A stretch of 51,760 bases of DNA from Gracilaria vermiculophylla (lineage: Eukaryota; Rhodophyta; Florideophyceae; Gracilariales; Gracilariaceae): NCBI GenBank assembly GCA_019155205.2, contig JAHNZQ020000172.1:1853464-1905223 (forward strand), given 5' to 3'. Each line of letters begins with the position of its first letter. The first letter of the stretch is position 1. The notes under the pieces were generated by a model. That model was not told the DNA's origin, searched no databases, and worked only from the letters and a program-made list of their open reading frames with translations. This document shows, piece by piece, positions 1-51,760 of this stretch. Position numbers and translations under genes: made by a program.

Positions 1-401
1 GCCTGCAGGTACGGCCCAAAGTGGTGAATGTAATCCTCCACTGGACACGGCAGACTCACGCGCCTATCATGGAACGGGACGAACACTCGCGTGGCGCGAT
101 GATCGAAGTGCTCACCTGGACGGAACGGTCCTCCTGTTGAGTTGTGATACATCTCCGGATTGGAAGGGGATGTCGGCGCCAGAGTAGGAGAGGACATTCC
201 GAAGGCGTATGCAGCAGGGTGGATAGCGACAGAATGCGTGGTTGCACCTGAGGAGAGAGACCTGACACCACTCGAGGATCGATTTGCTATATGCACCATT
301 GCGGAGGGAGTCGCGTCGAGCTGCCACCGTGGAATCCGAGACGAAGCCGGGCGACTGGCATCGGGCGAGTCATGGCGCACCATCGCGGGGCGCGAGCTCA
401 T
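1..401 (-). CDS. Antisense ORF of family A retrotransposon, N-terminal part, runs off window
   Basis: An ATG at 401 (minus strand) opens a frame of 133 codons without a stop that leaves the window at base 1. The start matches the ATG at 50104 in copy A3: in both, the codons Leu-Asp precede the Met, and the protein begins with a Ser/Pro/Arg-rich segment. Conserved blocks shared with A3 are SGATTHSVAIHPA, PGEHF-H-TRVF and VEDYIHHFGPYLQ. Within 1-120, compared with 49701-49820, there are 16 base differences; 12 fall at third codon positions of this frame and are silent, 4 change a residue. Sense frames over the same bases contain stops. The strand is opposite to gag-pol. I do not recognise the protein; no signal peptide or known catalytic motif is visible. 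Confidence 0.7.
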   Translation of the reverse strand, partial: MSSRPAMVRHDSPDASRPASSRIPRWQLDATPSAMVHIANRSSSGVRSLSSGATTHSVAIHPAAYAFGMSSPTLAPTSPSNPEMYHNSTGGPFRPGEHFDHRATRVFVPFHDRRVSLPCPVEDYIHHFGPYLQ

Positions 402-885
402 ATCCAACGGAGAACGACGGGGGTGCTGACGAGAAACCTATGAGTTCGGCGCCTTCACGGGGATGAGATGAGCGGACGCGATGACGCGGGTGTTGCCAGA
501 AGGAGTAACCTCGGAGGAGTCAGAGTGGCTAACGCCTCCAGGGGGTGGGTACCCTTACGGGACTGGCCCACGCTCCGTCCCCGGAAGCTGCGCGGTGCGC
601 CTGAGGATGCGGAGAACCGCGCTGCCGATTGGCGCAGCGGCACCGAAAGGTGACACCAAGAAGGAGGGGATATCGCCGGGTGAAGAGAAGCTGGAGCCCA
701 CGAACGCCGCAAGGAGTGAAATGCGAACCCGCGGCAACCCGCCGCGAAGGAGTATGGAGAAGAGACGGAACGCCTGGAAGAGAGAACGGGCGAACCGCCG
801 GAGGCCGCACGTGCCGCAACACTGATAGGAGCCAACCCAGGGATCAAGAAAGCCGAGGATACACCTCGAGGACGTGGTGCAATTC

Positions 886-896
886 AGGAAAGGGGG
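886..896 (+). promoter_or_regulatory. Polypurine tract of copy A0
   Basis: AGGAAAGGGGG lies two bases before the LTR start. The same tract stands before the A1 3' LTR (11204-11214) and, mutated, before the A3 LTR (50604-50614). It is the expected plus-strand primer site and fixes element orientation. Confidence 0.8.
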
Positions 897-898
897 TA

Positions 899-1452
899 TG
901 TAGCACAGTGGCTCCTACGGAAATATGGTGGTCTGGCCTTAAGGTATAATATTCTTATGGAGGGTTCGTAATTTATTAGCTGGGCCACGTGGTGCATAAT
1001 CTTGCCCGCGTGCGCTACAGTATCATTAAGGTACGGTAGAATTTATTATTTATGTTAGGTATTTTATGCAGGTAATTAGCACAGTAGTGCGGCCTGCCGA
1101 GGCAGGCTCCCGGCTTGATATTTAAGCTGCCCGTTGAGCTCCACCTCTGGGGAAGTAAAGACAAGCACCCTTGAGTCTTCTTCTACATTTTCCGGTTGAA
1201 GTCTCTTGTCTACTCTCTCAGGTTTCCAAGCCACCGATCCCCAGGTCGCATCATAGCAACGCCTGTAGGAGCATTGTCTGCCCAGTGAACCTCACCTCCG
1301 CCGGGTGTTTGCGGATCTCCTTTCAGAATTCACCCGGCTCGCGACAGCGGATAACGGAGACCACCTTTAGGAATACGCGCCTTTGGAGTCAATAAAAACT
1401 CCTAAGGGACGTTGTGTTTTACTACCTCGACAGGAGGGCTGACAGTACCACA
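899..1452 (+). repeat. Family A LTR (3' LTR of copy A0)
   Basis: A 554-bp LTR starting TGTAGCACAG and ending GTACCACA, directly after a polypurine tract. It has the family's AT-rich segments (TATAATATT near 946; TTATTTATG near 1045) and a GC-richer second half. The short ORF at 1171-1395 recurs in other LTR copies and is not a gene. At 1453 the sequence switches directly into a Tc1/mariner transposase on the minus strand, so A0 inserted into that gene. The duplicated target would be GTAGC (1453-1457); its partner lies beyond the window start. Confidence 0.88.
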
Positions 1453-2193
1453 GTAGCCAGTTTTTGGTTAAAGATGAAGTGTGTACAGGAGCATTATCCT
1501 GTTGAAAATTGAAATTTTCTTCATGGAAACATAAACCAGAAGGTAGCCAATAATTGTAAAGAACTTCTTGATATTTTTCTGCATTCGTATTTTTTTCAAT
1601 AGATGCAATTTCCGTGCCCTCTTTTTTAGAAATGCCCGCCCAGACCATTACAGAGCCTCCAACTGCATGCCTGGTATAAAACTCATGACGTTTATTACGA
1701 AGATCGTGCCAATAATATTTGTAGCAATCTGGTCCGTCCAAATTGAACTTTTTTCATCAGTAAAAATAACATTTTCCCATTCCGTTTTTCAGTAGGCTTT
1801 ACCACTATACCAGTCAACTCTCTTCTGCTTATGATGGCCTTGGAGAACGAAAGTCGTTTTCATTTTATTATACGTAAATAGATTTGTGCTGTTTATTTGC
1901 CTCCATATAGGTGATTTTGAAACATTGAGATTGAGATTTATTCCAATTGTTTTGTACAATACTTTTCCATTGCACAGATCCCTTCTAATTCCTCTTTTAT
2001 CTGCTTGGCTGAGCTTCTTAGGACGTCCCGGAGATCGTTTTAATCCATAGAGAGTCGAAGGTTTTAGGCAAGTAGCTATTGTGACCCTAGAACGCTTCAA
2101 TGTTATAGCGATAGCACAGTCAGAATGTTTTCCGGCGTTCAACTTTACGATTTGAAGCTGTTCTTGCTTGGAAATAGGTAGACCTCGAGCCAT
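1453..2193 (-). pseudogene. Tc1/mariner-type transposase, broken and truncated
   Basis: The N-terminal part (2193-1789) begins MARGLPISKQEQLQIVKL and has a helix-turn-helix-like region followed by an AT-hook-like linker (RSPGRPKKLS), as in Tc1 transposases. A stop at 1789 is followed in the same frame by the catalytic motif VIFTDEKS; the frame then shifts and goes on through WTDGPD-like, GGSVMVWAGIS and FQQDNAPVHT motifs (to 1453). Two of the three catalytic acidic residues are visible (TDE and QQD). The third, with its NPIEN-type motif, is absent because the family A LTR at 899-1452 cuts the gene. A stop, a frameshift and this truncation make it inactive. The 5' part of the element lies toward 2500. 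Confidence 0.85.
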
Positions 2194-2503
2194 TTTTACT
2201 AGAAAGAAGACGGTTTACATATCTTTTTGAAACGATTCTACATAGACTTTGTTCAAAACTTTAGCCTACAATACAGTTTTGGCGCACTTTTCAGGGGTAG
2301 TATGGTTTTGAAACGGACTATACCACATGGCACTCGCCTCTTCGGGCAATATCCAAACAGGACGAAACCGAAACAGTAGTAAAAATATGTCCGCACTGAA
2401 AATGCACTACTTTCAATCCCTGTTTCATTCAAGAACGGCATTGAAGACAACTCGTCGATCTCCAGAAATCTTTTTCTACAATATTATGTCTCTAATTCCA
2501 CAG
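2194..2503. other. Non-coding flank of the Tc1/mariner element
   Basis: AT-rich sequence between the transposase start and the LTR at 2504. It should hold the Tc1 5' untranslated region and terminal inverted repeat, but the other end is lost, so no repeat could be paired. No gene seen. Confidence 0.5.
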
Positions 2504-3056
2504 TGTAGCACAGTGAATTTTAAGGTGATATCGTCATGTGGCTTTGCGATGGGGTATACCTAAGGAGGGATCGCATTTTATGAAGTGAGCCGCGTGGTGC
2601 ATTATTTAGCCCATGTGTGCTACAGTACTCCTCAAAAATTGTACAATTTTGATATATTAGATTTAATTGGTGCAAGGAATAATTGTAGTAGTGAAACCTG
2701 TCGATGCGGGCTCCCGGCACGGCACTTACTCTGCCGGTCGAGCTGTACCTCTGGGGGACGTAAACCAAGAACCCTTGAGTTTTTATCTAGTTTTCGGTTG
2801 GAGACTCTCATAGAACATCTTATGGTTTCTAAGCCACCGATCTTCACGTCGCCTTATAGCAGCGCCTGTAAGAGCATTGTCCGCATAGTGAACCCTCTTC
2901 TCCATTTGGTGCTTGCAAACCTCTTTTCAGGACTCCAACGGCTCGTGACCGTGATTATCGGAGACCTTTTTCAGGATCTTGCGCATTTGGAGTCACCAAA
3001 AACTCCTAACGGACGTTGTGCGCTACCACCTCGAAAGAAGAAGTGAAGGTACCACA
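2504..3056 (+). repeat. Family A LTR (5' LTR of A1)
   Basis: A 553-bp LTR from TGTAGCACAG to GGTACCACA. It is strongly diverged from the other LTRs except the one at 11217-11771, which marks the two as a pair and A1 as an old copy. Confidence 0.8.
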
Positions 3057-3274
3057 ACCGGTCTCCCGACTTAAACGGTCAATTTCCTAAAGGAGTCCCA
3101 AGCGTCACGACAGAAAAGGGTTTCTAGTTTGCAACGATCGGAACCCAACAATGAAATTCTTCCCCAAGAGGATTCAGAAGTGATAGTAGATCACCCTCGA
3201 CCTACTTCTGTATGAATCCCTCATAAATCCCAATGGAGAACTCCTCACAGGACCCTTAAGCAACCGGATCCATT
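3057..3274 (+). other. A1 leader remnant
   Basis: A 218-bp stretch between the A1 5' LTR and the inserted solo LTR. No convincing tRNA primer site follows the LTR (it reads ACCGGTCTCC), and no ORF is present. Confidence 0.4.
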
Positions 3275-3827
3275 TTTAATACAGTGCCTCTTAAGGAAAT
3301 ATGGTGGTGTGGCTTTCTGGCGAGATATTCCTAAGGAGGGCTCGTATTTCATAAGCTGAGCCACGTGGTGCATACTTCCGCCTGCGTGCGCTACAGTATC
3401 CTTAGGAGACGGTTGACTTTATACTGATTTTAGTTAATTTATGCAAGTGGTTACTACAGAAGTGGGACCTGCAGAAGCGGGCTCCCGGCTTAATACTTAA
3501 TCTGCCGGATGAACTCCAACTCTGGGGAAGTAAAGACAAGCAACCTTAAGTGTTCATCTACTTTTCCGGTCGGAAACTCTCTTCGGTCATCCTCTGGTTT
3601 CTAAGCCGCCGATTCCCAGGTCGCATCATAGCAGCACCTGCAGGAGCATTGTCCGCCCAGTGAACATCCACCTCGGCTTGGTGTTTGCGGATCCTCTTTA
3701 AGAATTCCCCCGGCTCGCGACAGCGGATACTGGAGACCACCTTCAGGAACACGCACTTTTGGAGTCAGCAGAAATGCTAACGGACCTTGTGCTCTACTAC
3801 ATCGAAAGAAAAACTAACAGTATCACA
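3275..3827 (+). repeat. Family A solo LTR nested in A1
   Basis: A 553-bp LTR (start degraded to TTTAATACAG, end TATCACA) of a different subfamily from the A1 LTRs. It is flanked by CCATT (3270-3274) and CCGTT (3828-3832), a target duplication with one transition. This supports a solo LTR that landed in the A1 leader. An alternative is that it is the 5' LTR of a separate element that lost its 3' partner. Confidence 0.7.
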
Positions 3828-4189
3828 CCGTTGGTGAGCGCTGATCGTGAAGTGCTCCCCAGAAGATGGCCGTCACACTGAAGGACCCTGAAAGTCTCCT
3901 TAAGAATCCTGACTCCTTTGTGGAGGGTTTCAGGAATCGTGGGAGAGTGCACGATTGGAGACAAGCGGAACCTCCCGCGACATCTTTGGAGAATGTCGAT
4001 GTGGAGGTTGAAAAACCGCACATGGCATCAAAGCCGCCACCCCAGGAGCTGTAAGCACGAGAACACCCAGAGACTAACTCCCTCCGAGGGTCACTGGCCA
4101 CGCGTCTTACGGATTGGCTGTCATATGAGCTCGTCGAAAGAATTTCTGCAAGTGTTGAGGCACATTTCGGAGCGCTTCGCCGCCCCGTT

Positions 4190-5530
4190 GTGGAGGAAAT
4201 CGCAACGGAGAGTCCATACCGTGCTATGGCTTTCTTGCTGGATTTGGACCCCTTCGTAGAGGTGACCCCAGATGTTATTCTTGCGGAGGCTCGTTCCCAA
4301 ACCTCGCAGCTGCTCTTTCCCGTGGCATTTCAAAGTCATTCTTCCGTACAAGAGAGATTCCCTCTTTCAACACCTAAGGTGACCCCGGGCAGGGACGGAC
4401 AGGATACTGCCGCCCTTCACACCAGAGGAGGAAAGGATTCTGCCGTGCGGAAACAGGAACACCTCAAGAATATTGCTATTAATCGTCTGGACCTGTCGCT
4501 CCACGGAGGAGGAAAGGATACCGGTCGCGAAGTACTTCACCCAAATAGAGAAGGACAGGATAGATACTCCTAGGGTGAATCAAAATAGTGAGGGTATCGT
4601 CAGGCACCCAGACAACCTACAGGAAATACGACGAAAGAAATGGAGGGAGAAAAGTAGAAAGAGATACTCTGATTTGAAGAGAAGCTTAGACTCTAAATCC
4701 GTAAACAGCTCCAACTCGGAGAACAATATACCTCCAAAGAAGAAGATCTAAGACGTCAGTAAGGCCCTGCCACGTAACGACTTCTTCGCCAAGGTAGTGG
4801 ATTAGGACACCTACCGGTTGAATGATCGTCCCACTCTTTGCGACGAGTCGATCGCTAAATGACGCACGAAGATCCAACGCCGCATGGATATTCAAATGAA
4901 CAAGCCCCCCTTCTCTGGTGAAGACCCCATCTCGGTATTGAATTTTCTAACACGCTTCCGTTCGGTGTGTAATACCAATGGTGTCCATGAAGGTGCCGCC
5001 GTCTAGTGCTTTCAGGTCTAACTTACAGGTCAGGCGCACTCGCTGGTGCAGCTGTTCGGGAGTGGTGATTTTCCTCCGGAAAAGGTACGAAATGCAAGAC
5101 GTGATAGCCGATGCTTACGCTGAAGTCACCTCCTAGAGCCGGAATACGGGAATGACCCAGACAGAGTTCTCACCGAAGCTATGACCGAAGGCCTTACCTT
5201 GTGGGAAAATGTACTCCAAACGGCGGCCGAAGTCGTTGTTTGTCGAAGGACTCCTTCTTTCTATCCGCGCCAGCTTGTGTAATCACTTGATAACGCACCC
5301 AAAGACCAACTATACGGTGCTAGCATGTTTCGTGGAACTCCATTGTATATCCACCGTGCTGCTCGCCAAAGCCACGCTCCAATTTTAGACAAACCGAAGG
5401 CCTTAAGGAACCTTCAGGCATCCGCCCTGACGCTGGACTCCAGCACCTGAGGGGAGGTCGACGAGCTCACGGTCGAGAAAGAGCAAGAGGCCCATGCTCT
5501 TACATAGGCCTCATCTCGTGGAGCACCGTC
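4190..5530 (+). pseudogene. Family A gag, decayed
   Basis: The clearest part runs from the ATG at 4884: DIQMNKPPFSGEDPISVLNF, then a helical segment with TRFRSVCNTNG and LTGQAHSLVQLF, typical of the capsid region of Ty3/Gypsy Gag (PPFSG-ED--SV--FL pattern). It is broken by TAG at about 5006 and TAA at about 5021 and by frameshifts. Upstream (4473-4751) a Lys/Arg-rich frame ending in PPKKKI may be the Gag N-terminus. From 5530 to 6390 frames on both strands are short; this should be the rest of Gag, but no zinc knuckle is visible. Confidence 0.65.
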
Positions 5531-6393
5531 TAGGACGAGGAAACCCTCGTCTGCTACCTCGTTCGTCTCGGCAGGATATTACAGGAGTGTAGGATTCACC
5601 GACCCTTGGGGCTACCCACCACCATGCATGATTTGCATGACTCGAGAGACTGTACACTGTATCAGTCTCAGCCCGGCAATGAGAGCCGCCATCCTTCAGG
5701 ATCGGGAATAGATCTTCTAGGACGTAAGGGAAACACCAACAGAGAGCGGATGTTATCGAGCCGCGTATCACGATATCCGCTCTCCTCAAGGAGACCACGG
5801 TTACCGCGTTCCAGTTATAGTGCAGCCTATCTCACTCTCATGCAAACGGCCAGTGCAGGGACCGGTATCCAAACCAGTTGCACTTCAGGGGAACACGTTG
5901 CATCTCTATGCGCAATCGCAGCATCCGTCCATTACTGGAACTGCGGTCCCCTCCAACCAGGAAAACTATCAGAGTCAAGCGAAGAGACTTCCCGTGGCTC
6001 CTTTTCGTTGAGCCTCGGTCCCACAGAGGTCGCCTGTACGAAAGGAGGGGAATCTATCTGCACGGTGGACGCAGAATCGCCGGGCCCCCAATCCATTTGG
6101 AAACACTCACCGCCTTTGAGGAATCTGTTTGCAGGCTCCACCGTGAGAATTACAATGTGTTTGCCTTCATAGGATGTTCTCCACTCCCCTCCGTAACGGT
6201 GCACGCTACGCTGGAGACCGAAGCCGGACCCAACCCAGTGCACGTTGACGTGCTTCCGCGTCCTGCTCTCAGCTCCTTGAGGCCTGGAAAGCTCCCTATA
6301 GTGCTAGATGCGTGTCGTCGAGCATTAACCATCCTCAAAGCACTACACTTGAATCTGCGGCTGAGCTCCTGAGAAGTGAAGTCATAAGTCCCC

Positions 6394-8520
6394 ATGGCAA
6401 CCAACATGGCAGCGCAATGCATATTGGACATTGCCTTTGTGGATCGGTATTTAAGTGCAATATATACACGTCTGCGGAAGGTGAGGCTGCAAGACGCAGC
6501 CCCTGCAGGTATTGTTTCCGCATCTCTGGGACTGGATGCCAATGCAAGTCACGTGGGTAATCTTACAAAGGAGACAAAGTCGATTAAGCTCCAGATGATG
6601 AAGAGTATCGAAATACCCACGACGGGTAAGGCCGAAGTTTGGGGGCATACCTCTACATCCAGCCTTTTATTTCTACAGTGGTGTCCACACCTGATAACAA
6701 AGCAGCACTCCATGATAACCAACGTCAATATGGAAATAGTGCCGAGCATTCCCTTCAGGGTCGTGCATGATTACCGGAAGGAGTCGCCTTTATGGCTCCG
6801 GAAAGGGTCTGTAGTTGGATTGGCAGTATCAGCCCTTGCGAAATGTGCTCATCTTTTTCGTACGGAGGGCAAGGATGAACACTATGTTATCGCCACCATA
6901 GAACCCGACGCGGCATCGAAGACTTCAGAGAAAGAAAAGCCTGCAGCTTGACAGGGGAAGCACCAAATTGGCGGAGATTTCGAATTGTATCGCCATAGAA
7001 TGGTGAAGATGCTATCCGCCTTTTGGAACATGTGATCTAGCCGCCTAGATCAGGGTAGCCTGGCCAAGCAAGGGGTCTAGCTCACACTTGATGCCAAACC
7101 GGTATACCAACTACCGAGGAGGGCTGGGCCTCATGCGCGTGATTTCGAACGCGAAAGGGTACATCGGATGCCAGATAATGGCATTCTCGAGACCTCTCAT
7201 TGCGAACGGGCCTTCCCAGTGCCGTTTTTGAAGAAGACATATGGCTCTTTGAGGTTCTGTATTGACCATAGACGACTCAGCGACGTGACGGTATGCGATT
7301 CGTACCAGATACCTCGTATGGATGAATGTATTGGCTCCTTAGGTGATACATCCGTTTCCTCCACGCTGGACGCCAACATTGTCTACTGGTAGATTGAGAT
7401 GGAAGACTCCGATATGGAGAAGACGACGTTTACCTCGCACTGTGGAATTTTCAGATTCCTAAGGATGCCGTTTGGATTAAAGAATGTACCCGCTACATTC
7501 CAACGAGCGGTGGACATAATCCTGTCGAATGTGAAGTGGCAGTATGTACTGGTGTATGTTAAAGATGTCATTATATACTCCGGCAGGGTACAGGAGCACT
7601 TCATGCAGACCAAGCGCGTGCTCCAACTCTTGAAGGACGCCAGAGTTTCATTCAAGCAGGAATAGTGTTTCTTTTTCAAGTCCTTGGAAGACTACCTGGG
7701 GCATGTTGAGCTACCGGGCCACCTACAGGTTTCCACAAAGACTCAGAATGCCATCAAGGAAGCTCTACCTCCCACAAACCAGACGTAGCTCCGCTCCTTC
7801 CTAGGGTTGTGAAATGTTTCTCGGAGGTTTGTCCCGAAATTCTCCCGAATTACGGCTCAGTTGAACAGCCGCTTAGAGAAAAACAAGCCGAGGCAATTGA
7901 CTATCCTGACGGACGAAAAGTTTGAAGTCTTTCAAACCTTGAAGGCGAAGACCAATAGAGCCACCGATCTTGGTTCTCTCGAAACGGGACGGCCGAAATG
8001 TGTTGGACACAGACGCCTGTAAGTATCAGGTCAGATGTGCCCTCTTACAGGAACACCATGAAAGTGGACTGCAACCTATAGGGTACTGGATGCGCAACCA
8101 TTCATCTACAGAACGGAATTATTCCACCTCGGAGCGCGAATGTCTCGATATCGTATGGACGGTGTTGCTTCGAGGAGGGACCACGCACCATTGAAGTGGA
8201 CGCTGTCCTTGATGGATGCTTTCGGTTGCCTGGAGAGGTTAGGAATACGTCTGTTGCAGGTGGATTTTGACATCATCCACCCTTCTGGCATAAAACACCA
8301 GGCAGCGGTCATACTGTCGCAAATCTCTACCGAGGGAGAAGACAAAACACCTTGGAAGGACACAAATACGTGTCTAGTCACCGACAGCGCCGCCAGGAAA
8401 GGAGGATCCGAAGGAGGATGCTTGGAGTGCTGTGAACCTGTGGGCAAGTTTATGGACTCCCGGAGGTGGTGGTCGTCGTGGAGGAGAAGAAAGAAGTTCT
8501 CCCCATCACCATAGCGGAGT
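6394..8520 (+). pseudogene. Family A pol: protease-linker, reverse transcriptase, RNase H
   Basis: 6394-6951 is an open frame covering the protease-RT linker (RKGSVVGLAV, FRTEGKDEHYVIATIEPDA); no intact DTGA/DSGA protease motif is seen. RT follows at about 7168-7665: FCIDHRRLSDVTV, then a TAG where YWQIEM would be expected (a CAG-to-TAG change), then RMPFGLKNVPATFQRAVD and the active-site region VLVYVKDVIIYS. The YxDD catalytic pair is reduced to YVKD, so RT is dead by residue as well as by stops. RNase H is at about 7990-8330 (DTDACKYQVRCALLQ; DHAPLKWTLSL; IHPSGIKHQAA) and needs at least two frameshifts. Order RT, RNase H, integrase is diagnostic of Ty3/Gypsy. Confidence 0.85.
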
Positions 8521-9480
8521 TGCTAAGAAAGTAGAAAATGGATTCGTACTGCAAGGAGTGCCTCGCCACTGTGTGGAGTCTAACATCATCATTCAATGGC
8601 GACCGAGACGCCATACATTACGCTGCGCTCCCCTGGACGGTGCTCTCCAGAACGTGGTCGCGAGAAATCTACCGGCAAGGGTTCTGTATCTCTCGCACTA
8701 CCTTCACCTTGCCGGGCACCGCCGGGGATCGTGCATGTATTTCACTATGACAAGGGGAGTTTTATTTGACGCACATGGGGAATGACGCCTTCCAAATGGT
8801 GGCGGATTTCCACCCCTGCGCAGGCGCTAAGGAGAAGATCCACAAACACTGGACGCCACTCACACTGTTGTGGCCTTCGGGACCTTTGGAGTGCGTGGCC
8901 ATTGATATTTTGGGGCCTCTCTCCAAGTCGGACAAAGCGTACCAATTTCTCGTCGTGACCACCGATCTGTTGTCGAAGACCACGGGCGCCATTCCTCCCC
9001 TCTGGAGCACCATCACAGCATTAATTGCGGACTCCTTTCTGGAGCATTGGCTTCACCCATATGGGGCCCCGTTGCATTTCCTTGCATGAAACGGACACCA
9101 GTTCACGGCGAAGCAATTCAGCGCCAACTTCGGAATGTTGGGGATGGAGCAGTTGTTTACCACTACATACTACCCCTAGACCACCAGACAGGCAGAGAGG
9201 TTTAAAAAACATCTCGCCTCATGGTTGAAGCACTACGTTGCAAATCACCAGAAGGATTGGGACGCATACATCGGCCCACTCGCGCATGTATACGACACGA
9301 AGGTACACCGCTTCACGGGGATCGCTCCTTTCAATCTGGTGCTCTTGTGCGTCCCGCCTTGTGCCATTATCGCGGCACGCACAACGGCGCACCCAGAGGA
9401 TAGGCCATAGGCACCAATAGCGGCCCAAGCAAAGGGATCCATCTTAAGGCGCTATGATGATGCACTCTCTGTTAGAACAC
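8521..9480 (+). pseudogene. Family A integrase (A1 copy)
   Basis: The zinc-binding HHCC region is partly visible (LSHYLHLAGHRRG; HPCAGAKEKIHKHW). The core begins with PLECVAIDILGPLSKSD (first catalytic Asp), then a NGHQFTAK motif in which the expected Asp codon before NG is replaced by a TGA, then QAERFKKHL carrying the catalytic Glu. A TAG stands where the Gln of the PQT motif would be, another CAG-to-TAG change. The tail (HQKDWDAYIGPL) matches copy A3 closely. The frame ends about 9412; the chromodomain found in A3 is missing here. Confidence 0.85.
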
Positions 9481-9949
9481 TGGGTCAAAGTTTGAGAACG
9501 TGAATCATCGTGACCACCGAAAGAAAATTCGGCGTCTCGATCAGGGTTTATAAAGACTATCGAACCTTCAAAAAGAAGGTCAAGGGGAGGGTCCTCTACG
9601 GTGGCCCTCTACCGAGTCATCTATGAAAAGTCAAAAAAATAGTTGTCCAAAGAAGAGGGTACGTGAACTTTCAGAGAACACGTCCAGAAGGGTCCATCAT
9701 GTGTGCGTGTCCAAAGCTTCGATACTGAGTAGGCGATGAGGCTGACAAGAATGAAATTTGCAGAATCCCATGAGAATATCAACGTGGACCGCAAACTCAC
9801 GATAAACTCAAGAAATGTACTCAAAGAAAATAATAAAGTACGCATAACTCATCAAATCATAAAAATATAAACTGAAAAAATTTAGAGATCCTAACATCAC
9901 TTCCCTCTCACAGAAGAGTTGTCCCACATCGATAGTTCCCAGCCATTCC
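9481..9949. other. A1 spacer without recognisable gene
   Basis: An AT-richer stretch that replaces about 2 kb present in A3 (chromodomain and the 3' half of the antisense ORF). No coding frame or repeat could be assigned; it is a deletion/insertion scar or foreign sequence. Confidence 0.4.
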
Positions 9950-10760
9950 ATTTGGAACAGGGTGGAGTTCCCCTATGCCTGGCGGATTGGGAAAGAGAAG
10001 CATGTCAGATCTTGCTTGTCATGGAACTCCGGGTTCTGCCAACCGTAAAAGTATCCAAAGGCGTTCCGCACTCGGGTCTCATCCGCAAGGTGGGTCTCCC
10101 ATCGTTAGCGGTTAAGCCAATAAAATCCATCGTAAGGGAGATCGAAGGAAAATACCGCAAGGGCACAGCGTCTTCGGCGATGCTTCCGGGCCGCCCCGCT
10201 CGCTGATGTGAGCTTTCCTTGTGCAGGAGTACTTGGAATCGAGACTGAATCTCGCGCTTTTTGGTAAACCTGAGGTAAAGAGTGTTGCAATGCCCCATCG
10301 GGGTCGAAACATTGTCACCGTGCACCGGAGTGTGGAGCCAGTGAGAGGGAAACGCGTCCACCCCTTTCCGCTTCTGGTTCTTTAAAGCAACCTCCAGTAC
10401 GGCGCGAAATCGCAGTGCCTGAAGGAATGATACGAATGGTGAATATGTTCCTCAACGGAGCAAGGGAACCTGGCGCCCTTGTCATGGGAGGGAACAAAGA
10501 CCCGTGTGGCACTATGGTCGAAGTGCTCCCCTGGGCGGAGCAGCGCAACGGCGAAGTTATGATACAGCTCAGTATCGGACGGATAAGTAGGAGCCGGGGC
10601 TGGAAACGTCATTCCGAAGGTGTACGTAGTTGGCCGGATGGAGAATGAATGTGTCAGGGGACCAGAAAATTTGAAAGCGATACCACCAGGGGAGAGGCCC
10701 ACCGTTACATGCCCCTCGGAGAAGCAAATCATGTCAGGACGCTAGCGAGGAAGGCGTGGT
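9950..10760 (-). pseudogene. Antisense ORF remnant of family A copy A1
   Basis: Minus-strand frames at 10732-10382 and 10361-10005, plus a short third frame (10290-10105), are homologous to the antisense ORF of A3. Shared landmarks include RPGEHFDHSATRVFVPSHD, HGDN--TP-GHC, KESSHQRAGRPGSIA and AFGYFYGW. At least two frameshifts and a stop break it. The part matching A3 48014-49270 is missing. It is the most diverged of the three copies, yet the residue pattern is still readable, which argues that the frame was protein-coding when the copies separated. Confidence 0.65.
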
Positions 10761-11203
10761 GGGGACGGAAGAACCGATGCCGGCGGGGAGACGAGCATCT
10801 TAGCGGAAAATGAACTCACAATGGACAGGGAACGGTGAAAGGTCAGAAGGGAAAAGTATAAGTTTGTTGTCTCCAATGAAGATGGACAAGCAAACGCGAC
10901 GACTTGGGCGTTTCCCGAGAGGGATCCCCGAGGAAATCGGAATGGCGGGCGCTCCTGCACCTATGGTATACACTAAGAAGGTGTAGAAGAGGTTAAGTCG
11001 AGAAAAACTAGAAGACCAGAACCGCCTCGACGAAGATGCGAAGGCTAGCGGTCGGCATGACGCGCGGGAACGGTGAAATACGGAGAAATTCCTGGAGGAA
11101 ATGATTTGTCCCATAGCAGGAGTCTGCTCTGACATCTACACTGTTAGGAGCCGCTCACGGACTGAGCTAAGCAAAGATGCACCTCGTGGACGTGGTGCAT
11201 TTC

Positions 11204-11214
11204 AGGAAAGGGGG
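11204..11214 (+). promoter_or_regulatory. Polypurine tract of A1
   Basis: AGGAAAGGGGG directly before the 3' LTR, identical to the A0 tract, preceded by the conserved sequence GGACGTGGTGCA. Confidence 0.8.
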
Positions 11215-11216
11215 TG

Positions 11217-11771
11217 TGTAGTACAGTAGATCCCAAGATGATATTGTCATGTGGCTTTACGACGGGATTTTCTCAAGGAGGGTTCGTATTTTATTGATAG
11301 AGCCGCGTGATGCATTATTCGAACCATGTGTGTTACAGTACTCGTGAGCAATCGTAGAATTTAGATAAATTAGATATAATTGGTGCAGGTAAGTAGTACA
11401 GTAGTGAAACCTGTCGAGACGGGCTCCCGGTACGGTACTTAATCTGCATGTCGAGCTCCACCTCTAAGGAAAGTAAAGCAAGCACCTTTGAATCTTTCTC
11501 TACTTTTTAAGGTTGGAAACTATTGTCGATCGCTCTAAGGTTTTCATGCCGCCGATCCCCTGGGTGCCTCATAGCAGGGCCTGTAGGAGAATTGTCCGCC
11601 CAGGGAACTTCCTTCTCCGCTTGGAGCTTTCAAACCCTCTTTCATAATTCTGCCAGCTCGTGACCGTAACTTTCGGAGAGCACTTAAAGGAACTCATGCC
11701 TTTAAAATCCCAAAAAACTTCTAACGGATGTTGTGCGCTACCAACTCGAAAAAAGAACTAAGTGTACCGCA
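11217..11771 (+). repeat. Family A LTR (3' LTR of A1)
   Basis: Starts TGTAGTACAG after a polypurine tract and ends GTACCGCA. It shares subfamily-specific sequence with 2504-3056. Many differences between the pair indicate an old insertion. Confidence 0.8.
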
Positions 11772-11949
11772 CACACCCTGACCACACCTACCTTTGAATC
11801 GAGCACAATCCCAACTTCTTCAGAACCTCTATTCTGCGCTGTACAAATGCCGAAAAGCAGAGGGTCAAATTTCAGTTTCTACGAAAATGAAGCCGCAGCC
11901 AGAGCTTCCATTCATTGCTCCAAAAATGCCATCAAGGGATCTGAATAGA

Positions 11950-12660
11950 GACGTGACACCTTCCTAAACGATGTAACCGATAAATATAATGAGTTTTCTA
12001 CGCCCGATTGCCACAAGCGTCGCTCTGTAGAATCTCTGAAGGCATGCAATAAACTAGTGAGAAAGGCATGTACGTCATTGGCGGGCTATTATGGCCGTAT
12101 TGTCCGACTTCAGCCAACTGGCAAAAATCCTACAGATAATATTCGCCTCACTACTGGTCTCTATATCGGTAAAGATATGGGCAATGCAGCGGATGACTGG
12201 GGCAAGTAATTCAAGTTTTTGGCAGATTGGCATGTTCTGAGGGAATATCCGTGATGCAGTCACTTTCAAACAATCGAAATAGATGATGACAAGCCAGGCC
12301 ACCAACTCGAGGAGAAATTTTCAAGTTCTATAGAGCTGCCCGATGGAATTGAAGAGTCTGAAAGATGTGCCGTGCCTACGAAGAGTATCCAGTCACGTCC
12401 TGTAGGACGAAAAGGGCAAAAATGGAAGCTGGGAAAGAGTGTACCACACAAAAGAAACTCAGGGTTACAAAAGAAGTCTTACACACACATCGCAAACGAA
12501 TTACAGCAATCAACAAAAATTATGAGATACTACTGGATACGTCCGGTCCACAGGAATCCAATGGAAACGAAGTGGCAGAAAACTTTGGCACCATGCGCAA
12601 GCGGGTTGTTTCCGATCTACGGAAACCAGAAAAGAAACGTCTGAAGCATTCGACGCAGAC
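11950..12660 (+). pseudogene. PIF/Harbinger ORF1, Myb/SANT-like DNA-binding protein
   Basis: Reading the plus strand near 11960-12240 gives KYNEFSTPDCHKRRSVESLK, then RKACTSLAGYYGRIVRLQP, SGTNP-like spacing and FKFLADWHVLREYP. This follows the pattern of the accessory protein of PIF/Harbinger elements: a trihelix domain with RS--SL, a cysteine/glycine Y-Q segment and a closing F-W-LR-P. A later block RPVGRKGQKWKLGK in another frame resembles the RP-G-K-AK motif of the same family. Several frameshifts and stops break it. The protein would bind the element ends together with the transposase. Confidence 0.6.
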
Positions 12661-12723
12661 CTCAATAAACTACTCTGATGTCATAGATGATCGTGGGACC
12701 CACGACCGCACCTCACCCCCTAG

Positions 12724-14041
12724 TCAGACAAACTGAGCCGCAGAGGCACAGCGAGAGCTCCATAAATGTTCAACGAGTAGTCGCCTTGTTTCAAACTGGG
12801 CTTGCATATCTACCATAAGGTTTATTGTTGTGCATAGTGCCGCTATGAACCCAAGGGTAACGCCTGTACTTACTGGAGGTCCCTTCCACGCCCATATTGG
12901 GTTGACTGTATCTGTAAAATCTAATGAAGAATCAGACATTTGTGTGAGAATGTGCGTGCCGGCATCTTGCTCCTCCCAATCTATATCAATCGAAATATTT
13001 TGCAGTATCGCACAGCATTTAATAACCGTTTCTATCTGTCGTATGCCTCAAAAGTGACTGGCTCGGCCGAGTATGTGCCACTTGCTTCGGAGGCGGTCAA
13101 ATGCACGTTCAACGTTCTTTCGAATACTCTCTGGAACTGATGAGAAATACGTTTCTTTAGCATTTACAGGGTGTGATTCTGAGAGAACAACGCAAGGATA
13201 TCTAGGATGAATTCCATCATCAAATTAGTATGGTATATCTCGTTCCTGTCTTTCTCTTTTGTATGTCAAAGGCATCGGGTACCGTCCCTTGGTTATTTTG
13301 TCCAAAAGATCGGAGTTCTGTAGGACGTTTATGTCGTTCGGGCTTCCAAGCATTCCAAACACATATACCGCATCCACATACTGTCATCCACAGTGTTCTC
13401 CAGCGTATTTTCCGGCACAATCTCCTTTTCCATAAAGGGACCCTGCCATGTGCTGGGACAGTTCCTCCAAAGCCACTTAGAGGAATCAATGGATCCTAGC
13501 AGCCCAGAGCATTCACGTGCTTCGTTCCGAAGTAGTAGAGCTTTGAGATCCTGTTTAGTTGGACTTCAAAGATTTTCAGTGGCAAACACTCGAGTTACAC
13601 CTGTGCAAAAGTGTTCAAGACACTTAATAGAGTAGTAGATTCTCCCAGTCGTAGATACTCATCAATTGAATGAGCGCTGTTGCCATAAGCACGCATTCGT
13701 GAAGCGAATGTTAGCTTCTGGTCTGTAGAGAGTCCCATCTGTCCTGTTGATTGTTTTCGTAAATGGAAAAAGCTGTCGGTATGAAAAAAGTATATTCGAA
13801 TACATGTATACAAGTTGAAAGACAATGGAAACTTTCTTTTAAAGACATGCGCATTGGACACGGGAGCGCTGGAGAAATAGTCATAATAGAGCTGTTCTGC
13901 AAGTCGCTCACGAAAGTGCTCAACAATGGGCGCTCGTCTAGGGCGGGACCTGCTCCTGACGATATCATCATCAGAATCCGAAGAGCTGGAAATGAGCGCC
14001 AGTACGTCACGTTCGTCTCCGAACAGTATCTCTTTCTCCAT
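12724..14041 (-). pseudogene. PIF/Harbinger transposase, decayed
   Basis: The N-terminal 148 codons (14041-13595) are open and begin with an acidic Ser/Asp-rich segment, then YYDYFSSAPVSNAHVFKRKF, GLSTDQKLTFASRMRAYGNS and DEYLRLGESTTL, a close match to plant/animal Harbinger transposases. Downstream the minus strand gives GSIDSSKWLWRNCPSTWQG (first catalytic Asp) and, after a frameshift near 13355, FGMLGSPNDINVLQNSDLL (second catalytic Asp region). A fragment ending RRLLVEHLW (12724-12939) resembles the C-terminal end. Frameshifts and a missing middle make it non-functional. Confidence 0.8.
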
Positions 14042-14050
14042 TTATGGGGC

Positions 14051-14418
14051 GTTTAGAACTCGGACATCCCGAACCGGTGTGGAGCTAAGGTTCAAAAGCA
14101 CACACGAAAACGATCAAATTTACAATGACCAGTGGCAGTATGCCACGTTAATGCAACGTTCGCCATTTTGCGCTGTTCCTCCTAAAACCTGTGGAGATGT
14201 CTTTATGACGTCAGCGGTCTAATACCTACTATCTGGCGGGCGGGCGGGCATGTGGTACGCGAAATTAGATAAAGCACACTCTTTCCTATCAAATGTACAA
14301 GCTAAGACGTTGGCTTAACAAACTATTGCTTCTGTAGATCTAACCAGTCAAAGAGCGAGCATATATTCCGCAGACGTAAGGTCAAAACAGAAACAAAATA
14401 GACTTCAACTTTCCCATC
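14051..14418. other. Sequence between Harbinger transposase and solo LTR
   Basis: No gene seen. It includes a (GGCG)-type run at 14235-14248 and a TGACGTCA-like site near 14206. It probably includes the transposon end and the start of host DNA. Confidence 0.4.
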
Positions 14419-14423
14419 AACGT

Positions 14424-14976
14424 TGTGGTACTGTCAGCTCTCCTGTCGAGGTAGTAAAGCACAACGTCCGTTACGAGTTTTTGTTGACTCCAAAGGCGCG
14501 TATTCCTGAAGGTGGTCTCCGGTATCCGCTGTCGCGAGCCGGGGGAATTCTGAAAGGAGATCCACAAACACCAAGCTGAGGGGGAGGTTCAATGGGCGGA
14601 CAATGCTCCTACAGGCGTTGCTATGATGCGACCTGGGGATCGGCGGCTTAGAAACCTGCGTTGATCGACAAGAGACTCCAACCGGAAAAGTAGATAAAGA
14701 CTCAAGGGTGCTTGTCTTTACTTCCCCAGAGGTGGAGCTCAACCGGCAGATTAAGTATCAAGCCAGGAGCCCGCCTCGGCAGGTCTCGCTACTGTACTAA
14801 TTACCTGGCCAAAATAACTAAAATAAATAATAGTTCTACCGTTTCTCCAGGATACTGTAGCGCACGCGGGCGGAATTATGCACCACGTGGCCCAGCTTAT
14901 AAAATACAAGCCCTCCATAGGAATATTATACCTTACGGCCAAACCACCCTATTTCCGTTGGAGCCACTGTACTACA
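14424..14976 (-). repeat. Family A solo LTR, minus orientation
   Basis: A 553-bp LTR, reverse-oriented: its minus strand starts TGTAGTACAG at 14976 and ends at 14424. It is flanked on both sides by AACGT (14419-14423 and 14977-14981), a perfect 5-bp target duplication. Full LTR length plus the duplication and no internal sequence define a solo LTR made by recombination between the two LTRs of a full element. Confidence 0.95.
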
Positions 14977-14981
14977 AACGT

Positions 14982-15629
14982 ATGAAAACTGCAAAAATAT
15001 ATGAAAATCCAAAGGATTTAGAAAATAAAACTTCCCGAGGTACAGAACAATTGACAATGAAAGCCTTTGACAGACAATGAACAGAGCAAAGTGCTTACCG
15101 CTTTACCCCATTCCAGTTTGCAGCTAAAGTTTGCTCAAACATTTGAACGCTCTCGAATCGTCATGAAAAACTCTTTCAGAATTTCTCGACGCGTTTAACC
15201 ACATTTCCAAGACAGAAGACCCAAGAAAAACAGCAAATACCACAAAGTCCCTACTAAAATCTGCATCACCATTTTCAACATCAGCAAGAGAATTCAAAAA
15301 CGAATCGCTGTCAATCGCTCCTTCTAAAAGACTAAAATAAATAAAATGAGCCTGAACTTATGGTAATAAAATTTGGGAAATGCTCCTAAAGATTGAAAAA
15401 ATTTTTGAACATAAACGCAATAAAATGAATATTGCGAAAAAGACACATTCTTTAAGTATTAAAAAGAAATCTCTGACGAAAAAATTTCATTCGGATCGTT
15501 CAAATAGCTTTGTTAAATAAGGTTATGACATAAGAAACGGAGAATTTATCTTAAAAATGTAAAGCAATGGAGAAAAATCGGTCTTGTCTTGGATTTGCAT
15601 TGTGATCTAAATAATTTAGTTGTTTTTCA
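14982..15629. other. AT-rich spacer
   Basis: Host-like AT-rich sequence with no convincing ORF, repeat or RNA gene. Confidence 0.5.
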
Positions 15630-16202
15630 TTGGAATATAAACTTCAAAACATACTGCGACTGGAGCCCAAAAAAGGTGTTGCCGTTTGCAATAGAGAAAC
15701 TGAGAGAAAGTTTAATTTAGCAAAAGAATTATTCATCTATAGATTGCTCCGTATATTTTACAAAGTGAGAAAAAAAAGAAGTTCTTTAGCCGATGAGCTT
15801 ACCGGCTACGTTGTAGATTTTATTATTATCGAATACATTTCGAGCTTTTTCGCACTCTACGTGGCCAAACCCACCTCGAATTACTTTAGGTGTCTGTCAT
15901 TTGTTGTTGCATGTGTACAACCTTGCTGGCAACAGGTGACCGAACTGTGCTTACACTCTCCGTACAACTCAATGCAAGAGCGCTGTATTGATGTTGTTCA
16001 ATATAAAACAAACATAACGAAATATATTCAGCATGTTTTTTCACAGGACTCAGAATCCACGGCAGATTTTATTTACTCTGAGTTTGGTTCTATGCAGGTT
16101 TATGGTGATTTAAAGTGGTGGCCTAAACCTGGGTTAGCGTATCGCAAATGTTGGGAATCAGGTCTACTTCAACAGAAATGCATATCGGAACAAATAAGAT
16201 AG
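15630..16202 (+). CDS. Hypothetical open frame, 190 codons
   Basis: A 190-codon frame that starts only at TTG; the first in-frame ATG is far inside (about residue 114). The predicted protein has a basic segment (RIFYKVRKKRSS), a hydrophobic stretch (VVDFIIIEYISSFFALYV) and six scattered Cys residues in the second half. Nothing is recognised. Without an ATG it is either an internal exon, a decayed gene or chance. Length in an AT-rich region is the only support. Confidence 0.25.
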   Translation: MEYKLQNILRLEPKKGVAVCNRETERKFNLAKELFIYRLLRIFYKVRKKRSSLADELTGYVVDFIIIEYISSFFALYVAKPTSNYFRCLSFVVACVQPCWQQVTELCLHSPYNSMQERCIDVVQYKTNITKYIQHVFSQDSESTADFIYSEFGSMQVYGDLKWWPKPGLAYRKCWESGLLQQKCISEQIR

Positions 16203-16289
16203 TGAGCAGCCCGCAGCAAATGCCGAAAGTGACTCCAATGTGGCCGAATGATACCAGGGTAGAGCACTGGTGGTGAAAGCGCAGCCGTG

Positions 16290-17039
16290 CTATTCTGATT
16301 TTGTGCTGTCTAACTCGGCCATTTGTAATGCGGTGCGATGGCCAACGGTGTTGAAGTGCCCTTCCAGATTGTACTTGCTAGCCAGCGAGATGTTGCACAA
16401 GGGGCACTTGAACGGGCGTACACGATGGTGAACGCGTCGCACGTGCGACGTCATGTGCTCTCTCTTTCCAAACGACTGGCCGCACTTATCGCAGCGAAAC
16501 GGGCGATGGCGAAGGTGAACGGTATTGGTATGTTTGCTTAGGTCCTTTGAGAAGAAGAAGGAGGAATCGCAATTAGGCAATGGGCACGGAAACGGCCGCA
16601 GGCGCTTGTGCACGCATTGAACGTGTTTGGATCGATCAGTATTGCGTATGAAGGCGCTCTCGCACTGTGTGCAGGGTAAAATAGAGCGCCCTTCGTACAC
16701 TGTTATGTCGTGATCTTTGAGAAGGTGATAGAGGTAGCGAACCTTGCGCGAGAAGACGAGGCTGCACTGGTTACAAATTCGCATTCGACTGTTGGAGCGT
16801 GGATCGTGCACAAGATTACTGGCGGTGATTTGCGATGAGGAGGAATAGTTGGAGCATCCTTTTTCGACGAGGCGGCGGTCAACTGCAGAGGTCTTGAGGG
16901 ATTTAGACACAGGGCACATGTCAGATGAGGCGGAGGAAGATGCAAATGAAGTTGGTTTGCGGTGATTTTGGGGGTTTGCAGGGGGGGGAGTGAGTGACTC
17001 CGGGGAGCACAGAAACTGAAGCTGCATGCGATGTGCCAT
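16290..17039 (-). CDS. C2H2 zinc-finger protein, five fingers
   Basis: A 249-residue protein from an ATG at 17039. The N-terminal 85 residues are Ser/Pro-rich and look disordered. Five C2H2 fingers follow: C89/C92/H105/H110, C123/C126/H139/H144, C152/C157/H170/H175, C183/C186/H199/H204 and C212/C215/H228/H234. Fingers 2-5 are joined by linkers of the HxRxRPFxC type (HKRLRPFPC, HLRHRPFRC, HHRVRPFKC), typical of DNA-binding arrays; finger 1 is set apart by a longer gap. Finger 3 has the wider CX4C spacing. The likely role is a nuclear sequence-specific transcription factor, or possibly a TFIIIA-like protein, though it has too few fingers for a full one. No intron is visible. Upstream the minus strand is pyrimidine-rich. 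Confidence 0.85.
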   Translation of the reverse strand: MAHRMQLQFLCSPESLTPPPANPQNHRKPTSFASSSASSDMCPVSKSLKTSAVDRRLVEKGCSNYSSSSQITASNLVHDPRSNSRMRICNQCSLVFSRKVRYLYHLLKDHDITVYEGRSILPCTQCESAFIRNTDRSKHVQCVHKRLRPFPCPLPNCDSSFFFSKDLSKHTNTVHLRHRPFRCDKCGQSFGKREHMTSHVRRVHHRVRPFKCPLCNISLASKYNLEGHFNTVGHRTALQMAELDSTKSE

Positions 17040-17986
17040 GCTTGCAAAGGGAGAAAGAGAAATGCAGTAGAAGGGGAGAGGCGAAAAGGCGGGACGTGAG
17101 TCGTGCTAATATTTGGGGGACGTACACTGCTGCAAAGGAGTCTATAGATTGTTGTTTCGAGACTAGAGTGAAATAACCAGGCGTCAATCGTCGAGAAGAG
17201 CCTGTAAGTGAAGGAGTGAGCTCTAATGCTGATTTGAGGTCGGAAGATGGAGTCGCGTGTCTTTCTATGTGGCGCGTAGGTCATGAAAGCTCCGCGGTGG
17301 ACTCTCGCGTGAATATGTGAGATCTCCTTATCGATTCTGGTTGAAAATGAGCGGGGTGGCGGTTCTTCTGAGAGCCATGAATGCAATGCTGACAATAATG
17401 AGAGCAAGCGGAGGGGAGGAGGTAGCCTGAACGGGGCGGAGGGACGGGAGCGAGGGCGTAAGTGCGTCGCATCGAGGGCAGTGGACGGTGCTGGCGTTGA
17501 GTGGTCGGGATGGCTCGTCGGCGGCGGTGGGTATGGGGAAGGATGCCAAGGGGAGAGTGCGGCCCGTGGCACCGCGCGATTGTCTGGTAGCAGAGCTGTA
17601 CCACACCAATCCTCCATACTGTAGCGCCAAAAACGCGTTATTTTGCAACGTTGATGACGATTACATCTCCATGTAGGGAAGGAATTCCTGCAGCAGAATA
17701 ACCCAGCGCGCGACTGCGACGTGTCTCTCGAGCTTCTGTAGCGCCATTCGTTGTGCAGTCTGCTTGGCACTTCGTTGCCCGCCCCTTCATCGCGACAGTC
17801 CGCGTCCCAAACGCCCGCTCGGGTCTTTGCAGTCAGACGCGGGCCATGCACACGTGCACACGTTATACTTGGGAACCAGGGATCGCCGTACACTTGGTAA
17901 ACGTGTTCTCGTGGGGTACTGTTGTACACGTACTTCCATTGCATAGATCGTAGCATCATGGCGATGTTTCGCTGTCGCGGTCGCAC
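17040..17986 (-). other. Long open frame upstream of, and overlapping, the zinc-finger gene
   Basis: A minus-strand frame of 427 codons (17986-16703) stays open through the pyrimidine-rich leader and overlaps the first 337 bp of the zinc-finger gene in another frame. The product is dominated by Pro, Ser, Arg and His and has no recognisable domain; that composition follows directly from C/T-rich DNA, which avoids stops. I treat the region as promoter and 5' leader, but a translated upstream or overlapping ORF cannot be excluded. Confidence 0.35.
17619..17745 (-). promoter_or_regulatory. Paired GGCGCTACAG boxes upstream of the zinc-finger gene
   Basis: GGCGCTACAG occurs twice on the minus strand (17745-17736 and 17628-17619), 117 bp apart and about 600-700 bp upstream of the zinc-finger start. 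The nearer copy extends to TTTTTGGCGC, which fits the E2F/DP consensus TTTSGCGC. Function is inferred only. Confidence 0.3.
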
Positions 17987-17989
17987 TCA

Positions 17990-19719
17990 TCAACGACCCC
18001 TATTAAAGATGCCCCTCTCACACAAGACAAATTCTGAAATGAGAGTAATTCTTGAAAAAAAATCCGCTCTTTGTGCTTTACTTCTCAGTTTCATTGTTCA
18101 AGTTTTTGGTCGTGACTGTTAGGTAATCAAAAAAATTAAGAGTAATGCGCATGGACAAAGAATGAAGTTCAGATGTCTTGAAAGATTATGGAAGCTTCCA
18201 AATTATCGAGGAAAAATACCGTTATGGACTTGAAAATTAAGCTGCAGATTTTTTATTTCATTTCTTCGCGTACAGAAAAGCTTCCTTCACAAACGATTCA
18301 TCAACTTCTGCACTGGCACTTGGAAATGGTGAACAGCAGCAATTTATGGTACTTTCAGCGACAGTTGCCAAGCACAAATAATCATGAGAACATCCCCGAC
18401 GGTAATGCTTGAGTCAACTTATTATAAACGATAACAGCTCAATCGGATGCACGAGTGTTTAAATGTGGATCCCCGCTTCAATGGTCAAGCCCTGGTCTTA
18501 CTATTTTCCTATGAGGCTTACCACTGAGTGAAATTCATCATTGTGACAAAAAGGACTAATCTTGAAAGTTTGTGTTTTGTTTAGTTTAGAATGCAATGAG
18601 AAAAATTTCATGCGTACAGTTTCACAGAACATGTGCAGTGTTCCTGAATGCTTTTCGTAAAAAACAATTTTGCCGTGATTACCATTCAAGATCTTTTTCA
18701 TCATCTCTTTCGTCAAAAATATTGACATTTCTGGTTTCTAGAACTACCCAAAAACGAAAAGGGCATCCAAAGTGGCAGTCCATAATAAAGAGAAGTGTAT
18801 TCCACTTTATAAGCATTTCTTTTTCTACAATTTTCCCCGAGGAGAAATGTGTCCTTGGTACAAAGGCAAAATGTTACATTCGATACTTGATTGTCTTCCA
18901 TGCAATTTTTCTGATGAATTCCATTTTCATGCAAGAAAAGATTCCATACTTCACATCTCAGTGTAACACTGCGGAGCGGATGATGCAGTACGAAGAGGAG
19001 TCTGGCTGATTCTCGGAGGAGAACAGCAGCCTCTATGTCTCTAACAGTCGATAATGTGCTGCGATTTCTATCTAGTTTGAACTGACAATACGTTATTCTA
19101 TTCAATAATCGAAGACGGTGTAGCTTGGAGACTGTCTTCGAGACAGTATTCGACGATAGTGTGGCCTGTAAACTGCGTTTATGATTCTATGTTTCTCAAT
19201 ATCTTCACCAGTGTTACACTCAGCTTGCAGATGTCTGGTTTACAAACTTAAAGCTGGTAAAGAACTGTTTAAGCGGACTGCGAAATCCTATAAAGCCGCA
19301 GCCAAGTGTTAGCGAAAGCTTTTACATGACCGCAGTCATGTCTTCTCATGTGGTTTTGGTACCGCTCTGGTACGGTCCACCTCATTTTCAAGACGATTGG
19401 AGGTTTATGCTCCCGTTTGCATTCACTTTTTTCCCGTCTTTCTGTTGTGGCAATTGTTTTAGCTGTTTAGTATTCTTGATGTCGTTAGATTTCGTCATTT
19501 AATTCAAAGAAAACTTTCGAAGTATCAGCCTCGCTCAGTAAAATTCAAATCGATGAATTTTGAAGGGGGTAGGTAAAGATCTGCAAAAGTTCGACGCTCA
19601 TGAACCTTCAAGAACTGATGTCTCAAACACTAGTTTTCAGCACATCACCGTAATTGGTGCGAGCTTTAAACGACTAAGACATATTTTATTTCGACGGAAT
19701 TTGGGGAGAAAAATTGTAA
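17990..19719. other. AT-rich intergenic region
   Basis: No convincing gene. Short frames exist on both strands (for example 18596-19009 plus and 19105-18713 minus), but they overlap each other and carry no recognisable motif. Confidence 0.5.
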
Positions 19720-20040
19720 ATGGTCATGCGGAATGAATGCGGGCGATCGTTTTTTGTTCTCGGGAAGCAAAGCTGCGGAGGCAAAACCTTTTGCGTCTGT
19801 CGCGAGCCGCACTGGGAGCTCACGGTCAGCGGCGCCTACCCAAGACGCCACTTTCGCCTCTGCGAGGGTGGTGTAGGACGTGAACTCGTCATTTCTGGTT
19901 TCGCGGGGATGGAGGTCGGAGTGAGCGAAAGTTTGGTGGAGCCGAATGCGGGCACGACAGCCCAACTAACGGATTATACCCTGCCGACGTTGGCTCAGCA
20001 GCAGGTTGCGGCTCCATTTTCGCTCGCTCAGAACCAATGA
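19720..20040 (+). CDS. Possible small gene in a GC-richer island, 106 codons
   Basis: A 106-codon frame with an ATG at 19720, in an island clearly richer in G+C than its flanks. The product begins MVMRNECGRSFFVLGKQSCG and ends QQQVAAPFSLAQNQ; no domain is recognised. The minus strand is also open over nearly the same bases (19965-19666), so strand is uncertain. The composition suggests an exon or a short gene, but no TATA box or intron signals decide the matter. Confidence 0.3.
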   Translation: MVMRNECGRSFFVLGKQSCGGKTFCVCREPHWELTVSGAYPRRHFRLCEGGVGRELVISGFAGMEVGVSESLVEPNAGTTAQLTDYTLPTLAQQQVAAPFSLAQNQ

Positions 20041-21390
20041 ACCAGCTTTCACGAATATTATATTTCTGTGCTCTCAAGAACTCTAAAACGTTTATATCAA
20101 TATATCCCTACAGCGAAAGATATAGATCAAATTGATAAAATTGAGTTACACGTCGTCAACTAAAACATATTGGTAGCTAAAGTAATACCTTAGCAGCTAT
20201 GACACGACTTCATTAGCACAAGAACCAAACAAATTGCCTCTCGTATTTCTTCATTATTTTTACGGAGAGGAAATTTTTTCTCATCGGACAATGTCTTTTT
20301 CCTTTTTCACTAAACTTTTCTTTGCTGGGTGTTTTACGTTACATTGAAGATGCACTCGGATCATTCATATTTTAAAGTGCAAATTTCAGCTTTCAAGTTT
20401 TTCCAAGTTTCATAAAATTTCAAGTAAACCAAACAGCATAATTTTCTGTATTTCTTGTCCTCAAAGCTGTATTTAAAGTTTTATTTTTTGAAAATCCTCT
20501 GGTCACCTATGGCACCGGCAACTATCAGTTAAGATGAATACTTTGTCAAGTTATAGTTGGCTAGTTTTTGATTCACATAATTTCCCGCGAACCCTGTGAA
20601 AACTAGAAAGACAACTCTCGAATTCAAGCAAAATAAATATCACTCTTTCAGCTTTTAGGACACGGAGAGGGTGCAACCTGAAGAGTAAAAGATCCAAAAC
20701 CCTACTTTTTGTTTATCTGCAGTTGCGTTCCTCAGAACAATCTGAAATAGGTAAGAAATTAAAAGAACATAAAACAAATCGTTCAGATTCATGGTGATGC
20801 TGCCTTACATTCTATTCAAAATAATTGCCGTTTACAGGGATGCGTAAACTTGTCGAAGCGAAGCCTCTGAGCAGTCGGTACGGAGCGAAAGTGGTGTACA
20901 ATTGGCAAAACATAGAGGCCAAAAAGAATGCTATAGTGCATCGAGCCCAGTTGCTCCACAGGGGCCTTATTGTCGAGTATATCCACAATAAATGTCACGA
21001 TCAGCACAAAAATCGTTATCATTTGTGCTGAGTAAATTTACAGTTTTTATTATTTGATTGCACTCAGTGTTAGCAAGAAGTGCGAATCAGGAAAATTTTT
21101 TAACTAGATTAATGGTTTTTGTGAAGTACCGCGGAAGAATATTTATCTACGCCATGTGTGGTTACACAGAGCTACGAAAAAGTTTCAGTTGTCGCCACAT
21201 ACTATGGCAGTCGATCCACCGGCTAGAGATCTTTGTTCCATAGACTGCTCTGAAAATGTATTCGTAACCCTCCAAAATACCCACCCACCTCAATAAGGAA
21301 CAGTATACATCTTCTGAATGAAACTGGAACGATCTGTAACCGCGTCATTGCTGTTCAAGTGTACAACGTTTTATTTACCTTTATTGTTCA
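20041..21390. other. AT-rich intergenic region
   Basis: Mostly empty. At 20816-21031 both strands are open for 68 codons; the minus frame is hydrophobic (MITIFVLIVTFIVDIL) and could be a membrane-protein exon, with nothing else to support it. Confidence 0.4.
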
Positions 21391-21394
21391 GTCA

Positions 21395-21486
21395 TGATGT
21401 CGTGTGTAGTATATTTGACGTCATTATTAGTGGCAGTGACGTCATTGTAAATAACGCTGACGTCACAAGAAGTGCTATCGACGTCA
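21395..21486 (+). promoter_or_regulatory. Phased array of TGACGTCA (CRE-like) sites, exact 21-bp period
   Basis: Perfect TGACGTCA palindromes start at 21416, 21437 and 21458, flanked by near matches TGATGTCG at 21395 and CGACGTCA at 21479. All five starts are exactly 21 bp apart, two helical turns of DNA, while the 13-bp spacers between them show little similarity. TGACGTCA is the classic binding site for bZIP factors of the CREB/ATF type. Same-face spacing and conserved cores in unlike spacers suggest a regulatory array rather than a simple minisatellite. A TATA box lies about 210 bp downstream (21698). Confidence 0.65.
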
Positions 21487-21559
21487 TAAACATTGTTTGT
21501 GTGCTGTCATGCTCATTCTGCTGAGCTTGACGACAATTACATTTTCTACATTTCTCCAA

Positions 21560-21593
<34 letters not shown>

Positions 21594-21641
21594 GAGGGGG
21601 GGTGGGGGGGGGGGGGGGGTGTTTGTTTGAGGTGTGGTTGT

Positions 21642-21676
<35 letters not shown>

Positions 21677-21685
21677 AAGGGGGGG
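21560..21685 (+). repeat. Giant poly-G tracts
   Basis: Runs of 33 G (21560-21592), 7 (21596-21602), 16 (21604-21619), 34 (21642-21675) and 7 (21679-21685), split by short interruptions. The region can form G-quadruplexes on the plus strand. Open frames here encode only poly-Gly or poly-Pro and are not genes. Exact tract lengths may be sequencing or assembly artefacts. Confidence 0.9.
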
Positions 21686-21697
21686 ATCAGAAAGGCA

Positions 21698-21705
21698 TAT
21701 AAAGG
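21698..21705 (+). promoter_or_regulatory. TATA box downstream of the CRE-like array
   Basis: TATAAAGG, 12 bp after the last G run. A start of transcription would be expected near 21728. It resembles the TATA elements before the subtilisin-like gene (24891) and the Cys-rich gene (34139). Confidence 0.5.
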
Positions 21706-21727
21706 CTGGGTGCACTCGATCAGCAGA

Positions 21728-21925
21728 GGCATTTAGGGACGGAAGCCAAGTTTACTTCAACCTACAGTCTACCTTACGTTTTTGCTTTAGATACTGAGGG
21801 TCTTAGTCCTGTGGAGTTCCTCGCAGTTGGCTTTCTGAGGCCTGGCCACCCTCTCATTTCAATCTTTAAAGACCATACGTTCGGCAAGAGCCTTGTAACG
21901 AACAAAAATAAATAATACAGTGTTT
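21728..21925 (+). ncRNA. Candidate non-coding transcript after the phased promoter
   Basis: Downstream of the TATA box there is no ATG until about 22048, some 340 nt. An AATAAA signal lies at about 21908 in an A-rich stretch. A promoter-like block followed by ATG-free sequence and a polyadenylation-like signal suggests a short non-coding RNA of about 200 nt. It could instead be the 5' untranslated exon of a gene spliced further on. Boundaries are estimates. Confidence 0.3.
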
Positions 21926-22583
21926 CTATACGTACAGCACTTCTGCCTACTTATTGCTTAGGGAATCTATTTAAAGAACTTTACAGCGGAACAAATCCTA
22001 CAATTGTTTTTTATCGTGCTGAGCTTTTTGCAATTTCTGTCGCACTATGCTGAACATCCAGACAACGCGAACTACCTTTTATTCGAAAGAGCAAAAAACA
22101 AAGATTCTTCATTTTTGCTCTCCATTACAGCGATTCTGAATCATCACAAGTCAATAAACTACATTTTGCACATGCAATCGTACCGCACAGCATGTTTTTA
22201 TCAGTTCTCGTGAGCAGTTTAAACGATAAAAACTTCACCGCTTTGGATCCTGCAACAAAAGAGAATGATGTGCTTGTATTGATTTAATGATAGTAAAAAA
22301 TAGACTGCTATGCTTCTGTCTTAGTCAGTCACAGAAAAAAGGACAAGAATCTGCTTTGGAAAGAAAGCATACATTCTGAAACATGTGACAGTTTTACATC
22401 ATGTGTGTCGGAAATCTTTTTTGACTTCACAATCGGGAAGCGTAGCAGATCTCTTTTCCGTTCTTCTGCAGCACATTCCCCGTTTGATGCATCATCTAAA
22501 AGCTACAAGTTTTGGCTAGATGTGATCCATATCTGGGTTTCTAGCACAAGAAGCAAACGTCAAAGATAACGGAATATTTTATC
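21926..22583. other. AT-rich spacer
   Basis: No supported gene; the frame at 22004-22213 has no motif. Confidence 0.4.
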
Positions 22584-23150
22584 GTCCGAAACGCAACCGT
22601 TTTCACATACAATTCTCACGTATTGCGCGTTAAATGCTCGTGTTTGCGAACTGCATCAGAAAAGCGAAGCCCGTTTGCGGCTATGAAAATCTGTCATTTC
22701 TCAAGTCAAAATTGTCGAGTGTCGCTGCAACTATGGTTATCATTCACTGAGAAAGAAAAGCTTTATCCTCTGACTGGTCGATACGCTCCCTCCTCTATGC
22801 TTCTTCTTTTTCCAGCACGCTTAAAGGCAGGTCTTGTGATACTGATATAGCCGATGTCATGAGCTCAATTTGAAGTCTTTAGTGTTCTGCACCGAAATAC
22901 AAGTTCAGATGCATTCAACTGCTCTTCATCAAATTAAACACTGCTGCAATTAACGTTTGGTGTAAGAAAGGGTTTGGTGCTACCTTGTGTTGTGGCAGGA
23001 AATCGGAACTCTGGGCTGACAATTGTTTTTGACAAACTTTCTTGACTGAAGTACGTGTAGTCATATAATTCCTGTGGCAGCAAACTTTATTGAAATCTAC
23101 ATGTTTCTACTTTCATCTCACTACTTTTTGAAAGAAACGAGTCAAAAGTT
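22584..23150 (+). repeat. Unclassified dispersed repeat, copy 1
   Basis: Shares several blocks in the same order with 30113-30415: GTCCGAAACGCAACC (22584 and 30113), TTGCGCGT, an ATTTCTCAAGTCAAAATTG-like block, GGCAGGAAATCGGA (22994 and 30276) and a closing CTACTTTCAT/TTTTTGAA stretch. Copy 1 is about 250 bp longer between the second and third blocks. No coding frame is shared. It is probably a diverged transposon relic or duplicated regulatory sequence. Confidence 0.5.
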
Positions 23151-23748
23151 TCTCGGTGAGAAAAAGTAGCTTTCTGCTGGCCATGTTTAAAGCACAGTAC
23201 AGGAAGAAAAGCAAGCTCACAGGGGGGTAGTATGAAACAAAGCATTTCAAGCTTTCTCAGGCTTTTTGCTGCAGAACAGATGTTTGTCTACTGCCGCGAT
23301 ACTAATAAAGGTGAGGCATCCTGTACGCGTTGGGAGTTTTATGGACTAGTGGCAGAACTAGGAAGAAGAATTCGAACCTCCGAATATAAAACAGCTTACG
23401 AACACAGACAAGGATTCTGCAATTGTCCTTTACGATATGTTACATTTGATATTTTCGTGCGATATAGAGCCACTCGCGGTCAAAGACAGGGCCTTTCATA
23501 ACGATTCCGCCAGGTTGTTTGTCATCTCGGATATTGGCTTTACAAATATGGTTTTGTTCTGCACAAAAACGCAAGGTTTCTCGAATCAATGCGTTTGCAC
23601 CCTGAAGAGTGAGATCTTAATGAATGTACTGCACATGAGCAATTCTTCGAAACAGTTCTGCTCAGGGTTGACGGCTAATATTCGCATTTTGAAAACTATT
23701 CAGATTTGTAATAGAGTAAGTTAAACTGCAAAGCCATTTTTTGCATTC
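23151..23748. other. Spacer with minor ORFs
   Basis: Frames at 23232-23501 and 23437-23724 overlap in different phases and show no motif. No gene is supported. Confidence 0.4.
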
Positions 23749-24270
23749 ATGCAAAGCAGCCAACAAGTAGGGAAGAGCCCGACTCGTGGGGTTTTTAATT
23801 CTTGCCTCTTGCCAAACAAGCGTATCGAGCATCATCATCGTATCACATCTGTCTACTTTGTGATGGTGTTCATCATTTTCATCGGTTTTTTTTGTGCTGA
23901 TGCTTTCTCCAACTCGACGTGCAGCGAAGGCATTTGTACGTTTCCTAAACTCTTCAATAAAACTAAACGATTCTATGACCTGCTTGTGACTGGGCAAATT
24001 TTGATTGTTCTATGCTTCAGGGTGTTGCGCATGCTTATGCGCGGCTGTGAGCGATCGTTCGTCGCCATTGTACCGACCAACTTTGACACAAGCATGGATA
24101 GATCCCAATCTTTTATGACTCTTCAATGTGACACCTACGTCTTTAGGAAAAAGAATACATCTTTGATATCTTTAATTGAAAAATCTTGGCAACGATCTGC
24201 AGATGACGTCACAGCAGAGGCGCAACTGTATTCCGGACGGAAACAAGGCCTTGCGGATGCTTTATATTGA
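23749..24270 (+). CDS. Hypothetical membrane protein, 173 residues
   Basis: An ATG at 23749 opens 173 codons. Residues about 33-52 form a hydrophobic segment (ITSVYFVMVFIIFIGFFCAD), possibly a membrane anchor or late signal peptide. Next come a small Cys pair (CSEGIC), two NxT/NxS-type glycosylation contexts, a second hydrophobic patch (QILIVLCFRVL) and a polar C-terminus. There is no homology I recognise and no TATA box nearby. The base composition is like the flanking spacer, so chance is possible. Confidence 0.3.
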   Translation: MQSSQQVGKSPTRGVFNSCLLPNKRIEHHHRITSVYFVMVFIIFIGFFCADAFSNSTCSEGICTFPKLFNKTKRFYDLLVTGQILIVLCFRVLRMLMRGCERSFVAIVPTNFDTSMDRSQSFMTLQCDTYVFRKKNTSLISLIEKSWQRSADDVTAEAQLYSGRKQGLADALY

Positions 24271-24890
24271 CGGTATCCAAGAGCGGACATGTTTTGTGCA
24301 AATCACGAAGAGAAAAGCAACTTCGAGATAGAATAACACTATGAAAAAGGTGAATAACTCTGGCGCTAGTGTGCTGCACGTGCCACAATTTTCATACACA
24401 CAGTACGTAAGCTACATTAACAGGATGCAGAAATAGCAAGGAGAAAAGGATGTATACCTTTCCGTAACGGTTCCGCTGTATGCTACTTGACTTCCAAGGC
24501 TGGTCTTCCTCCATCCATATAAGCAAAAAAGAACGTACTTTACTTGTCTTCACGAGCTCGTGAATCAACAATTTTTATCCCATATACTCTGTGTTTACCT
24601 GGGGTATTAAGCATCTTCTTCGGAGACTAATATACGTAAGAATCGTTTCGTTTTTCATTCGACCACAAAGAAAGGAACGTGCATGAAATATCTTCTTTAT
24701 ACGCGTTTAAATAGACGTCGCAAATTGCTCCAGATTCGAGAATGCTCCAAGGGGTTTTGACATCATAGGGGCAAGTGTACTATTGAATTTCAGCTTCTCT
24801 TTGGTGTAGCCATTTCCAAAACCGTTTTGAAGATTTCCTTCTGAATGCAACGAAGAACTCTTCTAAGTGGAATAACGAGTTCTAGATAGG
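24271..24890. other. Upstream region of the protease gene
   Basis: No gene seen in 620 bp; probably the promoter region of the subtilisin-like gene. Confidence 0.4.
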
Positions 24891-24898
24891 TATAAAAG
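24891..24898 (+). promoter_or_regulatory. TATA box of the subtilisin-like protease gene
   Basis: TATAAAAG exactly 100 bp before the ATG at 24991. Transcription from about 24921 would leave a leader of about 70 nt with no upstream ATG. Confidence 0.7.
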
Positions 24899-24990
24899 AA
24901 CATCCTGCTCCCCATTGAGCCATTCTTTGCTCAAGCACTTCACCTTGCACAACTACTCTCGCCGGCGTATACTGCTCTCACCATTCAACC

Positions 24991-26169
24991 ATGGATTCTC
25001 AAAGAATGGGCTATGTATTTATTATGGCTTTCCTACTGATCAATGTCGTGAACGCAAATCCGATACAGAGTGAGTACATCATTGAGTTGGATGGCACTTG
25101 CACTCAAAGTTGTCGTGACGCTCTTCAGCTTGCTTTGGATGCCGATTCCGATACAGTTGGGTGCTCGCTTGCATCAACAGGGACAAAGATTGGACCTCTG
25201 TCTTTCGAGTACGTTGAGTGTCCAATCGCATCGAACGTTGCAGAGGCGGTGGTGTCTGGTGTAGTATTTGCCCAAAGCGGTAACGCGCCAGTGCCGACGG
25301 TGCAGCTGGTGTCGCAGGACCAGGAGATGAACACTCAAGCAACACCAACGTCACTTTGGGGGATCGACGAGACGGACGGCGGTGTGAACAGAAACTTGCT
25401 CCTTCAGCCAGTGCGAGATGGCCTTCGTACTTGTAGCATGGGAAGTAACAACGGTGCTGGCGTCAACGTGTGGATTTTTGATACTGGATGTTCTCCTACC
25501 AATGGAGGCCTGTGTGAAGGTTACCACGGGGGGACTAATGTTTGCCAGGATAACAATGGTCATGGAGCACATGTTGCTGGCACCGCCACTGACAATGTGT
25601 TTGGCGTTGCCTTCGAGGCGGCTCGAAGCTGTATCAAAGTACTTAGTGACGGCGGTGGTGGCCGCTTCTCTGACGTCATTAGGGCTCTTGAATACGTCAG
25701 TAACAATCTAAACTTGTTTGGCAATGGTGATGTTGTCAATATGTCTTTGGGCGGTGGCAGACAAGAGTCGGTCAACAGTGCTATCAGAGCCGCACGTGAC
25801 CTCGGCGTCTTCTTTGCTCTTGCAGCGGGCAACGATAACCAAAACGCATGCGATTTTTCTCCTGCATCTGCTGATGGCACCAGCATCTTTACTGTTCAGG
25901 CTCACACGGAAGGATTGAAGAAGGCTTTATTCTCCAACTACGCTACTTTAGCTCGAACCTGTACCACACTCTCAGCCCCTGGCGTGAATATCGAGTCTAT
26001 TGGTGGTTTTAAGTCTGGTACCTCAATGGCTGCGCCACACGTCGCGGGTGCTTGCGCTGTTCTACTTTCAGATAACGAAACGCCAACTAAGGCAAAGCTA
26101 ACCGCAAGAAGTGTTGCAATCAATCCTCTCCTGCGTTTGAAACGCCGTACATTGGGTCTCGATTGCTAG
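24991..26169 (+). CDS. Secreted subtilisin-like serine protease (peptidase family S8, proteinase K type)
   Basis: A 392-residue protein from an ATG 100 bp downstream of a TATA box. Residues 1-24 are a signal peptide (hydrophobic core VFIMAFLLINVV). Residues about 25-115 form a pro-region with four Cys, in the place of an I9-type inhibitor propeptide but not clearly matching it. The catalytic domain starts near QATPTSLWGID, as in proteinase K. The triad is complete: Asp164 in NVWIFDTGC, His191 in NNGHGAHVAGT and Ser345 in SGTSMAAPHVAGA; the oxyanion Asn281 is in ALAAGNDN. It should be an active extracellular endopeptidase. The length is normal for the family, there is no C-terminal extension, and no introns or frameshifts are visible. 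Cys-rich character suggests disulfides. It stands alone, with the nearest supported genes several kb away. Confidence 0.95.
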   Translation: MDSQRMGYVFIMAFLLINVVNANPIQSEYIIELDGTCTQSCRDALQLALDADSDTVGCSLASTGTKIGPLSFEYVECPIASNVAEAVVSGVVFAQSGNAPVPTVQLVSQDQEMNTQATPTSLWGIDETDGGVNRNLLLQPVRDGLRTCSMGSNNGAGVNVWIFDTGCSPTNGGLCEGYHGGTNVCQDNNGHGAHVAGTATDNVFGVAFEAARSCIKVLSDGGGGRFSDVIRALEYVSNNLNLFGNGDVVNMSLGGGRQESVNSAIRAARDLGVFFALAAGNDNQNACDFSPASADGTSIFTVQAHTEGLKKALFSNYATLARTCTTLSAPGVNIESIGGFKSGTSMAAPHVAGACAVLLSDNETPTKAKLTARSVAINPLLRLKRRTLGLDC

Positions 26170-27289
26170 AGTATATCCCAACTGCGTGAACCACATTGGG
26201 TGTCTTTCATAAATAGTGAAATAAGTAATGATGGGTGGCAATACTTGCTGGGAGCTGATACATGTTTTTTCAATTTAGTCTGAATTAAAATGTTTTTCTG
26301 AAGTGCGTAAGAGAGATGGCCTATTGCTTGTAATACCATTCTCAACAACGTGAAAAATAGTAGTTCTTAAAATTGTAGAGTGCACGAGGATGGTGGCCAT
26401 TGTCTTTCAACCAACACGAGAAATTGATCGACCCTTCGATTTTCGCGTTAGGAATTTTTGCTAAGTATTAAGACCTCGTCTATATTTTTTACCTTATATT
26501 TCCACTAGCCCCTAGAGCCCTCCGAAAAACCAAGTGCATCAAAAATATAATTTCTCTTTAAAACTTTACGGTTTTCTTCCGCCAATGCATTCATTGTTCT
26601 CCGCAAGACCTGCATTGAGAAAAAACTTTTCAGTGCTGGAGAGCAAGGATGAGACGAAGAAGTCACAGTATTAAGAAATCATGAGTGGTGAAAACCTCTG
26701 TAATAATCAGGAGATGTATAGCGTTCTTAGGTGTGGCGCTTTGGAGTTTCGTGGAATAATTGTGACGAAGGTCGCAAACGACATAGATATTTCAGCCAAG
26801 ATTCCTGTTGGCTTCCTTTAAAGTACTGCGCCACAGAGTCTTCCACCGCTGATTACTTCATTTACCAGGGTTCCGTAAAAATAAGCATTACAGCAAAGCA
26901 CAGAAATCAGCAATCAAAAGATTAAAATTCGAAATCCCTTTAAAGTGAAAAAATACATGCTCGCTTTCCTTGTTCATAGACAAAAACACTCAAGTGTAAT
27001 TTAAAAAATGTGGCTTGTGAGACTCAGAGAAACATCATGGAGATTTTTCGAATTCTCCTATACCTACTCCAAATTGTTCATAGGATGAATTATAAAAAAT
27101 CGAAAACATAATTTCCATCGCCAAAACGATTACTTTAATACTTAAAAAGACTACTATCATGTTTCATCTTAACTAAATTCAATAAGGATGCTTTCATGTT
27201 CTGTATCGAAAATTCCAACTACAGATTTTTACGATGGCCCATATCACACACGTTCAACTCGCAGTACTTCTCAACCAGGGTGATATTTC
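26170..27289. other. AT-rich intergenic region after the protease gene
   Basis: About 1.1 kb without a supported gene. It should hold the protease 3' untranslated region. Short frames have no motif. Confidence 0.5.
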
Positions 27290-27535
27290 ATGAAAAAACA
27301 AGACTTCTCTCAATGGGTGAACCTAAAATTATTCAAGACATTCATTTTGCGAACACGTGAATGTGAAGTCATGCCTTTCAATGAAGTCATGCCTTTCAAT
27401 GTTTTCAACTTCAAACTTCACAGGGCACTCGACAAATTGCTGCACATCGAACTCCGCAGCTCCACTAGCGACGATTACATAAAATATCTCGGAGAACTGT
27501 TGCCAGTAATGAAAAAAACCCTGCAAAGCCAATGA
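27290..27535 (+). CDS. Hypothetical small ORF with internal 18-bp duplication
   Basis: An 81-codon frame with an ATG at 27290. It contains a perfect tandem duplication of 18 bp (27365-27382 and 27383-27400), which repeats six residues (EVMPFN) in frame. The C-terminal half looks helical (FKLHRALDKLLHIEL; YLGELLPVMKKTL). A second open frame starts 23 bp after its stop. The protein family is unknown. Confidence 0.3.
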   Translation: MKKQDFSQWVNLKLFKTFILRTRECEVMPFNEVMPFNVFNFKLHRALDKLLHIELRSSTSDDYIKYLGELLPVMKKTLQSQ

Positions 27536-27557
27536 AAGATTAATAACAGTACATTAA

Positions 27558-27887
27558 ATGCTCTCTGGTTTCTTTTCTGAAGTGCCCGTGCAACACGTAA
27601 GACGCTTTTGCGGGCACTGGCAGAATTTGAAATCGCATATTTCATTTGTTTTGAACGAAACTAGAAACTCAGAACTAGTGCTTGCATATCATCCTGACGA
27701 AAGCAGTTTAGGCCCAACGGTCGTGTGGAAGTGCGCGGTGTGCCAGCAGCTGGTTGCAGCACAAAAACATCGCGCCGCAGCAGGCTCTTTTGCATTCGAG
27801 CATGCCGCGCGCACCTGTGAGCAGATGGTAGAAATGCTTGAGTGTATTTTGTGGGGCGCTCACGTCCCTCAGGAGTCAGCAGCTTAG
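27558..27887 (+). CDS. Hypothetical ORF, 109 codons
   Basis: An ATG at 27558, 23 bp after the preceding ORF. The middle holds VVWKCAVCQQLVAAQKHRAA, a CxxC pair followed by a His and, further on, HAARTCEQMVEMLEC, so a zinc-binding fold is conceivable. The region is richer in G+C than its flanks, which supports coding. The two frames could be exons of one gene, since the gap between them is short, but no clear splice pair is seen. I do not recognise the family. Confidence 0.35.
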   Translation: MLSGFFSEVPVQHVRRFCGHWQNLKSHISFVLNETRNSELVLAYHPDESSLGPTVVWKCAVCQQLVAAQKHRAAAGSFAFEHAARTCEQMVEMLECILWGAHVPQESAA

Positions 27888-28558
27888 GGTGCATCCCGAA
27901 CACAGACGGACTCTTGAAACGTGCGAGTTAGATTGAAGATGGAGTGCATAGAATAAGGCAAGACTCGAGAGATTTAGATCCGGGTCGAAGGTGAGAACAA
28001 ATTTTGCTTCAATGTTCAACATTCTTTGTCTCCGATATTCTACATTACGAGTTTATCTAATTATCGCGGTCTTCTCGAAAAACACGTTGCTTTCTCCGAT
28101 GTCATGAATGCAAAATACAACCCCTCATTGCCCTACGTGCAGATTTTGGGAGTTGTCGATAGTCCAGTGAAAAATAAAGCTAGGATACCACTTTCCGAAA
28201 GATTACATTCATTGACGTCATGCACGGCTCATTGTTTTACATTTTTGGAGATGGAGCATATGACACACAGACCTGAACGTAAAACTTATTGGCTATTGGT
28301 CCATTATAGAGGTTCAGATTTCCAAACCAAACCTCGCATACAGTATTAAATTCCGAAATGCATCCAAGCAGCGCAGTAAAATGAAGCATTTCTTTGCTCT
28401 CTTCCAGAAAGTGATTCAAAGGTGCACGACCCATGTCACTCCTTTCAAAAAAACTGCAATATGTGTCGAATCCCCTCATCAAAATGCAGAGCAAGGTCGG
28501 AGGGTAAGTCATTGCGCGACGTGCAACGTGGTGTTGCTCCGAGCATACAGTATAGAGC
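27888..28558. other. Spacer
   Basis: A frame at 28026-28349 starts only at TTG and shows no motif. Nothing is supported. Confidence 0.4.
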
Positions 28559-28802
28559 ATTAGAGGAATTACGCAGTACGAAATTCGTATCTATTTCGTG
28601 GTAAGTTGTCACGAAACTGAGATACGACTTTCGTACTGTTTTGAAATTACGCAATACGAAATTCGTATCGTGGACAGAGTGCACATGTTTCCAACGTTTG
28701 TCCATGGCTGTCCATGTAGGTTTCAAAAGTCCACAGCACCCAAGCTTTCGACCTCTTCTTGCTCCAACATCGAGCGATCATGAGAATTGAGAATTGGTGT
28801 AG

Positions 28803-29041
28803 AGCGTTGGAACAAACCTAATCACGTGGCCATCGAAGAAGAGAACTTATCTGCTCGACCAAAAAACATGGTGGCGTGGGCACAAATGATCGTGTCCCCA
28901 AGTTCCCCTCCTCCTCGTTATTTTTGTTCCACATGTGGATATGCAGCACCATATACTTGCACGCGATGTTTCACACGGTTCTGCTCGGTCACATGCAATG
29001 ACGTTCATCAAGAGACAAGGTGCTTGATGTTCACCGTTTAA
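28803..29041 (+). CDS. HIT zinc-finger protein, ZNHIT1/VPS71 (SWC6) type, C-terminal exon
   Basis: The frame ends RCLMFTV at 29041 and carries the full HIT zinc finger: FCSTCGYAAPYTCTRCFTRF followed by CSVTCNDVHQETRC, with the expected Cys/His ligands. Upstream residues (VAIEEENLSARP) fit the helix that precedes the finger in ZNHIT1/VPS71, a subunit of the SWR1/SRCAP complex that deposits histone H2A.Z in nucleosomes. The N-terminal half of the family (about 80 residues) is not found: the frame meets a stop at 28781. A TAG acceptor at 28800-28802 would start an exon exactly where homology begins, so this is best read as a last exon. It lies inside the inverted-repeat element 28559-29613. It could be a living gene with a distant first exon, or a captured fragment. 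Confidence 0.75.
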
Positions 29042-29364
29042 TATTGTTCAATCAAAGTGTGCACATTCTGAAACGTTTGTTCATCACGTTAATGAAACTC
29101 TAGTGGGCATTTCCAACTGTCATGACAAATGTGTGGCGATGTGCTCCCACAAACACATGATTTCACAACTGTGGGAGCCAAATTTCCTTTTCTGTCGGTA
29201 GCAGTGTTGAACATAATCGCTTGCCGATGATAATTAGAAAGGGGGTTGCGAAATAGATGCAAGAATTCTGAGTGACGTTAGCTTTGCCTGACTGTGTGAT
29301 CCTGAGCGACGATCCCTCGAACACCAGACCTGGCCGGGCCATTCTATGACGCTTCAAATCTCAT

Positions 29365-29464
29365 NNNNNNNNNNNNNNNNNNNNNNNNNNNNNNNNNNNN
29401 NNNNNNNNNNNNNNNNNNNNNNNNNNNNNNNNNNNNNNNNNNNNNNNNNNNNNNNNNNNNNNNN
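29365..29464. other. Assembly gap, 100 N
   Basis: A run of exactly 100 N, a placeholder length. It lies inside the inverted-repeat element, whose foldback structure may have caused the gap. Confidence 1.
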
Positions 29465-29613
29465 TTTAGCACAGGTACGAAAAACGGTGTCGTAGCTTTC
29501 TGAATTCTACGACTGTAGATTTCGTATCTCATCCTGTTTTTCGTACCCTGTACTGCGTGTGATACGTTTCTACGAAAAACGCTACGAATTTTGTGCGGCG
29601 TAATTCCTCTACT

Positions 29614-30112
29614 GACGGGACTCGATTGGGCAGGCGCCCAAGCCCAGAATATGGCGGGTTTCTGGCGCTGGTGTTGATTGAATCCTCTAATAAATGGCGC
29701 AAATAACGATTCCAAACCGTGGACAAAAATGTTTCTTTGCGTTCTCAGTGTGTCAACAGAAGACAGAAGTTTTGGACTTCTCACACTGCCGGCGCCTTGA
29801 AACCAATAACGAGTGTTATGAGGTTTAGAACAAGCGTTGCAAAGTACCGAAACTGTGTTTTCGGAGCACAGCTCTTGCCAAAGTCAGCCCTTTGCCAAAT
29901 TGAGCCCATGTAGGGGATACTGTTCGACATCACATGAATCGGAAATGTTGTTCGACTCCAAACTTGATAAATGTTACCGACCTCTTCTCCGTCCACCCAC
30001 GGCACATTCGACATTCGATGTCTCATGAAAGCTGTGATTTATGGATTCCTTTAAAATGAATCTCTGTTTCTGAGACAAAAAGCTGAAGTCGTGGTAAACG
30101 AAACAATGCACC
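29614..30112. other. Spacer
   Basis: No supported gene; short frames on both strands lack motifs. Confidence 0.4.
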
Positions 30113-30415
30113 GTCCGAAACGCAACCTTTTTAATATGTTGCGCGTGCCAATCTCGAGTCTACGAACGTAAGCGGCCCAGATAAAGCCTGTACAGTGCTA
30201 CAAATTTCTGTCACAACTCAAAATTGCCGCGGTTTTTTTGTTTTGGTACCAATAAGCGTTTTCGTGCTGTTTTTCGGCAGGAAATCGGATTTTTGGGTTT
30301 ACATTTGCTCTGAAAATCTTGATTGGCCTGGGTACTCATTCGATACCTACGAAAGCAGACTCAATTGAGAGCTACGTCTTTCTGCTTTCATGTCAATAAT
30401 TTTTGAAGGTAATAG
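30113..30415 (+). repeat. Unclassified dispersed repeat, copy 2
   Basis: A shorter relative of 22584-23150 in the same orientation, with the same ordered landmark blocks (see copy 1). Non-coding. Confidence 0.5.
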
Positions 30416-31090
30416 TCCATATGTTTATCCAATAGAGGAACAAGAGTTTTGCTCGTTCTGAGGGCAATGAAGTGAAGAAGAGGATATTCGAGCTCTCAGA
30501 GGCGTTTCATGAAACGTCGCATTCAATTTATTCCGACATATTTGTGGTAGGTAACGTAGACCTGTTATTTTTTGAACACACGAATATTGAAAATTACAGT
30601 AAAAAAAAGGAAAGGGTTTCATTTGTTCATGGTGTTTATGTATTTTCAAGTTGCACCCAATGTACACGCATGCCACGTAATACCCAAATTCCGAACGAAA
30701 ACCTGCTCGACGTGGTGATGAAGGCGGCTACGGCGGTGCTCTTACTTCTCAGATGAACACTACATAGTACAATGCAGTATCTTCCCTCTACGATTTCGAA
30801 CGAGAACCGAGCACCGACTTGCTATCTGGATATTTCAAGAGATTAAATAAGCATCGAACTCGATGTCGCCTTTGTGGACTTATTTTCTCACATCTAACCA
30901 AATCTGAATTATAGAAGTTCATGCTATCGAACCAGTTGGTCCCCACTTCAATAAAGCATTCTTCCAAATACAAGTACTCAACACATGATAAAATTCCTAT
31001 TAATTTACATCATCGATACAATTCGCTGCAACCACTCGTTCTACATTAACATTTTTTGCAAAAGTTCTGCACCACCCACACCGTGAGGCC
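30416..31090. other. Spacer
   Basis: AT-rich. A frame at 30472-30756 starts at GTG and is not supported. Confidence 0.4.
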
Positions 31091-31591
31091 GTGGAAACGC
31101 AGCCACTGCACAAGCTACAAAAGCCGAAACCGTTGCGATCAGCGTGGGTCGCTCCGCGGCGCCGAACTGATCGTGAGACGCTTCAGCATGTGAGAGACCT
31201 CCGAAGCGCGCACGGAATGCGGCAACGAATCGCCCACCCGCCCGACTCTCGCACGGCGGACCGACGCCGGCGCATCTCGTTGCTTCGGTCTGCAGTCCAT
31301 GCGGTTGTGGCGGGCGCGACGCGCGGGGGGCGGCCGTTTGGCGAGGCGTTTGGGAGACGCGGCGGAGCGTGCTTTGGCGTCGCGCCGGTAGGCGACTCGC
31401 TTCTTCAGCGGGAGTTGGAGCGCGGTCGCACTTCGTCGACGGGGTGGCTTGTCGATGAAGGCGTCTGCCGAAAAGAGACGTCGAAGAGGAAGGTCGAACA
31501 GGCTGCGCATTCTTATTCTTGCCGGGCGGTCTTGTGAGCGGTGGGAAAGCGTCTGCGCCGAGAAACTTGGTGCACGAGATGAGCGAAACAC
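31091..31591 (-). CDS. GC-rich island with opposing open frames; possible Arg-rich protein
   Basis: A 500-bp GC-rich block in AT-rich surroundings. The minus strand has 150 codons from an ATG at 31591 (start MFRSSRAPSFSAQTLSHRS), very basic, with Arg/Lys/Ala/Pro-rich stretches such as KRLAKRPPPARRARHNR, as in a mitochondrial or nucleic-acid-binding protein. The plus strand is open for 148 codons (31091-31537), also Arg-rich. Which strand, if any, is coding cannot be decided from third-base composition by eye. I favour the minus strand because its N-terminus looks like an organelle-targeting peptide. Confidence 0.35.
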
Positions 31592-32823
31592 GGTTGCGAA
31601 ATCTGCGATGGAAGTGGGGGCTTTAAATGAGATAATGGGAGAACCCGTGAAGAGTGGAGAGATGGACTACGCAGCACACGTGAGCTGTGCGTGGTAGATA
31701 ATCATTGGTCGACGATTGATTTTGGTCAGCACGTGCGTCTGTTTTTCATTAACAATTCGAGGCCGTAGTGATTTGACTGACAAAGCGACAGTCAGCACAC
31801 GTTGTTTTCGTGGCAGTTGACCATGGGCACTGCTGGATACCTGTGGAGGGCGGTCATATCGGTGTGTGGACAACAAGTAACAAAATAAGTTCCCAAGCGC
31901 TCCGTTTCTAGCAATACTTGACATTTTCATTCCAACAGCAATGCAAATTCTATTGTGAGTCAAATTGATTCTTGCACTCCGAGTTTCAATTTCAAGACTT
32001 CAAGTATCAAACATTACAGCTTTGCGGCTTCATTGCCCTTCACGACAACTTTCTTAATTATATCCGGACTGCGCTTCTCACACAGGTATCATTGTTTGTC
32101 TCTGTGTTGTTCATGTCTCTACCTCACATAGCCATATTTGTTCTGTTTCAAATTCAACGGTGCAGGCTAGAATTCCAATTCTTGTCTTCTATCGTGTCAG
32201 TCAAAAAATTACGTTGCCATCAATACAAATTTGAAAATTGCTCGTTTAGAGTACAGACTGCATTCAAAGCTCGCTGTACATCTCAATCCGCCCATTTCTT
32301 CCATGTATAGCATGCCCTTGTACCCGTACAGAACCATATTTGCAATACATATTACCTTCGCATTCATGGTCGTCATCTGCTATCTGATTACTGATTAGAC
32401 CCAAGAAGCGCCCGCGCGGTGGCTTCGGTTGTGCAGAGACACCACGAAAGCTATTAGAGAGCACTCAGTGTTCTGTCTTTGCTCGAAAGCCAAGTATATT
32501 CTTCTGCAAAAGATTATTTGACAACTGTGCAGTTTCCGCGATTCTGTGCTTTTTCTGTTCCCTTTTGCCGCCTTTACAATTTTTGTAACCGGAGTTTCAT
32601 AATTCGTTGATCTTGTTCAGCTCATCCTCAAAAACATATAGAAGCAATTCATTTTGGTTGTTCTAGATCATGAAATGCATGGATTCGAAAGATCGACGAC
32701 ATAGAATGTTCTGCGAAAAAGTCTTGCGCATAAAACAAACCAAACAGTTCAGCACATGGTACCTCACTCAATTTAACCCAAATATGATATGCACAGTTCA
32801 AAACCCTAAACATTAAAATGGAT
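31592..32823. other. Intergenic region
   Basis: About 1.2 kb without a supported gene. The frame at 31972-32310 has no motif. The Cys-rich gene ends at 32824, so its 3' untranslated region lies here. Confidence 0.45.
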
Positions 32824-34026
32824 CTACGATGTGCATGCCGGCAGCGACAGGGTTACTGGAGGGTCACCGAACACGCAGTACACCTCGTTAATAGAGGTAC
32901 CACCGGAAATGGCATCCGGATCACAAGTCCCACCGCACTCTGTGCTACACACTGAGTTGGTTCCAAGCTTAAGTGAATCCTTCACGCAGCCAGACGAGTC
33001 GGGGCAGCATTTGCCCCTACCGCCCTGACCACCCAACGATGCAAAGAAGGCATCACAGAACGCTTGCTTTGCCTGCCCACAATCGCCTTGCGGAATGCAT
33101 TCACCATTTATGCAGTTCTCGCCGGAGGGGCAGTCATCGTCCATGGTACACCCTGGAGGCTTAGGCGGCGTGCACACATCATCGTTATCCCCCGCACCTT
33201 CTGTGCAGGTATCCTCCGGATCGCACTGTTGCTCGCACGCGCCCAAGCCGTCCATTTGCGGCACGCATTTCTCGCCGCAAGTTGTGCATACATCACGTTG
33301 CGGGCTGGTGGAGTCAAAAACGCAGGATGCGGATGAACCACTCTCTTCGCACTTATCGCATTCGTCGCAGTTCTCGATCAATGTCTCTTTGCACATGCCA
33401 GACTGACAGCTGAGTTGCACCGCCGTCGTTGTATCCTTGCATTCTTCACCGGAGCAAAGCGGGTCACTGTCCACAGGTTGACAGCTGCGTGCAGCAGATG
33501 AGCATGCCTGACAGATGGGGCAGTCAACTGTTACCGGCACGTCCTCGTAGAAGCACCATCGCCTCGTGGTGCAGCTGTCTGAGCCGCCAAAAGCGGTCTC
33601 CTCATCACCGCCGCAGTCCAAAACAGCGTGTGCAAACAAACGGAAGGTGTCGGCGCAACAATTGTCAATATCAAACGAGCCGATGGGGCAGCGAATAGTC
33701 TTTGAACTCCCATATGCGGACATTTTACACGGGAATCGGCCGGGAACTGGAGTCGTCGAACTGCCCAAAGTAGTTGGTATCGAAACCAAGTTCACATGTA
33801 CGGTGTCGATGAGCTTACATCCACTTGCTGCGTTGTACGTTACCGTGAGGTACCCGTTATCCAAAACGGCTGTCGCCGTTCCGCCAAAGTTATCCCTGCC
33901 GTATGTAAGATCAAAGCTGGTAGAGAACGAAAGATCCAAGTTTGCACAGGATCCGGAACCTGTCACAGATGATGCGAGCCTGCCGAGAAGAAGAACGAGA
34001 AGTACCGCGTTCAAGCTACGAATCAT
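32824..34026 (-). CDS. Secreted cysteine-rich protein, 400 residues
   Basis: The open frame begins at 34128, but a TATA box at 34139-34131 would place transcription start near 34108, downstream of that ATG. The true start is therefore the Met at 34026, which gives a clean signal peptide (MIRSLNAVLLVLLLGRLASS). The mature protein has an N-terminal domain of about 150 residues with few Cys (beta-rich in appearance), then dense Cys repeats: 42 Cys in 400 residues in all. Segments such as CDECDKCEES, CTTCGEKC and CTMDDDCPSGENCINGEC resemble EGF/Dickkopf-like extracellular modules. It is probably an extracellular-matrix or cell-wall protein stabilised by disulfides; the exact family is not recognised. 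No introns. Confidence 0.85.
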   Translation of the reverse strand: MIRSLNAVLLVLLLGRLASSVTGSGSCANLDLSFSTSFDLTYGRDNFGGTATAVLDNGYLTVTYNAASGCKLIDTVHVNLVSIPTTLGSSTTPVPGRFPCKMSAYGSSKTIRCPIGSFDIDNCCADTFRLFAHAVLDCGGDEETAFGGSDSCTTRRWCFYEDVPVTVDCPICQACSSAARSCQPVDSDPLCSGEECKDTTTAVQLSCQSGMCKETLIENCDECDKCEESGSSASCVFDSTSPQRDVCTTCGEKCVPQMDGLGACEQQCDPEDTCTEGAGDNDDVCTPPKPPGCTMDDDCPSGENCINGECIPQGDCGQAKQAFCDAFFASLGGQGGRGKCCPDSSGCVKDSLKLGTNSVCSTECGGTCDPDAISGGTSINEVYCVFGDPPVTLSLPACTS

Positions 34027-34130
34027 TGTGATGTACTGCACGGAAACTGATGATCGGTGTCTCAGGATAATGGAGAGCAGTGTCTGATGCTTGTGGCGTA
34101 TCTTCGTCGAACACTGAGACTCGATCACGC

Positions 34131-34139
34131 CTTTTTATA
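34131..34139 (-). promoter_or_regulatory. TATA box of the cysteine-rich gene
   Basis: TATAAAAAG on the minus strand, 3 bp upstream of the first ATG of the open frame and about 105 bp upstream of the ATG at 34026. The second distance matches the protease gene (100 bp), supporting the downstream start. Confidence 0.7.
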
Positions 34140-34512
34140 GTGGATTGAGAATCCTATCTGAGAAATCTTGGGGCGGAAGAACCGAAGGAAGAATACAGTG
34201 CAAAGATGCGTACCCATTTTGCTTCTGGGTCGGTCTCTGCTGCTTGCATCATATACCTGCGCTTAGATATGAGCGTGTACCCCATGCGACGTCCAAGCAG
34301 AAAATAAGGGCTCTCAGCATATATGACATATCTGAGGCTGCCACGGAAGGCTTGAGATGTTGGTACCCTACGTGGTGTAAATGCTTGTCAAAAACCTATA
34401 AAACTGTTCGCTGTTCTCCACTTTAATATTTAATATTCGACTGTGTAAATTAACGCTAGCAAGCGACAGCTGCCATTCCAAAAGATTTCAAGTGTTGTAC
34501 TGTATTGAAGGG

Positions 34513-34576
34513 TGAGCTTTTTTCTGCTTACATTTTGTATCAGAGGAGCTTTTCTCTGCTTCCATTTTGTATCTGG
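34513..34576 (+). repeat. Imperfect 32-bp tandem duplication
   Basis: GAGCTTTTTTCTGCTTACAT (34513) and GAGCTTTTCTCTGCTTCCAT (34545) begin two units 32 bp apart, both followed by TTTGTATC. Non-coding. Confidence 0.75.
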
Positions 34577-34757
34577 GCTCCTCCTGAATGTCCAGCAGGT
34601 GTTGCTCGGTCAGATACTTCTGGATGCGCCGCCTGTTGGCTGTTTCAAAAAAGAAAAAGAAAAATTCTGTTGTTGGGAATGACTGAGAAATAGGCGCCCG
34701 TGATCTCCGGCATCTAGGTCATCGGGGCATTGACTAATGTCGAGTATATGAAGCGGT

Positions 34758-35123
34758 ATGGGCAAGGAAACCATGAAGTGTGTAGGTATGAATGTCTGTG
34801 ATCTCGAAACCAACTTGCTGAGCATTCCATTTTGCATGGCTAAGTTGTTTTACACCCACTACGACAGAACTACTGTTCAAATGTCGGCGGTTGTCGTGTC
34901 CAGGGAAATAGTTCTGGTCGACTACCACAAAAGGAATTGTTCCTGCTCAGGAAAGCGCTCACGCTGTGGGCATGCCATGGACATACCCAGACATGTGAAT
35001 GAGATATCAGGCGTCTTTCTTGCGGTATGGCTTGACTATGATATGTTCTGCGACCCAAAAAAAAAGAGCAAAGTGATGCTAGAGAGATGTTCAGCACGTA
35101 GTGAAAAGCATATGCTTCGATAA
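34758..35123 (+). CDS. Hypothetical ORF, 121 codons
   Basis: An ATG at 34758. The product includes a central cluster CSCSGKRSRCGHAMDI and a basic C-terminus (DPKKKSKVMLERCSARSEK). No domain is recognised and no TATA box lies at the expected distance. Treated as possible only. Confidence 0.25.
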   Translation: MGKETMKCVGMNVCDLETNLLSIPFCMAKLFYTHYDRTTVQMSAVVVSREIVLVDYHKRNCSCSGKRSRCGHAMDIPRHVNEISGVFLAVWLDYDMFCDPKKKSKVMLERCSARSEKHMLR

Positions 35124-36200
35124 GAAAGCCATTCTGCCTGTCCTACCTCTTTTCCAAATTACAAACATGTAAGTGAACCTCCAAGCTGTCTCAAGGAGAA
35201 ACCCTAGACATTGACATCGACACGTACGACTGATGTTGAAAGACGAGGACAGATATCGGGGCATGAGACCAAATCAAATTGGGTCTCGAGCTGCAGCTGG
35301 GGGTCTAATTTTTTGATTGAGTGCACGAATACTGCCCTTGTTTTACAAAATTACGGACTCATTGGAATGGTGGTTTTAGCAAACCATGTAGAACCGCGAT
35401 GGGCAACACACACCCCTGATTGGGAGATTGAGTTTCTTTTTATCGCTGTAACAGTGCGTCATTCTACGTGCAATGACCGCGAAATCAGGTGGCAAAAAGT
35501 AAAGACCAATTTATTTTATTGCATTAATCCGATCTGCTATCATTCTCTTCGATTGTGATATCAATGCATTGCTTCATTGTCAGCACTCAAAATAAGTTAT
35601 GCGATGTAAACTAATTGCACTTCTTTTTACGCTCGTCGAAAAAGCCATTGGTCCGGCGGACCGAGATTACCGCCGTCAGGTGTGAGGTCAAGCGACACGA
35701 CAATACCACTCCAGTGGACACAGTTTTTTTCAAAACATCACCCTGGACACGAATACAGCGAGCCATGGATTTGTTCTGTCTTCACGAATAAATATAAATG
35801 GGTGTTGCGTACCCGGTTCATTATTGGTACATAAATTTGGGCAAACATGTTTCAGCGAAATTTCCATCGCTACTTGCGGACTGTTCCAGTCAGTGGACAT
35901 GGGTAACTTCTCGCTGCATATGTCCGAGATACGGCTGCGTGGCTGTCTCATTGTGACGCCACCCCCAGTCATTAAACGAGTAAGGGTTACAAAGCCACAT
36001 GCATACAACTTACAACGCAATTTTGATTGCTTGCTGTACTGATGATGTGAGCGTTTCATGTGGTGCGTGCTCAGACATCGGGAGCGTACTGTACGCGGAG
36101 TAGGTGCGTAATGGAATGGAGGGTGCAGAGGATCGCGCGGAGCGGAGGCGTGGCGCGGTGCGATCACCGGTTAAACGGACCGAAGAAGGGAAAAGTGAAA
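35124..36200. other. Spacer
   Basis: Frames at 35211-35558 (plus) and 36167-35730 (minus, GTG start) are unsupported. The minus frame reads into a GC-rich patch near 36080-36330. Confidence 0.4.
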
Positions 36201-36202
36201 AC

Positions 36203-36291
36203 CACACTCTCGTGTGTGCCTCTCTTGCTCGGACCCGGCCGAAAGGCCGAAGGTCCTGGGTGCTTCAATAGTACTCTTCGCGAGATTCGCG
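36203..36291 (+). ncRNA. Cluster of three stem-loops, candidate structured RNA
   Basis: Three perfect or near-perfect hairpins in 90 bp: CACAC-TCTC-GTGTG (36203-36216); GGACC CGGCC-GAAA-GGCCG AA GGTCC (36231-36256), a ten-pair stem with a GNRA tetraloop and a two-base bulge; and CGCGA-GAT-TCGCG (36279-36291). The patch is GC-rich in AT-rich DNA. It does not match U1-U6, SRP, RNase P/MRP or U3 motifs that I can recall. It could be an unknown RNA or chance in GC-rich DNA. Confidence 0.3.
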
Positions 36292-36805
36292 CACCTCCGA
36301 GTTGCGTGGATGAACTGCCCGGCGAGAGTGCAGAGTAAAGGATACTAACAGCCTGTCTCTGTAACAACGTGGTTACATCGACAAGTCCATTCGCTTCATG
36401 TCCTTGGCAAAACACCTCACTTCTAGCTCATCAACAGAAGAGAGCTTTGTACTGTACGACTACCAGGATTTTTTTCTAGACTGTTTTTGGTCATCTTTCC
36501 TGTGCGATATGAATGGGCTACATAAACATTCAGAGCAGATAACGAGGCATAAAGAAATAAGATGCGTTCCCTCACTTACGGCTGGACACCAATTTCGGTG
36601 AATAGCGACTCGCTATTGCACCGAACTTTTCTGAAACTTGTTCCTCGCACTGCTGAGCAAAATTCCAGCCAATCAACGAACAGCATATGAATTGTGTGTC
36701 ATGTAAACGCCGTTGGTATCGAAAAAAGGGGTCCAATTTGATATCATGCAGTCCGAATTGATATAAGCTCGCCATCACACTTTATGTAAGCTACTTTTAA
36801 CATCA
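36292..36805. other. Spacer
   Basis: No supported gene. Confidence 0.4.
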
Positions 36806-37177
36806 ATGGAGACGTCCGCTTGTCAATCGGAACGTTTTGTCACGAGATGGGGACAGACTGTTACCCAGGAGGACCTCCCTTACCCGTTCAAAGCGCATGT
36901 ATTGACAAGGTGTTCAATCTATATGCTTACCTCTGATTGGCTGCGAGTCATTCAGCCTTGTGATGAGAGAATTTTGATTTTTAAAAAAACCAACGCATTG
37001 ATGGGGGTAAAATTTCTGAAATCCATGGGTGATTTGGTTCAGAGAGATGGGTGTACATTAATCAAGTTTTCAGATATCTGTTTTTCGACCAGTATGTCGG
37101 AACAACGACCGAGGTTCAAGAGCTCCATTCGGGTTATTAGGTCTGCGGTTCTTCCACTGCCTTGTAGCCGTGTCTGA
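36806..37177 (+). CDS. Hypothetical ORF, 123 codons
   Basis: An ATG at 36806. The product begins METSACQSERFVTRWGQTVT; no domain or membrane segment is visible. There is no promoter signal. Length is the only support. Confidence 0.2.
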   Translation: METSACQSERFVTRWGQTVTQEDLPYPFKAHVLTRCSIYMLTSDWLRVIQPCDERILIFKKTNALMGVKFLKSMGDLVQRDGCTLIKFSDICFSTSMSEQRPRFKSSIRVIRSAVLPLPCSRV

Positions 37178-38265
37178 CGCCATGCTTCAGCCCATGCCGC
37201 CGCCCAGCACGTGATGCTGAGGTCCTGACGCGGGGCCTGCCCAGTGCCCACGGGTCCACGTGTTTAAAGAACATATCTTTTGGCAGAGGCAGCAGAATCA
37301 CAGATGATCAGGGATGCAGCGTTGGTTGTAGCGATGGAATTTAAATGATTGGGGGGTTGCATCGCTTTTCAGCAGCTACAGGGAGTTGTGCGGCACGCGC
37401 GGTGAGGTTGACGAGAAATGAGAGAAGCAGGCGACAGCCGTCTCGGCGCCAAAGTACCTCAGAATCGTTGCAATGTAGGAGATATTCCAACTTTTAATTG
37501 GCGATGGAATATTCCGTGAAATGAGCCCGACCCACCTGATTCTGCTCTACAAACAAGAGAGGAACATTGTTATCAAAAGCACCCATATCTGTGTAGTGGG
37601 TCAAATCTTCGAGGTCCAAGGATTCGTCTCTGGGTATCGTAGAGATATACCAAACGAACATAGTTTCTGCCCACAACCACTGTCAAAGTCTTACGTACGT
37701 TCTGAGCACCGAGGGAAACCCCATTCTTTTGAAGAACGCGTACCTTCTAAAGGTTTTCGCCGAAATCGTTGCTCATGTAAGCAATGTTCCAAATGGAGTG
37801 TGAACAAATTGATTTTGCGATGCGCAAAAGAAATTATTGAATGATTGCAAAAGTTAAAGTGCTTGCAGCCTGAAACTACATAACAGCCATTTACTGCACA
37901 AAAATCATCTTAATTTGTGAGCCGATCGGAACATTTTGTATCGGTTTGGCTTGGCGAGCGAACCTCGTCAGATCAGCTGAAACTACTATACAAACACACT
38001 TTTTTCGACCACAGCACTTCTCGAAAAGCATGGCACTCCTCCTAGAGCCGATTTTTCCAAGCCTCTGCTTCGGCAAGCTTGTCCTTTAGGGTTGGATAAC
38101 GGTGATTATCCTATAAAAATAAAAGCTTGTTGAATCTCGAATATAAATCATGTACTCTAATTACTTTTCATTCCTTGTGTAATTCAGATCGAGTCGTCAA
38201 ACGCAGCTACTAGAACAATATCACACAGTCGGTTTTCTTATTTTGTGCTTTTTAAGTTGAACCAT
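37178..38265. other. Spacer with possible exon relics
   Basis: On the minus strand near 38100-38045, after a TTTTTATAG acceptor-like site, a short frame reads HRYPTLKDKLAEAEAWKNRL and then meets TAG. It looks like a coiled-coil fragment but cannot be assigned. Confidence 0.3.
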
Positions 38266-38529
38266 CTATTTGGCCTCATCTGAACTCTCTTCCAGCTCAA
38301 ATATGAGTGCTTCGCTCGAAGGTTGCAATGGGTTTGGATGATTGATATCAACAAAAGTCACATATTTAACAGAATAGCAAATTTTGCATGACGTTAGGCA
38401 CCGTAATACCAGGCATTGTGGTGCAATTCGCTGCAAGGATGATGGTTGTAGAGGATTTGAAAGCAAGTGGCGCTTTGAGAGGAGTTTCCGGGAAGAATGG
38501 ATTACACAGAGATACAAAAGAAAAAGCAA
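38266..38529 (-). pseudogene. Unassigned protein fragment with acidic tail
   Basis: A minus-strand frame ends in YVTFVDINHPNPLQPSSEAL and an acidic tail LEESSDEAK. The composition looks protein-like but the family is unknown. On the plus strand (38410-38480) a segment reads CKDDGCRGFESKWRFERSF, which resembles a C2H2 finger that lost its His residues. The two readings conflict, so at most one is real. Confidence 0.25.
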
Positions 38530-38648
38530 ACAAGGATATGACTCACAGCTATTCTGGGCACAACAAATGCAAACTCATAACGAGATATATCATCAGTGCG
38601 ATAGCGAATAATAAGAAGATTTCATGCGACAAAGAATTTTGCCGCTAG

Positions 38649-39481
38649 GAGGCTCATTAACACTGACTTCAACGGTCCAAAGCAACCCAGCGTACTTGTC
38701 TTCTTTCTGCAGTGAAGCATCAGACACGATCAGAAGCAACACCAACAGGACTCTTGCGCCATCGAGAATCCCGTTTAAAGGCAGCGTTTTATAATATCGC
38801 GTACTTGTCGATCAGCGGATCAGGTTCTTGGCCGCTCTGGGCACAACATCTGACACATTTTCCCGCGAAATCACATGGATCCGGTATGCCATAGTCGCTG
38901 ATTCATCATGTAATGGTTTCATCACCACGTCTGTTTTCGGATGAGCTTTAAATAATTTTCTGTTTTGGAACCCGATCAAATCTGAATAGGCAGCCAGATT
39001 TATAACTCTCTGGTAGGATCCGTCCCAATTCATAGTTCCGCGTGTCTCCAAACATTATGAAGCCGAGGCACCAATAAAGGCAAGACAACCTAAAATAGCC
39101 AAAGACGTTCTTGAAAGTTTCGAAGTGGGTGTTTACCCTACGCAAATATTTCCGCACGCCTCACAATCTAGAACATCAGCCAAATCAAATGCCATTACCC
39201 AGATTTTGACCAAGTAAAATAGAAAGTCCCCCGGAGACATCCCAAAGACCTTTAAGTAGTCGAGCGCTAGTATGTACCGTTAAAACAAACCCAAATTCTC
39301 TCTAGTACTTTTTGCAAGGTTTGCAATGTGACACTCAACATGAAAAGTTTTTGATTCCGCAAGTACTATAATCGGTTCCTGCAAAGAGCAAATGAAAAAA
39401 AGCATAACTATCGAATTGACGGCTTCCGTCGGTCGTGCGGTGAACCATACCCATTGAGAATAATGGACCTTTTACACTGGA
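38649..39481. other. Spacer with minus-strand coding relics
   Basis: Frames at 39157-38948 and 39051-38812 (minus) overlap in different phases and read like decayed protein (FQNRKLFKAHPKTDVVMKPL), but no family is recognised. Confidence 0.3.
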
Positions 39482-39972
39482 TCAAGTAGGTGTGATATCA
39501 TCTTCTACTTTTAATATGTAGTCAGCCATGTCCGCTGCTGTGAACTCTGTGAATATATTAGAGTGTTCAATATCATTTTTGAAACCATCCGAAAATGTTA
39601 GGTTTATATTTCTCTGAAACAGTGCCGAAACGACTGGGTAATCAAGACTCCACTTCCTTTCTTCCAGAATAAGCGCGTCAGGACTCCTTCCAGTTCTTCG
39701 TACCTGCATCGTTTCTCCGCCTGAGGCAAAATGTGAGACTACTCTCCGCATTGCTGCTCCAAAATGCATTTGAGCCGTACTTCTTCCAGGCTGACGTCAA
39801 AGTGCATCACCGGCAAAGTTTGGTTGCGATTGACATTAACTCTTTCTGATTCTGAAACGCCGATGGGGCTAAGATTTTCAACAACACGGTCACACTCAAC
39901 ACAAAGGCTTGAAGAAACAGAAAACCCAGAACGTTTCTCTTGCTCTTTCGAAGGCGATACATGTTGACACAA
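39482..39972 (-). pseudogene. Unassigned coding relic next to family B LTR
   Basis: Two minus-strand frames (39972-39739 and 39769-39482) together look like one gene with a frameshift near 39750. The second reads TGRSPDALILEERKWSLDYP, then FSDGFKNDIEHSNIFTEFTA and ends in an acidic DYILKVEDDITPT. The composition is protein-like. I do not recognise the family. The family B array begins 20 bp upstream of the first frame's 5' end and may have cut it. Confidence 0.35.
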
Positions 39973-39991
39973 GAGCCAGCAAAAGGCATGT

Positions 39992-40247
39992 TGGAACAGA
40001 GTGTCGATCGTTTCTCTGTCCTCCTCGGTCGGTCGAGTCGTTTGTCTTTTTTTCCCCCCCCCAGGTCCGGGTCCCCGTCCCCCCTCTTGCCGGCTGCAGA
40101 GCAGCGACGGTCTTAAATACTAGAGAAGGTTCTAATTCCTAACTACTTACTGATACGATTTAATTGACACGATGTCCATAAATGGCGGTCACCACTCATT
40201 ATGTGCCTTGGGTCAAGTCATCAGGGTTTGCGAGGTACTGCGTTACA
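39992..40247 (-). repeat. Family B 3' LTR
   Basis: 256 bp, minus strand from TGTAACGCAG to TGTTCCA. It contains a run of eleven pyrimidine-complement G/C bases near 40055. It follows the tract AAGAAAAGGGTGAG. Confidence 0.85.
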
Positions 40248-40261
40248 CTCACCCTTTTCTT
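40248..40261 (-). promoter_or_regulatory. Family B polypurine tract
   Basis: AAGAAAAGGGTGAG on the minus strand directly before the LTR; the identical tract stands at 45702-45715. Confidence 0.75.
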
Positions 40262-41750
40262 AAATTCGAAGACCTCGTCGATGTCTCATACTCATGAAGC
40301 AAGTCTTTGCAGTTCTTCAGTTCGCCTCTGGTCATCCATACAGATTCCAAAACAGGGTCGTCTGCAAACTGTACCAAGTAGTATACGCGACGGTTCTTCC
40401 GCTTCTTATCGAGAATCGCAAACACTTCATGCTCTACAGTTCCATCTGCGTCCATAACTATTGACAATGGCCCCTTGCATCCAAGCGGTTTCTTGTACTT
40501 GCGTAGTTTCGAAACATGAAAAACGTTGTGAGCATTTTTCATCGAAGGTGAAAGCTCGACGCGGTAAGTCATCGGTCCCATGACTGAAGTTGTTTTAAAT
40601 GGACCAAGATATTTTGTTCCCCACTTTGCAGGTAAATCAGCTCTGCTGAACGCACTCAAGTCTTCGCTTCGCAAGAAAACCAATCCCCTTCTTTAAATGT
40701 GATCTCTTTTTGCTTGAGATTTGTATAATGTTGCTGCCTTGCCTGCGCGACAGCTAAATTTTCCCGTGCTAAAACACGAAAGGCATTTCTCTTATCTACC
40801 AACTTCGCTGCGCTTTGACATTTAACACCACATGCTTCGATTATTCTTGTCTCTAGGTTGTGTGGGATCCTTCTCAGATCAACTTCGAACGGTGTTAGTC
40901 CCGTGCTCGCATTTTTTGAAGAGTTGTACTCAAACTCCATTGTGGAAAGTATCTCATGCCAGCTTTCCTTTTCTTCTTGGATGGTCTTTCGGATCATGTT
41001 ACGCAAAACTTTGATCATCACTTCAGATTGTCTGTCCGTCTGAGGGTGATCGCTAGTAGATAAGTTGAGTTTGACGTTTAAAAGGTGAACCAAGATTTTC
41101 CAGAAGTTTGACTTAAACTTCGGGTCTCGATCGGATATCATCTTGACAGGTATTCCGTGCTTGCTGAATACCTCGTCGTGCAGCAATTAAGCGGCTCTAG
41201 CAGCTGTCACTTCCTTCGTCGTAGGAAAAAATATCGCCCGCTTCGAAAGTTTCTCAACTATGACGAACACAGAGTCACATCTAGCACTACAACGTGGTAG
41301 TTCAGTCAAAACGTCCATGGTTATGACATCCCATATCTCTGCTGGTATCTCATGAGACTGCAGCTTCCCTTGAGGTCCTGTGTTTGGAAACTTGTTCACT
41401 TGACGATCATGACATGCGGATCAGAACTTTTCCGTATCGTTGTACATGCCAGGCCAATAGATATGTTCCGCCATCCTTGCGTACATTTTTTCAGTTCCAA
41501 GTGAGCGGGGACATGGAATTGCTCAATCATGTCAATACGCAGTATCTGATTGTCGGGAACATACAGTCTAGTACTGCCAGTACCCTTCCACAGTAGGTAT
41601 TCGTCTTTGAGTTCAATGTTCGACTCTTGATGCGTAACTCTGTTGTTCTTATCAACTTGTTTGTACGGAAAATGAATCCTCTGCTTAGGAAAATCGTCGT
41701 ATTCATAGCCTGTCTTGATGTGTTGCAGCAATTCGTCGTTCATCACCTCG
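40249..41750 (-). pseudogene. Family B integrase with C-terminal chromodomain
   Basis: The N-terminal zinc-binding region is at about 41750-41400 (QFHVPAHLELKKC; SACHDRQVNK after a frameshift). Core residues are WDVITMDVLTELP (first Asp), KMISDRDPKFKSNFW (second Asp) and RQSEVMIKVLRNMIR (catalytic Glu), so all three acidic residues survive. Stops at about 41396 and 41187 and a frameshift near 40660 break the gene. After the conserved FKEGDW and a GPFKTTSVMGPMTYRVELSP motif comes the chromodomain (40430-40260): VEHEVFAILDKKRKNRRVYY then LVQF and WMTRGELKNCKDLLHEYE, the aromatic-rich fold that directs chromoviruses to modified histone H3. The frame ends at the polypurine tract. Confidence 0.88.
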
Positions 41751-41754
41751 ATTC

Positions 41755-42420
41755 ATTGCAAAGCAGCCTGTTGATCCGGTCTCCTGCTTAGGGCGTCAGG
41801 AACGATGTGTTTTTTACCTGGTACGTGTTCGGTTCCATACGTGGATGACTGCAAGACGTCAAGCCATCGAGCTTGTCGGCCGGAGAGTCGGGCCTTTGTC
41901 TGCAAGTACCTGATTGGTTCGTGGTCTGTCTTAAAAGTAAACTTCCTTCCCTACAAGTAAATGACCCATTCGCGAAGTGCGATCATGAAAGCCAGTAATT
42001 CTCGATCGCCTGTGTCCCAGTTTTTTTCCGCTGTGGACAGTCTGTGTGAGAGGTATGCGATTGGTCGGGCGTCCTGTTCAAGCGTAGCACCAACGGCGTA
42101 CTTCGATGCGTCAGTAGATAATACAAATTCCTTCTCTGACGATGGGTGAGCCAATACGGGTGCGGATGTGAGGGCAGTATTCAGTTTGTCAAACGCCTTC
42201 TGTTATTCATACCCCCTTTCAAACTGTTTTCCTCGAACGATGTCGCTCACTGGCCGCCGTATCCTGATATAGTCCTTAATAAACTTTCTGTAGTAATTTG
42301 CCAAGCCAATAAACTGCTGCACCTCTCGTACGGATACAGATGTGGGCCATTTTAGTATTGCATTCCTCAAACGATCCTGCATGGCAATGCAGTCTGCTGA
42401 TACAGTATAGCGAAGGAAGT
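41755..42420 (-). pseudogene. Family B RNase H
   Basis: After a connection segment (QFIGLANYYRKFIKDYIR) the RNase H motifs are clear: LSTDASKYAVGATLEQ (first Asp), GDRELLAFMIALREW (Glu) and FKTDHEPIRYLQ (Asp), ending with HIVPDALSRRPDQQ. A TAG at 41951-41953 stands where a Gln codon would be (CAG to TAG), and a TGA near 41755 precedes the integrase. All catalytic acidic residues are still present. Confidence 0.85.
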
Positions 42421-42424
42421 CGAC

Positions 42425-43210
42425 TTAGATAACTCCAGTAACACACTTTGAGTGCTTCGCGTACCGTCTGTTTGATCCAAGAATTTCAAAAAGCCGCCTC
42501 AGGTGCTTTTCATGTTCCTCCTTTGACCTACTGTAGACCAACACGTCATCCACAAACAAGACCATACAATCTCCGTTTAAGTCTCGCAGTAGTGTGGAAA
42601 ATAGTCTCGAGAAACGTGCTGGAGCGTTCATCAATCCAAATCAAAGAGCCCCCCATTCAAATGATCCATACCGGGTTCGAATCGCTGTCTCCGGTATGTC
42701 CTCTTCTCTGATCCGCACCTGATGATAGGCCCCCAATAGGTCTATCTTAGAAAAGATCGTTGCTTCACAAAAGTGATCAATCGCTTCAGAAATCAGTGGT
42801 ATTGGGTTTGAGTCTGGTATGGTTATCTTGTTTAACGCCCGGTAGTCACAAACCATTCAAAGGTCACCCCCCTTCATCTTCACAAAAAATACTGGGGCTC
42901 CATACGGCGAGCTAGACGGGCGGATGAGTCCTTTAGATAGAAACACCTGCAACTGTCGCTTGAGTTCCAATAACTCATCTTGAAAAAGTCGGATCACTGG
43001 CCTTACGGGAGGGGCGTGGTCCTTCTTCAAGTTGATCTTAAAGTCAATGCCACGCTTTGGTGGCAGAGTGTCTGGTAGTTCATCCAGAAAAACGTCCTGG
43101 AATTCAGTCTCCAAGTCTGAAACGTCAGGGGACACAGTCATACTGTTCTTTCTGGGCTGAATCCTGACTGCAAATAGCTCTGCCTTCCGTTTCCGCAAGA
43201 GCTTTTTCAT
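42425..43210 (-). pseudogene. Family B reverse transcriptase
   Basis: One frame, interrupted by two TGA codons at 42857 and 42641. Both stand where CGA (Arg) is expected in gypsy RT: before MVCDYRALNKITI and before FGLMNAPARFSRLF. Active-site residues are intact (IFSKIDLLGAYHQVRI; FVDDVLVYSR). The region upstream, PPKRGIDFKINLKKDHAPPV, is the usual protease-RT connection. RT ends near 42425 with a TAA. Without the nonsense changes it would be a normal chromovirus RT. Confidence 0.9.
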
Positions 43211-43322
43211 TGTCTTGATCGAAATCTTTTTGAACGTGATCGCGTTCCTGCTTGGTCTTGCATTCTCAGAGTGCAGAATATTCGTTGAATCATCAGCTTT
43301 CTTGATTCAGACGCAACCTGTG

Positions 43323-43874
43323 TGTAGTACAGTGGCACCTACGGAAATAGGGTGGTTTGGCCTTAACGTATAATATTCCTAAGGAGGGTTCGTAATTTAT
43401 TAGCTTGGCCACGTGGTGCATAATCTCGCCCGCGTGCGCTGCAGTATCCTTGAGGTACAGTAGAATTATTATTTAATTTAGATAATTTATGAAGGTAATT
43501 AGCACAGTAGCGAGACCTGCCGAGGCGGGCTCCCGGCTTGATATTTAACCTGCCAGTTGCGCTCCACCTCTGGGCAAGTAAAGCGAAGCACCATTGAGTC
43601 TTCTTCCAATTTTCCGGTTGGAGTCTCTTGTCCATCTACGCAGGTTTCTAAGCCGCCGATCCCCAGGTCGCATCATAGCAGCGCCTGTAGGAGCATTGTC
43701 CGCCCAGTTAACCTCCCCCTCCGCTTGGTGTTTGCGGATCCCTTTCGGAATTCCCCCGGCTCGCGACAGCGGATACCGGAGACCACCTTTAGGAATACGC
43801 GTCTTTGGAGTCAACAAAAACTCCTATCCGACATTGTGCTTTACTACCTCGAGAGAAGGGCTGACAGTACCACA
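43323..43874 (+). repeat. Family A solo LTR inside family B pol
   Basis: 552 bp, TGTAGTACAG to GTACCACA, plus orientation, flanked by CTGTG on both sides (43318-43322 and 43875-43879). It interrupts the protease-RT region of B1 right after the Trp of HNPDIDW. So family A was still active after B1 inserted here. Confidence 0.95.
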
Positions 43875-43879
43875 CTGTG

Positions 43880-44274
43880 CGCCAGTCAATATCCGGGTTG
43901 TGTGTCCGCAACCATTTCCTTCCCATAACAAACTTTATGTCCCCCTTTATTGGTAAAACATAAATTTCTTCCGTGCTTGTGACGTTTGCAAAATTCAGTA
44001 TGGCCATTGTCTTCCGCTGCGCTGTGGTCATTGATTCGTTGCCGAACTCAACGTCATTTTCCACGCGCATCATCGTAAGATCAAGTCGTTTAGCCACATT
44101 TGGATCTATAAAACAGTGAGTTGCGCCTGGTTCGAGGTCTCGGATTACTCTCTGTGCATTCACGGTGCATTCATAAAACATGTTGCACTCGTCCGTGGCT
44201 GTATTCAGTGGTGCCAGCCTTAATGACACTTCGGGAGATATGTCATCTTCATTCGCCGTCTCGAGGGACGGCAC
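43880..44274 (-). pseudogene. Family B retropepsin-like protease, cut by solo LTR
   Basis: A minus-strand frame with the shape of a retrotransposon aspartic protease: a short strand, then DLEPGATHCFIDPNVAKRLD where family members have DSGATHSFI, then VLPIKGDIKFVMGRKWLRTH, the usual end of the domain (I-G-WL). The catalytic Asp is replaced by Glu (LEPGA instead of IDSGA), so the enzyme would be inactive even without the LTR insertion at 43874. Confidence 0.75.
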
Positions 44275-45413
44275 TACTCGTTTGAGGAATCGTGAGCGTC
44301 GGTTGTCTTTCCATTTCCAGAGTCATCAGTACACGTGTGGGACGGCGTGTACTTCCCACCGCAATCGTAGCAGCGTGCGTTCTTGCGATACAAACTCCTC
44401 TCCCCATCCTCGGCCGATCCCCAATACAGTGCATCATTTTCTCGGTTCTTTGTCTTGGTTTTAGTCGCACCCTCCTTCTTGTTTTCTCGTTTCTGGGCTG
44501 GTTCACGATCCTTATTGGTCTTGCTGGAGCGGTCCGTACCACGTTTTGTGGATTTGCTGTTCCATTGCATGGCTATTTCCAGCGTTCTTGTGTGCTCATA
44601 CACGTCATGCAAGCTCTCAGGCTCTCCGGTGGGGTACTTCTTCGCGAATTTTTCTTTGATCTCATCAGTCCATCCATTAAAGAAAAACAAATATGCTTCC
44701 GATGAAGATGTACGACAGATCTCCACCGAGTCGCGAAACGTCGATACATACCAATCGACTGATTTCCTCAGTCTGTGCTTTATGAGCCTTGGCTTAGCTC
44801 TAGCCTTCTCATCAGCTTGCATAAATTCCTTGAAAAAGCTTCTTGTAAGTCTGACACGGTCTTCGGCTTACGATCGTTTGCTTCTAAGTTCATCATCCAT
44901 GTCGCAGCCCGGTCTCTTAGGTAACAGTCTGCAAGGTCCAGAATGCTGGAATCTGTCATCTTTCCCAGCTTTCCCACCTTCTTCACGTTGTAGATGAAAG
45001 CTCTCACTTTGGTCGAGTTTTGTTCATTGCGGGATCCCGTGATAGAACGGATTGGCGGGTATCTTCGTTGAAGCGCTTGGTGGGGTGTTCATCGCAGTAC
45101 CTAGCTAATGAATCTCAGCTGAAGCGGCTCCTTAAACCGCATTTCGAGCTGGCGGAACTTCACTGGTGAGCTGTGCAATCTGGGCCTGTTGTGCTTCGAT
45201 CAGCCCATGCATGCTCTGCAACAGTTATTGCATTGTTTGTATCCTGGCAGCTGTTTCAATGGATATGCCCTGATCGATTTCCTGGACATTCTCCGGTACT
45301 GGGGATGTGTTCATCGGCATCTCCGGCAGTGCGAAACTTTGCGAAGGTCGTAATGCAATCCTTGCAGCCGAATGTGTCCTCGGCCTCGGTATCTGCGACG
45401 GTCTGTCCGGCAT
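44275..45413 (-). pseudogene. Family B gag
   Basis: A start is likely at the ATG at 45413, 15 bp beyond the primer binding site. The N-terminal part is Pro/Arg-rich. The capsid is recognisable at 45007-44780 (LDLADCYLRDRAATWMMNLE; TVSDLQEAFSRN) and, after a frameshift near 44820, at 44822-44500 (DWYVSTFRDSVEICRT; FFFNGWTDEIKEKFAKKYP). A Lys-rich stretch leads to a Cys/His cluster CYDCGGKYTPSHTC, a changed zinc knuckle (CX2C then H-C). Two or more frameshifts break the gene. Confidence 0.8.
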
Positions 45414-45427
45414 CGTTCGTCGATTGG

Positions 45428-45445
45428 TTCGTGGCGATGCTACCA
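45428..45445 (-). promoter_or_regulatory. Family B primer binding site
   Basis: Two bases after the LTR end the minus strand reads TGGTAGCATCGCCACGAA. TGGTAGCA matches the 3' end of initiator-Met tRNA (TGCTACCA), the commonest primer of Ty3/Gypsy elements; the rest differs, so the tRNA identity is tentative. Confidence 0.55.
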
Positions 45446-45447
45446 AG

Positions 45448-45701
45448 TGGAACAGAGTGTCGATCGGTTCTCTATCCTCCTCTGTGGGTCGAGTGGTTCG
45501 TCTTTTACTCCCCCCAATGTCCAGGTCCCCGTCCCTCCTCTTGCCGGCTGCAGAGCAGCGACAGCCTTAAATACTAGAGAATGTTCTAATTGCTAACTAC
45601 TTACTGCTACGATTTAATTGAAACGATGTCCATAAATGGCGGTCACCTGTCATTATGTGCATTGGGTCAAGTCATCAGGGTTTGCGAGGTACAGTGTTAC
45701 A
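45448..45701 (-). repeat. Family B LTR shared by tandem copies B1 and B2
   Basis: 254 bp, the 5' LTR of B1 and 3' LTR of B2. It is similar over its whole length to 39992-40247. Confidence 0.88.
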
Positions 45702-46092
45702 CTCACCCTTTTCTTAAATTCGACGTCCTCGTTGACGTCCTCGTCGATGTCTCATACTCATGAAGCAAGTCTTGGCAGTTCTTCAGTTCGCCTCTGGTCA
45801 TCCATACAGCTTCCGAAACAGGGTCGTGTGCAAACTGTACCAAGTAGTATACGCGACGGTTCTCCCGCTTCTTGTCGAGAATCGCAAACACTTCCTGCTC
45901 TACAGTTTCATCTGCGTTGATATGTACTGACAATTGCCCCTTGCGTCCAAGCGGTTTCTTGTACTTGCGTAGTTTCGAAACATGAAAACGTTGTGAGCAT
46001 TTTTCATCGAAGATGGAAGCGCGTCGCGGTGAGTCACCGGTCCCATGACTGAGGATATTTTACGTGGACCAGGATACTTAGTTCCTCACTTC
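45702..46092 (-). pseudogene. Family B copy B2: integrase tail and chromodomain remnant
   Basis: The minus frame 45933-45703 gives ETVEQEVFAILDKKRENRRV, then YYLVQFAHDP and the closing DLLHEYE helix, parallel to the B1 chromodomain with a small in-frame addition (TRTSTRTS) near the end. Upstream sequence to 46092 matches the B1 integrase tail with frameshifts, then breaks at an LTR junction. All other B2 coding sequence is deleted. Confidence 0.8.
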
Positions 46093-46273
46093 AAAGCTCC
46101 ACGTCCCCCCTCTTGCCGACTGCAGAGCAGCGACAGCCGTAAATACCAAAGAAGGTTCTAATTCCTAACTACTTACCGTCACGATTTAATTGACACGATG
46201 TCCACAATTGGCGGTCACCTGTCATTATGTGCCTTGGGTCAAGGCATCAGGGTTTGCGAGGTACTGTGTTACA
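46093..46273 (-). repeat. Family B LTR, truncated (5' LTR of B2)
   Basis: The minus strand starts TGTAACACAG at 46273 and aligns to other family B LTRs for about 180 bp; the last ~75 bp is lost in the deletion that joins it to the integrase tail. Confidence 0.8.
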
Positions 46274-47790
46274 ATAGCGGACTCCTTGAGGTAATGGCTC
46301 TTGTTGAGGAGGAGAAGGACGTTCTCCTCACTACTGTAGCAGAGTTGCTGAAGGAACAGAGTACAGATGCGTACTGCAAGGAGTGCCTCGCCACTGTGGG
46401 GAGTTTGATATCGTCATTCGACGTTGATTGAGACGGCGTGCTTGTACGCCGCGCCTCCCTGGATGGAGCTCTCCAAAAGGTGATCCCGAGAAAGCTACAG
46501 GCGAGAGTTTTGTATCTCTCGTACTATCCTGGCCTCTTCGGGCACCCCGATGGATCTCGGATGTATTTCACGATGCAGAGGGAGTTCTATTGCCCGGAAA
46601 TGGCTAAGGACGCCTTCCAAACAGTCCCCAAGACGGAGCGAGGGCACCGATTTATCCTCGTGATCACGGATCGTTTTTCCAAGATCACGCGTGCCATCCC
46701 CCTCCCGAACACCACTGCAGCAGTAATTGCCGACTCCTTTCTGGAGCATTAGGTTTACCCCTACGGGATAACGTTGTACCTCCTTACGGACAATGGCCTC
46801 CAGTTTGCGGCGAAGCTCTTCAGCTCCATCTTCGGAATGCTGGGGACGAAACAGTTGTTTACGACTGCCTATCACCACCAGACAAACGGACAGGCGCAAA
46901 ACTTCAACAAGAGCATCGTCTCGAGTCTGAATCACTACATCTCGGACCACCAGAAGGATTGGGACGCATATGTGGGCCCCCTCATGTTTGCATATATCCT
47001 GCAGGCGCATTGCTCCACGGGGACCACTCCTCTCAATCCGGTGCTCTCGCGCATCCCGCCAAGTGCCGACATTGCGGCACGCGCCACGGCGCACCCGGCG
47101 GATGGGCCACAGGCGCCAACAGCGGCGCAAGCCAAACGCTCCATCCTAAGGAGATATGAGAACGCCTTCTCCCTCGCAAAAAAGAGACCCCACGCATCGC
47201 AGAAAAGATACAAGCAGGACTTCGACCGGAAGGTGATAGGAGGCCCTCACCTGAAGGAAGGCGACGAGGTTTTCTTCGACAAACCCGGGGAAAAATCCAC
47301 CGAACCCCCGGACGTCACGTGCAAGTTAGCGCCGACCACTTCAGGGCCCTACAAAGTCCTGGCCATCTATAGGGATACTGTCGCCATTGAGGTGAGCGGG
47401 CTCAGAGACGTCATATCCCGCGATAGGGTGACGAAAGTCCCGACGCCCCATCTCTCAGTAATGCCCGCCGTACCACCTCAGGGACAACGCACGGAGATTT
47501 CTCATCCTACCTTCTCAGGCGCGACGACACCACAGGATACTGGGAATCGCATCACCGCTCTAGGTGAACCAAGACTGCAGGCTCCCGATGCCATCCTGAC
47601 CCCAGAAGGTGACATCCTCTCCGCGGTGGACCATATCGTGTCCCATCCACGAAACCCTGCAGTAATACTATACCATGTCCGCTGGTATGGGTACACCTAG
47701 AAGGGAGACACGGAAGAACCTCCGGAACATATCCCGGAGAACGTCCTTAGGCGATACCACGCCAGTCTGGTGCGGAAACGCCTCTCCACA
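46274..47790 (+). pseudogene. Family A integrase with chromodomain (A3 copy)
   Basis: The frame opens with EVMALVEEEKDVLLTTVAEL and the zinc-binding start (LSYYPGLFGHPDG). An in-frame deletion of about 120 bp near 46620, relative to A1, removes the CxxC part and the first catalytic Asp. Then follow VITDRFSKITRAIP, a TAG where A1 has Trp (FLEHW, TGG to TAG), LLTDNGLQFAAK (second Asp) and QTNGQAQNFNKS, where the catalytic Glu is Gln. From 46774 the frame is open for 308 codons and ends in a chromodomain (VDHIVSHPRNPAVILYHVRW; a TAG at 47698 interrupts; EGDTEE-PPEHIPENVLRRY follows). Integration activity is impossible. Confidence 0.88.
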
Positions 47791-47835
47791 TAGGCGCTTC
47801 CGTTTAGGAAAGGGGGAGGGAACCCCCAACCGGAG

Positions 47836-48069
47836 ATGTTTTTCGTCTCCGCAGTCTATCGCCTCCAGGATGCCATTGCTCACTTTTCGCATGCTCCCGT
47901 GGCTGCACTTCGTGTCACTGAGCACGCGGGCACTACCTGGGTCATATTGGAACTACCGTTCATGGAGCTTCTGCTCCATTCGAAGGGTCTTTTATTCGCA
48001 ACGGCTCTATTACCTACAGGTCACCGAATCTCGTTGAATACTCCGTTTCGAGGCGCACTTTCGTTGTGA
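47836..48069 (+). other. Sense-strand open frame after the chromodomain
   Basis: A 77-codon plus-strand frame (MFFVSAVYRLQDAIAHFSHA...) in phase with none of the recognised domains. It overlaps the 3' end of the antisense ORF by about 55 bp, tail to tail. It may be the end of Pol or chance. Confidence 0.3.
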
Positions 48070-50104
48070 GCGCTTGGCTATCGAAGAACGCTGATAGGCT
48101 TTCTCTAATGACCGCCATCGAGACTCGGTCTGTCCGGGCCTTGTGAAGCTCTGCCACCAAAGCACGCGCCCTGCGCAGAGCCTCTACAGGGGAACCCAAA
48201 GCAGGACGGCCTGTCACCAGGCAAGCCTGCACCAGGTCCTGGAAGGCTGCCTCCAGAACCCCAGAGGAGACTCATCCCGACGTTGCACCCGATGCCGCCA
48301 CCTCCGTTGACGGCACAACAACCGCCACGGAAGGAGCCACGGACGGCGGACCAGCTGGGACAGGGGCTCTCCGACGGGATTCCATAGGCTCGGCAGTGGA
48401 GGTGGGCAAAGCCAGGGACGGAGTCGGTGACACCGGAGGTGACGGCGGTGCGGGGACTGGAACGCTCCGTTGGCGAAGCCGAAGAAGAGGCGCAGAGACG
48501 CTTCGCAATCGGAGTTACACCACTGAGGCCTAAGGTACCGGGACGGGAGCAATCTCGTCGTATTCCATGGGAGACATGGCGGCTACCACTGCCGGAGCAC
48601 TCGGCACAGCGGATGGCCGTAGAGTTATGACCTCAGGAGGTGCGCCCATTTCCTGGAACGGAGCCGGTAACCGATGGGGGGCATCATGTGCCAGGCTCTC
48701 CATCAAGGGGTCGTAGTCGAGTACTCGGGGCCGTGGCACCTGAGGAACCCAAGAAGGCGCCGGACGGGGAAAGAAAGGGTATGCTCGCCCGTCATCGTCC
48801 CCATTTGGACTCTTCACAATGGCGTGGAAGTTTTTCTCGCCGTAGTCGTACCAGAGGAAACCCAGCGTGTCACCTAACGCCACCTGAAGGTTGTAATCCA
48901 ACAGCGTCTCCGCCTCGGCCTCACTCCGTGCGGTGGCCTAAACCAAGTTTTGAATGCCAAAGGAGTGCAGGACCCGTATGATGGACGCCGACACGCGCAG
49001 CAAATGCCCGGCGGTCGGCTGATACGACGAGTCCCTGTAAAGGCGGCCGTCGCGGCATCGAGTATAGGAGGTTACGCCTTCGTACGCCGTTTGGAGATAC
49101 GCCATCAGGGTGCCAACTGCGATCTCCGTAGAGGAGACCAACATGACAAACCGCCCTAAAGAGTCCTGGGCATCCAAGACCTCGGATGTGTGATACGCGA
49201 AGATCATGGGCGTCACCACGCAGAGGTGCGGGGATACCCAGTGGTTCCTCCAGGAGTCGTTCACCTTTAAGTACTACTCGGGACGCTGCCCGGAAGGCAT
49301 GTCATGGAAATCTATGTTATGCCAACCATAGAAGTACCCAAAAGCGGTGCGTACTCGAGTCTCGCCTGCGAGGTGCGTCCCCCATTGACTCCGATTGAGC
49401 CAGTAGAGGCGATCGTATGGGGGATCGAAGGGCAACACCGCGAGGGCAGAGCGCCCATCGGCAATGCTTCCGGGTCGCCCCGCTTTCTGGTGCGAGCTCT
49501 CCCTGTGGAGCAGTACCTGGAGTCGCGCCTGGACCTCTTGTTCCTCAACGCACCTCAAGTGTGGAGTATCGCAATGTCCCACCGGGGTTGGAGCGTTGTC
49601 ACCGTGCAGCGGAGTAGGAAACCAGTGAGAGCGATATGCATCCACGTGGTTCCGGTACTGGTCATTCCACCCAACCTCCGGTACGGCGCGGAAGCGCATC
49701 GCCTGAAGGTATGGGCCGAAGTGGTGAATGTAATCCTCCACGGGACACGGGAGACTCACGCGCCTATCGTGGAACAGGAAAAAGACCCGCGTGGTGCGAT
49801 GATTGAAATGCTCTCCTGGACAAAACAGTGCACCGGTCGAGGTGTGATACTTCTCAGGATTCGAAGGAGACGTACGCGGAGGAGTAGGAGATGACATGCC
49901 GAAGATGTAGGAAGCTGGATGGATGGCAACCGAATGCGTGGTAGCACCTGAGGAGAGAGATTTGACACTGCTTGGAGAATGGCCCGCGGATATATGCCCC
50001 ACCGAGGAGGGAGCCGCGTCAAGACGCCATCGTAGGATTCGAGGAGAAGCCGGGCGACCGGAGTCAGGCAAGGTATGGAGAACCATAGCAAGGCGCGCGT
50101 TCAT
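48014..50104 (-). pseudogene. Long antisense ORF of family A chromovirus, about 697 codons, four internal stops
   Basis: A single minus-strand frame runs from the ATG at 50104 to a TAG at 48014. It is broken only by TAG at 49274, 48938 and 48530 and TGA at 48272; the frame is the same on both sides of each stop, so no frameshift occurred. The N-terminal third has SGATTHSVAIHPA, CPGEHFNHRTTRVFF, CPVEDYIHHFGPYLQAMRF and FGYFYGWHNIDFHD; the middle has HWVSPHLCVVTPMIFAYHTS and LGFLWYDYGEKNFHAIVKSP; then a Pro/Ala/Val-rich linker, and a helical C-terminus (LVAELHKARTDRVSMAVIRE). It does not look like Gag, Pol or Env. Retrotransposons with extra antisense genes are known in some plant Ty3/Gypsy lineages; identity with those is untested. 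Expression would need a promoter at the 3' LTR firing inward. Confidence 0.7.
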
Positions 50105-50616
50105 ATCCAACGAAGAACGACGGTGATGCGGACGAAAGGATTATGAGTCTTGCTTCTTCTCGGAGATTGGATGAGCGGACGCAAGGGAGCAGGTGTTTCC
50201 AAAAGAAGAAGCCTCGAAGGAATTGGAGTGGCGAGTGCCTCCAGGGGGTCGGTATCCCCTCGAGACTGACATACGCTGCGTCCACGGAAGTTGCGCGTTT
50301 GCACCGCGCACAGCACGCCGGAAGACGCGGACACTCGCGCCGCTGACTAACGCAGCAGTACCAACGGTTGAAACCAAGAAGGAGGAGGTGCAGCTGGGTT
50401 AAGGGGGAGAAGGGCCCACAAACGCCGCAAGGAATGAAACGCGAGCCCGCGGCAATACGCCGCGCAGGAGTATGAAGGAAGGGAGGAACGACTGAAGCGG
50501 AGAACGTGCCAATCGCCGGAGGCCGAATTGGCCTCAACACCGACAGGAGCCTCCCTGGGGATCAAGGAATAGAAAGATGCACCTTGAAGACGTGGTGCAA
50601 TTTAGGAAATGCGGTA
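50105..50616. other. A3 region between antisense ORF start and LTR
   Basis: Matches 402-898 of A0. Minus-strand frames at 50540-50064 and 50565-50347 share stretches with A0 frames 847-455 and 822-529 but shift phase between copies, so this is more likely the antisense leader than a gene. Confidence 0.45.
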
Positions 50617-51131
50617 TATAGTACAGGGGCTCCTAAGGAAGTATGGTGGTGTGGCTTTATGGTATAATATTCCTAAGGAGGCCTCGTATTTTATTAGCGC
50701 GGCCACGGGGTGCATAATTCCGCCCACGTGCGCTACAGTATCCTTAAGGGACGGTAGAATTATTATCATTTTTATTTAATTTATGCAGTTAATTGGTACA
50801 GTAGTGAGACCTGCCAAGGCGGGCTCCCGGCTTGGTATTTATCCTGCAGGTTGAGTTCCACCTCTGGGGAAGTAAAGGTAAGCACCCTTGAGCCTTCATC
50901 TACTTCTCCCGTTGGAGTCTCTTGTCGACCAACTCAGGTTTCTAAGCCGCCGATCCCCAGGTCGCATCATAGCAGCGCCTATAGGAGCATTGTCCCCCCA
51001 GTGAACCTCCCCCTCCGCTTCGTGTTTTGCGGATCCCCTTTCAGAATTCCCTTGGCTCGCGGCAGCGGACACCGGAGACCACCTTTAGGAACACGCACCT
51101 TTGGAGTCAACATAAACCCCTAACGGACGTT
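50617..51131 (+). repeat. Family A 3' LTR of A3, 3'-truncated
   Basis: Starts TATAGTACAG (first TG mutated to TA) and follows the family consensus to GGACGTT at 51131; the last about 40 bp is missing and replaced by unrelated sequence. Confidence 0.85.
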
Positions 51132-51760
51132 TTGCCTGTTTGAAAAACAGATGAGCTTTCTGCGCTATACTCTCTTGTGACACAGGGTGCACAGTTAACC
51201 ATTTGAACTATCAACACGCCCCTCGCCCTGTACTTCCTTACAGAACAAGACCTCAAGCTTACAGTAACCTTTTTTGACCACTGCTGTACACATGTACAAT
51301 TTCTCAGGCTCCGGTCACTTCTGGGAATTGAACCCAGGGTCCTAGCATTTATCTGGGCCCATAAACTTATGAATTTCAGCGGATCAAAGGGAGAATTGAG
51401 TGGATGCAAAGGACGTTCGCCAGCTCTGGCTTGGATTTACTTGGAGGTGCCTCGAGGCCATCTTATATAGTGTTAAACGTGCACCAGCTCGATCAGAGTG
51501 TAACCTACACTATAGTTCAGGGACAATCAATACTACAAATCATATTAAACCAGTACATAAATGTGCTACCCACAATGTTACCCACAATTCAATATGGCTG
51601 ACAACAACAATGCACAACAAGGCACAAGTGATGTACAGAAAGGCGTATCCGTTATGTAAACTCACGAGAGCATGACTGTGCACAAATTCACGGATCCTGG
51701 GTGTCACCGTAATCCGGTTCCATACACAAGCAGCTATATGTGTCAGGAACAGCAATGCGC
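51132..51760. other. Unassigned sequence at the window end
   Basis: No supported gene. Frames at 51400-51675 have no motif. It contains a tRNA T-arm-like motif at 51321-51337 and a TATATAG at about 51465. Confidence 0.4.
51321..51337 (-). promoter_or_regulatory. tRNA T-arm / pol III B-box-like motif
   Basis: The minus strand reads CTGGG TTCAATT CCCAG: a perfect 5-bp stem around a canonical T-loop, which fits the B-box consensus GGTTCRANNCC. No complete cloverleaf and only a weak A-box were found upstream, so it may be a relic of a tRNA or of a tRNA-derived SINE. Confidence 0.4.

What the first reader, a model, noticed from the sequence alone, without database searches (positions are those of the whole stretch)
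48014..50104. A ~700-codon antisense gene in a Ty3/Gypsy chromovirus
Downstream of integrase and chromodomain, family A carries a frame on the opposite strand that is open for 697 codons with only four in-frame stops and no frameshift in A3. It is not gag, pol or env by any motif I can see. It converges tail-to-tail with pol. A large antisense gene in a non-plant chromovirus would be unusual. The protein has clear conserved blocks (PGEHF-H-TRVF, VEDYIHHFGPYLQ, FGYFYGW).
Basis: partly seen in the sequence, partly recalled or inferred. Interest (0 to 1): 0.88.

Follow-up and report, generated by a model that had tools for sequence, protein, structure and literature searches.

The report
Antisense accessory gene in algal retrotransposon
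A retrovirus-like jumping element that multiplied in an alga's genome carries, on its opposite strand, a large extra protein gene that natural selection preserved while the element was spreading; backward genes of this sort are known from plant and fungal elements, but what they do is not known.

Summary
Window 48014-50140 (-) is a decayed copy (five internal stops, not four; no indels against an open copy) of a 708-codon antisense gene between the pol stop (47793) and 3' LTR (~50580) of a chromodomain Ty3/Gypsy element in an alga, a red alga by gene content. Copies with the whole frame open exist. In 29 copies dN/dS is 0.37 in this frame and 1.06-1.44 in four of five others. Shared variants have N/S ratio 0.25, private ones 1.18; pol 0.12 and 0.81. 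A diverged copy (A2) gives 0.17. No stop is shared by more than 5 copies. The product has a strongly constrained core (codons 82-455), a Pro/Ala-rich linker and a short tail. Searches of Pfam, PDB and a protein database found no relative; pol found 5,850 in the same database. Many loci carry a form with the core deleted, so the core seems dispensable in cis. Antisense genes at this place are known in plant Retand/Grande/RIRE2 and fungal Boty elements: a new variant of a known kind.

The parts
46237..47793 (+). 3' part of pol of the host element (A3): integrase and chromodomain, decayed; stop codon at 47791-47793
   Evidence: tblastn 72% identity to residues 399-956 of the open pol stretch of L028; that stretch has RT, RNase H, integrase zinc-binding, rve and Chromo (E 6e-7) Pfam hits
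48014..50140 (-). antisense gene, 708 sense codons in open copies plus stop; here with five internal stops; likely start ATG at 50102-50104 (codon 13)
48776..49897 (-). core (family codons 82-455), strongest constraint
   Evidence: N/S ratio 0.117 for shared and 1.561 for private variants, 29 copies
48191..48775 (-). Pro/Ala/Val/Ser-rich linker (codons 456-650), weak constraint
48017..48190 (-). C-terminal tail (codons 651-708), charged, perhaps helical (inference)
   Evidence: shared N/S ratio 0.171, from only 10 synonymous and 5 nonsynonymous sites
49898..50104 (-). basic, Ser/Pro/Arg-rich N-terminal tail (codons 13-81), weak constraint; start codon not settled (ATG at codons 13, 19, 82)
   Evidence: shared N/S ratio 0.472 for codons 1-81; pI 11.7 in L011; ATG counts
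47794..48013 (.). 220-nt gap between the two convergent stops
50141..50579 (.). leader between 3' LTR and antisense frame; no coding signal in any frame; least conserved part of the 3' half
   Evidence: pooled dN/dS 0.76-0.89 in all six frames of a 495-nt upstream stretch, 20 copies; identity about 0.82
50580..51171 (+). 3' LTR of A3; the far end and the TG...CA borders are inferred from other copies
   Evidence: blastn to the L019 LTR, 86% over 50580-51135; LTR pairs
10018..10711 (-). diverged second copy of the antisense core (element A2; pol 54-57% identical)
   Evidence: tblastn 49-78% identity; dN/dS 0.170 in frame against the 29 copies over 645 aligned bases, 1.40 and 1.94 in the two other same-strand frames
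3..434 (-). third copy, N-terminal part, cut by the window edge (A1)
   Evidence: tblastn 73-76%; dN/dS 0.342 in frame, 1.25 and 1.35 in the two other same-strand frames

Best explanation
This is an accessory protein gene of an algal chromodomain Ty3/Gypsy element, read from the strand opposite to gag-pol and convergent with it. Shown: it behaves as a protein-coding frame, it was under purifying selection while the family was active, and it sits at a fixed place in this element. Inferred: an antisense promoter in or just inside the 3' LTR makes an mRNA; its protein (basic tail, large core, flexible linker, short C-terminal tail) acts in trans at the nuclear or expression stage of the element's cycle, for example on transcription, RNA export or host silencing. 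Copies without the core can then be carried along by complete ones. Coding and selection: about 0.95. Trans-acting accessory role: about 0.45. The exact activity is open.
For: Coding: dN/dS 0.369 in frame against 1.06-1.44 in four other frames; the fifth (0.44) mirrors the same third positions but has a median of 20 stops per copy. Shared against private variants: 86 N to 126 S against 454 N to 139 S, Fisher p 9e-21. The core is as constrained as pol: 0.117 in both. A2, at dS about 1.2, has dN/dS 0.17. Of 53 stop positions in 29 copies 42 are private and none is shared by more than 5; other frames have 14-26 positions shared by more than 5. Linkage: 51 of 131 scored pol hits have a scored core hit downstream on the other strand, 41 of those 51 at 1,500-1,599 nt. 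Trans or dispensable: 40 of 41 matches to a core-deletion junction span it, at 74-100% identity to L045.
Against: No transcript, protein or structure. No relative found outside this genome, so function rests on analogy. Dispensability of the core in cis fits a neutral passenger or a self-limiting factor as well. 80 of 131 pol hits had no scored core hit, though lists are capped. Codon usage does not single out this frame. The AlphaFold model is useless (mean pLDDT 32.5). Private N/S in the core is 1.56, above 1, probably because many synonymous sites are already taken by shared variants; the counting method is rough.
Confidence: 0.62

Rival explanations
1. The antisense protein limits its own element (copy-number control): a repressor or decoy. 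Copies that lost the core escaped control and spread.
For: Many loci carry a form that lacks the most constrained part: the common junction loses codons ~66-466, two other junctions lose ~109/122-495.
Against: Full copies are also numerous (40 scored of 335 candidates at one full junction, lowest identity 89%), and long-term purifying selection on a self-repressor needs selection between element lineages. Core-deleted and full copies are mixed in a poorly supported tree.
Confidence: 0.22
2. A passenger: a captured cellular or viral gene kept for a benefit to the host or for its own sake, without a role in transposition.
For: No relative found; not found near the other, distant pol in this window; capture is discussed for plant cases (PMC7264820 passages).
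Against: Kept in at least two subfamilies with pol about 55% identical, under strong constraint. Free-standing copies were not looked for beyond capped lists.
Confidence: 0.13
3. Only the antisense RNA matters (dsRNA, silencing control); the frame is a by-product.
For: Antisense transcripts are discussed as siRNA sources for such elements (PMC7264820 passages).
Against: Selection acts on codons in one frame. An RNA role may come in addition.
Confidence: 0.03
4. A chance open frame on the back of GC-rich sequence.
For: GC-rich region; 49 of 2,000 simulations reach 278 codons.
Against: 0 of 2,000 reach 700, and the selection tests above.
Confidence: 0.01

Closest known systems
Antisense ORFs of plant Retand/Grande/RIRE2 elements (Ty3/Gypsy; TRP28 = Transposase_28, PF04195, in Retand)
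   Same: Gene between pol and 3' LTR, opposite to gag-pol, conserved in the family, function unknown; Grande's product is nuclear (PMC11963269 and PMC7264820 passages)
   Different: Retand is a non-chromovirus lineage of flowering plants. No TRP28 hit here in 10 members scanned. The host here is an alga and the element has a chromodomain.
brtn of Boty, Botrytis cinerea
   Same: Additional antisense gene in a fungal LTR element; seen only in PMC7264820 section 5 and, as a cited title and passages, in PMC8365987
   Different: Other kingdom; no sequence at hand for comparison. That Boty belongs to a chromovirus clade is recalled, not tested.
Antisense genes of HTLV (HBZ) and relatives
   Same: Antisense accessory protein gene of an LTR element (PMC11963269 passages)
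   Different: No sequence relation tested; a comparison of layout only.
Chromodomain Gypsy elements of the red algae Chondrus crispus and Agarophyton chilense
   Same: Named relatives of this pol at about 50% identity (P0036, P0026)
   Different: Whether they carry an antisense gene could not be examined; no relative of this protein was found in the same database.

Membership tests
Antisense accessory ORF between pol and 3' LTR (aORF-3R, defined by position) | long ORF between pol and 3' LTR, antisense to gag-pol | tested here: met
Antisense accessory ORF between pol and 3' LTR (aORF-3R, defined by position) | sequence conservation comparable to other element proteins | tested here: met
   core constrained like pol
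Antisense accessory ORF between pol and 3' LTR (aORF-3R, defined by position) | present in most copies of the family | tested here: inconclusive
   51 of 131 pol hits have a scored core hit, 25 more a hit of a later stretch; lists are capped and a core-deleted form is common
Antisense accessory ORF between pol and 3' LTR (aORF-3R, defined by position) | transcribed from its own antisense promoter | not testable with these tools
   no RNA data
Retand lineage / TRP28 protein | PF04195 domain in the antisense product | tested here: not met
   no such hit at E up to 10 in 10 members
Retand lineage / TRP28 protein | non-chromovirus, flowering-plant element | tested here: not met
   Chromo domain in pol; host with phycobilisome linkers and LHC proteins
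Chromovirus-type Ty3/Gypsy | protease, RT, RNase H, integrase in Gypsy order with C-terminal chromodomain | tested here: met
   RT, RNase H, integrase and Chromo above their cut-offs; protease hit below its cut-off
Chromovirus-type Ty3/Gypsy | RT phylogeny inside the chromovirus clade | not tested
   no RT tree built. Chromodomains were gained by other Gypsy lineages too (PMC5348765 abstract; PMC12477816 passages), so the domain alone does not settle it
brtn of Boty | sequence homology to brtn | not testable with these tools
   no brtn sequence at hand

The most novel reading that the evidence does not exclude
A new family of trans-acting accessory proteins, encoded antisense in red-algal chromodomain elements, on which core-deleted elements depend as parasites: a two-tier system within one LTR family, arisen independently of the plant antisense proteins. 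The commonest core-deleted form may even be the trace of a spliced antisense mRNA, since its junction can be placed as GT...AG on the antisense strand.
Probability: 0.35. Interest if true: 0.72.

Novelty: new variant of a known kind. Interest (0 to 1): 0.6.

Why it matters
Antisense accessory genes of LTR elements have no established function in the papers seen here. This is a case in an alga with codon-level evidence of selection, mapped to one domain, and with natural elements that lack that domain. Comparing the two kinds in one genome makes the question of what the protein does for the element testable.

Tried and rejected
Protein homology: the search for homologous proteins with one open copy (no hit at 1e-3, 7,992 candidates scored) and with 10 natural members (no hit at 10, 7,994 scored). 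The first look needs shared exact words, so distant relatives can be missed. Control with pol of the same element: 5,850 of 7,978 scored candidates at E up to 1e-3. PDB by sequence: best E 1.2 and 0.54, taken as chance. Viral contigs: 22 pattern matches, none a relative. Pfam: only weak hits below cut-offs or none.

AlphaFold on window-only sequences gave mean pLDDT 32.5; no fold search was run on it.

Codon usage did not separate the frame from others (correlation with pol 0.82 in frame, 0.80-0.81 in three others): no evidence either way.

Origin of the core deletion, left open. All five loci with the common junction lost exactly 1,208 nt between two copies of an 11-nt repeat, GCACCTGAGGA, as in a copying jump. 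On the sense strand no placement gives GT...AG; on the antisense strand one placement does, so antisense splicing is not excluded; chance is not excluded either. 1,208 is not a multiple of three. The two other junctions (1,121 and 1,163 nt) were not tested for splice-like ends by script. That the core is a late insertion was rejected, because diverged A2 has it.

An upstream second exon was rejected: no frame of the stretch between LTR and gene shows coding constraint.

Bias to state: the 20 loci were picked partly for long open frames, so stop counts per copy are low-biased. In the whole list, by my count, 33 of 139 hits have no stop in the matched stretch. Of 36 copies aligned, 7 with under 1,800 aligned bases were dropped before the tests; of 18 pol copies aligned, 2 with 1,500 or fewer were dropped. 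The shared/private test uses two-letter sites only: private means one copy, shared three or more; sites with exactly two were left out. The genome search lists hold only the best candidates.

Full report
Where it is. The window is C3:1853464-1905223 of a 44.8 Mb genome in 27 contigs. The genome encodes phycobilisome linkers (11 matches) and LHC-type proteins (10 matches), which together point to a red alga (inference; the species is not known to me). The element around the finding (A3) is 5'-truncated: pol from residue 399 on lies at 46237-47790, the antisense gene at 48014-50140, the 3' LTR from 50580.

The element. Open stretches of natural copies give RT, RNase H, integrase zinc-binding, integrase core and Chromo domains above their Pfam cut-offs (L028), and weak protease and gag hits below theirs (L019, L016). 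LTRs are about 590 bp. Of 20 loci, 3 showed a repeat between their two ends: L028 94.9% over 216 bp, L016 94.8% over 97 bp, L026 76.0% over 601 bp. The first two suggest insertions that are not recent; the third pair may not belong to one insertion.

The frame. Stop to stop it has 708 codons and is open in natural copies L011 and L012. The window copy aligns to L011 without a gap at 84% identity and has five internal stops. 139 places in the genome match the first 278 residues of the window copy (scored of 628 candidates), and 150 match a later stretch (scored of 501).

Is it coding? Of 36 copies aligned, the 29 covering at least 1,800 of 2,127 nt were used; median pairwise identity 0.86. dN 0.105, dS 0.292, median ratio 0.369 in this frame; 1.058, 1.158, 1.443 and 1.382 in four other frames; 0.439 in the sense frame that shares third positions, which however has a median of 20 stops per copy. 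Variants private to one copy have N/S ratio 1.18, shared ones (three or more copies) 0.247; the same test on pol, 16 copies, gives 0.805 and 0.117. Fisher p is 9e-21 for the antisense gene and 9e-22 for pol. The reading is that selection held while the lineage was copying itself and ended with each insertion. Copies are not independent and may recombine, so the p-values are nominal; 50 subsamples of 20 of the 29 copies gave 0.18-0.24.

Depth. The A2 copy in the same window, whose pol is 54-57% identical to this family's, gives dN 0.21 and dS 1.23 in frame (ratio 0.17) over 645 aligned bases, and ratios of 1.40 and 1.94 in the two other same-strand frames. dS is near saturation, so 0.17 is rough. 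The gene is thus older than the split of the two subfamilies.

Architecture. By 50-codon windows and regions: codons 1-81 weak (shared N/S 0.472), 82-455 strong (0.117), 456-708 weaker (0.475), with the last 58 codons at 0.171 on few sites. In L011 the N-terminal tail is basic (pI 11.7) and the linker 19% Pro and 17% Ala. ATG occurs at codon 13 in 28, codon 19 in 26 and codon 82 in 25 of 29 copies, so the start is not settled.

Core-deleted elements. 51 of 131 scored pol hits have a scored core hit downstream on the other strand, 25 only the later stretch, 55 neither. I fetched 8 of the 55. One (L047) is masked beyond its first 790 bases; the other 7 lack the core by deletion, though L051 has a core piece elsewhere. 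Five share one junction with exactly 1,208 nt lost, in an 11-nt repeat; two have others, of 1,121 and 1,163 nt. A search with the common junction gave 41 matches from 40 scored of 355 candidates, 40 of them spanning it, at 74-100% identity. In the shared C-terminal part core-deleted (8) and full (29) copies have like ratios, 0.60 and 0.58, and mix in a tree with low support, so one or several origins cannot be told. The common junction can be placed as GT...AG on the antisense strand and not on the sense strand: a spliced antisense RNA is possible as its source, a copying jump in the repeat is the plainer reading. That these elements used proteins of complete elements is inference.

What it is not. 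No relative was found in Pfam, PDB, viral contigs or the protein database, against 5,850 relatives for pol in that database. It includes named red-algal proteins (P0026, P0036), so coverage of red algae is not nil, but it may be thin.

Known kin. [quoted passage not shown] PMC8365987 passages name brtn of Boty. My ten searches showed no paper on such a gene in red algae among the listed titles and abstract starts, in an open-access library only; I did not open most of them. This case agrees in position and orientation and differs in host, chromodomain and protein.

Noticed in passing
L045, L046, L048-L052: Elements of the same family with the antisense core deleted; the common 1,208-nt deletion lies in an 11-nt repeat and can be placed as GT...AG on the antisense strand.
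   Followed up: partly
window 40683-42847 (-): A second, distant LTR element whose pol is 26-32% identical to family A's; no match to the antisense gene near it. Repeated pieces of it lie at 45503-46311.
   Followed up: no
window 43789-44867 (-): Gag/protease-like frames of another element running into LTR-like sequence; weak protease hits.
   Followed up: no
window 2555-3056, 3277-3827, 14424-14979 (-), 43320-43874: Further LTR copies of family A or relatives, some perhaps solo LTRs.
   Followed up: no
window 1370-2214 (-): Frames that look like a broken Tc1/mariner transposase by eye (recalled motif, not searched; frames).
   Followed up: no
window 24919-26166 (+), 16293-17105 (-), 32827-34134 (-): Long intronless host-like frames: by eye a secreted subtilisin-like protein, a C2H2 zinc-finger protein and a Cys-rich secreted protein.
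   Followed up: no
whole family, 3' half: Indels are very rare although copies differ by about 14%, also in non-coding parts; unexplained.
   Followed up: no
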